Positions 1-64,000 of a stretch of 64,000 bases of DNA are shown one piece after another; the stretch's first letter is position 1, and each line of letters begins with the position of its first letter. A program made the translations under genes and the position numbers. The notes beneath the pieces are model-generated. The model saw nothing but the letters and a program-made list of their open reading frames with translations. It did no database searches and was not told the origin of the DNA. Source of the stretch: Arenibacter hampyeongensis. GTDB taxonomy: Bacteria; Bacteroidota; Bacteroidia; Flavobacteriales; Flavobacteriaceae. The stretch lies in NCBI RefSeq assembly GCF_002909255.1, contig NZ_PIOB01000001.1, forward strand, positions 124,001 through 188,000, given 5' to 3'.

Positions 1-1
1 A

Positions 2-1000
2 ATAGATTCTCCTATTAAAAGATTGCTCTATGGGGGTATTGCTATTGGCATTTTGGTCTACTTAGTACCTCCACTATACGGCGAAGGTTTTGATGTTATC
101 AACAACCTCATCAAAGGAAGCCCTGAAAAAGTATTGGAAAACAACATTTTTAATCTAGACCTTTCGCAGGTGTGGGTAGTAATAGGCCTGCTAGCCGGAT
201 TGGTTTTTTTCAAAATTATAGCCTGCGCCCTTACATTTGGAGCGGGAGGGGTTGGGGGAATCTTTGCCCCAACACTTTTTATGGGTAGTATAATGGGCAA
301 TTGCATTGCCAAAATAATCAACAGTATAGGAATATTTCCATACCAAGTTTCTGAAAGCAATTTTACATTGGTGGGTATGGCTGGACTTATGGCCGGCGTT
401 CTCCACGCTCCGCTTACCGCAATATTCCTCATAGCCGAAGTTACAGGGGGATATGAATTATTTATCCCACTAATGGTAACCTCTGCAATCTCTTATTCAA
501 TTACCAAATATGTACATCCTCATTCTGTTTACAACATGGAGTTGGGCCGAAAAGGAGAATTAATTACACATGATAAGGACCATGCCGTATTGACCTTGAT
601 GGATATTGATAAAGTAATTGAAGATAATTTTGCCCCTATTTATCCTGAAATGAATCTAGGGGAAATTGTGCACGAAGCAGTCGTAAAATCCAATAGAAAT
701 ATATTCCCTGTAATTGACAGGGAAGACAACACACTGCTTGGGATAATTTTATTGGATGATATACGCCCCATAATGTTCAATCAGAAATTGTACAAAGAAG
801 TGATGGCAATAGACATTATGAATACCCCCCCGGATATTATTGAATTGGATAAAGATAAAATGACCGATATCATGGAGAAATTTCAAAGTAGTGGCGCTTG
901 GAACCTACCGGTTATTAAGAATGAAAAATATATTGGTTTTATTTCCAAATCAAAACTGTTGACCGCATACCGAAGGAAATTAATAAATTTAACCTCTTAA
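2..1000 (+). CDS. ClC-type chloride channel, 3' part (5' end cut by window)
   Basis: Voltage-gated ClC family channel or H+/Cl- antiporter of the inner membrane. The frame is open to base 2 with codons that continue the protein (I-D-S-P-I-K-R before the TTG at 23), so the start lies outside the window and the TTG is not a real start. Visible are hydrophobic helices, the GGIFAPTLFMG ion-pathway segment (GxFxP motif) at about residues 75-90 of the visible part, and another helix ending in LIAEVTGG. A cytoplasmic pair of CBS domains follows (about residues 190-320), which in this family can sense nucleotides. The selectivity segment GKEGP that should lie upstream is not in the window. The small membrane-protein gene at 1015 follows after 14 bases, probably in the same transcript. 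Confidence 0.9.
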   Translation: MDSPIKRLLYGGIAIGILVYLVPPLYGEGFDVINNLIKGSPEKVLENNIFNLDLSQVWVVIGLLAGLVFFKIIACALTFGAGGVGGIFAPTLFMGSIMGNCIAKIINSIGIFPYQVSESNFTLVGMAGLMAGVLHAPLTAIFLIAEVTGGYELFIPLMVTSAISYSITKYVHPHSVYNMELGRKGELITHDKDHAVLTLMDIDKVIEDNFAPIYPEMNLGEIVHEAVVKSNRNIFPVIDREDNTLLGIILLDDIRPIMFNQKLYKEVMAIDIMNTPPDIIELDKDKMTDIMEKFQSSGAWNLPVIKNEKYIGFISKSKLLTAYRRKLINLTS

Positions 1001-1014
1001 ATCCGCTTTTCAGC

Positions 1015-1266
1015 ATGAAGTATATCATCTCCTTAATTCTTTTGGCTTCCTTGGCTTCAATTATTTATGGGTTTAGCATAAATGAGGAAAATAAGGCCTT
1101 ATCCGACAAATGTATTGGTTTTGGGACAGTAGGAATTTTTTTGGTGGCCATGCCCCTATTTCTTATTAAAGTTAGTAAAGGCAAAAAAATGAAGGATTAT
1201 ATGCTAACGGAGGAAAACATTAGAAAAATGCAAGGAAAAGAAAAGGAAACCACTGATAATCAATGA
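1015..1266 (+). CDS. Small two-helix membrane protein
   Basis: Uncharacterised 83-residue protein. Two hydrophobic segments are visible, about residues 3-20 and 36-52, separated by a short polar stretch (SINEENKALSDK). They are followed by a charged, lysine-rich cytoplasmic tail ending in KEKETTDNQ. It starts 14 bases after the ClC channel stop, so the two are probably co-transcribed, and it might be an accessory of the channel. I do not recognise a named family. Similar small proteins with two helices and a basic tail are common in Flavobacteriaceae. Confidence 0.7.
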   Translation: MKYIISLILLASLASIIYGFSINEENKALSDKCIGFGTVGIFLVAMPLFLIKVSKGKKMKDYMLTEENIRKMQGKEKETTDNQ

Positions 1267-1357
1267 TTTTGATATTTTTTTAAATCGATTACATTCAATT
1301 TTGCCCAAAAAAACATAAATTAGTAATCTAAACGATTATTATTTTAATTTCATTGGA

Positions 1358-1552
1358 ATGACTGGAACAGTAAAATTTTTTAATGAATCCAAGGGATTTG
1401 GCTTCATTACCAACGATGACACAGGTAAAGACATTTTTGTTCATGCAACCGCATTAAACGGAACTGAACTTAACGAAGGTGACAAAGTAGAATACCAGGA
1501 AGAAGAAGGCCGAAAAGGAATAGTTGCTGCGCAAGTGCAAGTTATTGGCTAA
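1358..1552 (+). CDS. Cold-shock domain protein (CspA family)
   Basis: Single-domain nucleic-acid-binding protein of 64 residues, the normal length for bacterial Csp proteins. The two RNA-binding motifs are present: RNP1 as KGFGFI (residues 12-17) and RNP2 as DIFVHA (25-30). It is expected to bind single-stranded RNA and DNA in the cytoplasm and to act as an RNA chaperone during cold shock or growth transitions. It is a single-gene unit: about 90 AT-rich bases precede it and an intrinsic terminator hairpin follows 24 bases after the stop. Confidence 0.95.
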
Positions 1553-1576
1553 TAATATTTTATTTTGAAAGCATTG

Positions 1577-1610
1577 AAAACCCTTGGTTCGTCCAGGGTT
1601 TTTTGTTTTT
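1577..1610 (+). terminator. Intrinsic terminator after the cold-shock gene
   Basis: Arms 1577-1587 (AAAACCCTTGG) and 1593-1602 (CCAGGGTTTT) pair with one bulged T around a short TTCG-type loop. A T-rich tract follows. It ends the csp transcript just before the convergent lipoprotein gene. Confidence 0.8.
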
Positions 1611-1633
1611 ATGCCCTTAGTGATACATGATGC

Positions 1634-2053
1634 CTATCTTTCCAAAACAAGTACAAATCCATCTGCCCCACTACCGGACGTGGTACTATTTTGGTCCAGG
1701 ACCAATTTTGTTTCGTCCACCAAAATTCCACCCATCTCCTTGTCATTTACCAATAAATAAAATTTGTCTTTCTCCTGTAGAACGGAATAGGTATAGGTTC
1801 CTGTTGGCAAGCCATTATATATTGAATTGGACTCGTCATTATTGACAACTACCAATGTCTCACCCTTGCTATCAAATTTCCAAACAATTTTACCTTTAAG
1901 AAAATCATCATCAATCCCTGCGAATCCGCCACTTATATTGGTCAGGTTCCAACTCCCGTTGACTAGATTATCATTACCATGGGTATTCTCCTTTGTGCAT
2001 CCCAGTAAAATGAGCATAAAACCCAAATACAATATTAGACCGCGAACCTTCAT
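1634..2053 (-). CDS. Lipocalin-like lipoprotein
   Basis: Secreted lipoprotein of 139 residues. The N-terminus has a signal peptide with lipobox LLGC (Cys at about residue 19), followed by a polar linker (TKENTHGND). The mature part reads like a small beta-barrel or lipocalin-like domain: NGSWNLTNISGGFAG, a strand pattern, KIVWKFDSKGETLVVV, then YTYSVLQEKDKFYLLVND. This pattern is frequent in Flavobacteriaceae proteins annotated as lipocalin-like. The ligand is unknown. The gene faces the cold-shock gene tail-to-tail and is followed upstream by tadA, also on the minus strand. Confidence 0.7.
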   Translation of the reverse strand: MKVRGLILYLGFMLILLGCTKENTHGNDNLVNGSWNLTNISGGFAGIDDDFLKGKIVWKFDSKGETLVVVNNDESNSIYNGLPTGTYTYSVLQEKDKFYLLVNDKEMGGILVDETKLVLDQNSTTSGSGADGFVLVLER

Positions 2054-2129
2054 ATTCCAAAAAGATTATATATAAATAGACCCCAATTCCCTAAAATGGT
2101 TGCGTAACGTTTAACATTAAAATAAATAA

Positions 2130-2579
2130 CTAGTTCAAATTTCGTTTTTGAATAAAAAAGCGCTTTAGAATTTCAGCAGCTTCCTCTTCCAAAACCCCAC
2201 TAAGTAATTCTGTTTTGGGATGTATTTTGGTCCCCATGGCTACAAAGCCCCTATCCACATCCTTTGCGGCATAGACAATCTTCGAAATTTGACTCCAATA
2301 CAGGGCACCAGCGCACATTTGACATGGTTCCAAGGTTACATATAGGGTACAGTTGTGTAGATATTTCCCACCCAAAAAATTAGCTGCAGCGGTTATGGCC
2401 TGCATTTCGGCATGTGCAGTAACATCATTCAACCGTTCGGTTAAATTGTGAGCCCTTGCTATTATTCTATTCTCAACAACGATAACCGCCCCTACGGGAA
2501 CCTCCCCTTTTTCAAAAGCGGCCTCTGCCTCTTGCAAGGCCTTTTTCATAAAATAAGTATCGTCGAAGGGGTTGATCAT
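2130..2579 (-). CDS. tadA: tRNA-specific adenosine deaminase
   Basis: Zinc-dependent deaminase that converts adenosine-34 to inosine in the anticodon of tRNA-Arg(ACG). The cytidine/deoxycytidylate deaminase fold is clear. The zinc ligand and catalytic glutamate are in the HAE motif (TAHAEMQAI), and the two further zinc ligands are in PCQMC (LEPCQMCAGAL). Length is about 149 residues, as usual. An in-frame ATG three codons further upstream (2588) gives an MIF extension; I prefer the ATG at 2579 because family members usually begin close to the INPFDDTYFMKKAL segment. It is divergent from dxs. Confidence 0.93.
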   Translation of the reverse strand: MINPFDDTYFMKKALQEAEAAFEKGEVPVGAVIVVENRIIARAHNLTERLNDVTAHAEMQAITAAANFLGGKYLHNCTLYVTLEPCQMCAGALYWSQISKIVYAAKDVDRGFVAMGTKIHPKTELLSGVLEEEAAEILKRFFIQKRNLN

Positions 2580-2708
2580 AAAAATCATTTTAAGTCACAA
2601 TAGTAACAAATATTGGCATAGGGTCAAAAAAAATACAATTTGTTTAAGATTTCCGGAAAAACCATTAATGATACCCCAAGAAATATACAATTCAACATTT
2701 AAATAACT

Positions 2709-2716
2709 TAGTTTTG
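2709..2716 (+). promoter_or_regulatory. Candidate -7 element (TAGTTTTG) of the dxs promoter
   Basis: Exact match to the Bacteroidota -7 consensus TAnnTTTG. Its last three bases are the TTG that could otherwise be read as a dxs start codon, which argues for the ATG at 2732. No clear -33 TTG lies at the usual 17-23 base spacing. Confidence 0.45.
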
Positions 2717-2731
2717 CCTAATATTTTAAGT

Positions 2732-4510
2732 ATGCCTAGCGGAATTCTCCAACATATTAACTACCCTAAGGATATTCGAACCTTAGAAATTGTCGATTTA
2801 ATACAACTCGCCCAAGAATTACGGGCGTTCATAATAGACATTGTAGCTACCAAGGAAGGACATTTAGGAGCTAGCTTGGGAGTGGTGGAACTAACAATTG
2901 CCCTGCACTATGTATTTGACACCCCTAACGACAAGTTAATTTGGGATGTGGGCCATCAGGCTTACGGTCATAAAATATTAACCGGTAGAAGGGAAGTATT
3001 TAATACCAACAGACAAATGGGAGGTATTAGTGGATTCCCAAAACGTACAGAAAGCCCATATGACGATTTTGGTACAGGACATAGCTCTACTTCTATTTCA
3101 GCTATTTTAGGGATGGCCTTGGCTTCACAGCTAAAGGGCGAAAAGAAGAGACAGCATATTGCAGTAATTGGCGATGCATCCATTGCCAGTGGCATGGCCT
3201 TCGAAGGGCTTAACCACGCAGGGGACACCAATGCCAACATTCTTATAATACTCAATGACAACGCTATAGGAATAGACCCAAGCGTAGGAGCCCTAAAAAG
3301 ATACCTTACCAATGTTAAAAAAGGGACTGCCAAAGATGAAAACATTTTTGAATGTTTAAATTTTAACTATTCAGGCCCTCTGGATGGCCATGACTTGGCC
3401 GCCCTGATTAAGGAATTGAACAGGCTTAAATCTATTGAAGGCCCCAAACTACTTCATATCATAACCACCAAAGGCAAAGGCCTCAGAAAAGCGGAGGAAA
3501 ATCAAGTAGTGTATCACGCCCCAGGAAAATTCAACAAGGAAACGGGTGACCTTTTGCCCCAAACTTTTGAAAAGCAGCCTCCTAAGTACCAAGATGTATT
3601 TGGACAAACCTTAGTGGAGTTGGCTAAAAAAAATAAAAACATCGTGGGTATAACTCCGGCCATGCCTACTGGTAGCTCCTTAAAGTACATGATGGAACAA
3701 TTACCGGAAAGGGCTTTTGATGTTGGCATAGCTGAGCAACATGCAGTAACCATGGCAGCTGGTATGGCCGCGGAAGGATTGGTGCCTTTTTGCAATATCT
3801 ACTCTACTTTTTTACAACGTGCATATGATCAGATTATCCACGATGTGGCACTACAGGATCTCCCTGTTATCTTCTGTTTGGATCGTGCAGGTATCGTGGG
3901 GCAGGACGGTGCAACCCATCATGGCATCTATGATATGGCCTATTTACGCTGTATTCCAAATCTTATTATTTTTGCACCGATGAATGAAATTGAGCTCAGG
4001 GACATAATGTATACAGCTCAACTGGGATTAGGGCATCCTATAGCAATAAGATACCCAAGAGGAACTGGCGCAATCCTGGATTGGAAACAAAATTTTAATA
4101 AAATACCAATAGGAATATCGCAAGAATTAAAAAAAGGAACGAAAATTGCGGTACTTTCGATCGGTCATATAGGAAATATGGTCAGCAGTTTGCTGAAAAA
4201 TCTTAAAGATAATAGCCTTATTGGTCATTACAACATGCGTTTTGTAAAACCTTTGGACACTGTTATGTTGAGGAAAATATTCACTACCTATGAGCAGGTC
4301 ATCACCATAGAGGATGGTTGCAAAATAGGTGGATTTGGAAGTGCAATTTTGGAATATGCCAATGAGATCCATAGTTTTGTGCCCATAAAGATTTTTGGTG
4401 TTGAAGATGTTTTTATAGAGCATGGCACAGTGGAAGAGCTCCAAAAATTGGCTAAAATAGATATGTCGACCTTTAAAAAATATATTAACAACCTTTTGAA
4501 TTCTGATTAG
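2732..4510 (+). CDS. dxs: 1-deoxy-D-xylulose-5-phosphate synthase
   Basis: Thiamine-diphosphate enzyme that condenses pyruvate and glyceraldehyde 3-phosphate to DXP, the entry step of the MEP isoprenoid pathway. The N-terminal TPP domain shows GHLGASLGVVELT, WDVGHQAYGHKILTGRR and the GDG-like motif GDASIASGMAFEGLNHAG with downstream NDN. The transketolase pyrimidine domain has GIAEQHAVTMAAGMA with its glutamate, and the C-terminal domain follows. Starting at ATG 2732 gives 592 residues, typical for Bacteroidota and shorter than the E. coli enzyme. An in-frame TTG at 2714 overlaps a promoter-like element and is less likely. The DUF3078 gene follows after one base. Confidence 0.96.
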   Translation: MPSGILQHINYPKDIRTLEIVDLIQLAQELRAFIIDIVATKEGHLGASLGVVELTIALHYVFDTPNDKLIWDVGHQAYGHKILTGRREVFNTNRQMGGISGFPKRTESPYDDFGTGHSSTSISAILGMALASQLKGEKKRQHIAVIGDASIASGMAFEGLNHAGDTNANILIILNDNAIGIDPSVGALKRYLTNVKKGTAKDENIFECLNFNYSGPLDGHDLAALIKELNRLKSIEGPKLLHIITTKGKGLRKAEENQVVYHAPGKFNKETGDLLPQTFEKQPPKYQDVFGQTLVELAKKNKNIVGITPAMPTGSSLKYMMEQLPERAFDVGIAEQHAVTMAAGMAAEGLVPFCNIYSTFLQRAYDQIIHDVALQDLPVIFCLDRAGIVGQDGATHHGIYDMAYLRCIPNLIIFAPMNEIELRDIMYTAQLGLGHPIAIRYPRGTGAILDWKQNFNKIPIGISQELKKGTKIAVLSIGHIGNMVSSLLKNLKDNSLIGHYNMRFVKPLDTVMLRKIFTTYEQVITIEDGCKIGGFGSAILEYANEIHSFVPIKIFGVEDVFIEHGTVEELQKLAKIDMSTFKKYINNLLNSD

Positions 4511-4511
4511 C

Positions 4512-5639
4512 ATGTACGGTAAAATTTTCATTATTGTCCTTCTGTTTCTAAATTTTAATTTCTTATTTGCCCAAGATACTATACCGGCTCCACAAGTTCC
4601 CGATTCTACTCAGGTAGACTCCATGCGAGTCGATTCTATGCGAATAGACACCATAGTGATAAGGACCTTGCAGGACAAAATAAAATATATTCCAAGGGGT
4701 GCCGACCTTACCAATCCAGTAGTTTCCTTTAAGCGCACCAAACCTTTGGAAGAAAAATATAGGCGCTTTAGTATTCCTTCCTTCTGGGATAAGGAAAATA
4801 AACTTGGATTTAATTTTAGTGAAGTAGCCTTTGTAAACTGGAATGCAGGGGGTAACAATTCCATTTCCGGTTTAGCCAGTGCAAAATTTGTACGTAATTA
4901 CAAGTTTCGATATATACAATTAAATAACAATCTTGACATCCGATATGGCCTTAATGCACAGGAAGGTTTTAAATTAAGAAAATCTGACGATGCACTTCGG
5001 TTTTCATCCACTTTTGCTTTTAGAAGGGATACCATCAGCAATTGGTACTATTCCGCCAGTGCCGAATTTAGAACGCAATTCTCCAATGGTTACAAATACC
5101 CCAATAGAGATAAACCAATTTCCAGATTTATGGCTCCTGGTTATGCCCTTTTGGGTGCTGGTACTTCCTACATTCCGGAAGGCAAGAAGTTCAACCTGCG
5201 TTTGGCACCGCTTACCTTCAAGTCTACTTTTGTAATGGACCAAACCTTAGCAAACGGTGGTGCTTTTGGGGTACAAAAAGCATTGGTAGATGTGGAGGGT
5301 AACATCATAAAAGAGGGCGAAAACGTTTATCTGGAATTTGGTTTTCTGGTCTCCAATAGTTGGGAAACCATGGTTTATGAAAATATAAAATTAAATCATA
5401 GGCTACAATTATATTCGGACTACGTAAAGAATTTCGGAAATATTGATGTGGACTGGGAATTAAACCTGGACCTGGCAGTAAACAAATACGTAAAGGCCTC
5501 CATTGGTACCCATGTTTTATACGACCACGATATTATATTCGACGAGGTAAAAGCTGCAGATGGCACCGTTACAACCCCGGGCAAACGCAAAATTCAATTC
5601 AAACAATTGCTTGGTGTTGGTTTAATATATGATTTTTAA
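4512..5639 (+). CDS. DUF3078 outer-membrane protein
   Basis: Predicted outer-membrane beta-barrel protein of 375 residues. A signal peptide (residues 1-20, ending FLFAQ) is followed by a Pro/Asp-rich stretch with a short degenerate repeat (VDSMRVDSMRIDTIV). The rest is rich in alternating polar and aromatic strands ending in FKQLLGVGLIYDF, with a C-terminal phenylalanine typical of barrel proteins. The segment GFNFSEVAFVNWNAGGNNSISG is characteristic of the DUF3078 family. Its function is unknown. It begins one base after the dxs stop, so it is probably translated from the same mRNA. The stop codon overlaps the convergent dgt stop by two bases. Confidence 0.85.
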   Translation: MYGKIFIIVLLFLNFNFLFAQDTIPAPQVPDSTQVDSMRVDSMRIDTIVIRTLQDKIKYIPRGADLTNPVVSFKRTKPLEEKYRRFSIPSFWDKENKLGFNFSEVAFVNWNAGGNNSISGLASAKFVRNYKFRYIQLNNNLDIRYGLNAQEGFKLRKSDDALRFSSTFAFRRDTISNWYYSASAEFRTQFSNGYKYPNRDKPISRFMAPGYALLGAGTSYIPEGKKFNLRLAPLTFKSTFVMDQTLANGGAFGVQKALVDVEGNIIKEGENVYLEFGFLVSNSWETMVYENIKLNHRLQLYSDYVKNFGNIDVDWELNLDLAVNKYVKASIGTHVLYDHDIIFDEVKAADGTVTTPGKRKIQFKQLLGVGLIYDF

Positions 5640-6979
5640 AGCTGTTTTCCCATAATCTTATTATGGATATGTACCGCCGCACTATCCGATAAACTGGCAA
5701 CATAACAGCACGTATTCAAGAGAATTGAATATGTAGAATTTGTTATTTCCCTATAGGATTCGGGCAAAGTGGATATCATTAGTCGGTCGTAATTGGAACT
5801 ATTTCCTTCCTTTTCCCTTATCAAAGCCGTGGTGTACACATCCAAAATATCCGAGATGATCTTATAACCGGCTATTTCCTTTTCTATTACTTCCTGGGAC
5901 TGGTAGATCTTCTGCACACTTAATTTAATAATGTCCTCGATCTGCGCCTTGAATCTACTTTTTTCCAATAAGGACACCGAAAACTCGCCTTTTAGGATAG
6001 CTTCCTCATTTTCAATAAAAATAGCAATGGCATCCGTAATCAAGGTGTTGATCGCCAAAGCCCTTAAATAGCTAAGTCGATCTTCCATATAGACCAAATC
6101 GTTATACTTCTTTATATTGATGCTGTCCTTTACCAACTTAATTAAATATTCCAAGGCGAAATCCTCTGAAATAAGCCCCAAATTGATTCCGTCCTCAAAA
6201 TCGATTATAGTATAACAAATATCATCCGCCGCTTCCACCAAGAAGGTAAGTGGGTGTCTGCAAAAGCCAACATCCTTTCCATTTCCCCTGGGTTCCAAGC
6301 CCAATTCCACCGCTACTTCCCGAAAAGAAACAACGTCTTGTTGAAAAATCCCAAATTTCTTATCTGCAATATGTTGGGTCGGTTTTTTGGGCAACGATTC
6401 TTTTGGGTATTTCATAAAAGCGCCCAAGGTGGCATAACTTAGTCGCAAACCACCTTCTACCCCCTTTCGGGTCTCCGTCAATAACTTGTAACCATTGGCA
6501 TTGCCTTCGAAATCTATGATATCCTGGTATTCCTTTTGGGTCAAAACATCTTTAAATTGTTGGCCTTTCCCCGTTTTAAAATATTCGCCTATAGCCTTCT
6601 CACCACTATGTCCGAAAGGCGGGTTTCCTATATCGTGGGCCAGGGCCGCAGCAGCCACTATGGCACCGAAATCATTAAATCTATAGCCGTGTACTTCACC
6701 TAGGTAAGGGTGTATTTCAAGAATTTTCTTTCCGGCAATTCTACCAAGGCTCCTCCCCACTACCGAGACTTCCAAGCTATGGGTTAGGCGGGTATGCACA
6801 AAATCGGTTTTGGATAGAGGTATTACCTGGGTCTTGTCCTGTAGACTCCTAAAGGCAGTAGAAAATATTACTCTATCGTAATCCACCTCAAAACCCAATC
6901 GAGTTTCATCCTGTTCCTTCCGTAATCTTTTGTGGGTATCACCAAAGCGTTTTAATGAAAGGAGTTGTTCCCAATTCAT
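5636..6979 (-). CDS. dgt: Deoxyguanosinetriphosphate triphosphohydrolase
   Basis: HD-superfamily dNTPase that hydrolyses dGTP to deoxyguanosine and triphosphate and so shapes dNTP pools. The metal-binding histidines are visible in FVHTRLTHSLEVSVVGR, in AALAHDIGNPPFGHSGEKAI (the HD pair), and further downstream in FLVEAADDICYTIIDFEDGI. The N-terminus (RFGDTHKRLRKEQDETRLGFEVDYDRVIFS) matches the family. Length is 447 residues, in the usual range. It overlaps the DUF3078 stop tail-to-tail. The ATG at 6979 is the only sensible start. Confidence 0.94.
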   Translation of the reverse strand: MNWEQLLSLKRFGDTHKRLRKEQDETRLGFEVDYDRVIFSTAFRSLQDKTQVIPLSKTDFVHTRLTHSLEVSVVGRSLGRIAGKKILEIHPYLGEVHGYRFNDFGAIVAAAALAHDIGNPPFGHSGEKAIGEYFKTGKGQQFKDVLTQKEYQDIIDFEGNANGYKLLTETRKGVEGGLRLSYATLGAFMKYPKESLPKKPTQHIADKKFGIFQQDVVSFREVAVELGLEPRGNGKDVGFCRHPLTFLVEAADDICYTIIDFEDGINLGLISEDFALEYLIKLVKDSINIKKYNDLVYMEDRLSYLRALAINTLITDAIAIFIENEEAILKGEFSVSLLEKSRFKAQIEDIIKLSVQKIYQSQEVIEKEIAGYKIISDILDVYTTALIREKEGNSSNYDRLMISTLPESYREITNSTYSILLNTCCYVASLSDSAAVHIHNKIMGKQL

Positions 6980-7202
6980 AATCTATATTTAGTTGCCGCA
7001 AGATACATTTTTAGCCATTCAACACATAATAAAACCCCAATCCACATTGCACAAACAAAATTCGTTTGCTCCATTTTTAACGATTAATTAAACTTAAGAT
7101 TACAATAGGGTTATTAGTAATCCCCATCTTAGCACTTGTCTTTAGACTATTTTGGTTTCATTTTAATTATTGGTTTTTGTCGACTATAGAATTGAAATCA
7201 GA

Positions 7203-7230
7203 AGCTACCTCTGGCCAAGGTAGCTTTTTT
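7203..7230 (+). terminator. Terminator hairpin with no annotated gene upstream
   Basis: Perfect 8-bp stem AGCTACCT (7203-7210) with AGGTAGCT (7218-7225), a 7-base loop, then a run of six T. It points rightward although the nearest gene to its left (dgt) is transcribed leftward, so it may end a small RNA or a short leader transcript. Confidence 0.7.
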
Positions 7231-7254
7231 ATTTAAAGTAATATTGTTTCTAAA

Positions 7255-7270
7255 TTAACCTTAAATTAAC
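7255..7270 (+). promoter_or_regulatory. Candidate Pho box upstream of the porin
   Basis: TTAACCTTAAATTAAC is a direct repeat of TTAAC with an 11-base period. It closely resembles the motif at 8526-8541 in front of the PiT gene (13 of 16 positions equal). It sits 10 bases before a weak -7-like element (gttctttg, 7281-7288), where a -33 element would be expected, as for a response-regulator-activated promoter. Confidence 0.5.
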
Positions 7271-7311
7271 ACTTATGTAAGTTCTTTGTGCTCGACAAAA
7301 ACTAATATAAA

Positions 7312-8517
7312 ATGAAAATGAAATGCTTAGCCCTCGGGCTAATATTATGCTCATTTTTTAACTCTTATTCCCAGGAAACCAATGCCCCTGAATTTGGCAA
7401 AGGCCTTTTTAACTTGATGGGTAAGGACAGTACCTGGAGTGCGAAGATCTCTGCTAGAATGCAACTTTTGAGTGGCACAACTTGGACGGAAAATTCGGAT
7501 GGGAACTTTGCAGACCCTCATTTCAATGCGCTCATCAGGAGGGCCAGGTTAAAATTTGATGGCTTTGTTTATTCACCTAAACTCAGCTACAAACTGGAAT
7601 TGGGATTATCCAATAGGGATATCTCCGGTGGCTCCCAATACACGAGTGACGCTCCCCGATATATATTGGATGCCGTAATAATGTGGAATTTTTATCAAAA
7701 TTTTGAACTTTGGGTAGGCCAAACCAAACTCCCTGGCAACATGGAGCGGGTAATTTCCTCTGGCAACCTTCAAATGGTAGATCGTTCTCTACTAAATAGC
7801 CAATTTACCCTGGACAGGGATATGGGCATACAACTTAGACACCATTCCAACATAACGGATACATTTCTTATAAGGGAAATAATTGCCATTTCTCAAGGCG
7901 AAGGCAGAAACGTTACCACTGGAAACTTAGGTGGGCATCAGTACAGCGGACGTTTGGAACTACTCCCCTTTGGCGAATTCACGGGCGGCGGTGAATATAG
8001 CGGTGCCGATTTAAAAAGGGAAAAATCCCCAAAACTGATGTTGGCAGCTACCTACAACCTTAATCTTAATGCTGTTAAGACCAGAGGTAGTCAAGGAACT
8101 TATATGGTAACCGATTACGGATTTCACAAAACCAATATCAACACCCTTTTCCTGGATGCTATGTTTAAATACAACGGGTTCTCATTTATGGCAGAATACG
8201 CCCATAGGGATGCCGATGACCCATTTGCCACAAATATGGATGGATCCCTTACCGGGGATGTGGTTCAAGTTGGCCATGGAATAAATCTGCAAACAGGATA
8301 TCTTTTTAACAGGAATTGGGAGATTTCAGGGAGATACACAAACGTAGAATTAAACAATAACATTACTGGTGCAAACCCGGAAAATCAATATACCCTGGGG
8401 CTTTCCAAATACATTGTAGGCCACAAATTAAAGGTACAAACAGATATTAGTTACCTTTCTGTTGGGAATGGCCCTGATGAATTGATGTATAGACTACAAC
8501 TGGACGTTCATTTTTAG
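7312..8517 (+). CDS. Phosphate-selective porin O/P family outer-membrane protein
   Basis: Outer-membrane porin of 401 residues. The signal peptide ends near SFFNSYSQE. The mature protein shows the OprP/OprO hallmarks: an N-terminal strand with AKISARMQLLSG, the LIRRARLKFDGFVYSPKLSYKLELGL segment, FELWVGQTKLPGNMERVISSGN and a C-terminal strand ending LQLDVHF with terminal phenylalanine. It is thought to admit phosphate or polyphosphate-like anions. It stands directly before a PiT phosphate transporter, and both genes have a similar Pho-box-like motif upstream, so induction on phosphate limitation is likely. A second ATG two codons in (7318) is possible. Confidence 0.88.
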   Translation: MKMKCLALGLILCSFFNSYSQETNAPEFGKGLFNLMGKDSTWSAKISARMQLLSGTTWTENSDGNFADPHFNALIRRARLKFDGFVYSPKLSYKLELGLSNRDISGGSQYTSDAPRYILDAVIMWNFYQNFELWVGQTKLPGNMERVISSGNLQMVDRSLLNSQFTLDRDMGIQLRHHSNITDTFLIREIIAISQGEGRNVTTGNLGGHQYSGRLELLPFGEFTGGGEYSGADLKREKSPKLMLAATYNLNLNAVKTRGSQGTYMVTDYGFHKTNINTLFLDAMFKYNGFSFMAEYAHRDADDPFATNMDGSLTGDVVQVGHGINLQTGYLFNRNWEISGRYTNVELNNNITGANPENQYTLGLSKYIVGHKLKVQTDISYLSVGNGPDELMYRLQLDVHF

Positions 8518-8525
8518 CAAAAAAT

Positions 8526-8541
8526 ATAACCTTAAGATAAC
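8526..8541 (+). promoter_or_regulatory. Candidate Pho box upstream of the PiT transporter
   Basis: ATAACCTTAAGATAAC repeats TAAC with an 11-base period and shares 13 of 16 positions with the motif at 7255-7270. A third half-site-like GTTAC follows at 8542-8546. Its presence suggests that the transporter has its own promoter in addition to read-through from the porin gene. Confidence 0.5.
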
Positions 8542-8590
8542 GTTACGAACCTAGAGACTTTAGATATTTACAAACTATTTTTATAAGATA

Positions 8591-10858
8591 ATGGACAATT
8601 TATATTTATTAATGATTATTGCCCTTGCCTTCTTGGCAATAGCAGATTTAGTAGTTGGGGTTAGTAATGACGCCGTAAACTTTTTAAACTCCGCAATTGG
8701 CTCCAAAGCCATTTCATTTAGGACCATAATGATTGTTGCCAGTTTGGGTATTGCCATAGGTGCCATTTTTTCCAGCGGTATGATGGAGGTGGCCCGAAAG
8801 GGTATCTTTCATCCCGGCGAGTTCATGTTCAGTGAGATCATGATAATTTTCATGGCTGTTATGATAACCGATATCCTGTTGCTGGATTTTTTCAATACGG
8901 TTGGGATGCCCACCTCCACCACAGTATCCATTGTATTTGAACTTTTGGGAGCCTCGGTTGCTATGTCCTTTATTAAAATAGCTTCAAGTGGGGGGGATTA
9001 TATTGATATATATAACTACATAAACACTTCAAAGGCTACGGAAATAATTCTGGGCATATTGCTTTCGGTCGTTATTGCCTTTTCCATTGGGGCCCTGGTG
9101 CAATATTTGTCGAGGATTCTACTTTCTTTCGACTTTAGAAAAAAAGCTAAGATCATAGGGGCACTCTTCGGAGGTATTGCCTTGAGCGCAATCACTTATT
9201 TCATTCTAATAAAGGGTTTAAAAGGGGCCACTTTCGTAAGTGGTGATGTGCTGGATTATATTCAAAATAATACCCGTACCATTATCATTGGAAGTCTAGT
9301 TCTTTGGACCTTGGTATCTTATTTAATTTCGGTGGTATTGAAATACGACGTGTATAAACTCATTATTATCGTAGGAACTTTTGCCTTGGCACTTGCTTTT
9401 GCAGGGAACGACCTTGTTAATTTTATAGGAGTCCCCATAGCCGCATGGCAGTCTTTTGAAGCCTGGCAGGCCTCAGGTATTCCAGCCAATGAATTTAGTA
9501 TGACCGTATTGGCCGAAAAGGTTCCTACCCCAACAATTTTGTTGTTCGTAGCGGGAATGGTCATGGTGCTCACCTTATGGTTTTCCAAAAAAGCACGCTA
9601 TGTAACCCAAACAGAAATTAACCTATCCAGGGAAGGTGAATCCAAGGAGCGCTTTCAGCCAAATTTTCTATCTAGAGGAATAGTACGATCAGCTATGGCT
9701 CTGTCATCTGTTACCTCCGCCCTGTTACCAAAATCTTTGCAGGAAAGAATAGATTCCAATTTTAAAAAGCCTGTCATAGCACTTTCCAAGGATAAAACTT
9801 TTGAAATGCCTGCTTTTGATATGGTTAGGGCTTCTGTTAACCTAATGGTTGCCGGTATATTGATTTCCTTGGCCACGTCCTATAAATTACCATTATCTAC
9901 CACGTATGTTACCTTCATGGTGGCAATGGGTTCATCATTGGCCGATAGGGCCTGGGGAGCAGAAAGTGCCGTGTACCGTGTTGCAGGGGTATTGAATGTT
10001 ATTGGAGGTTGGTTCTTTACAGCCATTATCGCTTTTGTTTCCGCTGCAGTTATTGTTTCCCTTATCAATATTCATGTTCCGTCCATGGTGGCAATCCTAT
10101 TATTGCTTGCAGTGCTATTGCTGGTGAGAAATTATATTTCACACAACCAAAAGTCCAAGGAAATAAAAGCGGAAGACAGTTTACGAAAGGCAGAAAGCAG
10201 TTCTATCCAAGGGGTGATCGAGGAAAGTGCCGACAATATTTCCAACGTTGCAAAAAGAAGTAACAAAATATACACAAACATCATAGACGGACTTGCAAAG
10301 CAAGATTTGGAACTTCTGAAAAAGAATAAGAAAGGTGTTGGTAAGCTTTCGGATGAAATAGACGAATTAAGAGATCATATTTTCTATTTTATAAAGAATT
10401 TGGACGAGGCCAGTGTAGGTGCAAGTAACCTATACATTAACATTTTAGGGTATTTGCAGGATATGGCCCAATCATTGGAATATCTAAACAAAATAAGCCA
10501 TAAGCACATCCACAATAACCATAAAAAATTAAAATACAATCAAATTAAAGAGCTCAAAGAAATAGATCTTGAATTACAGAAATTGCTCAGTGCAACAAAA
10601 TCGGCCTTTGGAAGTAGATCATTTCATCTAATAGGTGACATTTTTTCAAGCAAACAGGAACTTTTGGATATGGTTTCACAAAAAATTGAAAAACAAATTG
10701 CTAGGACACGTACCGAAGAATCCAGCCCAAAAAACACCACCTTGTACTTTACCTTTCTTTTGGAAACAAAAGATTTTATTAACGCCACTATGAACCTTCT
10801 GGAGCTTTACTACAAGGAGCACGATAGCACGGTTAAACCTGCAAAGCTTGAAGTGTAA
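8591..10858 (+). CDS. PiT-family inorganic phosphate transporter with PhoU-like C-terminal domain
   Basis: Inner-membrane low-affinity phosphate symporter of 755 residues, longer than classical PitA (about 500). The two inverted PiT signature motifs are visible: GVSNDAVNFLNSAIGSKA near residues 24-41 and AFAGNDLVNFIGVPIAA near 273-289. About a dozen hydrophobic segments span residues 1-340 and 410-515. The extra C-terminal region (about 530-755) is charged and helical (SADNISNVAKRSNKIYTNII, LYINILGYLQDMAQSLEYLNKISHKH) and resembles PhoU helical bundles, so transport and signalling may be coupled in one chain. It follows the porin gene and carries its own Pho-box-like motif. Confidence 0.9.
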   Translation: MDNLYLLMIIALAFLAIADLVVGVSNDAVNFLNSAIGSKAISFRTIMIVASLGIAIGAIFSSGMMEVARKGIFHPGEFMFSEIMIIFMAVMITDILLLDFFNTVGMPTSTTVSIVFELLGASVAMSFIKIASSGGDYIDIYNYINTSKATEIILGILLSVVIAFSIGALVQYLSRILLSFDFRKKAKIIGALFGGIALSAITYFILIKGLKGATFVSGDVLDYIQNNTRTIIIGSLVLWTLVSYLISVVLKYDVYKLIIIVGTFALALAFAGNDLVNFIGVPIAAWQSFEAWQASGIPANEFSMTVLAEKVPTPTILLFVAGMVMVLTLWFSKKARYVTQTEINLSREGESKERFQPNFLSRGIVRSAMALSSVTSALLPKSLQERIDSNFKKPVIALSKDKTFEMPAFDMVRASVNLMVAGILISLATSYKLPLSTTYVTFMVAMGSSLADRAWGAESAVYRVAGVLNVIGGWFFTAIIAFVSAAVIVSLINIHVPSMVAILLLLAVLLLVRNYISHNQKSKEIKAEDSLRKAESSSIQGVIEESADNISNVAKRSNKIYTNIIDGLAKQDLELLKKNKKGVGKLSDEIDELRDHIFYFIKNLDEASVGASNLYINILGYLQDMAQSLEYLNKISHKHIHNNHKKLKYNQIKELKEIDLELQKLLSATKSAFGSRSFHLIGDIFSSKQELLDMVSQKIEKQIARTRTEESSPKNTTLYFTFLLETKDFINATMNLLELYYKEHDSTVKPAKLEV

Positions 10859-10885
10859 TAAGATCAATGACTATATAAAGAGTAT

Positions 10886-11599
10886 ATGAAATATGTATTC
10901 CTAATTGTCTTTTTTGGTTGTATTTCATGTTGTATTGGGCAAAATATAGGAGGAACGGAGCTTCTGGAAAAGGCCATTTCCTATCATGACCCCAATGGCC
11001 GTTGGAGTTCGTTTAAGGGTAACTTTAGTGTCACTATGGAATCCCCAAAAGGGGACAAAAGAAAAAGCCACATAGCAATTGATCTGCCGGCCTCCAGTTT
11101 TAAATTGACCACAAATAGGGACAACAATGCCATAGAACAAACTGTGGACAAGGGTGAATGTCTTGTAACTCTTAACGGCATTACAAATATTTCAGATGCT
11201 GATAAGGCCGCTCATAATATCTCTTGTGAACGGACAAAAAAAATGAAGGACTATTACACCTATCTCTATGGACTTCCCATGAAATTAAGAGATCCCGGTA
11301 CCATTATTGAATCCCGTGTGGAGACCAAAACCTTTAAGGGCAAGAAATACCTGAGACTTAAAGCAACATACTCAAAAGAAGTTGGGACTGATACTTGGTA
11401 TTTTTATTTTGACCCAACGTCCTATGCCATGGAGGTCTATCAGTTTTTTCATGATGAATCCCAAAATGATGGGGAGTACATTTTACTGTCAGGCGTAGAA
11501 ATCATAAATGGCATTAAAATGCCCAAGACCAGGGCATGGTATTACAACAAAAATGATCAATATCTGGGGACGGATGTCCTAGACCAAAACTCCAATTAA
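10886..11599 (+). CDS. DUF6503-like exported protein
   Basis: Predicted periplasmic or surface protein of 237 residues with a signal peptide (residues 1-18, ending CCIGQ). The pattern SYHDPNGRWSSFKGNFSVTMESPKG and the later YYTYLYGLPMKLRDPG, WYFYFDP and GIKMPKTRAWYYNKNDQYLGTD are typical of the DUF6503 family in Bacteroidota, whose fold is probably LolA/LolB-like (a lipid-binding half-barrel). Its function is unknown. It is 27 bases after the PiT gene and may be its operon partner. It meets nadD tail-to-tail with one base between the stops. Confidence 0.72.
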   Translation: MKYVFLIVFFGCISCCIGQNIGGTELLEKAISYHDPNGRWSSFKGNFSVTMESPKGDKRKSHIAIDLPASSFKLTTNRDNNAIEQTVDKGECLVTLNGITNISDADKAAHNISCERTKKMKDYYTYLYGLPMKLRDPGTIIESRVETKTFKGKKYLRLKATYSKEVGTDTWYFYFDPTSYAMEVYQFFHDESQNDGEYILLSGVEIINGIKMPKTRAWYYNKNDQYLGTDVLDQNSN

Positions 11600-11600
11600 A

Positions 11601-12188
11601 CTATCTATAAAAATTCATTTCATCCATATACTTCCACACGCCTTCTGGCAATAAGGGTCTAATATTTTTGCCCATTTTATGTTGTGCCCTTATAAAAGTA
11701 GATGATATTTCCATGATAGGGGCCGCAACATGATGTATCTTGGCATGGTCTCTAAATCTTTGTTCTACTTCCCCTTCCGAAATCCTGGGGTAGACGTAAA
11801 TGGAATGATTTTCCAGAATAACCTCAAAGTTCTTCCATTTGTGCAAGCCTTTTAAATTGTCCTCCCCCATAATCAAACAGAAATCATGATCAACTTCATA
11901 TTTTTCCTGCAAATACGCCAGGGTATTTACGGTATAATTGGGTTGTGGTAGGTCGAACTCAATTTTGCTCGGTTTTAATTTTGGATAATCATGGGTGGCT
12001 TCAACTACCAATTGATAACGATGATGATTGTCCAGCAGGGTCTTTTTGGTTTTAAAGGGACTTTGAGGGGTTACTACAAACCAGACCTCATCCAAGTCGG
12101 AAAATTCCACCATATGATTGGCAATCACCAAATGCCCAATATGAATTGGATTAAAAGTACCGAAATAAAGCCCTATTTTCTTAATCAT
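11601..12188 (-). CDS. nadD: Nicotinate-nucleotide adenylyltransferase
   Basis: Transfers AMP from ATP to nicotinate mononucleotide to make deamido-NAD in NAD biosynthesis. The nucleotidyltransferase signature GTFNPIHIGHLVIANHM (HxGH, residues 10-26) and the C-terminal ISSTFIR motif are intact. Length is 195 residues, as expected. It is the last gene of a minus-strand series yicC-gmk-nadD, a common arrangement in Flavobacteriaceae. The spacing to gmk is 83 bases. Confidence 0.95.
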   Translation of the reverse strand: MIKKIGLYFGTFNPIHIGHLVIANHMVEFSDLDEVWFVVTPQSPFKTKKTLLDNHHRYQLVVEATHDYPKLKPSKIEFDLPQPNYTVNTLAYLQEKYEVDHDFCLIMGEDNLKGLHKWKNFEVILENHSIYVYPRISEGEVEQRFRDHAKIHHVAAPIMEISSTFIRAQHKMGKNIRPLLPEGVWKYMDEMNFYR

Positions 12189-12271
12189 GCGAAACTTGAT
12201 TCAGCATCATTTTTCAATGAATTATTTTAATTTTAATTTGGCGGAATAGATTTGTAACGGTTAACATCGTC

Positions 12272-12862
12272 CTAAATTTTATTCTTAATTTCAGTGCCTA
12301 CAAAATCTGCTACCAACTTATGTGCCTGGTTTAGGGCAGTATCCAAATCATAATTCTTTATTACAGTATCAAATTGCGGGGCAGTGGCCAGTTCTACAGA
12401 GGCCTTGGCTATTCGCATATTTATTTTATCGTCCGATTCCGTACTTCGCTTTTTCAGCCTAATCTTAAGTTCATCTACACTGGGAGGCTTTACAAAGACG
12501 GCAAGGGTCTGCTCCGGAAACTTCTTTTTTATTCGCAAACCTCCCACAACATCTATATCAAAAATTACATTCTTCCCCTCGGCCCAAAGGCGGTCTACCT
12601 CACTTTTTAAAGTCCCGTAGAAATTATCCCTGTAGACTTCCTCCCATTCAAGAAAATCATCGTCCTTTATATGCTGCTTAAATTCGGACAAGCTCATAAA
12701 ATAATAATGCTCGCCGTGTTTCTCCTTGCCACGTCTGGGCCTTGAAGTAGCCGAAATGGAAAAAGCCAAATTGAGCTCGGGCTGGTTTAATAAATGTTTG
12801 ACTATGGTTGTTTTTCCACTACCTGAAGGGGCAGAAAAAATTATTAGTTTTCCTCCTTCCAT
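12272..12862 (-). CDS. gmk: Guanylate kinase
   Basis: Phosphorylates GMP to GDP. The P-loop SAPSGSGKTTIVKHLL (residues 9-24), the GMP-binding segment SATSRPRRGKEKHGEHYYFMS and the lid-type region are all visible. Length 196 residues is normal. Its start codon overlaps the yicC stop by one base (TAATG on the minus strand), so the two are translationally coupled. Confidence 0.96.
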   Translation of the reverse strand: MEGGKLIIFSAPSGSGKTTIVKHLLNQPELNLAFSISATSRPRRGKEKHGEHYYFMSLSEFKQHIKDDDFLEWEEVYRDNFYGTLKSEVDRLWAEGKNVIFDIDVVGGLRIKKKFPEQTLAVFVKPPSVDELKIRLKKRSTESDDKINMRIAKASVELATAPQFDTVIKNYDLDTALNQAHKLVADFVGTEIKNKI

Positions 12863-13719
12863 TATAAAACATTAAGCATTTGTTCTTTAATCTTTTCCAA
12901 TTCGTCCTTCATCTGTACCACTAACTGCTGCATTGGGGCAAAATTTGCCTTGGAACCTATGGTATTGATCTCCCTTCCAATTTCCTGACTGATGAATCCC
13001 AATTTCTTACCGTTGGAGTCATCCGATTTCAACGTACTGGCAAAATAATCCAAGTGATTTAGCAAACGGACTTTTTCCTCGGTAATATCATATTTCTCAA
13101 GATAATAAATAAGCTCTTGTTCAAAGCGATTGGCATCCAGGTTAGTCTTAAGGTCTGCAACAGCCTTTTCCAGACGCTCCCTTATCGTTAAAAGCCTATC
13201 GGGGTCCATTTGTGCAACCTTGTCCAATAAATCCTTTAAAACGTCTATTCTAGCCTCAAAATCTGCTTCCAAGACCTTACCTTCTTCCGTTCTGAAAATA
13301 TTTATTTCCTTGAGTGCCTCCTCCAGCGTTTCCTTTATTACCTTATATTCCTCTTCGTCAATGTCCTCACGTTCAGTTTTCATGGTATCGGGCATACGCA
13401 TAGCTATTTCCAAGAGGCCCATTTCATTTCCAGAAACAATATGTCCCAATTGCTTCATATATTGCCTTACCACAACTTCGTTGACTTCGGAAGAGGTCTC
13501 AGCTCCCGTATTTTCAATATAGAGACTAAAATCTATTTTTCCCCTAACCAAAGAACCGGCAATGGTCCTGCGTAATTCCAATTCCTTTTCCCTATAGGTG
13601 GAAGGTATACGTGCATTTAAATCAAGACTTTTACTGTTGAGCGATTTGATTTCAATGGTAATTTTTTTCGAAGGAAGTTGAATAACATGCTTCCCAAACC
13701 CTGTCATTGATTGGATCAT
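12862..13719 (-). CDS. yicC: YicC/YloC family endoribonuclease-like protein
   Basis: Conserved protein of 285 residues. The N-terminus MIQSMTGFG and the C-terminal block GKKLGFISQEIGREINTIGSKAN, with a final KDELEKIKEQMLNV helix, are diagnostic of the YicC family, reported in E. coli to act as an endoribonuclease or adaptor on small RNAs. A long helical middle part (about 150-230) is rich in Glu and Lys. It is the first gene of the yicC-gmk-nadD series and overlaps gmk by one base. The gmk neighbour is conserved across many bacteria. Confidence 0.93.
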   Translation of the reverse strand: MIQSMTGFGKHVIQLPSKKITIEIKSLNSKSLDLNARIPSTYREKELELRRTIAGSLVRGKIDFSLYIENTGAETSSEVNEVVVRQYMKQLGHIVSGNEMGLLEIAMRMPDTMKTEREDIDEEEYKVIKETLEEALKEINIFRTEEGKVLEADFEARIDVLKDLLDKVAQMDPDRLLTIRERLEKAVADLKTNLDANRFEQELIYYLEKYDITEEKVRLLNHLDYFASTLKSDDSNGKKLGFISQEIGREINTIGSKANFAPMQQLVVQMKDELEKIKEQMLNVL

Positions 13720-13834
13720 AAAATATTTTTAAATTTTGTCAAAGGTAAATAAAATTGGGGTTTGTATAGCTTAATGGCCAAGACCCGTGTAAAGCCATTA
13801 ATAAACGTGATCTAATACCATTTAGATCTCTTCC

Positions 13835-14206
13835 CTAATTGATTGGGCTCCCACTATTTAACCGTTTACCGCTTTTGTCAAAATGAAACCTGAATTGCCT
13901 CTCGCACCAAAATATACCCACAAACATGGCAACAACCAGGAAAAAAAGGGAAACACCCAAGGCCCAATTTGGAGAAATGAAATAGGTGGCAGTACCGACC
14001 GTTAGGGTGGACACACCCACAAAAAACATCATTTTGGCTCCAATTTTGTTGCCAAAATCCCAAGTCTCCTGGTTCCTCATGCTTTTCCAGGTGCGATAGC
14101 CATAAATAAAATTTATATTTTTGGGAGGGTATGCTCTATAGAACAAGGCAAAAATCATTAATAGCAGGCTGGGAGCTGTGGCTCCAATGAATAACGCCCA
14201 TTCCAT
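13835..14206 (-). CDS. SdpI-like membrane protein
   Basis: Integral membrane protein of 123 residues with three hydrophobic segments (about 4-21, 57-77, 82-100). The segment NFIYGYRTWKSMRNQETWDFGNKIGAKMM matches the SdpI family motif (GxRTxxSxxNxETWxxAN). In Bacillus SdpI gives immunity to the SdpC toxin; most members have no known role. The gene starts at the base immediately after the stop codon of the DUF1080 gene, so it is probably the last gene of the sugar operon that begins at 16900. Confidence 0.78.
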   Translation of the reverse strand: MEWALFIGATAPSLLLMIFALFYRAYPPKNINFIYGYRTWKSMRNQETWDFGNKIGAKMMFFVGVSTLTVGTATYFISPNWALGVSLFFLVVAMFVGIFWCERQFRFHFDKSGKRLNSGSPIN

Positions 14207-15028
14207 CTAAAGCTCCCGCACCCAAATATTCCTATAACTCACCCTGCTATTGTCCCCATGGTCCTGTAGTTTTAAAGGACCCTTGCCATGGGCTGGATTC
14301 TTGGGCCAGCCTATATAAGGTGTTGTTCCCTTAATTTCAACATGGTCCTGTACCAGAACACCATTATGCAAAACCGTTACTGTTCCCGATCTAATTTTAT
14401 TCCCATCCTTATCGAACTCGGGCGCATGATAAATGATATCATAGGTATTCCATTCCCCGGTTGGTACGGAGGCCTTGGCAAGAGGAGTATGTTGCTTGTA
14501 TATGGAACCCACTTGGCCATTAACATAGGTATCGTTATCGTTATTGTCCAAAACCTGAACCTCGTACAGGCCTTGTAGAAAAACGCCGCTATTGCCCCTA
14601 CTTTGCCCTTTGCCCTGAATTTCCGCAGGAGACTTCCATTCCAGGTGCAATTGCATACTGCCAAAATTTTGAACAGTTTGTATATCCCCAGTCTTGTTAT
14701 TGACCGTCATACTACCGTCATTGTTTACAAACCATTTGGCCGCAGTGCTATCCCTTGAAGATATCCAATTGTCCAGATTTCCTCCTCTAAAGAGTACAAT
14801 GGCATCACTTGGAGCTCCTTTTATTGGGTCATGTGGATTTACGACAGGCGGCACCGGCTTATAGAATTCGGTCTCCTCAGGAGTAGTAGGCTCTGTACCG
14901 GAGTATTCACCAGGAACCTCAGTATCTTTCTCAATTGCCTTTGGCTCCAATGGGTCCACGGTAATCTTTTCCTTACAGGCGAACGCCAATATCAATATAA
15001 AAGTGATATAAATAGATCTCATTTTCAT
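14207..15028 (-). CDS. DUF1080 lipoprotein (3-keto-glycoside lyase/hydratase family), copy 1
   Basis: Exported lipoprotein of 273 residues: signal peptide with lipobox ILAFAC, then a Pro/Glu/Thr-rich linker, then the DUF1080 (PF06439) jelly-roll domain from about residue 75. Visible family features are VLFRGGNLDNWISS near the start of the domain, LHLEWKSPAEIQGKGQSRGNSGVFLQGLYEVQVLDN, TGEWNTYDIIYHAPEF and the end GPLKLQDHGDNSRVSYRNIWVREL. Characterised DUF1080 proteins cleave 3-keto-glucosides by elimination or hydrate the resulting 3-keto-2-hydroxy-glucal. Nineteen bases separate it from the second DUF1080 gene upstream; the pair may carry out the two steps. The substrate is not known. Confidence 0.85.
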   Translation of the reverse strand: MKMRSIYITFILILAFACKEKITVDPLEPKAIEKDTEVPGEYSGTEPTTPEETEFYKPVPPVVNPHDPIKGAPSDAIVLFRGGNLDNWISSRDSTAAKWFVNNDGSMTVNNKTGDIQTVQNFGSMQLHLEWKSPAEIQGKGQSRGNSGVFLQGLYEVQVLDNNDNDTYVNGQVGSIYKQHTPLAKASVPTGEWNTYDIIYHAPEFDKDGNKIRSGTVTVLHNGVLVQDHVEIKGTTPYIGWPKNPAHGKGPLKLQDHGDNSRVSYRNIWVREL

Positions 15029-15047
15029 AGACTTATCTAGTATTGGA

Positions 15048-15830
15048 TCAGTCCAATGATTTTATCTTAATATTTCTGTAGGACACAATGTCCCCATGAT
15101 CTTGCAATCCAATCCTGCCGGTCTTATATTTTCCAAAATGCTCCGACCCTTTAAATTTAGACTTGTCGATCATTGCCTCCCATTCCTCTCCATGTACCGG
15201 GAAAGAAGCTATTTCCGTACCATTCAACACTACATTCCCTTTATTGGTTTTATGATTTACCGTAATAACACAGGTGTTCCATTCCCCAACAGGTTTGGTT
15301 ACGTCCTCACTAGGACCAACCATATCGTACAAAGCCCCTGCCTGTCTTACAGGTCCATTTTTTGCGTCAGGGTGTTTTTCATTGTCCAATACCTGTATTT
15401 CCGGTCCGGAATGGTAGGCCTCCGGAAGACTTTCCACCTCTTTAACGCCCCAAAAAATACCGCTATTTCCGCCTTCTGAAATTTTCCAATCTACGGATAG
15501 TACAAAGTTGGTAAAATCCTCCTTGGTCACCAAGTTGTATTTCTCCCCTTTTTTACGCTCTTTTGGTGGATAGTATACCATGGCACCATCCTCGATTTTC
15601 CATGCATCCCCAACACCATCTTCCAAATACCGCTTCCAGGCATCGAAGTTGGTTCCGTCAAAAAGTACTTGCCATTCCCCTGCAATTGGAGCTGGTGGAG
15701 GTGGGGGTGGAGTTACTTTTTCGGAATTTGCCAAAGGATCGGAGTCTATGTCCATGTTTTTCTTATCCGTTTTATCCTTGCAGCCCATAACCATAACGGC
15801 TATCAAGGCACTAAATATCAATTTTTTCAT
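15048..15830 (-). CDS. DUF1080 lipoprotein (3-keto-glycoside lyase/hydratase family), copy 2
   Basis: Lipoprotein of 260 residues with lipobox VMGC and a polyproline linker (PPPPPPAP, about residues 41-48) before the DUF1080 domain. The domain shows EWQVLFDGTNFDAWKRYL, FVLSVDWKISEGGNSGIFWGV, GPEIQVLDNEKHPDAKN, PVGEWNTCVITVNHKTNKGNVVLNG and the end RIGLQDHGDIVSYRNIKIKSL. It differs clearly from copy 1, so the two probably have different roles in 3-keto-sugar breakdown (lyase versus hydratase, as inferred from the family). It lies 17 bases downstream of the TIM-barrel gene and 19 upstream of copy 1. Confidence 0.86.
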   Translation of the reverse strand: MKKLIFSALIAVMVMGCKDKTDKKNMDIDSDPLANSEKVTPPPPPPAPIAGEWQVLFDGTNFDAWKRYLEDGVGDAWKIEDGAMVYYPPKERKKGEKYNLVTKEDFTNFVLSVDWKISEGGNSGIFWGVKEVESLPEAYHSGPEIQVLDNEKHPDAKNGPVRQAGALYDMVGPSEDVTKPVGEWNTCVITVNHKTNKGNVVLNGTEIASFPVHGEEWEAMIDKSKFKGSEHFGKYKTGRIGLQDHGDIVSYRNIKIKSLD

Positions 15831-15847
15831 TTCCTTATTTATTTATT

Positions 15848-16900
15848 TTAAAGTCCTAATATTTTCTTTAATACTGTTTTATCTATAGCTGCCCCTGCAA
15901 AATCGTCAAAGGTCTTTTCCGTAGCCTCAATGATATGATCCTGGATGAACTTGGCACCTTCCCTAGCCCCCTGTTCCGGACTCTTAATGCAACACTCCCA
16001 TTCCATTACCGCCCAAACATCACAGCCATATTGGGTTAATTTGGAGAAAATGGACTTAAAATCTATCTGTCCATCACCCAACGATCGATATCTACCTGCG
16101 CGGTCACCCCAATCATTAAAACCACCAAAGGCTCCTTTTTTGCCAGTTGGGTTAAATTCCGAATCCTTAACGTGAAACGATTTTATAAACTCGTGGTAAT
16201 GGTCTATATAAGTAATATAATCCAACTGCTGAAGTACAAAATGACTTGGGTCGTACAAAATATTAACTCGTTTATGGTTCCCGGTAGCGGCCAAGAATCG
16301 CTCAAAGGTATCCCCGTCATGAAGATCCTCGCCTGGGTGGATTTCATAACATACATCCACACCTTCCTTGTCAAAGTGATTTAGAATGGGCAACCATCTT
16401 TTTGCCAATTCTTCGAAGCCCATCTCTACCAATCCCGCAGGTCTCTGCGGCCATGGGTGGGCGGTATGCCATAGTAGTGATCCCGAGAAAGTGGCATGTG
16501 CATTTAGTCCGAGCCTACGACTCGCCGTGGCTCCTTTTTTAACAACATCAATGGCCCATTCGGTACGTGCCTTTGGATTGTTCTTCACCTTGTCCGGCGC
16601 AAAATTATCGAACATAAGGTCGTAAGCAGGGTTCACCGCCACCAATTGTCCTTGCAAATGAGTAGACAACTCGGTTATTTCCAAACCATAAGAATTTATC
16701 TTTCCCTTTAACTCGTCACAGTAGGTCTGACTCTCGGCAGCCTTATCCAAATCGATTAAAAAATCTACCCAAGTTGGAATTTGTATTCCTTTATATCCCA
16801 GATCGGATGCCCATTTACACATGCCATCCAACGAATTGAATGGTGCTTTTTCATCTACAAATTGTGCTAAAAATACTGCCGGCCCTTTAATTGTCTTCAT
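15848..16900 (-). CDS. Sugar phosphate isomerase/epimerase-like TIM-barrel protein
   Basis: Cytoplasmic protein of 350 residues of the xylose-isomerase-like TIM-barrel superfamily (AP endonuclease 2 fold). Metal-ligand motifs are visible in order: CYEIHPGED, ILYDPSHFVLQQLD, SFHVKDSEF and VMEWECC. There is no signal peptide. In oxidative glycoside pathways such proteins isomerise or hydrate 3-keto sugars, which fits its place as first gene of an operon with two DUF1080 genes and an SdpI-like gene. It is divergent from the first GMC oxidoreductase, and the 144-base gap carries two inverted repeats. Confidence 0.85.
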   Translation of the reverse strand: MKTIKGPAVFLAQFVDEKAPFNSLDGMCKWASDLGYKGIQIPTWVDFLIDLDKAAESQTYCDELKGKINSYGLEITELSTHLQGQLVAVNPAYDLMFDNFAPDKVKNNPKARTEWAIDVVKKGATASRRLGLNAHATFSGSLLWHTAHPWPQRPAGLVEMGFEELAKRWLPILNHFDKEGVDVCYEIHPGEDLHDGDTFERFLAATGNHKRVNILYDPSHFVLQQLDYITYIDHYHEFIKSFHVKDSEFNPTGKKGAFGGFNDWGDRAGRYRSLGDGQIDFKSIFSKLTQYGCDVWAVMEWECCIKSPEQGAREGAKFIQDHIIEATEKTFDDFAGAAIDKTVLKKILGL

Positions 16901-16946
16901 TTTAAATTTTTATTAAGTGTAATTGAAAATAACCCTTGTTAACATT

Positions 16947-16962
16947 TAGGATAAAAATCCTA
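16947..16962. promoter_or_regulatory. Inverted repeat in the divergent TIM-barrel/GMC gap
   Basis: TAGGAT (16947-16952) and ATCCTA (16957-16962) form a perfect 6-bp inverted repeat around AAAA. It lies just upstream of a weak -7-like element (AAAGTTTG, 16968-16975). It could be an operator or a chance AT-rich repeat. Confidence 0.35.
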
Positions 16963-16971
16963 TATTTAAAG

Positions 16972-16992
16972 TTTGTAGCATATGCCTACAAA
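16972..16992. promoter_or_regulatory. Candidate operator: 7-bp inverted repeat before the first GMC gene
   Basis: TTTGTAG (16972-16978) and CTACAAA (16986-16992) are perfect inverted arms around CATATGC. The left arm overlaps the end of a -7-like element, so a repressor bound here would block initiation. The regulator is not identified in the window. Confidence 0.45.
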
Positions 16993-17044
16993 TGCGAAGT
17001 CATAAATATAGGAAAAGCATCAGAATTAATACAAGAAATATAGA

Positions 17045-18748
17045 ATGAATCAAAGCGAAATGTTTGATGCCATTGTTGTAGGTACCGGTATTAGTGGAGG
17101 TTGGGCAGCTAAAGAACTTTGCGAGAATGGGTTAAAGACTTTGGTGCTGGAAAGAGGACCAATGGTAAAGCATATCGAGGATTACCCCACAATGAACGAT
17201 GACCCATGGGATTATCCATTAAAGGGTAAATTATCCAAAGCCGATAAAGAAAAATATCACATACAAAGTAGGTTGAATTGGGCACCGGATGAGAGCAATA
17301 AGCATTTCTTTGTAAACGATTTGGAGCATCCTTATGTTCAAACCAAACGATTCGATTGGATAAGAGGATATCAGGTAGGCGGGCGTTCCTTAACATGGGG
17401 AAGACAGAGTTACCGTTGGGGCGATATTGATTTTGAAGCCAATAAAAAAGAGGGCATCAGTGTTGATTGGCCTGTTCGTTACAAGGATATTGCGCCATGG
17501 TATGACAAAGTTGAAGAATACATAGGGGTCAGTGGTCAAGCCCTCGGGCTAAAACAATTGCCAGACGGTAAATTTCAACCCCCCATGAAATTGAATTGTG
17601 TAGAGGAAGACTTTCAAAAATCCATAGCAGAAAAATTTGATGATGGCCGTTTGGTGACCATTGGCCGTACGGCACACATTACAGATCCAAATGCAGATTT
17701 TGAAGGTCGCGGAGTGTGTCAAAATCGAGATAGATGCTCGCGTGGATGCCCTTTCGGAGGCTATTTTAGCAGCAATTCATCCACTTTGCCGGCCGCAGAA
17801 AGAACAGGTAATATGACGCTCAGACCCAATTCCATAGTATGCGAAGTCGTCTATGATGATAAAACAAAAAGAGCGACCGGAGTAAAAGTGATAGATGCGG
17901 AAACCAACGAAAAAATTGAGTTCAAGGCCCGTATTATTTTTCTTTGTGCTTCAGCCATGGCTTCCGTAGGTATATTATTGCAATCAAAAAGTGAACGCTT
18001 CCCGAATGGTCTTGGAAATGACTCTGATGCCTTGGGTAGAGGGATCATGGACCATCATTATAAATTAGGGGCAACCGCTAAAGTGGATGGATATTTGGAC
18101 AAATATTATAAAGGTCGCCGTGCCAATGGTTTTTATATTCCCCGATTCGTAAATATGGACGAAAAGACCAAACGCGATGGGTATATTCGAGGATTCGGTT
18201 TTCAAGGTACGGCCAGTAGAGGCGATTGGTCTGAAGCCATTGGGGAATTGGGATTTGGAAAAGAACTCAAAGAAAGCATTCTAAAGCCAGGTCATTGGAC
18301 GATCGGTGTCACCGGATTTGGAGAATTCCTCCCATATGACGATAACAGGGTTTCTTTAAGCCCTACAGAAAAAGATAAATGGGGGCTTCCACAATTGGCA
18401 TTTGATGTTGAATTCAAGGAGAACGAGCTGAATATGCGCATGGATATCAAAAAAGTTATTGTAGAGATGTTTGAAGCGGCAGGGTTTAAAGATGTACAAT
18501 CCTATGAGGAACCTTCCGGGCCTGGATTGGGAATACATGAAATGGGCGGTGCCCGCATGGGACATGATTCCAAAACCTCAATCTTGAATAAAAATAATCA
18601 AGTGCATCTGGTTCCCAATGTATATGTCACCGATGGTGCTTTTATGACCTCCTCCAATTGTGTAAATCCGTCGTTGACCTATATGGCATTTACGGCTAGG
18701 GCAGCAAATCATGCTGCCAAACAATTGAAAGAGGGTAAATTTTCATAA
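17045..18748 (+). CDS. GMC-family FAD oxidoreductase (sugar dehydrogenase type), copy 1
   Basis: Flavoprotein of 567 residues. The Rossmann FAD motif VVGTGISGGWAAKEL is at residues 11-25 and the GMC loop GGRSLTWGRQSYRW at 112-125. The C-terminal domain has LGIHEMGGARMG (His498) and SSNCVNPSLTYMAF, which carries the active-site Asn position. A cysteine cluster C225-x5-C231-x3-C235-P resembles the iron-sulfur segment of alpha/gamma-type FAD glucose dehydrogenases. It is probably a glycoside or glucoside 3-dehydrogenase, donating electrons to a carrier rather than O2. No small subunit gene follows, unlike copy 2. It starts the rightward unit, divergent from the TIM-barrel/DUF1080 operon. The substrate is unknown. 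Confidence 0.87.
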   Translation: MNQSEMFDAIVVGTGISGGWAAKELCENGLKTLVLERGPMVKHIEDYPTMNDDPWDYPLKGKLSKADKEKYHIQSRLNWAPDESNKHFFVNDLEHPYVQTKRFDWIRGYQVGGRSLTWGRQSYRWGDIDFEANKKEGISVDWPVRYKDIAPWYDKVEEYIGVSGQALGLKQLPDGKFQPPMKLNCVEEDFQKSIAEKFDDGRLVTIGRTAHITDPNADFEGRGVCQNRDRCSRGCPFGGYFSSNSSTLPAAERTGNMTLRPNSIVCEVVYDDKTKRATGVKVIDAETNEKIEFKARIIFLCASAMASVGILLQSKSERFPNGLGNDSDALGRGIMDHHYKLGATAKVDGYLDKYYKGRRANGFYIPRFVNMDEKTKRDGYIRGFGFQGTASRGDWSEAIGELGFGKELKESILKPGHWTIGVTGFGEFLPYDDNRVSLSPTEKDKWGLPQLAFDVEFKENELNMRMDIKKVIVEMFEAAGFKDVQSYEEPSGPGLGIHEMGGARMGHDSKTSILNKNNQVHLVPNVYVTDGAFMTSSNCVNPSLTYMAFTARAANHAAKQLKEGKFS

Positions 18749-18809
18749 CATCCTTCGAGAAATAATTAATGTATTTTACCGTTACTGTTAAAACTTAGAC
18801 CTAATTAGA

Positions 18810-19271
18810 ATGGACAATGCTTCGGCTAGAAATATGTGGGGTGATTTTTTAGACGCCCACTTGGAATTTGCTTTTGAGGAAGCACCTAAAGTGTTTCACT
18901 TTAGCGACAATGAACAAGATGCAGACCAGGTAGTGAATCTAGTCATCAAAAACCTTAAGAAAGCGGCCTCTTTTTCCCTATTGGGCCTTCAATACCGAAA
19001 AGAGCCACTTCCTAAAATAGGTGCCTTTATGATTATTACAGATTGGAACGGCAAAGCCAAGTGCATCATAAGGACCAAATCCGTAAAATTGAAGCCATTT
19101 TTTAGTATTAGCACGGATTATGTACAATTGGAGGGCTTAGGGGACAAAAGTCTAGAGCACTGGAAAAAATACCATTGGAATTATTTCACCCGTGAATTGG
19201 CCCCTTATGAACGTGTTCCCAGAGACAGCATGATCGTTGTTTGTGTAGAGTTCGACAAAGTTTACGGGTAA
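18810..19271 (+). CDS. ASCH domain protein
   Basis: Small cytoplasmic protein of 153 residues. The features of the ASCH beta-barrel (PUA-like) superfamily are visible: MWGDFLDAHLEF at the N-terminus, PLPKIGAFMIITDWNGKAKCIIRTKSVKLKPF in the core, and the C-terminal SLEHWKKYHWNYFTREL. Relatives bind or modify RNA or nucleosides. It is 61 bases after the GMC gene and may be co-transcribed, but a functional link is not evident. A hairpin that could terminate in both directions follows. Confidence 0.8.
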   Translation: MDNASARNMWGDFLDAHLEFAFEEAPKVFHFSDNEQDADQVVNLVIKNLKKAASFSLLGLQYRKEPLPKIGAFMIITDWNGKAKCIIRTKSVKLKPFFSISTDYVQLEGLGDKSLEHWKKYHWNYFTRELAPYERVPRDSMIVVCVEFDKVYG

Positions 19272-19298
19272 TCCTCGGGACTTATAATATATTAATAA

Positions 19299-19324
19299 GA
19301 AATGGCCGCTATTGCGGCCATTTC
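19299..19324. terminator. Hairpin between convergent genes
   Basis: Perfect 11-bp stem (GAAATGGCCGC with GCGGCCATTTC) around a TATT loop. It lies between the convergent ASCH and Gfo/Idh/MocA genes. Neither side has a strong T run, so its efficiency as a terminator is uncertain. Confidence 0.6.
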
Positions 19325-19344
19325 CATATCAAATTCATCTCCAT

Positions 19345-20481
19345 TTATTTCAAATCGATCCAAATATTGCCTTTTTTGTTGGACTCCACCGTACTTTCAA
19401 TAAAATCCAGACCGCGAACCCCATCCAGCATAGTTGGGAATTCACCATCGTTATATTTTTCACCTCTAATTGCCCTTGCAACACCTAAATAAATATTGGC
19501 CATAGAATCAAAAATTCCTTCAGGATGTCCTGGAGGTAATTTAGTTCCTGCCAAGGATAACTTAGAATTATACGCATGGCCAGGCTTGTAGACCTGAAGA
19601 GGTTTATCATCACTTAAGACATACAGAGAATTGGGATTCTCCTGCTCCCATCTAAGGCCACCCTTCTCTCCGTAAATAGCAATGGAAAGTCCGTTTTCTT
19701 CCCCAGTAGCCACCTGACTAGATCGAATAACCCCTTTCACATGCTTGTCCATACGGATCAATACCGTACCGTCTACATCCATTTGATTATCCTCATATAA
19801 ATAATTGAAATCTGCCAAAATGGACTTTATTGTCAAACCGGTCGTATACTCGATCATATTGAAGGCATGAACCCCAATATCCCCCATACATGAACTGATT
19901 CCGGCTTTTTTGGGATCTAATCTCCAAACGGTTGAACGTTTGGCCTTATCATGGATAATGGAGTTGATCCAACCTTGATAATATTGTGCATCTACCTTGT
20001 GTATTTTTCCAATAGCCCCGGCCTTTATCATCTCGCGCATTTGTCTAACCATGGGATACCCGGTATAGGTATGGGTAACCGCAAAAACGGTTTTTGACTT
20101 TTCCAAGGTTGCCTGTAAAATTTTAGCTTCCTCATAGGTGGTGGTCATAGGCTTTTCACAAATGACATGGAACCCGTTTTCCAGTAACTTTTTGGCCATA
20201 GGAAAATGCAAAAAGTTAGGAGTAAGTACAGAACATACCTGAATACGTTCTTCCTTGGGAAGTTTCAATTCCTCCTCTACCAAGGTGTCAAAATCCTTAT
20301 AGATCCTATTGGTAGGCACGTCTATTTCCTCGGCAAAAGCAACATTCGCTTCAAAGTCCGGATTAAAAACTGCGCCAACAATTTCGTAATTATCATTAAT
20401 CTGTGATGCCACTCTGTGCAACACTCCAATAAGGGAGTCTCCTCCACCCCCTAAAATTCCTAGTTTAATTTTTTTACCCAT
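19345..20481 (-). CDS. Gfo/Idh/MocA family oxidoreductase
   Basis: NAD(P)-dependent sugar dehydrogenase-like protein of 378 residues. The Rossmann segment is KLGILGGGGDSLIGV (residues 5-19). The diagnostic EKP motif is in HVICEKPMTTTYEEA, and the substrate-site DxGxH motif is in CMGDIGVHAFNMIEY. It has no signal peptide. Members of this family oxidise or reduce sugars at C2, C3 or other ring positions and occur in 3-keto-glycoside loci, which fits the surrounding genes. It is the last gene of a tight minus-strand operon (TIM barrel, DinB, MFS, this gene) with an 17-base gap to the MFS gene. Confidence 0.9.
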   Translation of the reverse strand: MGKKIKLGILGGGGDSLIGVLHRVASQINDNYEIVGAVFNPDFEANVAFAEEIDVPTNRIYKDFDTLVEEELKLPKEERIQVCSVLTPNFLHFPMAKKLLENGFHVICEKPMTTTYEEAKILQATLEKSKTVFAVTHTYTGYPMVRQMREMIKAGAIGKIHKVDAQYYQGWINSIIHDKAKRSTVWRLDPKKAGISSCMGDIGVHAFNMIEYTTGLTIKSILADFNYLYEDNQMDVDGTVLIRMDKHVKGVIRSSQVATGEENGLSIAIYGEKGGLRWEQENPNSLYVLSDDKPLQVYKPGHAYNSKLSLAGTKLPPGHPEGIFDSMANIYLGVARAIRGEKYNDGEFPTMLDGVRGLDFIESTVESNKKGNIWIDLK

Positions 20482-20498
20482 AATATAATTGTTCCTAA

Positions 20499-21728
20499 TT
20501 ACTCTTTATATTCTACTTCTTCGTTTTTAAAAAATATTGCGAACAGTACCATTGCCCCAAATGCAAAAATAGCTGGAAAAGTCCAAATATCCGTCCAGTT
20601 GTGAACACCTTCACTTAACAAATAACTATCCGTTATTCTTCCGGCCACCCAAAAACCTATCAGCATTCCAACGCCATAGGTCGCCAAGGTAATTAAACCT
20701 TGGGCCGCGCTTTTAAATTTATCACCCGCCTTTGAATCCGTATAAATCTGCCCGGATACAAAGAAAAAATCATAGCAAATACCGTGTAGTGCAATCCCCA
20801 ATATTAACATAAAAGCCAAATCTCCACCATTTCCATATGCAAAAAGGAGATATCTAATGGTCCAAGCCAGCATCCCGGCGATCATGGTCTTTTTAAATCC
20901 AAATTTCTTAAAGAAATACGGCAATAACAACATAAACAAGACTTCTGAAACTTGGCCAAGCGTCATTATTCCCGTGGGATTTTCCATTCCAATCTCCGAT
21001 AAAAATGGATTTGCGTTTTGATAATAAAAGGCCAGTGGAATACAAATCAAAATGGATGAGACAAAGAATATAAAGAAATTTCTATCCTTTACAAGTTTTA
21101 GTGCATCCAGTCCCAAAATTTCTGAAATGGACACCTTTTCATTTGTTTTAACCTTTGGAGGTGTTTTAGGTAAGGTAAAACTAAAAAGCCCCAGAATGGC
21201 CGAAGCGATCACCACCATTAAAAAGGTATTTCTCAATAGGCCTTCGCCCCTAGAGGCTTCGGAATCCCACAGGAATACATAACTAATTATTAAACCGGCG
21301 GCTATCCAACCTATGGTACCAAAAACCCTCACAAATGAAAATTCCTTGGCCGGATTCTTCATCTGACTAAAGGAAATTGAATTGACCAAGGCCAAAGTAG
21401 GCATATATAGAATCATGTATCCAAGTACATAGGGATAAAAACCTGCAAAGTCGACGGCTGTATACATCTGGTACATCATAACGGCACCCAGTAGATGCAA
21501 CACCCCTAAAATGCGCTCCGCATTAAAATATCTATCGGCGATCAATCCTATAATAAAAGGGGCTATAATTGCACCCCAGGATTGCGTTGAATACGCCATT
21601 GCCGATTCCGCTCCCGTAGCCCTGAGGTTTTGCCCCAAGAACGTGCCAAGCGTCACGAACCATCCCCCCCAAATAAAGAATTCAAGGAACATCATTATGG
21701 ACAACTGTACTTTGGTTTTAACATTCAC
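20499..21728 (-). CDS. MFS transporter of the nucleoside:H+ symporter type
   Basis: Inner-membrane permease of 409 residues with 12 predicted helices. The N-terminus MNVKTKVQLSIMMFLEFFIWGGWFVTLGTFL and the following GLIADRYFNAERILGVLHLLGA loop match the NupG/XapB-type nucleoside permease branch of the major facilitator superfamily, which in Bacteroidota often travels with sugar or glycoside genes. Here it most likely imports the sugar or keto-sugar made or cleaved in the periplasm; a true nucleoside substrate is possible. Its neighbours in the operon are DinB (15 bases upstream) and Gfo/Idh/MocA. Confidence 0.86.
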   Translation of the reverse strand: MNVKTKVQLSIMMFLEFFIWGGWFVTLGTFLGQNLRATGAESAMAYSTQSWGAIIAPFIIGLIADRYFNAERILGVLHLLGAVMMYQMYTAVDFAGFYPYVLGYMILYMPTLALVNSISFSQMKNPAKEFSFVRVFGTIGWIAAGLIISYVFLWDSEASRGEGLLRNTFLMVVIASAILGLFSFTLPKTPPKVKTNEKVSISEILGLDALKLVKDRNFFIFFVSSILICIPLAFYYQNANPFLSEIGMENPTGIMTLGQVSEVLFMLLLPYFFKKFGFKKTMIAGMLAWTIRYLLFAYGNGGDLAFMLILGIALHGICYDFFFVSGQIYTDSKAGDKFKSAAQGLITLATYGVGMLIGFWVAGRITDSYLLSEGVHNWTDIWTFPAIFAFGAMVLFAIFFKNEEVEYKE

Positions 21729-21743
21729 GGTTCAAAAGGGTAT

Positions 21744-22187
21744 TTATCGCTTATAAAAAGCATAATCCAAGACCAGGGGTTCAATGGAGTTATTTCTAAA
21801 ATCAACGGAAATTTGGGCCCTATGATGGGTTGAGTGGTTTATGATATGAAATAACATATCCTGAATGGTATTGGTAAACAACCTACCTTGGGTATTCTCA
21901 TAGTCCAATCGCTTTTCAAAACTATCCACATTGGTAATTATCTCAAAAGAGCTTCTTTGATTTTCGTAATGTATATCTCCCCAATCCTTTAGCGGCTGTA
22001 ACTGAAAAACGCCATACTCTATTTTTTTACCAAGAATCCTGGCATTCCATATATGGTGGGCATTTAAAATATGACTAAAGAGCTCCGTTGTCCTATCTGG
22101 AACCTGTTCCAGCTTTTGGCACTCTTCAATCAATTTCTTATTGCAGTAAAAGTTATAATCGAAAAGCTGATTGAAAAAAGCCTTCAT
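21744..22187 (-). CDS. DinB-fold metalloprotein
   Basis: Small protein of 147 residues of the DinB/YfiT four-helix bundle family. The start MKAFFNQLFDYNFYCNKKLIEEC and three potential metal-binding histidine sites are visible: LNAHHIWNARI and FHIINHSTHHRAQI. Such proteins bind a divalent metal; many act as thiol-dependent transferases or have no known role. It sits inside a sugar operon, 11 bases after the TIM-barrel lipoprotein gene and 15 before the MFS gene, which suggests co-regulation. Its function there is unclear. Confidence 0.83.
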   Translation of the reverse strand: MKAFFNQLFDYNFYCNKKLIEECQKLEQVPDRTTELFSHILNAHHIWNARILGKKIEYGVFQLQPLKDWGDIHYENQRSSFEIITNVDSFEKRLDYENTQGRLFTNTIQDMLFHIINHSTHHRAQISVDFRNNSIEPLVLDYAFYKR

Positions 22188-22198
22188 AGGATATAATG

Positions 22199-23188
22199 CT
22201 AATTTAGTTCCTTACCGGCCTTTATCAATAAATCCCTTGTAGCAAGAATTCCTTGCTCCTCACTCAAAACACTACCTTCATATTCCACACCTATGAAACC
22301 AGTATAACCTGCGTCCTTAACCATTTTAAGTATTCTAGGGTAGTCCAATTTCGTTTCATTGCCGTCCGCATCAAAATCATGGGATTTGGCACTTACCGCC
22401 TTGGCATAAGGCATTAATTCCGCTATGCCTTTATAATTGTCATACTCCTCCGCACAGCCATTCTCGGATCTTGTTATGCAGAAGTTTCCAAAATCCGGAA
22501 GGCTTCCGCAATTATCCATATTTACAGCTTTCATCACTTCAGCGTGCAATACCCCATTGGATGACAATCCCCCGTGATTTTCGACCAAAACATTAATATT
22601 CTTGGTTGCCGCATAAGTTGCCAACTTGGTAAGTCCGTCCACGGCATTCACTTTCCATTCCTCGGGAACGCTACTTCCGTTCAGATTTACCCGAATCGCA
22701 TGGCATCCCATTGCCGCAGCAGCGTCCACCCATTTCTTATGTTTTTCTACAGTTTCATTTCTTTCTTTCTCATCGCTAACCGCCAAATTCCCTTGGCCGT
22801 CAATCATGATCAATACATTTTGCAAACCATATTTTTTTGCCTCTGCATTGGATTTCTCAACAAATGCGGCCATGGCCTCCTCTGAATAGTTGGCCTTTTC
22901 CAACTCAGGGTTATATAATTGACTAACATACTCCAGCCCGGTAAAGCCCCAGTTCTTGGCCTTTTCCGCAAAAGTATAGGGATCAACACCATCTTCACGT
23001 ATCATCTTATGTATGGACCACTGGGCCAACGACAATTTAAAAAATGGATCTGCAGTCTTCATGGCTACCTCTGAGGCCTCCATATCCTTTGGCTGCTCCT
23101 TAGGAGCGTCCTTACAGGAAAAGACACCCATAAATAAGGCTATTAAAACTACCTTAGTTCCATTGATTTTTAAATTTTTACACTTCAT
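22199..23188 (-). CDS. Exported TIM-barrel sugar isomerase/epimerase-like lipoprotein
   Basis: Xylose-isomerase-like TIM-barrel protein with a lipoprotein signal (lipobox VFSC, then an acidic KDAPKEQPKDME linker). It is about 329 residues from the ATG at 23188. A longer reading from a TTG at 23212 adds eight residues and spoils the compact signal peptide, so I prefer the ATG. Ligand-like motifs are VLVENHGGLSSNG, LPDFGNFCI, AKSHDFDADG and FIGVEYEGS. The predicted location is periplasmic or on the outer membrane. It heads the operon with DinB, MFS and Gfo/Idh/MocA and is divergent from the second GMC gene; the gap holds two palindromes. Confidence 0.86.
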   Translation of the reverse strand: MKCKNLKINGTKVVLIALFMGVFSCKDAPKEQPKDMEASEVAMKTADPFFKLSLAQWSIHKMIREDGVDPYTFAEKAKNWGFTGLEYVSQLYNPELEKANYSEEAMAAFVEKSNAEAKKYGLQNVLIMIDGQGNLAVSDEKERNETVEKHKKWVDAAAAMGCHAIRVNLNGSSVPEEWKVNAVDGLTKLATYAATKNINVLVENHGGLSSNGVLHAEVMKAVNMDNCGSLPDFGNFCITRSENGCAEEYDNYKGIAELMPYAKAVSAKSHDFDADGNETKLDYPRILKMVKDAGYTGFIGVEYEGSVLSEEQGILATRDLLIKAGKELN

Positions 23189-23224
23189 AATACGTTTTGA
23201 GATTAAATCCAAGAATTAACAATT

Positions 23225-23240
23225 ACTATAACGTTATAGT
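23225..23240. promoter_or_regulatory. Candidate operator: 16-bp perfect palindrome with CG centre
   Basis: ACTATAACGTTATAGT is a perfect palindrome with a central ACGT, the form typical of LacI-family operators. It is in the divergent gap between the TIM-barrel lipoprotein gene and GMC copy 2, so it could control both operons. No LacI gene is in the window. Confidence 0.5.
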
Positions 23241-23288
23241 GTCATAGTATTAATAAATATAGGGTTTAAATGTAGAAAATTAATTTTA

Positions 23289-23310
23289 TATTTAATAAAT
23301 TTATTAAATA
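23289..23310. promoter_or_regulatory. 22-bp perfect AT palindrome before GMC copy 2
   Basis: The half-site TATTTAATAAA (23289-23299) is followed directly by its exact reverse complement (23300-23310). It ends 13 bases before the GMC start codon. It could be an operator or a hairpin in the leader; the base composition (all A/T) lowers its weight. Confidence 0.4.
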
Positions 23311-23323
23311 AACAATTTCATAA

Positions 23324-25036
23324 ATGAGCAAGATTTATAGCAATGAAGTGCAGGATTCTTATGATGCAATTGTCGTAGGTACGGGGATTAGCGGAGGGTG
23401 GGCCGCCAAGGAGTTATGTGAAAAAGGACTCAAAACCCTAGTTTTGGAGCGTGGAAGAATGGTAAAACACATCGAAGACTACGAAACTGCCAATTTAGAC
23501 CCCTGGGACTTTCCGAACGCCGGAGAACCTACCAAGGAAGATGTTGCAAAACAACCTAAACAGAACAGAACAGGTTATACCACAAATGCTGCCAGTAAAA
23601 TGTGGTTTGTAAATGACCTGGAGCACCCCTATAATGAAATAAGGCGATTTGATTGGATGAGAGGTTACCACTTAGGTGGGCGTTCATTACAATGGGGACG
23701 GCAAAGTTACCGATGGAGCGACATCGATTTTACCGCCAACCAAAAGGACGGTATTGCAGTTGATTGGCCGGTACGCTATAAGGATATTGCACCATGGTAC
23801 TCTTTGGTGGAAAACTATATTGGAGTTAGTGGAGAGGCACTTAACCTACCTCAACTACCGGATAGTGATTTTTTGCCTCCCATGGAAATGAATTGTGTTG
23901 AAGAACATTTTAAGAATAAAGTTACAGAAGGTTTTGACGACCGTGCCGTTACCATAGGCCGTGTGGCGCATATTACCGGGACCAAAAATTTTGACGGACG
24001 CACCAAATGTCAATACAGAAACCGCTGTATAAGAGGGTGTCCTTTTGGAGGCTACTTCAGCAGTTTGTCATCTACCCTGCCAGCGGCAGAAGCAACAGGA
24101 AACATGACCTTACGAACAGACTCTATTGTTCATGAAGTAATATATGATCCCAATACCAAGAAAGCTACAGGGGTAAAGGTTATAGATAGGTTGACCAAGG
24201 AAACTTTTGAATTTAAGGCAAAGGTTATTTTCTTATGTGCCTCATCCATAGCTTCCACTTCCATATTAATGCAATCCAAATCTGACCGATTCCCAAATGG
24301 TATGGGCAATGATTCAGATCAACTGGGCCGCAATATTATGGACCACCATTTAGGTGTAGGTGCTTCCGGTAAATTCGATGGTTTCGAAGACAAATATTAC
24401 AAGGGCAGAAGACCTAATGGAATATATATTCCAAGATTTAGAAACCTTGGTGGAGATTCCGATAGAAAAGATTATAAACGTGGATTTGGTTATCAGGGTG
24501 GAGCCAGTAGGGGCAATTGGGAAGAAACGGTTGCAGAACTTTCTTACGGAAAAGACCTTAAGGACAATATACTTAACCCTGGAGGCTGGAGAATGGGCAT
24601 CGGTGGATTTGGCGAAGTGCTCCCTTATGAGGATAACAGAATGACCTTGGATTACGATAAATTGGATGGCTGGGGACTTCCTACTGTAACCTTCGATGCC
24701 GATTTACAGGAAAACGAATTCAACATGCGTAAAGATATGCAGCAATCTGCAATAGAAATGCTGGAAAAAGCAGGATTACGAGATGTCAAAGGGCATGATG
24801 GACCAACAGGTTTAGGTTTGGGAATTCATGAAATGGGCACGGCCAGGATGGGGCGCAATAGAAAAACCTCCGTGCTTAATGGGAACAATCAATTACATGA
24901 TGTACCAAATGTTTATGTAACTGATGGGTCATTTATGACTTCGGCCAGTTGTGTTAACCCATCATTGACTTATATGGCCTTCACAGCTAGGGCCGCTGAC
25001 CATGCGGTCAAAGAACTTAAAAAAGGAAATATATAA
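23324..25036 (+). CDS. GMC-family FAD oxidoreductase (sugar dehydrogenase type), copy 2
   Basis: Catalytic subunit-like flavoprotein of 570 residues, closely similar to copy 1 along its length. FAD motif VVGTGISGGWAAKELCEKG is at residues 17-35, and GGRSLQWGRQSYRWSDIDF follows. The C-terminus has LGIHEMGTARMGR and ASCVNPSLTYMAFTARAADHA. The cysteine cluster C229-x5-C235-x3-C239-P is conserved with copy 1. It has no signal peptide of its own. Its stop overlaps the start of a gluconate 2-dehydrogenase subunit 3-like gene, as in two-subunit glucose or glucoside 3-dehydrogenases, where the small Tat-exported subunit carries the large one to the periplasm. Confidence 0.9.
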   Translation: MSKIYSNEVQDSYDAIVVGTGISGGWAAKELCEKGLKTLVLERGRMVKHIEDYETANLDPWDFPNAGEPTKEDVAKQPKQNRTGYTTNAASKMWFVNDLEHPYNEIRRFDWMRGYHLGGRSLQWGRQSYRWSDIDFTANQKDGIAVDWPVRYKDIAPWYSLVENYIGVSGEALNLPQLPDSDFLPPMEMNCVEEHFKNKVTEGFDDRAVTIGRVAHITGTKNFDGRTKCQYRNRCIRGCPFGGYFSSLSSTLPAAEATGNMTLRTDSIVHEVIYDPNTKKATGVKVIDRLTKETFEFKAKVIFLCASSIASTSILMQSKSDRFPNGMGNDSDQLGRNIMDHHLGVGASGKFDGFEDKYYKGRRPNGIYIPRFRNLGGDSDRKDYKRGFGYQGGASRGNWEETVAELSYGKDLKDNILNPGGWRMGIGGFGEVLPYEDNRMTLDYDKLDGWGLPTVTFDADLQENEFNMRKDMQQSAIEMLEKAGLRDVKGHDGPTGLGLGIHEMGTARMGRNRKTSVLNGNNQLHDVPNVYVTDGSFMTSASCVNPSLTYMAFTARAADHAVKELKKGNI

Positions 25037-25683
25037 TGGATAGAAGAAAAGCACTTAAAAATATGGGGCTGGCGTTAGGATACACCGTAGCCACCCCAAC
25101 CCTGATCAGCATCGTTCAAAGTTGTAAAAAGGACGCTGCAATTGTATGGACCCCAGATTTTCTAACATCTGCTGAAGGATCTGTTCTAACCCATTTGGTA
25201 GATATTATACTTCCAAAAACCGATACTCCTTCTGCCTCCGAGGTACAGGTGCATATCTTCATAGATCGCTTTGCCGACCAGGTAATGGAAAAGGAACAGC
25301 AGGATCTGTTAAGGATGACCATGGGGAAATTTATGGACAAGGCCTTGCAGGACTCAGGCAAGAAGGAAATTGCTGACCTAACTCCAAAAGAACTGGAACC
25401 AGTCCTTGCCAATGCGCTAAAAGTTTCGAAAGAAGATGAGGCCAAAAACTTCAAAGCAATAAACACTTATACGGAGGCTGTAAAGGCTGGTAAAACGGCC
25501 ACCTTGGATGACGGACTATCCAGGTTTTCCTTCACCAATAATTTGAGAGGTCTAACAATTTGGGGCTATAAGTCATCAGAATTTGTCGGCGAGAATGTAT
25601 TACCTTATTTACCTGTACCAGGAGAATACATTGGATGCGGAGATCTTCAAGAATTAACTGGGGGAAAGACCTGGTCACTGTAA
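25036..25683 (+). CDS. Gluconate 2-dehydrogenase subunit 3-like small subunit (Tat lipoprotein)
   Basis: Small subunit of 215 residues. The N-terminus MDRRKALKNMGLALGYTV carries a twin-arginine signal, and the hydrophobic stretch ends in VQSC, a likely lipobox. The domain then follows with LTHLVDIILPKTDTPSASEVQVHIFIDRF, the usual opening of PF13618, and ends with LRGLTIWGYKSSEFVGENVLPYLPVPGEY. It starts on the last base of the GMC stop codon (TAATG), so translation is coupled and a 1:1 complex is likely. In known complexes this subunit is needed for export and folding of the GMC subunit. An associated cytochrome c is not seen in the window. Confidence 0.9.
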   Translation: MDRRKALKNMGLALGYTVATPTLISIVQSCKKDAAIVWTPDFLTSAEGSVLTHLVDIILPKTDTPSASEVQVHIFIDRFADQVMEKEQQDLLRMTMGKFMDKALQDSGKKEIADLTPKELEPVLANALKVSKEDEAKNFKAINTYTEAVKAGKTATLDDGLSRFSFTNNLRGLTIWGYKSSEFVGENVLPYLPVPGEYIGCGDLQELTGGKTWSL

Positions 25684-25781
25684 ATTAACAACTAATCATG
25701 AGCTATTAGAGCAAGGTTGGTCCATAGACCACTTAGTTCTATTAGCATTATTTTATAACAAAATTCCAACCTTATCCTAAA

Positions 25782-26696
25782 ATGAAAAGAAGAGATTTTA
25801 TTCAAAAAACAGCCCTTACCAGTAGTGCAGTTACATTGGGAGGCTCCTTAGCTTATGGAGCCGGACCTATAATGAAAACAAAACACTCGTTCAACTTAAA
25901 ATATGCCCCTCATTTTGGGATGTTTAAAAACCTTGCAAGTGATGACCTTATTGACCAAATAAACTTCATGGCCGATCAAGGGTTTACGGCGTTTGAAGAC
26001 AACGGCATGATGGGCAGGGACGTGGCAATGCAGACCAAAATAGGAGAAACCTTAGCCAAACGCAATATGACCATGGGTGTTTTTGTTATAGACAAAGGAG
26101 GAAATATGGCAAACACCCTTGCTGCGGGAAAACAGGAATATATTGACATTTTTTTGGATGGTTGTAAGCGAGCTGTTGAAGTGGCCAAACGTGTAAATGC
26201 CAAATGGATGACCGTTGTTCCGGGCGGATTTGAAAGAAAACTACCGATCGGTATTCAGGATGGAAACGTAATTGAAGCATTAAAAAGAGGTGCCGAGATT
26301 CTAGAACCCCATGGCTTGGTCATGGTATTGGAACCTTTATCCGATTCTCCCGATCTATATTTGCAGAATTCAGATCAGACTTATATGATTTGTAAAGGCG
26401 TAAATAGCCCTTCCTGCAAAATATTGTTTGACATCTACCATATGCAGAAAACCGAGGGTCATTTGATTCACAATATGGAACTTACCTGGGATGAAATAGA
26501 CTATATTCAAATAGGGGATAATCCAGGAAGAAAAGAACCCACTACCGGGGAAATTAATTACAAAAATGTCTTCAAGTTTATACATAACAAAGGATTTAAA
26601 GGAGTCTTGGGTATGGAACACGGCAATTCCAGACCCGACAAGGAAGGGGAACTGGCGGTTATAAACGCTTATAAGTCCGAGGACAATTTTTTGTAG
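25782..26696 (+). CDS. Hydroxypyruvate-isomerase-like TIM-barrel protein (Tat signal)
   Basis: TIM-barrel protein of 304 residues. It has a twin-arginine signal (MKRRDFIQKTALTSSAVTLGGSLAYG), so it is probably exported folded. The barrel contains FEDNGMMGRDVAMQTKIGE, WMTVVPGGFER, LVMVLEPLSDSPD, KILFDIYHMQKTEGHL, YIQIGDNPGRKEPTTGEINY and GVLGMEHGNSR, the order of metal-binding acidic and histidine residues in hydroxypyruvate isomerase and related epimerases. It stands 98 bases after the small-subunit gene in the same direction and completes this branch of the sugar cluster. A short inverted repeat (TGGTC/GACCA, 25718-25731) lies in the gap. Confidence 0.86.
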   Translation: MKRRDFIQKTALTSSAVTLGGSLAYGAGPIMKTKHSFNLKYAPHFGMFKNLASDDLIDQINFMADQGFTAFEDNGMMGRDVAMQTKIGETLAKRNMTMGVFVIDKGGNMANTLAAGKQEYIDIFLDGCKRAVEVAKRVNAKWMTVVPGGFERKLPIGIQDGNVIEALKRGAEILEPHGLVMVLEPLSDSPDLYLQNSDQTYMICKGVNSPSCKILFDIYHMQKTEGHLIHNMELTWDEIDYIQIGDNPGRKEPTTGEINYKNVFKFIHNKGFKGVLGMEHGNSRPDKEGELAVINAYKSEDNFL

Positions 26697-26710
26697 TTTC
26701 TAATACCTTT

Positions 26711-26727
26711 CAGGACTTTTAGTCCTG
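26711..26727 (+). terminator. Hairpin after the TIM-barrel gene
   Basis: Perfect 7-bp stem CAGGACT/AGTCCTG with a TTT loop, 15 bases after the stop. Only a short T-rich stretch (gatttta) follows, so it may be a weak terminator or an mRNA 3' end stabiliser. Confidence 0.45.
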
Positions 26728-26783
26728 GATTTTAACGTTGCATTTAGAAAGTTTCCATCTTGTTTCTTCGTCTTAAGGGTAAG

Positions 26784-26870
26784 ATGGAACTTTACATTTA
26801 CACCATAACAATTTACCTTATATTATTGGTCCTAGGGCGAATAATATATTACCATCATTTTAAAAAATGA
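26784..26870 (+). CDS. Putative 28-residue membrane microprotein A
   Basis: Short frame from ATG 26784 to TGA 26870. The product MELYIYTITIYLILLVLG followed by RIIYYHHFKK is one hydrophobic helix with a basic tail, the design of known bacterial membrane microproteins. It aligns without gaps to the next small frame (26973): M1, Y4, I5, I10, Y11, I13, I20 and F26 are shared and position 2 is acidic in both. No promoter element is clear. The evidence is pattern only; it could be chance. Confidence 0.4.
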   Translation: MELYIYTITIYLILLVLGRIIYYHHFKK

Positions 26871-26972
26871 CAAGGATATGTTATGTTAAATTATTGTTTT
26901 GGAGATAATTATAATCCATTTACCCATTTCCTTCGTATATAATTTTAAATAAGTTATTTAATACGGGGCAAA

Positions 26973-27074
26973 ATGGATAAGTACATCACAATTCTAGTAA
27001 TTTATTGTATAGCGTTCCTGTGTGCGTTTATACTAAAACCCTATATATTCAATAGACGGGCAGCTTCTAAATAG
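26973..27074 (+). CDS. Putative 33-residue membrane microprotein B
   Basis: Short frame from ATG 26973 to TAG 27074. The product starts MDKYITILVIYCIAFLCAF, one hydrophobic helix, and ends in a basic tail (FNRRAASK). It resembles microprotein A in length, helix position and eight aligned residues, so the two look like a tandem duplication. A weak -7-like element (TTGTTTTG, 26894-26901) lies 70 bases upstream, and the terminator at 27121 would end the transcript. Confidence 0.42.
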   Translation: MDKYITILVIYCIAFLCAFILKPYIFNRRAASK

Positions 27075-27120
27075 TTCGGAAGAACAACCATTAAGGCTAT
27101 TCTTGTTAACTATATGAAAT

Positions 27121-27156
27121 AAAAAATCCCCAAAGATTTTACTTTGGGGATTTTTT
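27121..27156. terminator. Strong bidirectional terminator
   Basis: Perfect 15-bp stem (27121-27135 with 27142-27156): an A run and CCCCAAAG pair with CTTTGGGG and a T run around a 6-base loop. It works in both directions: for the microprotein region from the left and for nrdA from the right (29 bases after its stop). Confidence 0.88.
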
Positions 27157-27184
27157 ATTGATTGATTCCGGTAATTTGAGCCCT

Positions 27185-29659
27185 TTAGGAGCCACACATT
27201 AAACAATCGTCATCTGCCTGACCTTCCTTAGCCTGAGCTATCAATTCCTTCATCTCAGCTGCTGTCATTGGCTGTACCTCAACTTCCTGTTGGTTGGGCG
27301 AAGTGGCTTCAACATTTATAGTCTTTGTAACTTCCGGAGCCACTATACTAGCCTCCATTGGCACATCAGCTACAGGCGTCTCCTGTTTCTTTGTATTGTC
27401 CAAAGTAAATTTAATGGCATCCGCCGCGGCTTTAGTCCTTAGATAGTACATTCCCGTTTTAAGCCCACTTTTCCATGCGTAGAAATGCATTGAGGTCAAC
27501 TTGGAATAATTGGCGTTCTCCATGAACAAGTTTAGGGACTGGCTCTGATCAATGAAATAGCCACGTTGTCTGGACATGTCAATAATATCTTTCATACTCA
27601 ATTCCCAAACCGTCTTATATAACTCCTTAATTTCAGCAGGTATATTTTCAATATGTTGTACGGAACCATTGGCGCGCATCAATTCCTGTTTCATATTTTC
27701 GTTCCAAAGGCCAAGACCTACCAAATCCTCCAATAAATGCTTATTCACTACAATAAACTCCCCGGACAACACTCTACGGGTATAAATATTGGAAGTATAA
27801 GGCTCAAAACATTCATTGTTACCCAATATTTGCGAGGTAGAGGCTGTAGGCATAGGAGCTACCAATAAGGAATTTCGGACTCCGTTCTTTTTTACTTCTT
27901 TACGCAATTTTGCCCAATCCCATCTACCGGATAACTCTTCATCCTTAACACTCCACAAATTATGCTGAAATTCTCCTTTGGAAATTGGCGAACCTTCAAA
28001 GGACGAGTAAGCCCCCTCCTCTTTTGCCATTTCCATGGAAGCCGTAACCGCAGCAAAATATAAAGTCTCAAAAATCTCTTGGTTCAATTCCTTGGCAGCA
28101 TCGCTGGTAAAAGGCAATCTCAACATAATAAACGCATCGGCCAAACCTTGAACCCCCAAACCAATAGGTCTGTGACGCAGATTGGAATTTTCAGCCTCCT
28201 TGATTGGATAATAATTACGATCTATTACCTTATTTAAATTTCTAGTAACCCGTTTTGTGACCCTAAACAACTCCTTGTGATCAAACTCTCCATTCTTAAT
28301 GAACATGGGAAGCGCAATGGAAGCCAAATTACATACTGCCACCTCATCGGGGGAAGTATATTCCATAATTTCGGTACAAAGGTTGGAGGAGCGAATGGTA
28401 CCTAAATTCTGTTGGTTACTTTTCCTATTTGCTGCATCCTTATAAAGCATGTACGGAGTACCTGTCTCTATTTGTGACTCCAAAATTTTCTCCCAAAGTT
28501 CGCGGGCCTTAACCGTTTTACGTCCTTTGTTTTCAGCTTCGTACTTAAGGTATAAATTCTCAAAATCCTCACTGTGATGGTTAAAGAGTCCTGGACATTC
28601 ATTAGGACACATCAGGGTCCAATTTTCATTGCCCTCAACTCTTTTCATAAATAAATCTGGAATCCACATGGCATAAAATAGGTCTCTTGCCCTCATTTCT
28701 TCCTTGCCGTGATTTTTCTTCAGATCCAAAAATTCATATATGTCCGCATGCCATGGCTCAACATAAATGGCAAAACTGCCTTTGCGCTTTCCACCACCTT
28801 GATCCACGTAGCGTGCTGTATCGTTAAAAACCTGAAGCATTGGCACAATACCATTGGAGGTACCATTGGTCCCTGCAATATAGGAACCCGTAGCCCTAAC
28901 ATTGTGGATAGAAAGACCTATTCCACCAGCCGATTGCGAAATTTTTGCTGTTTGCTTTAGTGTATCATATATACCATCAATACTATCATCTTTCATTGCC
29001 AATAAGAAACAGGAAGACATTTGAGGTTTTGGGGTACCGGAATTAAATAAAGTAGGTGTAGCGTGGGTAAAATATTTTTTGGACATCAACTCATAGGTCT
29101 CCAAAGCCGAATCCAAATCGTTTAGATGTATTCCTATGGAAACCCTCATTAGCATATGCTGCGGCCTTTCTGCGATCTTTCCGTTCAATTTTAAAAGATA
29201 GGAACGTTCCAAAGTCTTAAATCCGAAATAATCGTAGCCAAAATCCCGGTTATAAATAATGGTAGAGTCCAGTTTATCCGCATTCTCAGAAACTACATCA
29301 TAAACCTCATCGGACAGCAATGGCGCTTTTTTTCCGGTTCTTGGATTTACGTATTCATATAGATCCTTCATGGTTTCCGAAAAGGATTTCTTGGTATTTT
29401 TATGAAGGTTGGAAACGGAAATACGTGCAGCCAACTTGGCATAATCTGGGTGCGAAGTGGTCATTGTAGCCGCAATCTCCGCTGCCAAATTATCCAGCTC
29501 CGAGGTTGTTACCCCATCATAAAGCCCTTCAATTACTCGCATGGCCACCTTTAATGGATCTACCAGATCATTAAGGCCATAACACAATTTTCTTACTCTG
29601 GCCGTGATCTTATCGAACATCATCAGCTCTTTTCTGCCATCTCTTTTTACTACATACAT
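27185..29659 (-). CDS. nrdA: Ribonucleoside-diphosphate reductase, alpha subunit (class I)
   Basis: Catalytic subunit that reduces ribonucleotides to deoxyribonucleotides, 824 residues. An N-terminal ATP-cone ([23 protein letters not shown]) gives allosteric control. The active-site region shows [29 protein letters not shown] and [20 protein letters not shown], and [29 protein letters not shown] follows. The C-terminus is CLMCGS, the shuttle cysteine pair, joined by a long Glu/Thr/Pro-rich linker (about residues 755-815). It lies downstream of nrdB on the minus strand with a 132-base gap containing a hairpin. Confidence 0.96.
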
Positions 29660-29743
29660 GTTGCTACAATTTTTTTAAATGATACATAAGTTTGGGTTAT
29701 GGGGCAATATGTTAAAAACATTAACATATTAAAATCGACGCAT

Positions 29744-29771
29744 AAAAATCCCCTTATAACCCAAAGGGGAT
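29744..29771 (-). terminator. Hairpin with T run between nrdB and nrdA
   Basis: 8-bp perfect stem ATCCCCTT (29748-29755) with AAGGGGAT (29764-29771), 8-base loop, and a run of T on the minus strand. It lies 21 bases after the nrdB stop and before nrdA, so it may attenuate read-through and help set the ratio of the two subunits. Confidence 0.65.
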
Positions 29772-29791
29772 ATTAATTGTACCACTATATC

Positions 29792-30781
29792 TTAAAAATC
29801 AGCGTCGAAACTAATTTTCTGAGAATCGCCGTCCTTATCTTTGTTGTTCGAGACCCCTGCCTTTTGATATTCCGCAACTCTTTTTTCAAAGAAATTGGTT
29901 TTGCCTTGCAGGGAAATCATGTCCATAAAGTCGAACGGATTGGTTGAATTGTAGACCTTGTCACATTCCAACTCCACCAACAAACGGTCAGTTACAAACT
30001 CAAGGTACTGTGTCATCAACTTAGAGTTCATCCCTATTAAGCTGGCAGGAAGGGATTCTGTGATAAATTCCCTCTCAATATCCAAAGCGTTTACCAGAAT
30101 CTCAGTTATACGTGCCTTGGGCACTTTGTTGATAAGGTGTTTGTTATGGAGATGAACGGCATAATCACAATGCATGCCCTCATCCCTTGATATTAATTCA
30201 TTGGAAAAAGTAAGTCCCGGCATCAAGCCTCTTTTCTTTAGCCAAAAAATTGAACAAAACGCACCAGAGAAGAAAATACCCTCAACTGCAGCAAATGCAA
30301 TAAGCCGTTCTGCAAAACTTGGCGAGTCTATCCATTTTAAGGCCCAATCGGCCTTTTTCTTTATAGCTGGAAAATTCTCAATAGCGTTAAAAAGCAAATC
30401 CTTTTCCTTTTCATCCTTTACATAAGTATCAATTAGCAGCGAATAGGTTTCGGAATGAATGTTTTCCATCATTATTTGAAAACCATAGAAGAACTTCGCC
30501 TCGGCATATTGTACTTCACTGACAAAATTTTCAGCAAGGTTTTCGTTCACAATGCCATCGGAAGCTGCAAAAAAGGCAAGAATGTGTTTTATAAAATAGC
30601 GTTCGTCACTATTCAGCTTGTTGCTCCAATCGTTAAGATCCGTGTGCAGATCAATTTCTTCAGCCGTCCAAAAACTAGCCTCACATTTTTTGTACCAATC
30701 CCATAAATCATGATGCTTTATAGGAAAAATAACAAATCGGTTAGGATTTTCTTTCAGAATCGGCTCTATAGCTGCTGACAT
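29792..30781 (-). CDS. nrdB: Ribonucleoside-diphosphate reductase, beta subunit (class I)
   Basis: Di-metal radical subunit of 329 residues. Ligand and radical residues are visible: an aspartate/glutamate in [15 protein letters not shown], then [19 protein letters not shown] with the E-x2-H-x3-Y pattern (the Tyr is the expected radical site), and later [10 protein letters not shown] and [16 protein letters not shown] with the second E-x2-H pair. It is the first gene of the leftward nrdB-nrdA unit. Confidence 0.96.
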
Positions 30782-31011
30782 ATCTTATTTAGATTTTATT
30801 GGGTTTCTTTAACTTAGGCGAAAAATTGCCCTCGATCGGAGATAACAAAGATTGCAAAATACCCCCAATAACTAAAGCCCAATATGCATTATTAACCACA
30901 AAGTTTTTAACACTAAATGTTGAAATGTATGTTCGCAAGTGATGTTCATTACCTTTATAGAACAAAGGCAATTCCAATAAATTGGATATGTCCTGTTGAA
31001 AAAATTAGAGC

Positions 31012-31058
31012 AAAAAAAATAAACCAAAAAGTATATAAAAACATACTATTTGGTTTAT
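31012..31058 (-). terminator. Strong leftward terminator upstream of nrdB
   Basis: Arms 31019-31034 and 31043-31058 pair over 16 bp with one mismatch around an 8-base loop. On the minus strand the stem is followed by eight T. It would end a leftward transcript from the microprotein frame or from the HTCS gene. Confidence 0.85.
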
Positions 31059-31145
31059 GTTAGCAATACCCACTACCATCCATGGATTTGGATGAAAAGG
31101 TATCCATTTATCCTTAATTTACTATTTCAAATTAAATTTGAAAAT

Positions 31146-31238
31146 CTAAAGGGACAATGCTGCAAAAATCATAAATACGGAAATAGCTATCATAGCCAAA
31201 AAAACTACGCTTATAGCTTTAATATTTGTAGTAATCAT
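31146..31238 (-). CDS. Putative 30-residue membrane microprotein C
   Basis: Short frame on the minus strand from ATG (31238) to TAG (31146). The product MITTNIKAISVVFLAMIAIS followed by VFMIFAALSL is a single hydrophobic helix with a short polar N-terminus. A perfect -7 match (TAAATTTG on the minus strand, plus 31385-31392) lies upstream and a strong terminator follows 88 bases downstream, so a separate small transcript is plausible. It does not resemble microproteins A and B. Confidence 0.45.
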   Translation of the reverse strand: MITTNIKAISVVFLAMIAISVFMIFAALSL

Positions 31239-31384
31239 AGTGGTGGAGTTAGAGTTAATTTAGTTTATGTTGATCATACCATTGTTTTTTTTGCAATGGA
31301 AATTATTATTATCGAGCAGTACCTCTGCGAAAGCATCCAAATTTCTTAATATAAATCTCCTGAATTAAGTCATCATCAGGAAAC

Positions 31385-31392
31385 CAAATTTA
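31385..31392 (-). promoter_or_regulatory. Candidate -7 element upstream of microprotein C
   Basis: CAAATTTA on the plus strand reads TAAATTTG on the minus strand, an exact TAnnTTTG match. No -33 TTG at standard spacing is seen. Confidence 0.35.
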
Positions 31393-31460
31393 ATGGAAGG
31401 AACTTTAAGTATATGCCTTATATGTAACAAAGTGTGCAAGAAATGTAACACGGATACACC

Positions 31461-34400
31461 TTATTCCAGTTCGGTCGATTCCAAGTATTCTGTTGGGGTT
31501 TTCTTATACACTTCCTTAAAGCATTTAATAAAATAAGAAGGTGTGTTAAAGCCAACGGAATAAGCAATCTCATTGACCGAGGCATCTGAGGTTTTTAAAA
31601 TATGAATAGCTCTTTTTAGGCGCTGCGACCTTATAAATGCTGTTGTTGAGAGACCAGTATATGCCAAAAGCTTTCTATGTAATTGCATTCTGCTCATCCC
31701 TAATTTTGAACAAAAGGCGGCGGCATTAAATTGGGAATCCAACAGGCATTCATCCAGAACCTTTTCTAATTTATTAAGAAATACTTCGTCGGTTGGGGTA
31801 ATTGCAATATCCTTTGCCTCCAAAATCAATTCGTGGCTGTATCTTTTGCGAAGCTTTTTTCTGGTTCCTATTAAATTTTCCACTCGTGTTTCCAGACTAC
31901 GTACCTTAAAGGGTTTGGTGATAAAATCATCTGCCCCGGACAATAATCCCTGCAGCTCCTGATCCTCGCCCATACCCGCTGTAAGCAGAATAATGGGAAC
32001 GTGGCTAGTACGCTCATCGGTCTTTAATGTATTACAAAGTTCTATCCCGTCGCAAACTGGCATGCGGACATCAGAAATAATGAGGTCCGGAACCACTTCC
32101 AGGGCAATTTTTATGCCTTCCAGACCATTTCGCGCTTGCAGTATTCTATACTTCGTACTCCAAACAGCATATAGAAATCCCCTTATTTCTTCATGATCCT
32201 CTACAATCAATAAAATAGGCAAGTCCTTTACCTCCTCTTTATTCGCCTTTGAATTTTTGGGCACCATTAAACCGACTTCTTGATTGTTTAAAACCAGATC
32301 ACCAATTTCCTCGTCTACCTCTATTATTTCCAAATTTTTAAATTCTGACCTTACTATCGGCAAGCTTACCATAAAATGAATTATCCCCCCTTCTTCCATT
32401 TGTACCGATATATTGCCTTGATATATATTTACTAATTCCTTCACCAAGGAAAGACCAACACCTGCACCATCCGAATATTCATCCTTTTGGTAAAAGCGTG
32501 TGAAAAGTAGGTCTATATCCATATCTGAATAATTATCTACGGTGTTTTTGACACTTAACACCACTGTGCCTTCTTTTTTAATGGCAATAAACTGACACAA
32601 ACCCCCTTCACTCACATATTTAAAGGCATTGGAAAGAAGGTTGACAATAATTTTCTCCATTGCATCCTCATCGAACCAAACATTGGGTAAGGGGTCAATT
32701 TCAACCTTATAATCAATCTTACCCATCAATGCCCTATGTCTAAAGGAAGAGGTTAACATACCCAAAAAAAGGCTTAGGTCACCTTTAGCAATCCTCAGTT
32801 TCAATTTTCCCTTTTCCAATTTTGCCAGATGTAAGAGTTGATCAACCAAGGCTATTAATCTATTAATATTCCGCTTTATCATAGAGAAATTTGCGAAATC
32901 CGCCTCGGTAAGATTGCCTTGCCCCAATTTCACATCCACTGGTCCCGATATTAAGGTCAACGGGGTACGGAATTCATGGGAAATATCGGTATATAGTTTG
33001 GACTTAAATTCATTAAGTTCTTTAAATCGTTCTGTCTCCTCACTTTTTAAACGTAGGTTAAGCTGCATACGCCATCTCCACTTCAGGTAAGCATAAACCC
33101 CATAAAGCATCATAAAAAACAGTAGTATATAGACCACTTTGGCCGGAAGTGTTAAATACCAAGGCGCCAATATTGAAAATGAATAGGTGACGGGTTCGTT
33201 GTTCCAGACTCCGTCATAATTACTACTCTTCACTTGAAATTTATAGTCCCCAGGTGGTAACCGCGTGTAGCGGGCAAAGTTCTTGTTCCCGGAAAAAACC
33301 CATTCATCATCAAAATTAACCAGCCTGTATTGGTATTGATTTTTTTGGGGAAGTGAATATTGAAGGCTGGAAAAGGTAAAGGAAATGGTATTTTGTTTGG
33401 CTTCCAGGGCTAGTCCATTCTCCAATGGAACAGGTGTATTAAATACATCGAAGCCTGTAATCATGGTTTTTGGCAAGACATTATTCTCCTTCAATTCATT
33501 AGGCCTAAACCAGTAAAATCCGTCCAAACCACCAAAATAAAGATTGCCTTCTGAGTCCTTATAAGCTGCCCCAGTATTAAATTCAGTGGCCAACCCCTCG
33601 TAATTTGTGTAGTTTACTACATCTGGAGCCTTATCCAGGAATTCACCTACTGTAAATTTCGTAATTCCCTTGTTGGAGCTCAACCATAAATTACCTTCAT
33701 TATCGGGCAATATCCCATATATGACATTATTGGCCATGCCATCCTTTTCACTATATTGGTAAAATAGCTTATTCTTAACATCATAGGCATTGAGACCATC
33801 GCCGTTAGTGCCGATCCATAGGATTCCATTAGGTGCATAATACAGGGATTTTACGCTATTTGATGATAGGGAATTTGCATTGGTCAAATATTGAAATGCC
33901 TTAAATGTTCCCTTTTTTACATCAAAAAAAGCTATTCCATGACTCTCTGTCGCAATCCACAAATTGCCTTCCCCATCTTTCGTGATGGCCCTGATGTTAT
34001 TACTTGGAATCCCATTCTTTTTGTGTGAATCATAATTATACTTGCTTATGACCCCTTTTTTTTTATCAAATAAAATTAAGCCCTGGTCACGTGTTCCCAA
34101 CCAGACCCTATTGTCCATATCTCCTAAAATATACCAAATGGTATTTGAATTTAATTTGATTTCTGAACTATTGGAAAAATGTAAAATATTACCCCCGGGC
34201 TCCATAATATTTAAGCCTCCCTCCTGGGTTCCTATCCACAAATTATTGTCCCCGTCCACATAAAGGCTCATGATCCGATCTGAAGAAATTGTTTTATTAT
34301 CTCCCGGCAAGGACTTATAGGTCTTCCAATTATTGGTTTTTGGATTGTACTGTGTAAGCCCCTTGCCAGAGGTACCTATCCAAACAGATTTTTCCCTGTC

Positions 34401-35513
34401 CACTGCAATAGACCTCACCACATCTATACTTACGTTCTCCGGGGTCTGATAATCTGTGAAAGAATTGAATTTTTCCAAATACTCATCGTAATAGCTCATT
34501 CCCGCCCCATCCGTACCAAACCACAAAGTGCCGGTATAATCTTCATATATGCTGAGTATATCATTGTAATGAAGAGCGGTTGGGTTGTGTTTTTCGGTAA
34601 TAAAATTTACTATTGACAACTGCTGAAAATTAACCATATATAGGCCTTGACCATAGGTAGCAATCCACAGCCTATCTTTGGAATCCATATACAAATCGGT
34701 AATATTCAGATCAGTTGGCAATGGATCTGCAATAGATAAATCATGGATACGATTCAGTGGCCCTCCTGCCGAAGATCTAAAATAAAGTCCGTCACCAAAA
34801 GTCCCAATCCATTCCCTTGCCAAACCATCCACCACAATATCACTGAAATTGGCATTAACCCTGCTACCATCCTCCGTACGTGCCCTTACGTATCCAAATA
34901 TATTGTTACGGGCATCGTATTCGGCAATTTCATTTTCCATAGCCAACAATAAGTCACCTTTATCATTTTGGGTCAAATTGTAAATGGTATTATTGAGAAC
35001 TGTTGGGGGAATTACTTGTTTTACTTTCTCCTGACCATTTTTTAAGGCATACAGCCCATTTGAATAGGTCCCTATCCAAAGATTATACTCCCTATCCATA
35101 AAAATGGCACTGGCATCGGCCACGCCCTCAAAGGGAGCAAAACTGTTTGTTTTTGTGTTTAGTTTATATAGTTGGCGATTTATGGGGATTATCCAAACAT
35201 CTCCCCGTTTATCTGTAAAGACTTTTCCTAAATTACTGTAGTTTGATCGTGTAATATCCACGAAAGCAAAAGGATAGGTAGTAAACATTCTACCGTCATA
35301 TTTGTTTAGTCCATCTTGGGTAGCAATCCACAGATATCCTATACTATCTTGGGTAATGGATATAGCACTATTTTGTGAAAGTCCATCCTGTACGGAGCGT
35401 TGTCTAAACTTAATTTGGGATTGCGATTGGGCCGTAAATATGGTATTGAAATACATCAATCCCAATAATATAAGTCCCAATAGTGGTGAAGTAATTTTTT
35501 TGTCTACAGCCAT
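31461..35513 (-). CDS. Hybrid two-component system regulator (HTCS)
   Basis: One-piece sensor-regulator of 1350 residues. In order: a signal/anchor helix (about 10-30); a long periplasmic ligand-binding part of two-component-regulator propeller repeats (many YLWIATQDGLNKYDG-type blocks, about 40-690); a Y_Y_Y domain (about 720-795); a membrane helix (VVYILLFFMMLYGVYAYL); a histidine kinase with SHEFRTPLTL (His846) and an ATPase domain (NLLSNAFKY, GVGLSLVKELV); a receiver domain with Asp1148 in ISDVRMP; and an AraC-type DNA-binding domain (about 1240-1345). HTCS proteins usually sense oligosaccharides and activate polysaccharide utilisation loci. No SusC/D pair is in the window, so its target is unclear. 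Confidence 0.95.
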   Translation of the reverse strand: MAVDKKITSPLLGLILLGLMYFNTIFTAQSQSQIKFRQRSVQDGLSQNSAISITQDSIGYLWIATQDGLNKYDGRMFTTYPFAFVDITRSNYSNLGKVFTDKRGDVWIIPINRQLYKLNTKTNSFAPFEGVADASAIFMDREYNLWIGTYSNGLYALKNGQEKVKQVIPPTVLNNTIYNLTQNDKGDLLLAMENEIAEYDARNNIFGYVRARTEDGSRVNANFSDIVVDGLAREWIGTFGDGLYFRSSAGGPLNRIHDLSIADPLPTDLNITDLYMDSKDRLWIATYGQGLYMVNFQQLSIVNFITEKHNPTALHYNDILSIYEDYTGTLWFGTDGAGMSYYDEYLEKFNSFTDYQTPENVSIDVVRSIAVDREKSVWIGTSGKGLTQYNPKTNNWKTYKSLPGDNKTISSDRIMSLYVDGDNNLWIGTQEGGLNIMEPGGNILHFSNSSEIKLNSNTIWYILGDMDNRVWLGTRDQGLILFDKKKGVISKYNYDSHKKNGIPSNNIRAITKDGEGNLWIATESHGIAFFDVKKGTFKAFQYLTNANSLSSNSVKSLYYAPNGILWIGTNGDGLNAYDVKNKLFYQYSEKDGMANNVIYGILPDNEGNLWLSSNKGITKFTVGEFLDKAPDVVNYTNYEGLATEFNTGAAYKDSEGNLYFGGLDGFYWFRPNELKENNVLPKTMITGFDVFNTPVPLENGLALEAKQNTISFTFSSLQYSLPQKNQYQYRLVNFDDEWVFSGNKNFARYTRLPPGDYKFQVKSSNYDGVWNNEPVTYSFSILAPWYLTLPAKVVYILLFFMMLYGVYAYLKWRWRMQLNLRLKSEETERFKELNEFKSKLYTDISHEFRTPLTLISGPVDVKLGQGNLTEADFANFSMIKRNINRLIALVDQLLHLAKLEKGKLKLRIAKGDLSLFLGMLTSSFRHRALMGKIDYKVEIDPLPNVWFDEDAMEKIIVNLLSNAFKYVSEGGLCQFIAIKKEGTVVLSVKNTVDNYSDMDIDLLFTRFYQKDEYSDGAGVGLSLVKELVNIYQGNISVQMEEGGIIHFMVSLPIVRSEFKNLEIIEVDEEIGDLVLNNQEVGLMVPKNSKANKEEVKDLPILLIVEDHEEIRGFLYAVWSTKYRILQARNGLEGIKIALEVVPDLIISDVRMPVCDGIELCNTLKTDERTSHVPIILLTAGMGEDQELQGLLSGADDFITKPFKVRSLETRVENLIGTRKKLRKRYSHELILEAKDIAITPTDEVFLNKLEKVLDECLLDSQFNAAAFCSKLGMSRMQLHRKLLAYTGLSTTAFIRSQRLKRAIHILKTSDASVNEIAYSVGFNTPSYFIKCFKEVYKKTPTEYLESTELE

Positions 35514-36002
35514 CCCCTTCTGTTATAAAACCTATAACAAGATATGCTTTATTCGAGTAGAAATCAATCCTAACCTAATATTGATACTTCTTAAACAGAA
35601 TATAGGAAATTAAAAACTAGGGACAATTTGTATTTCTTAATTAAAAAAAAAGATGTCAGATGGTAATAGCGGCCCATACCAATAAAAAAACTACCAAATA
35701 AAGTGCGATCCAACCGATGTAAAGAGATTATGAATTACGAGAATCGGATTCACATGTTTAGGTAGTTCCCCCGAAACCTAAATACTATGCGAATTCCAAA
35801 ACCTACAAGTTGATTGCGTTTTTCAAATTTACATTTACATCCTTCGGATTGATTTTAAATAATGACATGTTCATATTAAAAACTAAATCCTGCAGGACCA
35901 CACTTTATTTGATAGTTAATTATAGTTATTTATTATTATGGTCATTGAATTCAATTAATATTTATCCAATTTAAGTTGTTTAAACCGGACCTCTCTAAAT
36001 CC
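35514..36002. other. AT-rich gap upstream of the HTCS gene
   Basis: 489 bases with no protein gene I can support. It holds poly-A runs and a 12-bp palindrome (ATTGAATTCAAT, 35944-35955). A short hydrophobic minus-strand open frame (35656-35727) lacks a start codon. The HTCS promoter must lie near the left end. Confidence 0.5.
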
Positions 36003-36176
36003 CTAATATCTCCTGTCAGCTTCGGCCTTATTTTCTACAAGGGTCCTATTCATATTCGTATCCATCTTGTGTTCCACTAAGTTGTTGTCTAGGGAAGTAG
36101 TGCTCTTATTATCCGTAATTACGGCTACAACAAGAACTAAAACTAAAACGATAAAAAAAACTATACATTTATTCAT
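36003..36176 (-). CDS. 57-residue membrane-anchored small protein
   Basis: Frame from ATG 36176 to TAG 36003. The product begins MNKCIVFFIVLVLVLVVAV, a single strongly hydrophobic segment (signal anchor or uncleaved signal), followed by a polar, charged tail of about 37 residues with several Asn, Glu and Lys (LVENKAEADRRY at the end). No family is recognised. A perfect -7 match on the minus strand (36239-36246) lies 63 bases upstream of the start. A 9-bp direct repeat with 21-bp period lies just beyond it, where an activator would bind. It is divergent from the LytTR regulator gene and could be its target or its signal partner. Confidence 0.6.
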   Translation of the reverse strand: MNKCIVFFIVLVLVLVVAVITDNKSTTSLDNNLVEHKMDTNMNRTLVENKAEADRRY

Positions 36177-36238
36177 CACCAGGATTTTTGCACTGTAGGT
36201 TATACATTATCTCTATTCAGGGAAACAAATATGTCTTC

Positions 36239-36246
36239 CAAATGTA
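36239..36246 (-). promoter_or_regulatory. Candidate -7 element of the 57-residue protein gene
   Basis: CAAATGTA on the plus strand reads TACATTTG on the minus strand, an exact TAnnTTTG match. There is no -33 TTG at normal spacing, which is common for activator-dependent promoters. Confidence 0.45.
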
Positions 36247-36277
36247 GATGAAATGCATAAGTTGATGTTACGTAATT

Positions 36278-36307
36278 GTGTAAATGGTAAATTATCCTGT
36301 GTAAATG
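36278..36307. promoter_or_regulatory. Candidate LytTR binding site (perfect direct repeat)
   Basis: GTGTAAATG occurs at 36278-36286 and again at 36299-36307, a 12-base spacer and a 21-base period (the flanking T makes it a 10-mer, TGTGTAAATG). LytTR DNA-binding domains, as in AgrA and ComE, bind two 9-bp direct repeats with this spacing. It lies about 30 bases beyond the minus-strand -7 element. Confidence 0.55.
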
Positions 36308-36471
36308 ACATTGGGCAAATTCAAGATGTCTTTTCATCCAATCCTTATTTTGAAAACCAATAGCCCGTAACCCCCAATCCCTAAAGATCCAATCTTAAAC
36401 CATTTTTCACCAACTATACTCAATTCATTTCCATTGATACAAAATATAGGAAGCTTAACAAACAATAGTTT

Positions 36472-36479
36472 TAATTTTG
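36472..36479 (+). promoter_or_regulatory. Candidate -7 element of the LytTR regulator gene
   Basis: TAATTTTG matches TAnnTTTG and ends 17 bases before the start codon. No -33 TTG at standard spacing. Confidence 0.4.
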
Positions 36480-36496
36480 AGTATCTTTCCTAAACT

Positions 36497-37231
36497 ATGT
36501 TAGAAGCGGTATTAGTAGACGACGAAATTAAAGCCCTCCAAAGTCTTTCTTGGGAGTTGACCAACTTTAGTGATGAAATAAAGGTAGTTGCTTCTTTTAC
36601 GGACCCTGTTGAGGCATTAAAATATTTGGAACAGCACCCTCCGGATTGTTTGTTTCTGGATATAGAAATGCCCACTATGGATGGTTTTCAATTTATTCAG
36701 AAATTACAGAAAAAGGAATTTCCAGTGGTTATCACCACAGCTTATAACCAATACGCAATAAAGGCCCTTAAAAATGAGGCCATAGATTATCTTCTAAAAC
36801 CAATAGATACGGACGATTTAAATGCCACCATTGCCAAAATAAAAAAGTTCAACAATAAGAATTACACTGCCGAAAAACTGGAGAAAATTTTATTGAAATT
36901 CAATTCAGATTCACTTCAAAAAAAGATTACTATCAATACCGACGGGAAATTATTATTTTTACAGAGTGATGAAATTCTTTTTGCGGAATCCGACGGAAAT
37001 TACAGTACCTTATTTTTAAGTGATGGTCAAAAAATATTGCTTACCAAAAAATTAAAGGAAGTAAATCAAATACTGCCGAAGGATACTTTTTTTAGAATTC
37101 ATAACTCCTTTATCATCAACCTAAATAAAATAAAGGAATTTCTTAAAACAGATGGTTATGTAATTTTACAATCCAACCATAAAATACCTGTTTCAAGACA
37201 AAAAAAATCCGACTTTTTAGATTTAATATAA
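36497..37231 (+). CDS. LytTR-family response regulator
   Basis: DNA-binding response regulator of 244 residues. The receiver domain has the acidic pair at D8-D9, the phospho-acceptor Asp55 in CLFLDIEMPTMDGF, the Thr in VVITTAYNQYA and the Lys in YLLKPID. The C-terminal LytTR domain (about 140-240) shows ILFAESDGNYSTLFLSDGQKILLTKKLKEV, FFRIHNSFIINLNKI and the final KIPVSRQKKSDFL. It is the likely partner of the kinase that follows 14 bases later. Confidence 0.95.
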   Translation: MLEAVLVDDEIKALQSLSWELTNFSDEIKVVASFTDPVEALKYLEQHPPDCLFLDIEMPTMDGFQFIQKLQKKEFPVVITTAYNQYAIKALKNEAIDYLLKPIDTDDLNATIAKIKKFNNKNYTAEKLEKILLKFNSDSLQKKITINTDGKLLFLQSDEILFAESDGNYSTLFLSDGQKILLTKKLKEVNQILPKDTFFRIHNSFIINLNKIKEFLKTDGYVILQSNHKIPVSRQKKSDFLDLI

Positions 37232-37245
37232 TCTATCATCAAAAC

Positions 37246-39225
37246 ATGAAATTTCCCTCCTGCATATTTCCATTTATACGGAGATCTTTATTATATAAAT
37301 CGAGGAAATTCCTTCTATTCTTAATTCTTGTCTTTATTTCTGTAAGCCTAGGCCATTCCCAGGAAGTTTCCGAAGAATTTAAAAGAGTTGCGGATAGCCT
37401 TATAAAAATGGCCCCAGAAACTTACCAGGAGTTGGATTCAATTCTTCATTCCAAAAGAGGCGATACTATTTATATGCACTTTTTTAACAAGGAGTCTGCC
37501 AGAAAACAGTATTTCATAGGGCAGTCCTACGCCTTAAATCAGCTCGGGAGAAAATATAGGGATATTTCGCAGAACGCCATGGCCATTACATTTCACGAAC
37601 AGGCACTACAGGCGGCAGAATTGGCCAAAAACCTCGAATTCAGGGTTTATAGCCTAAATATGCTGGGCGTGGTTTATCGAAGAAGTGACGCTATTAAAAT
37701 AGCTTTGGATTACAATCAGGAAGCCCTGGAGCTGGCACAGACCGAGGAGAATCCCTCGGACGGCCTTAAACGAAGTATAAACGTTTCCCTTAACAGCATT
37801 GGCAATCTTTATTTAACCCTTAAACAGTACGATATTGCCATTGCGCAATTTAAAAAGTCAATGGAATTGGAAAAAGAGCTTGACAATAAGTTAGGTCTCG
37901 CCATTAACTATCAAAATATCGGGGAATGTTTGGAATATAAGGGAGAATTGGAAGAAGCACTGCACTACTATAGAACCTCCTTGGATTACAATAATGAAAT
38001 AAACAGTGATAAAGGTAGGATCATTTGCAAAAATAGCATAGCCCAGGTATACATTAAACAAAACAAACTGGATGAAGCCATAGAAATTCTTGAACCCAAT
38101 CTCTTGGCAGCGGAGACGCTGGGAGATAAATCCATTATCACAGCTATCAACATAAATATGGGCTGGGCATTAATGGAATTAAAACAATACGATGAAGCCC
38201 AAAAATTTCTAACTTCTGGATTGGAAATGTCCAAGAAAAAACACCTTCCTAGTTCCATTGCACAGGCCTACACCTTCCTTTCCAAATTATTCACCTACAA
38301 GGCAGATTATAAGAATGCCCTGGAATATTACCAATTGGCGGAAAAATTTAACGAAGAAATCAATAGTGAGGTCAATCGCCGTTATATTACAGACTTGATC
38401 ATTAAATATGAAACCGAGAAAAAAAGCAATCAAATAGAAGCGCTGGCCAGGGAAAACGAGTTTATAAACCTTCGGCTGCGCAAAAAAACCAATACCTTAA
38501 TTATTGGCGCATTGGGTATGGCCCTTCTGACTTTTATATTGTACATTCTCTATAGGCAGAAAGAGCTTAAGAACGAAAAACAGATACTGACCTTGGAACA
38601 AAGCATGTTGCGCAGCCAAATGAATCCGCATTTTTTGTTCAATTCTTTAAATTCCATTAAGCTCTATATCATAAATAATGAAAAGAAGAATGCCGTGCAC
38701 TACCTCAATAAATTCTCAAAGTTGGTGCGCAAAATTCTTGAATCTTCTTCCTTAAAAGAGATATCCTTGGCCGACGAATTGGAAACCATTGACCTTTACA
38801 TGAACATTGAGAATATTAGATTCTCAAATGAAATAAATTTTAAGGTGCGTGTGGAAGAACCCATAGATGAGCACACCGTCAAGATTCCTTCATTAATTCT
38901 TCAACCATTTCTAGAAAATGCCTTGTGGCATGGGCTTTCTTCCAAAGAGGGGGAAAAGAATATACTGCTTCACGTAAGCCGGGCCAACGATAAATTTATT
39001 CAAATAAGTATTACCGATAACGGTGTTGGGAGGGAAGCCTCCGAAAGGATAAAGGAGAGTAAGATTTTGAAACGAAAATCCATTGGCATTGATATCACTA
39101 AGGAAAGGTTGGCGAATTTCTCCAAAGACTTCGAAAATTCCTTTCAGGTAGAAATAATAGACCTTTATGACGTTAATAAAGTGGCATTGGGCACTAAGGT
39201 CGTACTGCACATCCCTACCCATTAG
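37246..39225 (+). CDS. TPR-containing LytS-like sensor histidine kinase
   Basis: Sensor kinase of 659 residues. An N-terminal hydrophobic signal segment (about 24-40) is followed by an extracytoplasmic domain of tetratricopeptide repeats (about 75-375; for example GNLYLTLKQYDIAIAQFKKS and ALHYYRTSLDYNNEI). A short coiled linker (INSEVNRRYITDLIIKYETEKKSNQ) leads to one membrane helix (NTLIIGALGMALLTFILYIL). The cytoplasmic His_kinase domain has MNPHFLFNSLNSIKLY with His462, and the ATP-binding part has PFLENALWHGLS and DNGVGRE. It pairs with the LytTR regulator upstream. The TPR sensor suggests it senses a peptide or protein. The 3' end overlaps the convergent DUF3109 gene by 11 bases. Confidence 0.93.
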   Translation: MKFPSCIFPFIRRSLLYKSRKFLLFLILVFISVSLGHSQEVSEEFKRVADSLIKMAPETYQELDSILHSKRGDTIYMHFFNKESARKQYFIGQSYALNQLGRKYRDISQNAMAITFHEQALQAAELAKNLEFRVYSLNMLGVVYRRSDAIKIALDYNQEALELAQTEENPSDGLKRSINVSLNSIGNLYLTLKQYDIAIAQFKKSMELEKELDNKLGLAINYQNIGECLEYKGELEEALHYYRTSLDYNNEINSDKGRIICKNSIAQVYIKQNKLDEAIEILEPNLLAAETLGDKSIITAININMGWALMELKQYDEAQKFLTSGLEMSKKKHLPSSIAQAYTFLSKLFTYKADYKNALEYYQLAEKFNEEINSEVNRRYITDLIIKYETEKKSNQIEALARENEFINLRLRKKTNTLIIGALGMALLTFILYILYRQKELKNEKQILTLEQSMLRSQMNPHFLFNSLNSIKLYIINNEKKNAVHYLNKFSKLVRKILESSSLKEISLADELETIDLYMNIENIRFSNEINFKVRVEEPIDEHTVKIPSLILQPFLENALWHGLSSKEGEKNILLHVSRANDKFIQISITDNGVGREASERIKESKILKRKSIGIDITKERLANFSKDFENSFQVEIIDLYDVNKVALGTKVVLHIPTH

Positions 39226-39790
39226 TAGTATGCTCTTGTGCAATTTGCTCCAATTCGGCATACCATTTTTTCCCAAACTTGCGGATCAATGCCTCCTTAA
39301 CAAATTTATAAATAGGAACTTTAAGTTCATTTCCCAATGAACATGCTGGATCACAAATTTCCCATTTATGATAGTTGACTGCCGTAAGTTCCGAATACTC
39401 ACGTACACGGATGGGATATAAATGACAGGATACAGGCTTCTTCCATTTGGTAACCCCTTGATTATAAGCTTCCTCGAGTCCACATTTGGTTATTCCCTTG
39501 TCGTCAAAAACCACATAGGCACATTCACTGCCATTTACCAAAGGGGTTTCCCATTCGCCATCTTCACCGCGAATAAAGGCACCTTGCTTTTCTATTTCAG
39601 CAATGCCCTCGGCCCGCAAGAAAGGTTTTACCCTGCTATAGATGTCCACTAATATCTCTGTTTCCCGATCTTCAAGGGGTGCACCAGCCTCCCCATCAAC
39701 ACAGCAGGCCCCTTTACAGGCACTTAGATTACAAACGAAATCGTTTTCAATAATTTCCTCGGATACTATTGTTTTCCCTAGTTGGAACAT
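39215..39790 (-). CDS. DUF3109 cysteine-rich protein
   Basis: Conserved cytoplasmic protein of 191 residues. Cysteines are spaced as in metal-binding or iron-sulfur proteins of the YkgJ/DUF3109 type: FVCNLSACKGACCVDGEAGAP near the N-terminus (C at about 19, 24, 28 and 29), then GSECAYVVFDDKGITKCGLEEAY, KPVSCHLYPIRV and WEICDPACSLGNEL. The function is unknown; relatives may bind zinc or an Fe-S cluster. Its 3' end overlaps the kinase gene, and it has a -7-like element 18 bases before its start. Confidence 0.88.
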   Translation of the reverse strand: MFQLGKTIVSEEIIENDFVCNLSACKGACCVDGEAGAPLEDRETEILVDIYSRVKPFLRAEGIAEIEKQGAFIRGEDGEWETPLVNGSECAYVVFDDKGITKCGLEEAYNQGVTKWKKPVSCHLYPIRVREYSELTAVNYHKWEICDPACSLGNELKVPIYKFVKEALIRKFGKKWYAELEQIAQEHTTNG

Positions 39791-39807
39791 ACTATTTTAT
39801 TAGGCAG

Positions 39808-39815
39808 CAAATATA
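39808..39815 (-). promoter_or_regulatory. Candidate -7 element of the DUF3109 gene
   Basis: CAAATATA on the plus strand reads TATATTTG on the minus strand, an exact TAnnTTTG match 18 bases before the start codon. Confidence 0.45.
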
Positions 39816-39871
39816 ATTCTTTAAGGGGATATATTTTCGCTTAATTAAATCCAAATACCCCTAATTAAACG

Positions 39872-39879
39872 TAAATTTG
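39872..39879 (+). promoter_or_regulatory. Candidate -7 element of the marC operon
   Basis: TAAATTTG is an exact TAnnTTTG match. Initiation a few bases later would leave a leader of about 55 bases before the start at 39942. Confidence 0.45.
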
Positions 39880-39941
39880 CCGCGTCTTTGGAGGAAAGGG
39901 ATAAACAAACACCTTTTGGACTAAGATTATATTTTTAAGCT

Positions 39942-40520
39942 ATGGAATTCAATTTTAATTTTAGGGAAATTGTTACTGCAAGTATGGTCCTTTTTGCAGT
40001 AATTGATATTATTGGGAGCATTCCTATCATCATTAGCCTGAGGAAGAAAGTTGGGCACATACAATCTGGAAAAGCATCGTTTGCCTCGGCCTGCATTATG
40101 GTGGCTTTCTTGTTTGTGGGAGAAGAAATCCTAAATCTCATAGGGATAGACGTCAACTCATTTGCTGTCGCAGGGGCTTTTGTAATTTTCTTTTTGGCAA
40201 TAGAGATGATTTTGGGGATTACCCTTTACAGGGACGAACAACCGGAAAGCGCATCCATTGTTCCAATTGCCTTTCCTTTAATTGCCGGTGCCGGTACGGT
40301 AACCACTCTTCTTTCCCTAAGGGCGGAATACTACGTAGAGAATATCATTGTCGCCATAATAATAAATGTTATTTTTGTATACCTAGTCCTTAAATCCTCT
40401 AGTAGAATAGAGCGAATTTTAGGTAAAAATGGGCTCAATGTGATCCGAAAAATATTTGGAGTTATTCTTTTGGCCATTGCGGTCAAACTATTTACCTCAA
40501 ATATCAACCAGTTGTTTTAA
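39942..40520 (+). CDS. MarC-family integral membrane protein
   Basis: Inner-membrane protein of 192 residues with about six hydrophobic segments. It shows the MarC/UPF0056 pattern: FAVIDIIGSIPIIISL at the first helices, FVIFFLAIEMILGI, the loop VPIAFPLIAGAGTVTTLLSL and a final helix with IFGVILLAIAVKLF. Despite the name, no role in multiple antibiotic resistance is established for this family. It is followed after 21 bases by a small two-helix membrane protein, a common pairing in Flavobacteriaceae. Confidence 0.92.
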   Translation: MEFNFNFREIVTASMVLFAVIDIIGSIPIIISLRKKVGHIQSGKASFASACIMVAFLFVGEEILNLIGIDVNSFAVAGAFVIFFLAIEMILGITLYRDEQPESASIVPIAFPLIAGAGTVTTLLSLRAEYYVENIIVAIIINVIFVYLVLKSSSRIERILGKNGLNVIRKIFGVILLAIAVKLFTSNINQLF

Positions 40521-40541
40521 AGAATTAAGAAAGAAGGTAAC

Positions 40542-40745
40542 ATGAACAGAATACTAATAGTAATACTTATTGTATTGGGATTGGCCCTGATGGCCTATAA
40601 CGTAACTTTGGTGGATTTTAAAGACCCTTTTCAGGGAAATAGTATAATAGCCCTAATAGGAATAGTGGCTTCCTTATGTGCCATTGCGCTATTGTTAATT
40701 TACAGTACCTCTAAAAAAATTCAGAAAAAAATAGAACAAGATTAA
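40542..40745 (+). CDS. Small two-helix membrane protein next to marC
   Basis: Protein of 67 residues with two hydrophobic segments (about 3-20 and 36-55) and a lysine-rich tail (TSKKIQKKIEQD). No named family. It begins 21 bases after marC and so is probably translated with it. The stop codon overlaps the convergent S41 protease gene stop by two bases. Confidence 0.75.
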   Translation: MNRILIVILIVLGLALMAYNVTLVDFKDPFQGNSIIALIGIVASLCAIALLLIYSTSKKIQKKIEQD

Positions 40746-42367
40746 TTCTTAGCTTCAATTTTATCTACCACCTTTTGGCTTATGGTTGGTTTATCCAATT
40801 CCAAAACTTTTTTCAGCATATCATCTTCCCCGCTTTTTATTTTAGCATAGGTATTGGGGTCGAACAATTGCTCTGCCAAAGTTGCCTTTATATATAATTT
40901 TATTTTTTCCTCAAAGGCATAAAAGTCCATTTTAATATTTCTGGCCAAGCAATAGTCTATAAATACCTCAAAGAGGATATCATCTACCCTAAAGTTATGT
41001 ACAAATTCTTCCTTTGAATAGTCTTTGTACTGTGCCCTATTTTCATCTAAATGCTCAAATACAAAATAAGACAAAAAGCCTACACTTTCCATACTCTCAA
41101 AATATTCGGATTCGTTTGTACCAATAGGCACAAAAACATCCGGTATTATGCCGCCCCCGCCATAGACAACCTTGCCTTTGGGAGTCTTAAACTTTAGCGA
41201 ATCGGCCACTTTAATGCTGTCTACCGAGATTAGTTCCCCGCTATGGTAGCGATCTGTAAATTTCTGATAATAATCCTTGTTCCCCTTGTCATAAGATTTC
41301 TGTATGGAACGTCCCGTTGGGGTGTAATATCTGGACACCGTTAAGCGCACTGCGGAGCCGTCTCCCAGATCCATCTCACGCTGCACCAGCCCTTTGCCAA
41401 AAGACCTACGTCCTATTATAGTACCTATATCATTGTCCTGTAAGGATCCTGCAATGATTTCGCTGGCAGATGCGGAACGCTCATTGATTAAAACGTACAC
41501 GGGTTTATCCTCAAAATCCCCTTTTTTTGTAGCAAATACCTTATCTATCTTGCCCTTTTTGTTTTTGGTAAACAAAATCAACTTACCATCCGACAGAAAT
41601 TCATCAGCCATCTGTTCGGCAATGCCCAAATAACCCCCGGGGTTATCCCTTAGGTCCAAAGTTAATTTTTTAGCTCCCTGGGCCTCTAGCTTCCTTAGGG
41701 CCGTTCTAAACTCTTTATAGGTAGATTCGGCAAAACGATTTATTTTGATATATCCCATATCCTTGGTAAGCATATAATACGCCTCCACACTTTTTATGGG
41801 CACCACATCTCTTTTTATGTTTACATTAAAGGTGGATTTATTGTCCTTTCTATATACCTGCAACTTAACCGGTGATCCTTTTTCCCCTTTAAGTTTACTG
41901 ACAATAACATCATTTTCAATATTTTGACCAAATAGCGTGTCACCATCTGCCATAAGAATTTTGTCCCCTGCCTGTAGACCTTTCCGGTCGCTTGGGCCGT
42001 CCTCAATAGCCCTAATTACTGATAAAGTATCTCTATACATTCGAAAACTAACCCCAATCCCTACAAAATCCCCTTTCATATTTTCGGAAACCTTATCCAT
42101 TTCCTGTTTTGGGATATATACTGAATGGGGATCCAATTTTTCGAGAATATTGTTTACCGTAACATCTACAATGCTATCCGTATTAATCTCATCCACATAC
42201 TCATAGTCTATATAATCTATTAGTCTATTGAGTTTGTCCTTTTTTGAATTGGTTGTGAAAAGCTTTTCCGGAGAATCATTAAAGTTCAATTTTCCACCTA
42301 CAAATATTCCCATGGCAATTGCCAGAGCTATTACGGTGGGCCATATGTAGGTATTTATTTTCTTCAT
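40742..42367 (-). CDS. S41 carboxyl-terminal processing protease
   Basis: Serine protease of 541 residues, anchored by an N-terminal helix (TYIWPTVIALAIAMGIFVGG) and so active in the periplasm. The order is N-terminal helical part, PDZ domain (about 85-175, with GIGVSFRMYRDTLSVIRAIEDGPSDRKGL) and the S41 catalytic domain. There the Ser is in NERSASASEIIAGSLQDN and the Lys in RRSFGKGLVQREM, giving the Ser-Lys dyad of the CtpA/Prc family. The C-terminal helical extension (about 410-541) is longer than in minimal CtpA. It lies 16 bases after the dCMP deaminase gene. Confidence 0.93.
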   Translation of the reverse strand: MKKINTYIWPTVIALAIAMGIFVGGKLNFNDSPEKLFTTNSKKDKLNRLIDYIDYEYVDEINTDSIVDVTVNNILEKLDPHSVYIPKQEMDKVSENMKGDFVGIGVSFRMYRDTLSVIRAIEDGPSDRKGLQAGDKILMADGDTLFGQNIENDVIVSKLKGEKGSPVKLQVYRKDNKSTFNVNIKRDVVPIKSVEAYYMLTKDMGYIKINRFAESTYKEFRTALRKLEAQGAKKLTLDLRDNPGGYLGIAEQMADEFLSDGKLILFTKNKKGKIDKVFATKKGDFEDKPVYVLINERSASASEIIAGSLQDNDIGTIIGRRSFGKGLVQREMDLGDGSAVRLTVSRYYTPTGRSIQKSYDKGNKDYYQKFTDRYHSGELISVDSIKVADSLKFKTPKGKVVYGGGGIIPDVFVPIGTNESEYFESMESVGFLSYFVFEHLDENRAQYKDYSKEEFVHNFRVDDILFEVFIDYCLARNIKMDFYAFEEKIKLYIKATLAEQLFDPNTYAKIKSGEDDMLKKVLELDKPTISQKVVDKIEAKN

Positions 42368-42383
42368 GATTCAAATTAGCATT

Positions 42384-42818
42384 TTACACGTTCACAATAA
42401 TGGGCAGGTGAACTAGTTGGACTCCAGCCTTTTCAAGAAATTGCAGCCCAGAGTCATCCTTATAAGCTGTCTGATATACTACACGTTTTATGCCAGACTG
42501 ATGTATTAACTTACTACATTCCTTACAAGGAGACAATGTAATGTACAATGTGGCCCCTTCACAGGATTGGGTGGAGGAGGCTACCTTTGATATGGCATTG
42601 GCTTCGGCATGCAAAACATACCATTTGGTATAACCCTCTTCGTCCTCACATATATTTTCAAAACCAGTTGGAGTTCCATTATAACCATCAGAAATAATCA
42701 TCCTATCCTTTACAATGATGGCCCCGACCTGTTTTCGCTTGCAAAAAGAGAGCTTTCCCCATTCACTAGCCATACGTAAATACGCTTTATCGTACTTTTC
42801 TTGTTTACGTTCTTTCAT
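42384..42818 (-). CDS. dCMP deaminase family protein
   Basis: Zinc-dependent deoxycytidylate deaminase, 144 residues, that makes dUMP for thymidylate synthesis. The HAE motif is in VLHAEANAISKVA, and the zinc cysteines are in TLSPCKECSKLI. The GYNGTPTGFENIC segment is typical of dCMP deaminase/ComEB rather than cytidine deaminase or TadA. It is upstream of the S41 protease gene and likely in the same transcript, an arrangement I have no functional explanation for. Confidence 0.92.
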   Translation of the reverse strand: MKERKQEKYDKAYLRMASEWGKLSFCKRKQVGAIIVKDRMIISDGYNGTPTGFENICEDEEGYTKWYVLHAEANAISKVASSTQSCEGATLYITLSPCKECSKLIHQSGIKRVVYQTAYKDDSGLQFLEKAGVQLVHLPIIVNV

Positions 42819-43029
42819 TCAATAATTTTTCCCGTTACCGCATAGGACCATTTCCGAGTATTGTGCCTATAGCCCCCTATTTATCTATCCCAATGGTTTG
42901 TTTCCACAAAGGTACGGCAACTTTGTTTTGAAAATAATGGCTATATGGGATTAAATCAACATTGTATTCACTAAGATAGACCCTACTTATAATTCTCACA
43001 ATCCTGAAAGGTTAAGATTTAGCCAAACT

Positions 43030-43620
43030 CTACCAAGGAAACGTAGTAATCAACATAGGTATTGTAATGCATAGAACAATAATCGACATTATTTGTATAA
43101 AAGAAGATTGTTTCACCTTAAACAAGGATTTTACGATATAGTTCCCTGAAAGTACAGCAAGTAGAATTAATAATTGGGAAATTTCTATCCCGGCCGCAAA
43201 GCCCAATAAAGGTGAAATTTTCTCCTCTTCCCCTGCCATCAACATCTTAAAGTAATTGGAGAACCCAAAACCATGAACGAGTCCAAAAAAACCAGTAGCT
43301 ATTAGGTATGCCACCATATTTTTTTGATCGGTGGCTTTCTTGGAACCAATTAAATTATATATACCTGTAAAAAATATGGTGACCGGAATCAAAAATTCAA
43401 TCAGACCAACATCCACTACCACCACTTCATATACGGAAAGACCCAGTGAAAAACAATGTGCTATCGTAAATACCGTAGCCAGCACCAATACTTTTTTCCA
43501 ATCCACAAATGTAAAAGGTAGTGTTAGGGCCGCCAAAAACAAAATATGATCATAGGCATCCAAATCCAAAACATGTTCCAATCCCAACTGAATATAAAAC
43601 CCAAAATCTCCCATACTCAA
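43030..43620 (-). CDS. HupE/UreJ-like membrane protein
   Basis: Integral membrane protein of 196 residues with six or seven hydrophobic segments. The HupE/UreJ_2 pattern is visible: GLEHVLDLDAYDHILFLAALTLPF, FTIAHCFSLGLSVY, GIYNLIGS and a helix with GLVHGFGFSNYFKML. The conserved histidines suggest metal (nickel or cobalt) handling, and HupE itself is a nickel permease in other bacteria. Substrate not shown. It stands alone on the minus strand. The start may be at 43620 or two codons in (43614). Confidence 0.88.
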   Translation of the reverse strand: MSMGDFGFYIQLGLEHVLDLDAYDHILFLAALTLPFTFVDWKKVLVLATVFTIAHCFSLGLSVYEVVVVDVGLIEFLIPVTIFFTGIYNLIGSKKATDQKNMVAYLIATGFFGLVHGFGFSNYFKMLMAGEEEKISPLLGFAAGIEISQLLILLAVLSGNYIVKSLFKVKQSSFIQIMSIIVLCITIPMLITTFPW

Positions 43621-43660
43621 TAATTAATGTAATTATATTTACTTTCCATGAGCCGAATTA

Positions 43661-44398
43661 TTACAAACCCCTCTCTTGCTGGATAATTTCATAGGCTTTC
43701 TGAACCTCTTTAAATTTTTCCTCAGCTCCTTTCTTAATCGCTTCGTTTTCTGTATTCACCCTATCTGGATGATACTTTTTGGCCATGGTCCTGTATGCCT
43801 TCTTAACCTCCTCGTCCGAAACCGATTTCTCAATTTCCAAAATTTTATAGGCATTATCGGCCGATTTGATAAACATGGCCTTAATACTTTCAAAATCGAT
43901 AAGGCTTACCCTAAAGTATCCAGCTATTTCCCAAATTTTATCTATTTCCGCAGGGCGCAAAGTCCCATCAGCTTGTGCAATACCGAATAAAAAATGCAAT
44001 AATTGAAGCCTAACTTCATATCTCGTACGTTGATTAAGATAGTTGCATATACGTTCCGCAGACACTTCCCTTTTTTTAACAACCTCATTAAAGGTCCTGA
44101 AAATAGCATTTGCCTTGTCCTTGCCATAGGTACTGACAAAATAACGCCTTACATAATCCATTTCTGTCTGGCTAACGGAACCATCCGCCTTTATGACAAT
44201 GGAACAAAGGGAAAGCAGATTAATCTCAAAATCGGCAGGGGATACATTCTGCTGGGTAATATCCCTAAAAACAGACCGTGCACCTCCCCCACCCGAGCTT
44301 TTTAGATTATCAAAAAAACTACCAATTATAAATCCTAGAATAGCCCCGGGAAACCTAAATGTGTAATATCCTAATATTGCGGCAAACCATTTAATCAT
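43661..44398 (-). CDS. TerB-like and DnaJ-domain membrane protein
   Basis: Protein of 245 residues from the ATG at 44398; an in-frame ATG at 44440 would add 14 residues without a clear reason. It has an N-terminal membrane segment ([28 protein letters not shown]) and a Gly-rich spacer. A TerB-type helical domain follows (about 55-165; [23 protein letters not shown]), then a C-terminal J domain with the HPD motif in [10 protein letters not shown] ([25 protein letters not shown]). The layout resembles DjlA, a membrane-anchored DnaJ co-chaperone. It would recruit Hsp70 to membrane processes. Confidence 0.9.
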
Positions 44399-44471
44399 CT
44401 TATATCCAAATTTTGGCAAAGATATAATTTTACAGTACAACCTAAGGTCTAATGAAAAGTTAAGTATTTCA

Positions 44472-44499
44472 TTGGAATGACCTAAAATGGTTATCTTTG
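44472..44499 (+). promoter_or_regulatory. Promoter of the bacilliredoxin gene (TTG-N17-TATCTTTG)
   Basis: TTG (44472-44474) and TATCTTTG (44492-44499) are 17 bases apart, an exact Bacteroidota sigma-A-type promoter. This is the best promoter match I found in the window. Initiation is expected near 44506. Confidence 0.7.
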
Positions 44500-44534
44500 A
44501 AAACTTATATTAATAATCGAAAAAAATTAATACT

Positions 44535-44945
44535 ATGTATCCTGCAGAATTAGTAAAACCTATGAGACAAGACTTGGCAATTGCCGGTTTTGAAGAATTA
44601 TATACAGCCGATGCGGTTGAAAGTGCACTGAGTAAAGAAGGAACTACTTTGGTAGTGGTAAACTCGGTTTGCGGTTGTGCCGCAGCCAATGCGAGACCAG
44701 CAGCCAAAATGAGCCTACAAAACCCTAAAAAACCAAGTCATTTGGTTACCGTATTTGCGGGCGTGGATACTGAGGCCGTTAATGCGGCAAGGAACGCAAT
44801 GATTCCTTTTCCACCATCTTCACCGAGCATGGCATTGTTTAAGGATGGAGAATTGGTTCATATGATAGAACGTCATCATATTGAAGGTAGACCTGCAGAA
44901 GTTATTGCAGAAAATTTGATGGAAGCCTACAACGAATTTTGTTAA
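44535..44945 (+). CDS. Bacilliredoxin, BrxA/BrxB family
   Basis: Thioredoxin-fold protein of 136 residues of the YphP/YqiW family. The active site is CGC (C46-G47-C48 in NSVCGCAAANARPA). In Bacillus these proteins remove bacillithiol from protein mixed disulfides. The remaining conserved parts PPSSPSMALFKDGELVHMIERHHIEGR are present. It is expressed from a strong consensus promoter and terminated by a clear hairpin, so it is a monocistronic unit. Confidence 0.92.
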   Translation: MYPAELVKPMRQDLAIAGFEELYTADAVESALSKEGTTLVVVNSVCGCAAANARPAAKMSLQNPKKPSHLVTVFAGVDTEAVNAARNAMIPFPPSSPSMALFKDGELVHMIERHHIEGRPAEVIAENLMEAYNEFC

Positions 44946-44986
44946 TGAATTGAGAACTCATTAATATTTGGAAATATTCTTGAATG

Positions 44987-45020
44987 AAACCGCTTTGTAA
45001 AAGAGCGGTTTTTTATTTTT
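44987..45020 (+). terminator. Intrinsic terminator after the bacilliredoxin gene
   Basis: AAACCGCT (44987-44994) pairs with AGCGGTTT (45004-45011), followed by a long T-rich tract. It starts at the base after an in-frame ATG (44984) of the acyltransferase frame, so that ATG is unlikely to be a start. Confidence 0.85.
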
Positions 45021-45025
45021 GTAGC

Positions 45026-45763
45026 ATGCGAAAAGTATTGGCATTTCCTTTGTCCACCCTTTACCTCATATTATTTGGGCTTACCTTGTTCCTGTTCCAT
45101 CCCATTCAATGGGTCTGTTTTAATTGGTTTGGTTATAATGCCCACAGAATGAGCGTGGCTATTTTGAACCTAACCCTAATGAGGTGCACCCATATACTTG
45201 GCACCCGTTATTCCTTTAATAATACCCAAGATATACCAACAGATAGACCGGCAATTATGGTGCTCAATCATCAAAGTATGCACGATATTCCACCTATTAT
45301 TTGGTTCATGAGGAAACATCATCCCAAGTTCGTAAGTAAAATGGAACTGGGCAAGGGCATACCAAGTGTATCCTATAATCTCAGACACGGTGGTTCGGTG
45401 CTAATAAATAGAAAGGACAGCAGGCAGTCCTTGACTGAAATAGCAAAGCTGGGGAGTTATATTGAAAAACATAAACGTTCAGCTGTGATCTTCCCTGAGG
45501 GTACAAGAAGTAAGACGGGCCAACCTAAAAAATTCCATACCACCGGATTAAAAGTTCTTTTAAAAAAGTCACCCTCTGCTATAATAATCCCCATTAGCAT
45601 CAACAATTCCTGGAAAATGTTGAAATATGGCAAATTTCCTTACGGATTATGTAACCACATTACATTTGAGGTGCACAAGCCATTGGAAAATACTGGGGAA
45701 GCGGAATTACTCATAGAAAAAGTTGAAATGACCATAACACAGGCCATAATTCCATCTTCATGA
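45026..45763 (+). CDS. 1-acyl-glycerol-3-phosphate acyltransferase (PlsC family)
   Basis: Membrane-associated acyltransferase of 245 residues from ATG 45026; an upstream ATG (44984) lies in the preceding terminator and is rejected. A hydrophobic segment (residues 2-21 and about 28-45) precedes the catalytic motif HxxxxD (NHQSMHDIPP). The next motif is FPEGTRSKTGQPKKFHTTGLKVL, and IIPISINNSW is a further glycerolipid acyltransferase block. It makes phosphatidate or acylates a related lipid. The next gene starts within its stop codon (ATGA overlap). Confidence 0.9.
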   Translation: MRKVLAFPLSTLYLILFGLTLFLFHPIQWVCFNWFGYNAHRMSVAILNLTLMRCTHILGTRYSFNNTQDIPTDRPAIMVLNHQSMHDIPPIIWFMRKHHPKFVSKMELGKGIPSVSYNLRHGGSVLINRKDSRQSLTEIAKLGSYIEKHKRSAVIFPEGTRSKTGQPKKFHTTGLKVLLKKSPSAIIIPISINNSWKMLKYGKFPYGLCNHITFEVHKPLENTGEAELLIEKVEMTITQAIIPSS

Positions 45764-46416
45764 CCAACACACAGATAATAGAAGAAACAATTGCCTTTGT
45801 AAAAGAAACGTTGAAGGGTGCAGAAGGGGGGCACGATTGGTTTCATATCCAACGTGTCTTTAAGAACACGCTGCTTATAGCCAAGGATGAAAAGGCAGAT
45901 GTGCTTGTAGTTAGTTTAGGAGCACTTTTACACGATATTGCCGATGCAAAGTTCAATGGCGGGGACGAAACCATAGGCCCAAAAATGGCTACTGACTTTT
46001 TAAATTCCTTACAGGTAGAAAAAAAGGTATTGGACCATGTGGTGAAAATTATTGAAAACATCTCCTATAAATCCAGTTTGGGTTCCAAAAAGTTATTTAC
46101 ATCCAAAGAACTCATGGTGGTACAGGATGCCGACCGTTTGGATGCCATTGGCGCCATTGGAATTGCCCGTGCCTTTAACTATGGAGGGTTTAAGAACAGG
46201 GAACTTTACAACCCGGAAATTGCCCCCAACCTGCAAATGACCAAGGAGGAGTACAAAAAATCCGACGCACCCACCATAAATCATTTTTACGAAAAATTAC
46301 TGCTCCTTAAAGATAAAATGAATACGAAAACAGGTACTGAACTGGCGGAAAAAAGGCATCAATTTATGCTGGATTATTTGGAGCAATTCTATATGGAATG
46401 GAATGGCACTGCCTAA
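45760..46416 (+). CDS. HD-domain phosphohydrolase
   Basis: Metal-dependent HD hydrolase of 218 residues. The signature residues are in GGHDWFHIQRV (first His/Asp), GALLHDIADAKFNG (the HD pair) and VQDADRLDAIGAIGIARAF (the later Asp). The shape matches the YedJ/YfbR-type uncharacterised HD family that may act on nucleotides. It overlaps the acyltransferase stop by four bases, so the two are translationally coupled. The substrate is not known. Confidence 0.9.
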   Translation: MTNTQIIEETIAFVKETLKGAEGGHDWFHIQRVFKNTLLIAKDEKADVLVVSLGALLHDIADAKFNGGDETIGPKMATDFLNSLQVEKKVLDHVVKIIENISYKSSLGSKKLFTSKELMVVQDADRLDAIGAIGIARAFNYGGFKNRELYNPEIAPNLQMTKEEYKKSDAPTINHFYEKLLLLKDKMNTKTGTELAEKRHQFMLDYLEQFYMEWNGTA

Positions 46417-46628
46417 TGTCCCTGAATTAATAAAAATCACCACTGGCATATAAACCTGGGAGCTACCAAAGGAATTCAAAAATGGAGCTTTCAAAAACTA
46501 GGTGAATTCCGGAAGACACATATTAAAAAATCGTTGGTAAATGATACCAGGTAATTTATAAGGTGATCGCCTCAACTACCATACGTAGAAAGTACAACTT
46601 ATTGTGGAAAACTAATTGCGGTCCGCGG

Positions 46629-47900
46629 TTATTGATCATCCAACATTACTTTTCTCAATTCCACCATTTTTTTTAGAAAATGTTTTTGTTCCATTTCATT
46701 CTCTGTTAGGTCGATGGCAGCTTTTAATGCCCCCAATGTTTCCTCTTTACTTCCCAATCGTAATAAAAGCTCCGCTTTAATGGCATAATAGAGGACACTA
46801 ACCTTGAAATAGGTACTGCTTTCAAATTCAAGAAGCTTGCCCATTGCCTTTTTAGCCCCATTTACCTTATAATATGGCACTATCCTGTTCAATTCCACTA
46901 CAGGGGAATATTGCCTTTTTAACTGTAAATTATATAAATTCAAAATACTATTCCAATTTGTTAATTCGAATGTCTTTGCAATGCAATGATAATATGAGAC
47001 AGCTGCTTCCAAGTGGTAATTGGATGGTTCAAGAACAGCTTTGGAGGCCTTTTCCAAATGCTCTATGCCTATGGCAATAAGGTCGTTGTCATATTTTGTT
47101 CTATCCTGATGTTCCAAATCCACCAATTCCCCATTTTCATTTACCCTGGCATCAAATCTGGAGGTATGAAAACACATCAAAGCGAGCAGGGCGTTAACAT
47201 TGGGTCTATTGCAATATTCATTTTCACTCAACAAAAGAGCCAATCGGATGGCTTCCAAACATATGTCTCTTTTAATAATTTCTGAGCCAGTGCTTGAGGC
47301 ATAGCCCTCTGAAAAAAGCAGATAAATTACCCTTAAAACTATGGAAAGCCTTGATTGCAACCCTATTTCAATGGGAATGTCCAATGTGGTGATATTCGAC
47401 TTCAACTGCCTTTTGGCCCTAGTATAGGATTTTGCCACAGAATCCTCCTTTTTCAGTAAAGCCTTGGCTATTTCCCCATTACCAAAACCGCCTATTAACT
47501 TTAGGCTTAAAATAATTTGATAATCAACGGAGAGTGAAGGGTGACAACATGCAAAAATCATTTTTAATTGACTGTCCGAAATAGCACTTTCCAAAACAAT
47601 CTCTGGAATCCTGACGTGATTTTCCGTTAAAATAGTAGTGTCATCTCCTTTTAGCAATATTTTCTTATCTCTTCGGAGTACATCAATAAGATTGTTGGTG
47701 GCCACACGGTAAAGCCATGACGTGGGATTGTCTGGAAGGTTCTTATATCCCCATACCTGCATAGCCTTTAAAAGGGCATCCTGCACTGCATCCTCAATTC
47801 TTTCTAAATTGCTTGGTCCAAATTTATTTATAAGTACGCCTATAATCTTTCCATATTCATAACGAAATAAGTTTTCTACCTGTTTCTTTGTTTCGGTCAT
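46629..47900 (-). CDS. RNA polymerase sigma factor, ECF42-type, with C-terminal DUF6596 extension
   Basis: Sigma factor of 423 residues from ATG 47900; an in-frame ATG at 47930 would add ten residues. The N-terminal ECF core has regions 2 (FRYEYGKIIGVLINKFG, ERIEDAVQDALLKAMQVW) and 4 (IILSLKLIGGFGNGEIAKALLKKEDSVAKSYTRAKRQL). The large C-terminal domain (about 185-423) contains LFSEGYASSTGSEIIKRD and TPR-like repeats. This is the ECF42 layout, which has no anti-sigma factor and is linked to DGPF/YciI proteins, as here. The partner gene lies 143 bases upstream. Confidence 0.92.
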   Translation of the reverse strand: MTETKKQVENLFRYEYGKIIGVLINKFGPSNLERIEDAVQDALLKAMQVWGYKNLPDNPTSWLYRVATNNLIDVLRRDKKILLKGDDTTILTENHVRIPEIVLESAISDSQLKMIFACCHPSLSVDYQIILSLKLIGGFGNGEIAKALLKKEDSVAKSYTRAKRQLKSNITTLDIPIEIGLQSRLSIVLRVIYLLFSEGYASSTGSEIIKRDICLEAIRLALLLSENEYCNRPNVNALLALMCFHTSRFDARVNENGELVDLEHQDRTKYDNDLIAIGIEHLEKASKAVLEPSNYHLEAAVSYYHCIAKTFELTNWNSILNLYNLQLKRQYSPVVELNRIVPYYKVNGAKKAMGKLLEFESSTYFKVSVLYYAIKAELLLRLGSKEETLGALKAAIDLTENEMEQKHFLKKMVELRKVMLDDQ

Positions 47901-48073
47901 ATCCAAAAAATTAAAAGCCGTTAAAAGCAAGTGGTTGTCAAAGCATTGATTCTTTCAACTTTGATCAAGAAATCCTAAAATCAGTGTTATTCACATTTCC
48001 AGAACATAGATTTTATACTTAAACGCCCAATAACCCTACTTTTAAAACGGCTTTTAAATCAATTTTAATCGTA

Positions 48074-48421
48074 CTACATGTCCATGGACATTATCTGTCT
48101 TACCTCAACATTTCCACCATGCTCAAATATTGGACATCCCCTGGAAATTTCTACGGCACCTTTTTGATCATTGGCCGTTACAATAAGATACCCCCCAACA
48201 ACTTCTGTCCCCTCAGCGAAGGGACCATCGGTAATCACTTCCCCTCCTTTTTTAACAACGTTACCTTCCTTTGCCAATGGCAGACCATCCACTAATTGTC
48301 CTTTTTCCTTTAATCCGCCCATCCAGGCTCCCCATTTCTGCATATGTTCCTGCATTTCTTCCGGTGTTTGATTAGTTCTTGCTGCATCACCGCCCCTAAA
48401 TAAAAATAAAAAATTGCTCAT
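48074..48421 (-). CDS. YciI-related DGPF-motif protein
   Basis: Small protein of 115 residues with a ferredoxin-like alpha/beta fold. The family motif DGPF is in VITDGPFAEGTEVVGGYLIV, and the N-terminus MSNFLFLFRGGDA is followed by a helix with EEMQEHMQKWGAW. DGPF proteins are the characteristic genomic partners of ECF42 sigma factors, and their biochemical role is not settled. It is transcribed leftward before the sigma gene. A 21-bp inverted repeat lies 34 bases upstream. Confidence 0.9.
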   Translation of the reverse strand: MSNFLFLFRGGDAARTNQTPEEMQEHMQKWGAWMGGLKEKGQLVDGLPLAKEGNVVKKGGEVITDGPFAEGTEVVGGYLIVTANDQKGAVEISRGCPIFEHGGNVEVRQIMSMDM

Positions 48422-48454
48422 AGTATTAAATTTAAATTAATAAAATAGTTTTTA

Positions 48455-48475
48455 TGTTCGCTTTAAAGACGAACA
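48455..48475. promoter_or_regulatory. Candidate operator: 21-bp inverted repeat before the DGPF gene
   Basis: TGTTCG (48455-48460) and CGAACA (48470-48475) are perfect arms around a spacer that itself contains the palindrome CTTTAAAG. It lies 34 bases upstream of the start of the DGPF gene, in a gap of about 90 bases. It could be a transcription factor site or the sigma factor's own promoter region. Confidence 0.45.
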
Positions 48476-48510
48476 GCAACCTTCGCTTTGGACATATCTT
48501 ACTATTATTT

Positions 48511-49584
48511 TCAAAATAATTTCATCTGCCCTAATTTATATTGTTCATGAAGGCATGTATTAAGTTTGGGAAAGGATTTGCCCTTAAAATACTTTTGTCG
48601 CGCCAAATGGGCCATATCATTGATTTGTTGTGCTATTTTGCCCTCACCTTTGTTGCGAATTCCAAAACGACTATCGTTTAAAGTTCCCCCATGGCATTCA
48701 GCTATCTGCTGCAATACTTTATTTGCCCTATGTGGCAGGGTCTTTTTTATCCAATCCTCAAAAATCTGGCCTATAGCCCCGTTTAACCGAACCACTGTAA
48801 ACCCAAAGGAAAGTGCCCCATTGTCCGCTACTGCTTTGGCCAAATTAAGTACTTCATGACTATTTATACCCGGAATAATTGGAGCCAGCATGGCATTCAC
48901 CGGAATATTATTTTCGGATAATATCCGAATGGTCTCCAGTCTCTTTTTAATGGTAGTCGTCCTGGGCTCCAATATACGTCTGGTTTCTTCAGATAAAGAA
49001 GTTACCGAGATATTTACCCCGATCAAATTCTCATCAGCCAATTGGGTCAGGATATCCAGATCCCTTAATACCAGCGAATTCTTAGTAATTATGCCTACTG
49101 GATGACGATATCTCAGGAAAACTTCCAAACAAGCCCTAGTAATTTTAAATTGATGCTCTGCAGGTTGATAACAATCCGTATTTCCGGAAAGTACTATGGT
49201 AGCTGCTTTCCAATTTTTACTTTTCAATTTGGCCTCCAATAAGACCGGAGCATCCTTTTTTATCAGAATTTTTCGTTCAAAATCGAGCCCCGCGCTATAA
49301 CCCCAGTATTCATGACTATTCCTCGCATAACAATAAATGCAACCGTGCTCACAACCTTGGTAAGGATTCAAGGAAAAGTTCATGCCCACATCCGGGCTAT
49401 TGACCTTGTTGACTATAGATTTTGGAAAGATGGGAAGATACTGCGTCTTATTATGGTCCGCAGTTTCCCCTTCCAAACGACAGAACTCCAAAAAATCGTC
49501 CCTTACTTCATTGGAGAATTGAGCAAACCTATTGTTGGAATTCTGTTGGGCACCACGACCTTTGATATAATCATTTGGTTTCAA
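48511..49584 (-). CDS. PA0069-family radical SAM protein
   Basis: Radical S-adenosylmethionine enzyme. The Fe-S cysteines are in GCEHGCIYCYARNSHEYWG (C-x3-C-x2-C), preceded by MNFSLNPYQ. The family opening KGRGAQQNSNNRFAQ is at the N-terminus. No ATG is available. TTG at 49584 gives 357 residues starting MKPNDYIKGRGA, close to family length; TTG at 49623 adds 13 residues. Further features are VLSGNTDCYQPAEHQFKITRACLEVF, GIITKNSLVLRDLD and NISVTSLSEETRRILEPRT, which are typical of the family. The reaction is unknown. Confidence 0.9.
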   Translation of the reverse strand: MKPNDYIKGRGAQQNSNNRFAQFSNEVRDDFLEFCRLEGETADHNKTQYLPIFPKSIVNKVNSPDVGMNFSLNPYQGCEHGCIYCYARNSHEYWGYSAGLDFERKILIKKDAPVLLEAKLKSKNWKAATIVLSGNTDCYQPAEHQFKITRACLEVFLRYRHPVGIITKNSLVLRDLDILTQLADENLIGVNISVTSLSEETRRILEPRTTTIKKRLETIRILSENNIPVNAMLAPIIPGINSHEVLNLAKAVADNGALSFGFTVVRLNGAIGQIFEDWIKKTLPHRANKVLQQIAECHGGTLNDSRFGIRNKGEGKIAQQINDMAHLARQKYFKGKSFPKLNTCLHEQYKLGQMKLF

Positions 49585-49713
49585 AATAAATGGATTTAAT
49601 CCAAAATTATGGAATAAATCCAAATATAGTGTACCTAAATATGTTAATTAACTAAAAAGTCTAGAAGACCCTATTAATTATTTTGGAGGGAAACCAACAT
49701 AAAAAGTTATGGA

Positions 49714-51279
49714 TTATGGAGTGTTAATTTCAACACTCACCAATTGCTTTTTGGAACCTCTTTTGGCATAGTAGAGCATTCGGCTATTCTCCCTATCAAT
49801 TAACGGCATGGAAACCATTAACGGAAGGCGTGCTTCATGGTCATCAATGACCTTTTCATAACTGATCTTCCCATCCTTGTCCAACCTAATCATAAAAACA
49901 TTTCTGTTACGGCTAAGGCCCTGCCTAAAAATTAACCTTTCACCACTTAACAATTGTGGGTTTTCCGAAGCCGTGCTAATTACATAATAAGTATTGTCAC
50001 CCTTTGCGCAGGAACTATAGGAAGCATAAGCCCCGTCACCCTGGGTGACCTCCGACTTATTAATATTCCTAGCCCAGATGATATCTCCTGCCTCATTTAA
50101 TTTGGCACTGACAATGTCATTGTGGTGAAACCTTTCAATTTTCACCCTGGACCCAGTTGGATCTTGCTGTATACTGGAGGTAACAAAATATTCCTCAGCA
50201 TTGAACAGAATGGAATTATCCTTGGTGACACTAACATCCTTAAATACTAAATTCTTAATCTCTATATCGTCTTCCCTACCAAACTTATCCGCCATAAATT
50301 GCTGTGAAAAGGGATTGTATTTTTTGGCATTAAGGGCCAAGGTGTTTCTATCAAGCTCAAAATAGGCCAAGCCATTATATCTATTATCCTTTCGATCTGC
50401 ATAAAATCCGACACAGATTAGTTTATTATTAACAATGATCGGTTTTAAAGCTTCCGAAAATTTACCAGGATCGTCAAAAGTTTGGATCACGGCCCCGTTT
50501 TTGGCCACCTTAAGCAATTCATATTGGAATTTGCGATCTGTGGCAGCAAATCGTTTCTTTTTATAATAGGCCTTGCCTACCAGATATAATTGACTTAAAT
50601 CCTTGGAGGTAACCATATTTTCAAAAGCATAGTTCTTTTCTTCTATCTGCTCCGAGAAATCGTATTCGATAAGTTTGCTTAAGCTACTATTGAAGAGGTA
50701 TACAAAATGCTTTTCATCCTTGCCTTTTTTAAAGTGGGTGCTAATGGCAAAGGCCGATTTGTCCTCGTTAAAAAAAGTGGTGGTGGTAAAACCAGATGAA
50801 AAATTCCTCTTGTAGTAATTATGATCTAATGGCTCGGTTACTTGTTGGGAAGAAATGGATAGAATGGTCTCCTCCGTAAAATTAAAATTGCTAATTGGAC
50901 TTCTATGTACTACGTAATCATATGATCCCCTACTAAGATTGTACTCCAACAACAGTATATTCAATTGTCCGTTCTTAACAAAGGCATTTACAAAATCGAG
51001 ACCCTTTATCTTGTAATTATATTCCGAAACCAACTCTAAATCCTTATTGTAGTGCTCTATATAATATCCCCGTGGTTTTAATATAATTCCAGTATAATAG
51101 GAGCGTACCAGAACTGTACCTCCCATACCATCATCTGAAATTTCCAACAGGTTGGAATATTTATACCTATCATTATATTTTTCTCCAAAACTATATTTCA
51201 CAGGCATTTCCTGCGCCTGAGACGAGCAGAAAAAGGACAGAAACAAGAATAATAATCCAAGATTTTTTCCGATATTCAT
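49714..51279 (-). CDS. Exported protein of unknown function
   Basis: Protein of 521 residues with a clear signal peptide (residues 1-22, ending FFCSSQAQ). The mature part is mostly beta-strand, with repeated short segments such as LEISDDGMGGTVLVRSYYTG and NSILFNAEEYFVT; it could be a propeller but I cannot assign a family. It has no membrane segment beyond the signal. It follows the enoyl-CoA hydratase gene by 22 bases in the same direction, so may be co-transcribed. It is probably a periplasmic or outer-membrane protein specific to Flavobacteriaceae. Confidence 0.65.
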   Translation of the reverse strand: MNIGKNLGLLFLFLSFFCSSQAQEMPVKYSFGEKYNDRYKYSNLLEISDDGMGGTVLVRSYYTGIILKPRGYYIEHYNKDLELVSEYNYKIKGLDFVNAFVKNGQLNILLLEYNLSRGSYDYVVHRSPISNFNFTEETILSISSQQVTEPLDHNYYKRNFSSGFTTTTFFNEDKSAFAISTHFKKGKDEKHFVYLFNSSLSKLIEYDFSEQIEEKNYAFENMVTSKDLSQLYLVGKAYYKKKRFAATDRKFQYELLKVAKNGAVIQTFDDPGKFSEALKPIIVNNKLICVGFYADRKDNRYNGLAYFELDRNTLALNAKKYNPFSQQFMADKFGREDDIEIKNLVFKDVSVTKDNSILFNAEEYFVTSSIQQDPTGSRVKIERFHHNDIVSAKLNEAGDIIWARNINKSEVTQGDGAYASYSSCAKGDNTYYVISTASENPQLLSGERLIFRQGLSRNRNVFMIRLDKDGKISYEKVIDDHEARLPLMVSMPLIDRENSRMLYYAKRGSKKQLVSVEINTP

Positions 51280-51301
51280 AACAAGCTATTTAGGGTATCA
51301 T

Positions 51302-52084
51302 TTAAGCACCCGGAAAATTGGCCTTTCTTTTTTCCATAAAGGCAGTGGTTCCTTCCTTAAAATCCGAAGTACCAAAGCAACTGCCAAAAGCCTCTATTTC
51401 CGTTTTGAACCCATTAATACTATTGTTAAAACCAGCATTTACCGCTTTTATTGCATAACCAATGGCCACAGGCGAATTATTCGATATCTTACCTGCAAAT
51501 TTCATACATAAATCCATTAAGTGTTCCTGTTCAACAACATAGTTGACCAAACCGAACTCCAATGCTTTAGACGCATCTATCATTCCTGCCGTCAGAATCA
51601 TTTCCATGGCCCTGCCCCTACCAATTAACTGCGGTAGGCGCTGTGTACCTCCATAACCTGGTATAACACCCAAGGAAACTTCAGGAAGCCCCATTCTTGC
51701 ATTGTGACTGGCTACACGGAAATGGCAGGCCATGGCCAATTCCAAACCACCTCCCAAGGCGAATCCGTTAACCGCAGCTATAACCGGGGTGGATAGGTTT
51801 TCCACATAATCAAACAATTGCTTTTGACCTTTTGCTGCCAGTTTTCCACCCTCCTTCTCCGAAAAATTGGCGAACTCGGAAATATCGGCTCCGGCCACAA
51901 AGGCCTTTTCACCACTTCCCGTTAAAATTATAACCTTTATCCTTTTTTCCTTTGCCAATTCCTTAAAGGCATAGTGAAGTTCTTCTATAGTTGCCTTATT
52001 AAGGGCATTCAACTTAGTAGGCCTATTAATGGTGATGACAGCTACATTCGTCTCTGAATTAATTAGTAAATTTTCGTATTGCAT
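51302..52084 (-). CDS. Enoyl-CoA hydratase/isomerase family protein
   Basis: Crotonase-fold enzyme of 260 residues. The oxyanion-hole glycines are in FVAGADISEFANF and in NGFALGGGLELAMACHFRVAS. A glutamate in GLPEVSLGVIPGYGGTQRLPQLIGRGRAMEMILTAG matches the catalytic position of enoyl-CoA hydratase. The most likely reaction is hydration of 2-enoyl-CoA in fatty-acid beta-oxidation or in amino-acid breakdown. The genes around it are not beta-oxidation genes, so its pathway cannot be fixed from context. Confidence 0.93.
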   Translation of the reverse strand: MQYENLLINSETNVAVITINRPTKLNALNKATIEELHYAFKELAKEKRIKVIILTGSGEKAFVAGADISEFANFSEKEGGKLAAKGQKQLFDYVENLSTPVIAAVNGFALGGGLELAMACHFRVASHNARMGLPEVSLGVIPGYGGTQRLPQLIGRGRAMEMILTAGMIDASKALEFGLVNYVVEQEHLMDLCMKFAGKISNNSPVAIGYAIKAVNAGFNNSINGFKTEIEAFGSCFGTSDFKEGTTAFMEKRKANFPGA

Positions 52085-52134
52085 TGCTTTAATATTAAGT
52101 TACACCTCGTTTTATTGGTTACTCAGTATCTACT

Positions 52135-53652
52135 TTAATGTACGATCCGGTCCATTATATTTTCCCTCGCATTGGCAATAGGAAAACGAACGGTAAATAT
52201 GGTTCCTTTACTGGATTCTGATGTAAAATTGATAGTCCCTCTATAGTTTTCCACAATATTTTTGACCATCCCCAGCCCAAGGCCCATTCCACTGGTCTTG
52301 GTAGTGAATTTAGGTTCAAATACCTTGTCCTTCACTTCCAGAGGTATCCCGAGACCATTATCTTCCACGGTCAGTTTTACAAAATCCCCATCCTTGGAAA
52401 CCGTTACCATAACATAGGGGGACTCTACATCCACAATTGCTTGGGTGGCGTTTTTAACAAGATTGGTAACCACTCTAATTAGTTGGGTCCGATCTAATTT
52501 TGCGATTATTTCCTCTTCATCGGACGCAAAGTGAATATAGTTTTCATCAAATATGTCCACCGCCATCTTTACTATCCTCACCACATTTAAAGTCTCGTTC
52601 TGCTGGGCCGGCATATTTGCAAAGTTGGAAAATGCTGATGCAATACTACTCATGGTATCAATCTGCTGAATCAATGTTTTTGAATATTCTGAAACCTTTA
52701 AGGTAATATCCGGATCTTTGGGGTCGAACCTCCGTTCAAAATTCTGTACGCTCAGTCGCATGGGAGTTAGTGGATTTTTAATTTCATGTGCCACCTGTTT
52801 TGCCATTTCGCGCCATGCTTGTTCCCGTTCCCCTTTAGCCAATTTTGCTGCACTAATCTCCAACTCATCGATCATTTCGTTATAGGAGGTAATCAATTTC
52901 CCAATTTCCTCACTAGGATTCTCCACAATGATCTTTTCGTTACGTTTGGTCAAATCTGTTTGATTTAATCTGTCCGAAATAGTCTGTAAAGATCTGGTGA
53001 TATATTTGGAAATAAAATAGGCAAGGCCAATGGCCAAAAACAACAAAAGAAGATAAGCTCCCGTAAGCCTTAACAGTATTTCCTTTAGTTCCTTATCATT
53101 AAATGAATTGTCCTCAAAATAGGGCAGGTTTAATATCCCTACATTTTTAAATCTTTTGTCGCTTATATACGTATAGGAAGCCTGATAATTAAAGCCGGCG
53201 GCGGTTTTTTGCTCCACATACCTCTTGGTGGGCGTGGAAGCCAAACTGTTCAACACTTCTGCATCCAAACATGTAGAAATGGAATCAATTTCAAACTTGG
53301 GCCTAGAACTTTTGATCAATTGACCTTGCAAGTCATAAATATTAAAATTAATATTCTGTACCAAGGCAATCTCATATATTTCATCCCTGAAGATGTAGCC
53401 CAAATTTTCTGTAGTTACAGGATAGGTCGTTTTTTGGAGCACTAAATCTATACTTTGTTTTATCTGTTCCTCCTTACGCTCCATACGTTCAGCATGGTAA
53501 TCCCTATTCTGTTCGCTGTACTGGTACACGGTAACAGATGCGATCAATACAAAGGCAATCACCACCCAAAAAATCATGGAGATAAAAATTCGGGAACGCA
53601 AGGAAAAGTTTGTAAGCAACTGAAATCTAATTTTAGATTTTAAAGGTAACAA
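52135..53652 (-). CDS. NtrY-like membrane sensor histidine kinase
   Basis: Sensor kinase of 505 residues. Two membrane segments (about 20-46 and 190-215) flank an extracytoplasmic domain of about 145 residues. HAMP (YFISKYITRSLQTISDRLNQTDLTKRN) and the His-phosphotransfer region follow, with VAHEIKNPLTPMRL (His289). The ATPase domain has NLVKNATQAI, DNGLGIPLEVKDKVFEP and GMGLGLGMVKNIVE. A response regulator is not next to it, so its partner is elsewhere. The ATP-binding and HAMP features are typical of NtrY/nitrogen-type kinases, but the signal is unknown. Confidence 0.92.
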   Translation of the reverse strand: MLPLKSKIRFQLLTNFSLRSRIFISMIFWVVIAFVLIASVTVYQYSEQNRDYHAERMERKEEQIKQSIDLVLQKTTYPVTTENLGYIFRDEIYEIALVQNINFNIYDLQGQLIKSSRPKFEIDSISTCLDAEVLNSLASTPTKRYVEQKTAAGFNYQASYTYISDKRFKNVGILNLPYFEDNSFNDKELKEILLRLTGAYLLLLFLAIGLAYFISKYITRSLQTISDRLNQTDLTKRNEKIIVENPSEEIGKLITSYNEMIDELEISAAKLAKGEREQAWREMAKQVAHEIKNPLTPMRLSVQNFERRFDPKDPDITLKVSEYSKTLIQQIDTMSSIASAFSNFANMPAQQNETLNVVRIVKMAVDIFDENYIHFASDEEEIIAKLDRTQLIRVVTNLVKNATQAIVDVESPYVMVTVSKDGDFVKLTVEDNGLGIPLEVKDKVFEPKFTTKTSGMGLGLGMVKNIVENYRGTINFTSESSKGTIFTVRFPIANARENIMDRIVH

Positions 53653-53694
53653 TTATCACGCCAAAATTAACAGCAACTAAGGGTCAAATGGTGT

Positions 53695-54246
53695 CTAAGC
53701 TTCAGGATTTTTATCGCGGATACGCTTATAAAGTCTAATCCCCAACATTAGCAGTACTCCTAGCACAATAATTCCAACAACACCAAATATCCAATTAAAA
53801 GTACCCTTTAATATAACTAAAAAGACCACCGCGAACAGAATCAGGGTGGCTCCCTCGTTCCAAATACGCATAAACCTGGAGGTATATTTTACCTCATCCC
53901 GCTGCAATTGTTTATAAATCTGATGATTCTTTAGGTGGTAGACAAATAGCAACACCACAAAAGTGAGTTTTATATGCATCCACGGTTGTTGCATCCAAAC
54001 CGGATATAATACCAGTAACCAAATGGCAAAGATAGTGGCCAAAATAGCGGAGGGCCAGGTAATGATAAGCCATAAACGTTTGGTCATCAACTTTAATTGA
54101 TGGGTAAGTATTTCCCTTTCGGGTGATGCTTTTTGATCGGCCTCAATATGGTAGATAAACAATCGAGGTATATAAAACAATCCCGCAAACCAGGTAACCA
54201 CAAAAATGAGGTGCAAGGCTTTAATATAATTGTAATAGTCGGTCAT
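53695..54246 (-). CDS. hemJ: Protoporphyrinogen IX oxidase, HemJ type
   Basis: Integral membrane protein of 183 residues with four helices. The start YYNYIKALHLIFVVTWFAGLFYIPRLFIYHIE, with a conserved His and Arg, is diagnostic of HemJ, which oxidises protoporphyrinogen IX to protoporphyrin IX in haem biosynthesis. Its helical loop KNHQIYKQLQRDEVKYTSRFMRIWNE is also typical. Ferrochelatase (hemH), the next step, is 1.5 kb away in the same direction with a MATE transporter gene between, so the arrangement supports the assignment. Confidence 0.9.
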   Translation of the reverse strand: MTDYYNYIKALHLIFVVTWFAGLFYIPRLFIYHIEADQKASPEREILTHQLKLMTKRLWLIITWPSAILATIFAIWLLVLYPVWMQQPWMHIKLTFVVLLFVYHLKNHQIYKQLQRDEVKYTSRFMRIWNEGATLILFAVVFLVILKGTFNWIFGVVGIIVLGVLLMLGIRLYKRIRDKNPEA

Positions 54247-54341
54247 TTAATAGCTATTGTTCCGTAAAGATAGTAGACGGTTTTCTGAAAAACTAATCTT
54301 TAAGGTCCAGACCAATTCATTTACCTTTCAAGGTTCTACAT

Positions 54342-55727
54342 TTACTTGTCTGCGATCAATGTTGCCCTCACCTCTTTCCTTAAAAAATAACCAGTAACCA
54401 GCGTGGCCAGGACATCTGCAATGGGAAAAGAGATCCAAACCCCCAGCTCTCCCAAGTAATTGGGTAAAATTAAAATGAGCGGTATAAAAAAGAATCCCTG
54501 TCTGCTTAAGGTCAGCAATAGTGCTGGTACAGCTTTTCCGATGGCCTGAAAATAAGCTGCACCAATCAATTGAATGGCAATTATAGGTGTTGCCGCAAAG
54601 ACCAAACGCATGGCCGAGGGGGTGTGTTCCAACACAAAGGCATTCATGGCCAATTCGTCTGCAGACATATCAGGCCTATTACTCAAGAACAAGGCAGCAA
54701 TCTCCGCCGGGAAAATCATGAGCCCCACAAACACTATAAACGCCAGGCCAGCGGCATAAAGGATTGCGGTATTTATAGATTCTCGTACCCTTTGGTATTT
54801 TTTGGCCCCATAATTAAAGCCCGCAATAGGCAAAAATCCCTGAGTTACCCCAAATACAGGGAAAAAGGCAAACATAAGCATCCGAGCAATAATGGCATAG
54901 ACTGCAATCATGGCCTCTCCTCCCAAACCAAAGAGGATGTTGTTCATCAATAAATAGATTAAGCTAATTACCGCCTGCCTAGACAAGGTAACGAAACCCA
55001 AAGCCCCTATTTCACTTAGAATAGAACGATCTAACCCAAAATGGGACCATTTTAATTTAAGCTCGGAATTTTTGGAAAGAAAAAAATAAAGGATATAGAC
55101 AAAACAAAGAAAATAGCCAATGGTGGTGGCCCAAGCCGCCCCTTCCATACCCCAGTCAAAGACGTAAATGAAGATATAATCCATCAACAGATTTCCTACC
55201 GAGGGAATTATCATGGCGTTCATGGCAAATCTGGGTTTGCCTTCCGCTCTAATAACCGTATTTCCCATCATACAAAGGGCCAAAAACGGCACCCCGTACA
55301 AAACAATGGTATAATATATCTTTGCCGGTCCAAAAATATCCCCCTTACCTCCAAAGGCCGGGATAAGACTATTTACATAATACAGCCCCAATATCACCAT
55401 AACTATGGTGACCAAAAGTGTTAGGGTGATTTGATTTCCAAAGGTTTTTAATGCCTTTTCCCTATTATTTTCGCCCAAGGCACGAGAAATAATACTGGAA
55501 CCCCCTATACCTATGGCCATTCCTAGGGCCGCTATAAAAAAGGATACCGGAAGCACTACATTGATTGCCGCTATGGCAATGGAACCTATCCAATTCCCCA
55601 CAAAAATAGAATCGACCAGAACGTTCAAGGACATGACCAAAATGCCGATGGAGGCCGGAACCGCCTGTTTTACCAGCAATTTACCTATAGGCTCGCTACC
55701 CAACTGTTCTGAGGACACTTTAGCCAT
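54342..55727 (-). CDS. MATE-family multidrug/toxin efflux transporter
   Basis: Inner-membrane antiporter of 461 residues with 12 predicted helices. Features of the family: the start GKLLVKQAVPASIGILVMSLNVLVDSIFVGNWIG, then SSIISRALGENNREKALKTFGNQ, then the second half with GVTQGFLPIAGFNYGAKKYQRVRESI. It exports cationic or drug-like molecules using Na+ or H+. Its start overlaps the hemH stop (TAATG), so it is co-translated with hemH; it may export a haem precursor or have no link. Confidence 0.92.
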   Translation of the reverse strand: MAKVSSEQLGSEPIGKLLVKQAVPASIGILVMSLNVLVDSIFVGNWIGSIAIAAINVVLPVSFFIAALGMAIGIGGSSIISRALGENNREKALKTFGNQITLTLLVTIVMVILGLYYVNSLIPAFGGKGDIFGPAKIYYTIVLYGVPFLALCMMGNTVIRAEGKPRFAMNAMIIPSVGNLLMDYIFIYVFDWGMEGAAWATTIGYFLCFVYILYFFLSKNSELKLKWSHFGLDRSILSEIGALGFVTLSRQAVISLIYLLMNNILFGLGGEAMIAVYAIIARMLMFAFFPVFGVTQGFLPIAGFNYGAKKYQRVRESINTAILYAAGLAFIVFVGLMIFPAEIAALFLSNRPDMSADELAMNAFVLEHTPSAMRLVFAATPIIAIQLIGAAYFQAIGKAVPALLLTLSRQGFFFIPLILILPNYLGELGVWISFPIADVLATLVTGYFLRKEVRATLIADK

Positions 55728-56758
55728 TACACCGGAAGTGTTTCCTTAATCTCCCAATCCCCGATCCATTTTGCCATTAAGTTCACCCATGCCTCGTTAT
55801 CGTTTAGGCAAGGTATATGTTTATAGTCCTCTCCTCCTGCTTCTTGGAACTGATGTTTTCCTTCCATGGCAATTTCCTCCAAAGTTTCAAGGCAATCCGC
55901 AACAAAGGCAGGGGTAATTACCGCCAAACGCTTAATTCCCTCCTTTCCAAAACGCTCAAACTCAAAGTCGGTATAAGGTTTTAACCATGGGTCGTTGGGC
56001 AATCTGGACTGAAAGGAAAGACTCACTTTTTCATTGGATAGACCAAGATTTTCCTTTACTTTTTCTGTCATCTCATAACACTGATGGCGATAGCAGGTAT
56101 GATGCGCTACAGAATTGGTCTTACAACAGTTGTCATCTATCTTGCAATGGAATTTAGTGGGGTCGGACTTTCTAATATGTCTTTCGGGAATACCGTGGTA
56201 GGAAAATAAAATATGGTCATAATCAAATCCTTTCAATCCCTCAGCAATACTTTTTGAAAGTACGTCAATATAGTCGGTATTTTTATAAAAGGCCGGAAGG
56301 GTCGTAATTTCAATTTTGGGAAAAAATTCCTCCTGTACCTCCATGGTCTTTACCACCACTGTTTCATAGGAAGACATGGCATAATGCGGATATAATGGAA
56401 CCAATAGTACCTCATCCACTCCTTTTTCATGAAGTTGATCAAGGGCTTTTTTAATGGTCATACTTCCATAACGCATGCCCAAGGCAACCGGAATTTCACT
56501 TTGTTCGTTTACCTTGTCCGCAAAGCGTTCGGAAATCACGACTAAAGGAGAACCCTCTTCCCACCATATCTTTTTGTAGGCCTCGGCAGATTTTTTGGGT
56601 CTTGTCTGTAAAATAATCCCTCGCACAATAATATTCCTTAACCACCTGGGAACATCAATAACCCTTTCATCCATTAAAAATTCGTCCAAATAAGGCTTAA
56701 CATCCTTGGGCGTGGGACTATCCGGGGAACCTAGGTTTACCAACAAAACTCCTTTCAT
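55727..56758 (-). CDS. hemH: Ferrochelatase
   Basis: Inserts Fe2+ into protoporphyrin IX, the last step of haem synthesis. Protein of 343 residues from ATG 56758; an upstream ATG at 56800 would add 14 unconserved residues. Motifs: GVLLVNLGSPDSPTPKDVKPYL at the N-terminus, VPLYPHYAMSSYE, ILFSYHGIPERHIRKSDPT with the catalytic His, LSFQSRLPNDPWLKPYTDFEFE and VITPAFVADCLETLEEI with the C-terminal Glu. It is first of the hemH-MATE-hemJ run. Confidence 0.96.
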   Translation of the reverse strand: MKGVLLVNLGSPDSPTPKDVKPYLDEFLMDERVIDVPRWLRNIIVRGIILQTRPKKSAEAYKKIWWEEGSPLVVISERFADKVNEQSEIPVALGMRYGSMTIKKALDQLHEKGVDEVLLVPLYPHYAMSSYETVVVKTMEVQEEFFPKIEITTLPAFYKNTDYIDVLSKSIAEGLKGFDYDHILFSYHGIPERHIRKSDPTKFHCKIDDNCCKTNSVAHHTCYRHQCYEMTEKVKENLGLSNEKVSLSFQSRLPNDPWLKPYTDFEFERFGKEGIKRLAVITPAFVADCLETLEEIAMEGKHQFQEAGGEDYKHIPCLNDNEAWVNLMAKWIGDWEIKETLPV

Positions 56759-57087
56759 TATTCCTTTTATATTAATTTGCTTGAACAGCAAAAATAACAC
56801 TTGCTTTGTAACTATAATTTAATTCCATTAAATAGTTTCCTTATACTGGAATAGACAAGACTAATTAAGGGTGAAAATAAAAAACGTTGTGTTTAAATAC
56901 CAAATAGTATTTTATTTACAATACCCATTTTCCATTAGTCTTCCAGGCCTAGGGCTTGCCACACCTATATTAATGGTGCATAAGAAAATTCGGATAAGGG
57001 TTTAAAATATGATAAAGGCTTTCAAAATCTATATATTGCATAGATTTTAGTATGTTACGGTTATTATTGAATAATAATTTTATCAAA

Positions 57088-58161
57088 ATGGGAAATATTT
57101 TAAAAAACGTAGACAACCAGACGCTAATATACGCAACAAGTACGTTTGTCCTTTTGGCCATACTATATATAGTCACCTACTTTACCCTTCGAAAATTGGG
57201 AAGCAATCCTAAATATTTGATCCCCAAGGATGCCATGAAAAAAGTGAGTCTGCCTCTTTTTATCTTATTCCTTTCATTATTGATCCGTTCAAAATCGCTC
57301 CATTCCCTATTCTATTTAAACGATTTTAGTTTTGTTATAAAAAAGACCAGTACCCTTCTTATCATATTTTCTATTTCATGGTTGATTTTGGTAGCCTTGA
57401 AATTTGCCAAAACATTAATTATCCAAAATTATGATGTAAGGACATCCGACAATCTTAAGGCCCGAAAAATATATACCCAATTCAACATTCTTGAGCGGAT
57501 TTTTATAGTCGTGGTGGCGGTATTGGCTTTGGGGGCGGCACTAATGAGTTTCGACAGTATCCGGGAAATTGGTGTAAGTCTTTTTGCGTCTGCCGGGGTG
57601 GCGGGTATTATTATTGGTTTCTCCGCCCAGAAACTAATTGGAAGTATTCTTGCTGGCATTCAGATTGCCATTACCCAACCCATTAAGTTTGATGATGTAG
57701 TTGTGGTGGAAGGCGAATGGGGCAGGATAGAAGAAATTACATTGACCTATGTCGTAATCAATATTTGGGATAAAAGGCGACTGATCGTCCCCACCACCTA
57801 TTTTATAGAAAATCCTTTTCAGAATTGGACCAAAACATCCGCGGATATAATGGGAACTGTTTTTATTCACACAGATTATCGCGTTCCCTTCGATAAACTA
57901 AGGGAGGAACTCACCAGAGTATTGTCTTCCACAGATCTATGGGATGGAAAAGTAAATGTGCTTCAGGTAACGGATGCCAAGGCCCAGAGTGTAGAGGTTA
58001 GAGCGCTAATGAGCGCCGTTGACTCCTCCACGGCCTGGGATTTAAGGGTTTTGGTACGGGAAAAACTGATTGGCTTTTTACAGGAACATTATCCCGAAAG
58101 CCTTCCACACACCCGTTTATACCTTACCGATAATGCACAACTCGATAATTATAAAAAGTAG
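57088..58161 (+). CDS. MscS-family mechanosensitive channel
   Basis: Mechanosensitive ion channel of about 357 residues. The pore-lining third helix and the start of the cytoplasmic beta domain are visible: SLFASAGVAGIIIGFSAQKLIGSILAGIQIAITQPIKFDDVVVVEGEWGRIEEITLTYVVINIWDKRRLIVPTTYF. There are four or five hydrophobic segments. An alternative ATG at 57052 would add 12 residues; the -7-like TAGATTTT at 57041 makes the later ATG at 57088 more probable. It is followed by an intrinsic terminator. Confidence 0.9.
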   Translation: MGNILKNVDNQTLIYATSTFVLLAILYIVTYFTLRKLGSNPKYLIPKDAMKKVSLPLFILFLSLLIRSKSLHSLFYLNDFSFVIKKTSTLLIIFSISWLILVALKFAKTLIIQNYDVRTSDNLKARKIYTQFNILERIFIVVVAVLALGAALMSFDSIREIGVSLFASAGVAGIIIGFSAQKLIGSILAGIQIAITQPIKFDDVVVVEGEWGRIEEITLTYVVINIWDKRRLIVPTTYFIENPFQNWTKTSADIMGTVFIHTDYRVPFDKLREELTRVLSSTDLWDGKVNVLQVTDAKAQSVEVRALMSAVDSSTAWDLRVLVREKLIGFLQEHYPESLPHTRLYLTDNAQLDNYKK

Positions 58162-58221
58162 TAGGCTTTCCCTTTTGATTGGCATGAAAAATGATGCACT
58201 AATACAAAAAAAACGTTAATT

Positions 58222-58263
58222 ATGCTCCAAGCCTTTATTCCTATATATTTTTGGAGCATTTTT
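58222..58263 (+). terminator. Intrinsic terminator after the MscS gene
   Basis: ATGCTCCAA (58222-58230) pairs perfectly with TTGGAGCAT (58251-58259) and is followed by T residues. The loop and right arm contain TATTTTTG (58246-58253), an exact TAnnTTTG -7 match that could serve the next gene. Confidence 0.7.
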
Positions 58264-58283
58264 AACAAAAATTTGGATTGGGT

Positions 58284-61200
58284 ATGCGCTTCTGCCTAGG
58301 TTTTCTTCTTCTATTCTTATCCTATGTCATTTCTGCCCAGGAAGAGAACAGTCTTCTATGGGAGATATCCGGCAATAACCTAAAGCAGTCGTCCTATTTG
58401 TACGGTACCATGCACGTAAGTCAAAAAATTGCATTCAGATTGGACGACGTTTTTTACGAAGCTTTGGACAAAAGTGAAATAGTGGCCTTGGAATCGGATC
58501 CGGACAGTTGGCTGGAAGACTATGGAAAAATGCGAAGCGGCGGAGCTGGCTATGGAACCGGCTTTATTACCAAGGGCTATTATATATACCCTTTTGCGAT
58601 TAAAAACCCTACCAAGGAAATTGTATCCTCCTATCTCTCATTGGATGATCGATTAGTGAACAATATTCTCTACCGCACCAATGAAACATCCCAAAACTTT
58701 GAAGAGGAAACCTATTTGGATATGTTTATATATCAGGCTGGCAAAAAGTTCTCCAAACCTATAGTGGCCTTGGAAGATCTGGAAGAATCAAGCGCTTTGG
58801 TAGGTAGGGCCAACATGAATGCCATGAAACCCAAGCCAGATGAATGGCTTCAGAAAAAAATGCAGACGCAGGAGGTCATGTCACTTTTGCAGGACGCTTA
58901 TAGGGCACGCAATATAAATCTTATAGATTCCCTTGACCAGGCTATGTATACAGAGCATTATTTGCAAAATATGCTCTATGTGCGTAATAACAATATGGTG
59001 CAGCGGATGGATTCCCTAATGCAAACAGCAAAGGTTTTTAGCGGTATTGGGGCAGCCCACCTCCCAGGAAAAAATGGGGTTATACAACTTCTAAGGAACA
59101 AGGGGTATGAGGTCAAAGCCCTTACTTCCCGATTTTCTTATAAAGGACGGGCTTTAAAAGATTCGTTGGAAACCAAAATCCTAAACAATGAATATCTTAA
59201 AAGAACCCCTGATGATGCCCTTTTTAGTATTCTCCTTCCCAACAAGCTCTACCCCATAGCAGAATATACCAATACTACCTACGTATCTCCAGATTTGGCC
59301 AATGGCAGCTATCTTATGGTGAACCGCATCCCGACTTTTTCCCAATTAAAAAAAGATTACTCCTACACCTTGGAAGATGTGGACAAATTGTTGTTTGAAA
59401 ATATTCCGGGAAAAATTCTTGAAAAGACTAAGATCGATAACGGCCAGTACCCTGGTTTGGATATAAAAAATCAATTGAAAAATGGTGATTTTCAACGATA
59501 CCATATCTATATTACCCCCTTGGAAATACTGATTTTTAAAATGAGTGGACACGGCGATTATGTGGAAAAACATTCGGATACCATTTTTAACAGCATTATT
59601 TTCAAATCCATAGAAAAAAAACGAACGGTACTTTTTTCGGAATTCGATGACTTTGAAATAGAAATGCCCTCCATTTACAATTTTACCAATCGAAAACGGA
59701 AAGGCAATCGATTTATAGAAGGAGTTGATCCGGAAACCTCTTCCTATTACTTTCTAAAAAAAGCGACATTAAATGATTTCAATTTTATTGAAGAGGATAC
59801 CTTTGAACTGAAACAAATTCAAACCCGATTTTATGAAGATCTTAAGCTAAATCCCGAATATGGACCTTTGGACAACCAGAGTCTGACCTCCTCGGCCAAC
59901 TTTAACCCTAACGGATCACAAAAGTTGTATTTAAGGACGCTTATCAGAAACAACAACTACTATCTCTTGGGCAGTATCGCCAATGATAGCACCAATGCCA
60001 AGAATTTTTTCGATTCCTTTAAGGTAAGGCAGCAAAATTATACCGAAGAGTTTAAAAAAATACAGGATACTGCTTTGTTTTTTTCTACAATCAGTCCCAT
60101 TGAACCTCCAAAGTTTGCTGAAAACAGTAATAATTATTACGAACGTCACAAAAAACCAAAACCTTATAGCGCATACACCAAGAAGTCCGTTTATCAAACC
60201 AAAAATAATGAGGCAGTATTGGTAACCATAAATAAAGCCCATGATTTTCTAATGTTTCCCAATATCGATTCGGTATGGACGCTTAGAAGAAAATTGTACG
60301 CTCAAAATACGTTTAATATTATTCGGGAACAAAGGCCCCAATACAACAATAAATATCACGAAATGAACCTAACCTTGGTGGATACCGGCAGCACAAGGGG
60401 AATAATGATCAAAAACATAGTTAAGGGGGGTTTGCTTTATGAAGTAAAAGCACTGATAGATACCGTTTTACCTCCAAGTAAGTTTGTCGCCGATTTCTTT
60501 GCACATTTCAGTCCCAAAGATACCCTGATAGGTGAATCCATTTTAAGCGATAAAACAGCCAATTTTTTTAAGGCCGTTAGACAGAACGATAGTATAGTCC
60601 TAGATGGTTACCCATTTGTGCAATTTTATAAAAAACACGAGGATTCACTTAAATACTATATATCCGAGTTCAACTTTAAGGACAATCAAAAATATTTACA
60701 GGCACATTTAATCCAAAAATTGGCACAAATGCAGGATGTGGATGCCACAAGGTTCTTTGAGACCTACTATACCAAATCCTATAACAACTCCAAGGCTCAA
60801 ACAAAGATATTACAAGCCATAAGCAAAAAGCAAAATGAAAGTTCCTTAGCATTGCTCCTACGACTTATGTCGACCGATTTGCCCTTGGTCTCAAGCAAAC
60901 AAGAAATACAGAATATATTCCAGCCCTATCTGGATAGCCTGCCGCTTGCCAATAAATTGTTCCCAGAAATCTTGGATTATAGTGCCATAGAAGAATATAA
61001 ATCCCCTATCTTCTCCATACTTGCAAAACTCAAGGCCCGTGGATTAATTAAGCCAAAAAGCTACAAGAAACATAAAAACCAAATATTAAATGATGCTAAG
61101 ATCCAGCTAAAAAGACAGTTAAGCCTTTCTATGGATCAATTAACCGAGGAAACATCCTCCAATTCGGACAACAATTACGACATACTGGAAAATTATGCAA

Positions 61201-61814
61201 TACTTCTTTATCCCTTTATTAAAGAAATAGAGGTGGCTGCATTCTTCCGACGCCTATCTATGGTAGAGGACCCAGAAATTCAAACATCCTATATTGCTTT
61301 AATGCTTAAAAATGAAGAAAATCCATTCACCGGGGAAAATAAAATACCAAACAGTTTAATTATATCCCTTGCTGAAAACCCTGAAACACGATTAACATTA
61401 TTCCAGAAACTACAACAAATTGGCAAATTACTTTATTTTCCTTCCAAATTCCGAAATCAAAAAGCCATTGCGGAATCCATACTCTATAATAAACTGGAAT
61501 TAAATCCGGAACAACACACAATTGAATATATCCAAGATCAAAAATTGTATTATCCAAGTAACAATTACCACGGATATTATTTTAAAGTAAAAGATAAAGA
61601 CAAGTATGCCAATAATTTAAAAATGTATCTATTAGTATTCAAAAAAACGAATCATATTGAATCTAAACCCTATTATATAAACAAAGGCTTTAACATTGCA
61701 GACATTAGCACTGAAAAAGAAGTATTGGAGTTAACTACCGAAGAGTATAATTTAAAGGACAGACAACGTGCCATTGTGAACAACCCTTCTGCATATTCAG
61801 GATTTATGCATTAA
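58284..61814 (+). CDS. Large TraB/GumN-family exported protein
   Basis: Protein of 1176 residues from ATG 58284; an upstream TTG at 58278 is less likely. After a signal peptide (ending YVISAQEE), the TraB/GumN domain spans about residues 25-290: LLWEISGNNLKQSSYLYGTMHVS with the GxxH motif, IVALESDPD, FEEETYLDMFIYQAGKK and VFSGIGAAHLPGKNGVI. The remaining 880 or so residues are far longer than a typical TraB protein (about 300) and show no motif I know; there are repeated helical stretches near 830-1050. The domain is seen in putative metallopeptidase-like proteins. Function unknown. Confidence 0.8.
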   Translation: MRFCLGFLLLFLSYVISAQEENSLLWEISGNNLKQSSYLYGTMHVSQKIAFRLDDVFYEALDKSEIVALESDPDSWLEDYGKMRSGGAGYGTGFITKGYYIYPFAIKNPTKEIVSSYLSLDDRLVNNILYRTNETSQNFEEETYLDMFIYQAGKKFSKPIVALEDLEESSALVGRANMNAMKPKPDEWLQKKMQTQEVMSLLQDAYRARNINLIDSLDQAMYTEHYLQNMLYVRNNNMVQRMDSLMQTAKVFSGIGAAHLPGKNGVIQLLRNKGYEVKALTSRFSYKGRALKDSLETKILNNEYLKRTPDDALFSILLPNKLYPIAEYTNTTYVSPDLANGSYLMVNRIPTFSQLKKDYSYTLEDVDKLLFENIPGKILEKTKIDNGQYPGLDIKNQLKNGDFQRYHIYITPLEILIFKMSGHGDYVEKHSDTIFNSIIFKSIEKKRTVLFSEFDDFEIEMPSIYNFTNRKRKGNRFIEGVDPETSSYYFLKKATLNDFNFIEEDTFELKQIQTRFYEDLKLNPEYGPLDNQSLTSSANFNPNGSQKLYLRTLIRNNNYYLLGSIANDSTNAKNFFDSFKVRQQNYTEEFKKIQDTALFFSTISPIEPPKFAENSNNYYERHKKPKPYSAYTKKSVYQTKNNEAVLVTINKAHDFLMFPNIDSVWTLRRKLYAQNTFNIIREQRPQYNNKYHEMNLTLVDTGSTRGIMIKNIVKGGLLYEVKALIDTVLPPSKFVADFFAHFSPKDTLIGESILSDKTANFFKAVRQNDSIVLDGYPFVQFYKKHEDSLKYYISEFNFKDNQKYLQAHLIQKLAQMQDVDATRFFETYYTKSYNNSKAQTKILQAISKKQNESSLALLLRLMSTDLPLVSSKQEIQNIFQPYLDSLPLANKLFPEILDYSAIEEYKSPIFSILAKLKARGLIKPKSYKKHKNQILNDAKIQLKRQLSLSMDQLTEETSSNSDNNYDILENYAILLYPFIKEIEVAAFFRRLSMVEDPEIQTSYIALMLKNEENPFTGENKIPNSLIISLAENPETRLTLFQKLQQIGKLLYFPSKFRNQKAIAESILYNKLELNPEQHTIEYIQDQKLYYPSNNYHGYYFKVKDKDKYANNLKMYLLVFKKTNHIESKPYYINKGFNIADISTEKEVLELTTEEYNLKDRQRAIVNNPSAYSGFMH

Positions 61815-61952
61815 ATATTTAACCTATTGTTATGTAAATAATACTTTGCAAGGTTCATCAGCCCCTTAAGGATGTAAATTACAAAAAAGCTGGACCCGGC
61901 CAACTGAAACCATCATATACATACTTATAGGTATTAAAAAAGTGTAAATAAC

Positions 61953-61979
61953 TTGTATATAACTATATAGATACATTTG
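61953..61979 (+). promoter_or_regulatory. Candidate promoter of the DUF1460 gene
   Basis: TTG (61953-61955) and TACATTTG (61972-61979), an exact TAnnTTTG match, are 16 bases apart. The start codon at 62008 would be about 22 bases after initiation. Confidence 0.5.
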
Positions 61980-62007
61980 AATTAACTAAGTATTCAATAA
62001 GACTTCC

Positions 62008-62850
62008 ATGAAAAATTTACTCTATTTTCTAATATTTGTTTGTATTAATCTCCATGGATCTGCCCAAAATCTAATTTGTTCACCTCAAGATAGGGATGCC
62101 TTTAGCACTAAGATTAAGGCAATCTCCAATATTAAAACCCAAGATATTGGAACAAATATGGTTGCAGTGGGCAAAACCTTTATTGGAATACCCTATGTGG
62201 CCAAAACTCTGGAAATAGGAGAAACCGAATCCTTGGTCATTAATTTACAAGGGTTGGACTGTACCACCTTTGTCGAGAATGTTTTGGCTTTCAGTCTAAT
62301 GTTAAAATATAACGAAAAGGACTTCGATTCCTTTATAGAGCACTTAGAAACCATTCGGTATAAGGATGGAAACCTCAATGGTTACGCCTCACGGCTGCAT
62401 TATTTTTCAGAATGGATCGCCAATAATGAGCATAAGGGCCTATTAAAGGATATGACCTCCCAATTAGGAGGTGTGGAAAGCAGTAAGGCCATCAATTTTA
62501 TGAGTACACATCGGGAACTGTACCCTTTTCTCAAAGATGCTGAGAACTATGAGAAAATACAGGCTTCAGAGGAATTTCTTAAATCGCAGTCCATCTGTAT
62601 CCTACCTCAGGACCAGATCAAAGCGAATGAGCATTTAATCCAATCTGGCGATATAATAGCACTGACCACATCCATAAAAGGACTTGATATTACCCATACC
62701 GGAATTGCAAGTCGGGAAGCCACGGGTAGAATACACTTGTTACATGCTTCCACTGGATCCATGGAGGTAGAAGTCTCCAAAATACCCCTAGCCGATTACG
62801 TAAAGGGCATAAAAAGTAATACGGGGATTATGGTGGCACGCCCCTTATAA
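62008..62850 (+). CDS. DUF1460 N-acetylmuramoyl-L-alanine amidase-like protein
   Basis: Exported protein of 280 residues. The signal peptide ends near HGSAQN. The DUF1460 domain has the nucleophile Cys85 in GLDCTTFVENVLAF, then DGNLNGYASRLHYFSEWIANN with His, and later GDIIALTTSIKGLDITHTGIASR with a second His, so a Cys-His active site is likely. Family members cleave peptidoglycan peptides or carry amidase activity (NlpC/P60-like fold). It ends two bases before the GH27 stop on the other strand. Confidence 0.9.
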   Translation: MKNLLYFLIFVCINLHGSAQNLICSPQDRDAFSTKIKAISNIKTQDIGTNMVAVGKTFIGIPYVAKTLEIGETESLVINLQGLDCTTFVENVLAFSLMLKYNEKDFDSFIEHLETIRYKDGNLNGYASRLHYFSEWIANNEHKGLLKDMTSQLGGVESSKAINFMSTHRELYPFLKDAENYEKIQASEEFLKSQSICILPQDQIKANEHLIQSGDIIALTTSIKGLDITHTGIASREATGRIHLLHASTGSMEVEVSKIPLADYVKGIKSNTGIMVARPL

Positions 62851-62852
62851 AG

Positions 62853-64000
62853 CTACCAATTATTTTCCTTGAACTGGAAAACGTTAAAGGGAACGGCTTT
62901 ACCTTTAATCTTTAGAACTACAATCCCGTGACCGGAAACTTCCATCCGAATTGTTTCTTCAGTGGTGGGCTTATAGTCTTTATCTGCCCATATATCCCGA
63001 ATGGTATATCCTTCAGAGGCCTTAATTCCAATATCCGAGAGATTAAAAGTTATGGCCGCCGGGCTATCGGACCTATTAAGCAATCCTACGGCTATTTCCC
63101 CACTCATAGTATCTATAAGTGGTTTCGCCCAAACTTCCAATTCCCCGTAATCTATCAAACGCCTTGCCTGATAAACATAGGGACTTTGATTGAGTGCTAT
63201 CATTTCACGATTACCTACCAATTTCAAAGTTTCGTTGGACATAGTAGTTAGGTCATTGCCCAACAAAAGTGGGGAATGCATTAAGCACCACATGGAAAAA
63301 TGGGTCCTATCCTCCTCCAGGGTCATTCCTCTTCCAACTTGAAGCATATCCATATCATTATAATGTCCGGCAGAACTGTAGGACCACAAATCGGCATTTA
63401 AATCAATAATCCTAAGTATAGATTCGAACCTATTGTTGATGTCTCCGGAAATTCTCCAAGAATCTGCCACCTGTGTCACCCATTTCCCAGGGAACTTCCA
63501 TCTACAGACATTAAAAATTACGTTGGGGTTAATAGCCCTTATCCTTTTAGCTATCTCGGAATATCGTGTTTCCTCGTCCAATCCCAACCATTCTCCGCCA
63601 CACCAATCCACTTTAATAAAGTCGTACTTCCATTCCTTAAGGTATAAGGTCAAGTCCTTCCGATCATGTCCATAAAGCCCCATTCCGGAGCCAATGGTAT
63701 CTTTATCCCAGTAAGAAGCGCAGGTATTGACTCCCGCGTCGGAATAGATTCCTGCTTTTAGCCCTTTTGCATGAATATACTCTGCCAAAGACTTCATCCC
63801 GGAAGGAAAACGTTCCTTATGTACTAAGAGGTTACCATTTTCATCCCGTCCCCCATAAAAGCCATCGTCTACATTAATGAAGGAATAACCGGAATCCATT
63901 AAACCTGAAGTTACCATCGCATCTGCCTGGGATTTAATTATTACTTCATTAATATTCACCCGATAATTGTTCCAGCTGGCCCAGCCCATAATCGGTGGCT
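62853..64000 (-). CDS. Glycoside hydrolase family 27 alpha-galactosidase (5' end cut by window)
   Basis: Alpha-galactosidase or alpha-N-acetylgalactosaminidase. The visible part runs from P-P-I-M-G-W-A-S-W-N at the right edge to the stop at 62853. The catalytic nucleophile is in FIKVDWCGG (Asp128 counting from the MGW methionine), and the acid/base is in DSWRISGDINN. Other conserved parts are FINVDDGFYGG, GLKAGIYSDAG, HYNDMDMLQVGRGM and HFSMWCLMHSPLLLGNDL. The C-terminal beta domain (about 280-378) is present. The frame is open to base 64000 (P-P-I before the Met), so the signal peptide and start are outside. Confidence 0.93.
   Translation of the reverse strand, partial: PPIMGWASWNNYRVNINEVIIKSQADAMVTSGLMDSGYSFINVDDGFYGGRDENGNLLVHKERFPSGMKSLAEYIHAKGLKAGIYSDAGVNTCASYWDKDTIGSGMGLYGHDRKDLTLYLKEWKYDFIKVDWCGGEWLGLDEETRYSEIAKRIRAINPNVIFNVCRWKFPGKWVTQVADSWRISGDINNRFESILRIIDLNADLWSYSSAGHYNDMDMLQVGRGMTLEEDRTHFSMWCLMHSPLLLGNDLTTMSNETLKLVGNREMIALNQSPYVYQARRLIDYGELEVWAKPLIDTMSGEIAVGLLNRSDSPAAITFNLSDIGIKASEGYTIRDIWADKDYKPTTEETIRMEVSGHGIVVLKIKGKAVPFNVFQFKENNW

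Follow-up and report, generated by a model that had tools for sequence, protein, structure and literature searches.

A conserved gene cluster of Arenibacter hampyeongensis as a candidate non-hydrolytic 3-keto-glycoside pathway across two compartments

The locus raises the question of how glycosides might be broken down by a cluster which, as originally predicted, contains no classical glycoside hydrolase: by Pfam neither a glycoside hydrolase nor a SusC/SusD pair, as expected of a polysaccharide utilisation locus, is found among its 13 proteins. In our reading, to which we give a probability of roughly three in four, the genes encode a four-step non-hydrolytic (3-keto) glycoside pathway distributed over two compartments. 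In the periplasm the GMC oxidoreductase GMC2 together with the Tat-type small subunit G3 would oxidize the glycosyl residue at C3, the electrons passing to an acceptor encoded elsewhere. Two DUF1080 lipoproteins and probably the lipoprotein TIM barrel TIMlp would then eliminate the aglycone, and the resulting 2-hydroxy-3-keto-glycal would be imported by an MFS permease. In the cytoplasm the TIM barrel HYD would add water to give the 3-keto-sugar, which the Gfo/Idh/MocA oxidoreductase GFO would finally reduce with NAD(P)H to an ordinary hexose. We infer each reaction, the order of the reactions, the role of TIMlp and the imported species from the gene set and its conservation, the signal sequences judged by eye, the close match of HYD to a deposited hydratase and the conserved active-site residues. 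It is the Tat-type and lipoprotein signals which assign the oxidizing and cleaving steps to the periplasm. The essence of the original prediction had likewise been that C3 is oxidized in the periplasm and the bond then cleaved without hydrolysis, the GMC enzyme, its small subunit and the DUF1080 proteins forming the core, and the sequences argue for it. The 3-keto chemistry itself is already published and the locus adds another instance.

All genes named beforehand were recovered as intact, Pfam-supported open reading frames at or beside the expected positions in the window, that is, the whole stretch of 64,000 nucleotides analyzed. The same gene set had been expected in other Flavobacteriaceae, and the neighborhoods of HYD (fetched stretches) in 80 other genomes of this family contain it completely in 64 cases. 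Since in 71 of the 80 HYD-GFO-MFS-TIMlp follow one another in this order on a single strand and a GMC gene is encoded on the opposite one, the cluster is no chance grouping. GFO is labelled in 79 of the loci, an MFS gene of the window's kind or of a second kind in 78, the small subunit G3 in 74 and TIMtat, the third TIM barrel, in 35. No sign of a link to an unrelated substrate was seen in the neighborhoods examined. The locus had been described as two divergent units; the divergent GMC2-G3 pair stands, while the remainder is one ancestral operon which in one clade is split by a GMC-ASCH insert, GMC1 being flanked by HYD and ASCH in 13 of the 80. The ASCH-domain gene between the two units (18810..19271, plus strand; PF04266), absent from the original prediction, is present in 28 of 80 loci; between it and the convergent GFO gene lies a hairpin (19299..19324; RNA fold -20.7 kcal/mol, z -5.4), a candidate terminator. 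The SdpI-family membrane protein gene (13835..14206, minus strand; PF13630, E 5.7e-14), the last of the left operon, lies just to the left of the range 14207-26696 first considered. This gene and the DinB-family gene (21744..22187, minus strand; PF05163) had been taken as extra members; they are present in only 14 and 30 of 80 loci, respectively. The DinB and ASCH genes are clade-limited passengers, and the SdpI gene is probably another.

The predicted two GMC oxidoreductases (PF05199/PF00732), one of them with a Tat-type small subunit, could be verified. GMC1 (17045..18748, plus strand) and GMC2 (23324..25036, plus strand) are paralogues with 66% identity. The start of G3 (25036..25683, plus strand; PF13618, E 1.2e-27) overlaps the end of GMC2, and its N-terminus (MDRRKALK) judged by eye fits a Tat signal; GMC1 has no adjoining small subunit, a point not made in the original prediction. 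We propose GMC2 as the catalytic subunit of a glycoside 3-dehydrogenase and G3 as its carrier. A GMC large subunit paired with a Gluconate_2-dh3-type subunit is the combination expected of LacABC-type enzymes, presuming that the Caulobacter LacABC subunits belong to these families. The nearest solved relatives of GMC2, the large subunits of fructose and glucose dehydrogenases (fructose dehydrogenase 8k6k, E 4.9e-37), oxidize fructose or glucose, so that the predicted C3 specificity rests on context. A third DUF1080 type is found directly 3′ of the small-subunit gene on the same strand in 12 loci, which ties DUF1080 proteins to the GMC pair. In LacABC-type lactose dehydrogenase a c-type cytochrome subunit is encoded alongside. 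The CxxCH motif is absent from every cluster protein and from every open reading frame longer than 100 amino acids in the window, and the electron acceptor is therefore missing there. We considered an azurin-like lipoprotein, since 26 of the 80 fetched stretches contain a gene for one; the search in the Arenibacter genome itself gave only weak matches inside open frames of 673-1195 codons, besides a match of 37 residues within a 174-codon frame.

For the cleavage step the candidate 3-keto-glycoside lyases are the DUF1080 proteins a (14207..15028, minus strand; PF06439, 131 bits) and b (15048..15830, minus strand; PF06439, 163 bits). With 35% identity and N-termini which by eye fit lipoproteins they are indeed two unlike DUF1080 lipoproteins. 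Protein a is of the 4qhz type (E 1.3e-79) and has conserved Glu/Gln and His positions in the alignment; protein b matches 8tda (E 6.3e-34) and 8rr2 (E 5.9e-34), the latter entry bearing the name "3-keto-disaccharide hydrolase domain-containing protein". The histidine of the QDHG motif is kept in 59 of 59 b proteins and 47 of 48 a proteins, the remaining one having a gap. Of the 80 fetched stretches 74 have a labelled DUF1080 gene, in 72 cases downstream of HYD on the same strand, which points to a cleavage step; the other six count against our reading, although distant genes may be missed there. According to PMC13273386 a 3-keto-O-glycoside lyase of Bacteroides thetaiotaomicron has hydration activity and its H275N variant has none. 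This His275 may, by inference, correspond to the QDHG histidine, and the DUF1080 proteins may hydrate as well. Another point against our reading comes from Pedobacter, whose ten DUF1080 genes all lacked a phenotype on lactose, as reported in PMC9007349. Elsewhere in the Arenibacter genome Gfo/Idh genes with Tat-like N-termini adjoin DUF1080 genes.

The three TIM barrels (AP_endonuc_2) had been assigned to the cytoplasm, the lipoproteins and the Tat pathway, and the N-termini judged by eye fit this: no signal is seen in HYD, TIMlp looks like a lipoprotein and TIMtat (MKRRDFIQ) has a Tat-like start. The true start of TIMlp (22199..23212, minus strand) is probably an ATG 8 codons inside the annotated frame. 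Its sequence matches PDB 4ovx and DgpC-type proteins. C-glycoside lyases rank directly behind 4ovx both in the sequence search and in the Foldseek search with an AlphaFold model (ranks 2-10 with 16-23% identity); because sugar 3-epimerases rank closely behind them in the fold search, an epimerase role is conceivable. TIMlp shares its fold with the C-glycoside deglycosidases DgpB-DgpC, DfgA-DfgB and CarB-CarC as well as their Glu-x-His motif, E211-N-H213 aligning with E141-V-H143 of DgpC, and this His143 is described as the catalytic histidine of PuCGE in PMC10628242 and PMC13273386. Unlike the DgpC-type enzymes it is a lipoprotein, no small-subunit family which might provide a partner is found by Pfam among the 13 cluster proteins, and the Glu/Asp/His/Glu metal site is incomplete, Ser274 replacing the β-7 histidine in 76 of 76 sequences. 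E211-N-H213, D240, E310 and E312 are likewise invariant in these 76. TIMlp, which is found in nearly all cluster copies, looks like an uncharacterised kind of sugar lyase and would probably act as a second lyase next to the DUF1080 pair. TIMtat (25782..26696, plus strand; PF01261), an accessory hydroxypyruvate-isomerase-like protein (PDB 3ngf, E 1.8e-17), has the pattern E184-P-L186, D217, Q243, E279 without Glu-x-His and looks like the only isomerase-like one of the three.

HYD (15848..16900, minus strand) is identical to PDB 8ro4 in 223 of 349 residues (64%, full length), and its active-site residues E186, H188, D217, H243, E300 and E302 are invariant in 81 of 81 sequences. The entry 8ro4, which we take to be AtHYD of Agrobacterium tumefaciens, is deposited as a 2-hydroxy-3-keto-glucal hydratase. 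We therefore propose HYD as the best hydratase candidate of the locus and not as an isomerase; hydration would then probably follow import. The importer of the keto-glycal or keto-sugar would be the MFS permease (Nuc_H_symport; 20499..21728, minus strand; PF03825, E 1.4e-117). This permease and GFO (19345..20481, minus strand; PF01408/PF22725) are present as predicted. None of the NCBIfam models matched GFO above its specific cut-off; with a hydratase-like HYD, its most fitting role is that of a reductase which closes the pathway by acting on the 3-keto-sugar.

The DUF1080 proteins, originally assigned as lyases or hydratases, are candidates for cleavage, and hydration is best assigned to HYD in the cytoplasm. 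The originally proposed isomerization is not supported for the hydratase-like HYD or the lyase-like TIMlp and would suit only the isomerase-like TIMtat. One could alternatively imagine that the DUF1080 pair both cleaves and hydrates in the periplasm and that all three TIM barrels serve as isomerases or epimerases of the freed keto-sugar, either ahead of its import or afterwards. The hydrating Bacteroides lyase, whose histidine is possibly matched in both DUF1080 proteins, and the isomerase-like TIMtat speak for this scheme, yet the full-length match of HYD to a hydratase and the Glu-x-His motif and lyase neighbors of TIMlp make it improbable.

It is less probable still that the locus salvages environmental 3-keto or anhydro sugars similar to levoglucosan, the GMC enzymes acting on free sugars or alcohols and not on glycosides. 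The top NCBIfam match of GFO is indeed levoglucosan dehydrogenase (97 bits, below the cut-off of 650), and the fructose and glucose dehydrogenases next to GMC2 and the six loci with no labelled DUF1080 gene would suit such a role, but the DUF1080 genes in the other 74 loci, mostly downstream of HYD, argue against it. A cyclitol-type pathway, with GFO as inositol dehydrogenase, HYD as IolE-like inosose dehydratase and GMC enzymes oxidizing cyclitols, is the least credible reading. Weak matches of HYD to IolE (TIGR04379, 59 bits, cut-off 290) and 3cny (E 2.3e-10) and of GFO to inositol dehydrogenase models (58 bits, cut-off 355) speak for it, but we rejected it since the bit scores are far below the cut-offs, 8ro4 matches the whole of HYD and DUF1080 genes are such frequent neighbors.

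Returning to the non-hydrolytic pathway, we found HYD in 101 of 199 sampled Flavobacteriaceae genomes, some of only 1.2-1.8 Mb. By raw counts DUF1080 is present in all 101 HYD-positive and in 31 of the 98 HYD-negative genomes; the 20 HYD-negative genomes with strong DUF1080 matches (E < 1e-20) count against our explanation. A Pseudoalteromonas plasmid carries the cassette Gfo-HYD-MFS-DUF1080-GMC-small subunit-TIM. Its GMC protein is only 31% identical to GMC2, which also counts against us, and its MFS protein gave no BLAST match to that of the window. The TIM-barrel genes on the plasmid records examined bear the name "sugar phosphate isomerase/epimerase". Among the open-licence literature matches listed there is no earlier description of this locus in Flavobacteriaceae.

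The closest parallel is the GlycDH/AtOGE/AtHYD/Gfo operon of A. tumefaciens, for which PMC10628242 describes oxidation, elimination, hydration and reduction of glycosides, the authors calling the evidence for hydration preliminary. Both loci follow the same four-step logic and bring together a TIM-barrel hydratase, a Gfo/Idh reductase and an oxidant gene. By description the lyase slot differs, being filled in Arenibacter by DUF1080 lipoproteins and a Glu-x-His TIM lipoprotein and in Agrobacterium by a His-x-His OGE, and in Arenibacter signals place oxidation and cleavage in the periplasm. For lactose use by Caulobacter crescentus PMC9007349 reports as important lacABC, a DUF1080 gene (CCNA_01705), a transporter, two sugar epimerases and a sugar reductase. 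This set with its three-component dehydrogenase resembles ours by description, except that the Arenibacter window has no c-type cytochrome gene; we read the Caulobacter epimerases as being of the TIM-barrel type. The BT2156-BT2160 genes of B. thetaiotaomicron (PMC11300592, PMC11501099) share a DUF1080 protein, BT2157, named 3-ketotrehalose hydrolase in PMC9007349, whereas the oxidant there is a periplasmic Gfo/Idh-type glycoside 3-dehydrogenase, BT2158, instead of GMC plus small subunit.

A bolder combination, which we regard as possible but doubtful, is that TIMlp founds an uncharacterised family of lipoprotein 3-keto-glycoside lyases with altered metal site and that the locus is the single hydration-reduction hub of the genome. 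TIMlp would then fill the slot held in proteobacterial cassettes by secreted His-x-His (OGE-like) TIM barrels. Many scattered DUF1080 loci, often beside Tat-like Gfo/Idh oxidants, would release keto-glycals which would all pass through one HYD-GFO pair. Should TIMlp prove to be a lyase, a function would be gained for the uncharacterised TIM-barrel lipoproteins, a large family with at least 583 relatives among the matches listed. The fate of the 3-keto-sugar in lac-type clusters is left open in PMC9007349, and a possible answer lies in the genes for the hydratase and the reductase. With HYD in about half of the genomes sampled and the cassette usually present, non-hydrolytic glycoside use may belong to the core traits of the Flavobacteriaceae and have been overlooked.

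Reading of the open reading frames and Pfam domains gave 13 intact genes in positions 13835-26696. Twelve of them were listed in the original prediction, from which the ASCH gene of this stretch was absent. Operon A runs leftward and holds the TIM barrel HYD, a proposed 2-hydroxy-3-keto-glucal hydratase (15848-16900), the candidate lyase lipoproteins DUF1080 b (15048-15830) and DUF1080 a (14207-15028), and SdpI. Divergent from it are the GMC oxidoreductase gene GMC1 (17045-18748) and ASCH. Operon B, also leftward and convergent to this pair, comprises the lipoprotein TIM barrel TIMlp (22199-23212), DinB, the MFS permease (20499-21728) and the Gfo/Idh/MocA gene GFO (19345-20481); RNA folding places a hairpin between ASCH and operon B (-20.7 kcal/mol, z -5.4). 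GMC2 (23324-25036), the small subunit gene G3 (25036-25683) and the Tat-type TIM barrel TIMtat (25782-26696) are divergent from operon B.

HYD was found in 101 of 199 sampled family genomes (E <= 1e-50), with one match per genome except for one with two equal matches (G004). In the phylum sample, 73 of 395 genomes have it (E <= 1e-60). For 80 of the 100 HYD matches outside the own genome, the surrounding sequence (about 20 kb) was analyzed by ORF family; some of these loci end at contig edges. Besides HYD, present in all 80 by selection, we counted GFO in 79, an MFS permease of either kind in 78, GMC in 76, TIMlp in 75, and G3 and any DUF1080 in 74 each. Less frequent were TIMtat (35), DinB (30), ASCH (28), an azurin-like lipoprotein (26), an AraC-type regulator (16) and SdpI (14). 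The full set of HYD, GFO, TIMlp, GMC, G3, MFS and DUF1080 occurs in 64 loci, and 71 keep the order HYD-GFO-MFS-TIMlp on a single strand and have a GMC gene on the opposite one. The 80 named loci retrieved with TIMlp, many on short contigs, contain HYD in 71, GFO in 75, G3 in 74 and GMC2 in 78 cases and include Arenibacter, Zobellia, Maribacter, Cellulophaga, Robiginitalea and Aquimarina. In the 26 loci that carry it (among L031-L110), the azurin-like gene is close to the cluster, with two distinct chromosomal contexts; its product might accept electrons from the GMC enzyme.

The two units originally described are present in the window. In more distant loci HYD and GFO are adjacent with no gene between and the cluster is a single operon. 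GMC1 sits between HYD and ASCH in 13/80 loci, and 28 of the 29 ASCH-bearing rows of the HYD tree (window included) fall inside one 30-row group, the ASCH label requiring 4 changes versus a shuffled mean of 23.9. Because of this adjacency and this grouping, the simplest reading of the two units is a single unit that later became split. The reverse history, in which the insert was lost rather than gained, would strictly still be compatible with the HYD tree, which is unrooted. In Maribacter and kin (L074, L135-L138) HYD is just 82-84% identical to that of the window with the neighbours at the usual similarity, and L074 is placed in a different clade of the HYD tree; the hydratase gene was probably swapped for a foreign copy.

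Of all functions proposed for the locus, the predicted hydratase role of HYD has the strongest support. The protein is identical at 223 of 349 positions to 8ro4, deposited as '2-hydroxy-3-keto-glucal hydratase', residues E186, H188, D217, H243, E300 and E302 are invariant in 81/81 sequences, and no signal peptide is visible in its sequence.

DUF1080 a is 35% identical to DUF1080 b. Glu144 and Gln146 (b numbering) are identical in all 125 aligned DUF1080 sequences, and His245 is found in 59/59 b-type and 47/48 a-type sequences, the remaining one having a gap. A third type (19 ORFs so labelled), in 12 loci directly 3' of G3 on the same strand, carries Glu instead in 18/18. Passages of PMC13273386 describe the B. 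theta lyase variant H275N as retaining elimination and deficient in hydration; we infer that His275 corresponds to His245. On this correspondence, DUF1080 a and b may also hydrate, and the third type may be limited to cleavage.

Among named relatives, TIMlp has its best match in Arenibacter catalasegens (91%). A profile search against the PDB gave 4ovx (E 7e-114), followed by DgpC1 9m3b (2.5e-13), 7xrf and 7bvr. With the AlphaFold model (mean pLDDT 87.7, residues 1-52 disordered) Foldseek ranked 4ovx first (TM 0.96 on target) and only C-glycoside deglycosidase chains at ranks 2-10. The fold alone is indecisive, because sugar 3-epimerases follow closely (E ~1e-11). TIMlp E211 and H213 align on DgpC E141 and H143, and His143 is the catalytic His of PuCGE in passages of PMC10628242 and PMC13273386. 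Where C-glycoside deglycosidases have a metal-binding His on strand 7, TIMlp has Ser274 in 76/76 sequences. In the plasmid cassettes of Pseudoalteromonas and Ketogulonicigenium, the TIM barrel next to GMC-G3 has a His-x-His motif, an arrangement that a section of PMC10628242 gives for AtOGE (His132, His134); from these motifs, TIMlp and the plasmid barrels would occupy the same lyase slot. TIMlp matches 32 plasmid records, and among the 15 matches listed just two, both Bacteroidota, exceed 40% identity. The link to the cassette is not strict on these two plasmids, since around the Pontibacter match no cassette gene is annotated and on the Haliscomenobacter plasmid about 7 kb, including transposase genes, separates the match from a Gfo and a GMC gene. 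In Arenibacter amylolyticus (L143, 10001-11011) two stop codons interrupt the matched frame of the TIMlp region; either a disrupted gene or the joining of separate matches may explain this.

HYD matches 352 plasmid records, 216 of them at 60-80% identity. Gene orders taken from three of the 352 are Gfo-HYD-MFS-DUF1080-GMC-G3-TIM (Pseudoalteromonas), HYD-Gfo-GMC-G3-TIM without DUF1080 (Ketogulonicigenium) and Gfo-HYD-G3-GMC (Croceicoccus). The Ketogulonicigenium GMC is 56% identical to GMC2, the Pseudoalteromonas GMC 31%; the Pseudoalteromonas G3 alignment spans just 56 residues and its MFS gave no BLAST match to the window MFS. This divergence would argue against simply equating the plasmid cassettes with the window locus. 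Beside the cassette of the Croceicoccus marinus plasmid, a Glu-Val-His TIM barrel adjoins genes for a DUF6379 protein and a GH3 enzyme (L200, 3978-5392). This group may be a C-glycoside deglycosidase set, DUF6379 being linked to such enzymes.

TIMtat is optional in the cluster. Its residues E184-P-L186, D217, Q243 and E279, without a catalytic His, fit the metal pattern of hydroxypyruvate-isomerase-like enzymes (PDB 3ngf, 1k77).

The own genome has 27 DUF1080 domains in 23 loci, 5 GMC genes, 4 G3 genes and one HYD. A Gfo/Idh gene lies within 5 kb of 9 of the 22 other DUF1080 loci versus about 2 expected (binomial p 5.6e-5, assuming uniform placement). In four loci, taken from the better-scoring ones before annotation, the Gfo/Idh neighbour always has a Tat-like N-terminus (three Arg-Arg, one Lys-Arg). 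Across the family, DUF1080 occurs in 101/101 HYD-positive versus 31/98 HYD-negative genomes (relatedness ignored), with median counts of 5 versus 0, counts near 15 meaning at least that many; G3 occurs in 112/199. These data fit a model in which many lyases feed a single central station for hydration and reduction. The station is not obligatory, because HYD-negative genomes with strong DUF1080 matches exist (E < 1e-20 in 20 of the 31).

Three other GMC-G3 pairs are on contig C22, where two flank a secreted His-x-His TIM barrel (C22:80001-100000, positions 5739-11868 of that stretch); neither DUF1080 nor HYD was found in this fetched stretch. Further along it are genes resembling, by eye, KDG kinase, KDPG aldolase and mannonate dehydratase. 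On contig C26 two open frames, 1195 and 673 codons long, contain cupredoxin-like domains (L117, L118), the former followed within 1.5 kb by an AP_endonuc_2 and a Gfo/Idh gene.

The 3-keto route has reportedly been described for Bacteroides. Passages of PMC11300592 touch on it there, and an excerpt of PMC11501099 gives no growth defect of BT2157 and BT2158 mutants on raffinose-type sugars. The route is described for Agrobacterium in sections of PMC10628242, and portions of PMC9007349 report genetic evidence from Caulobacter and in part Pedobacter. The window locus is a further case of this published route; the present analysis adds the assignment of roles, the history as one operon, the distribution in the family and the proposal of TIMlp as a candidate lyase.
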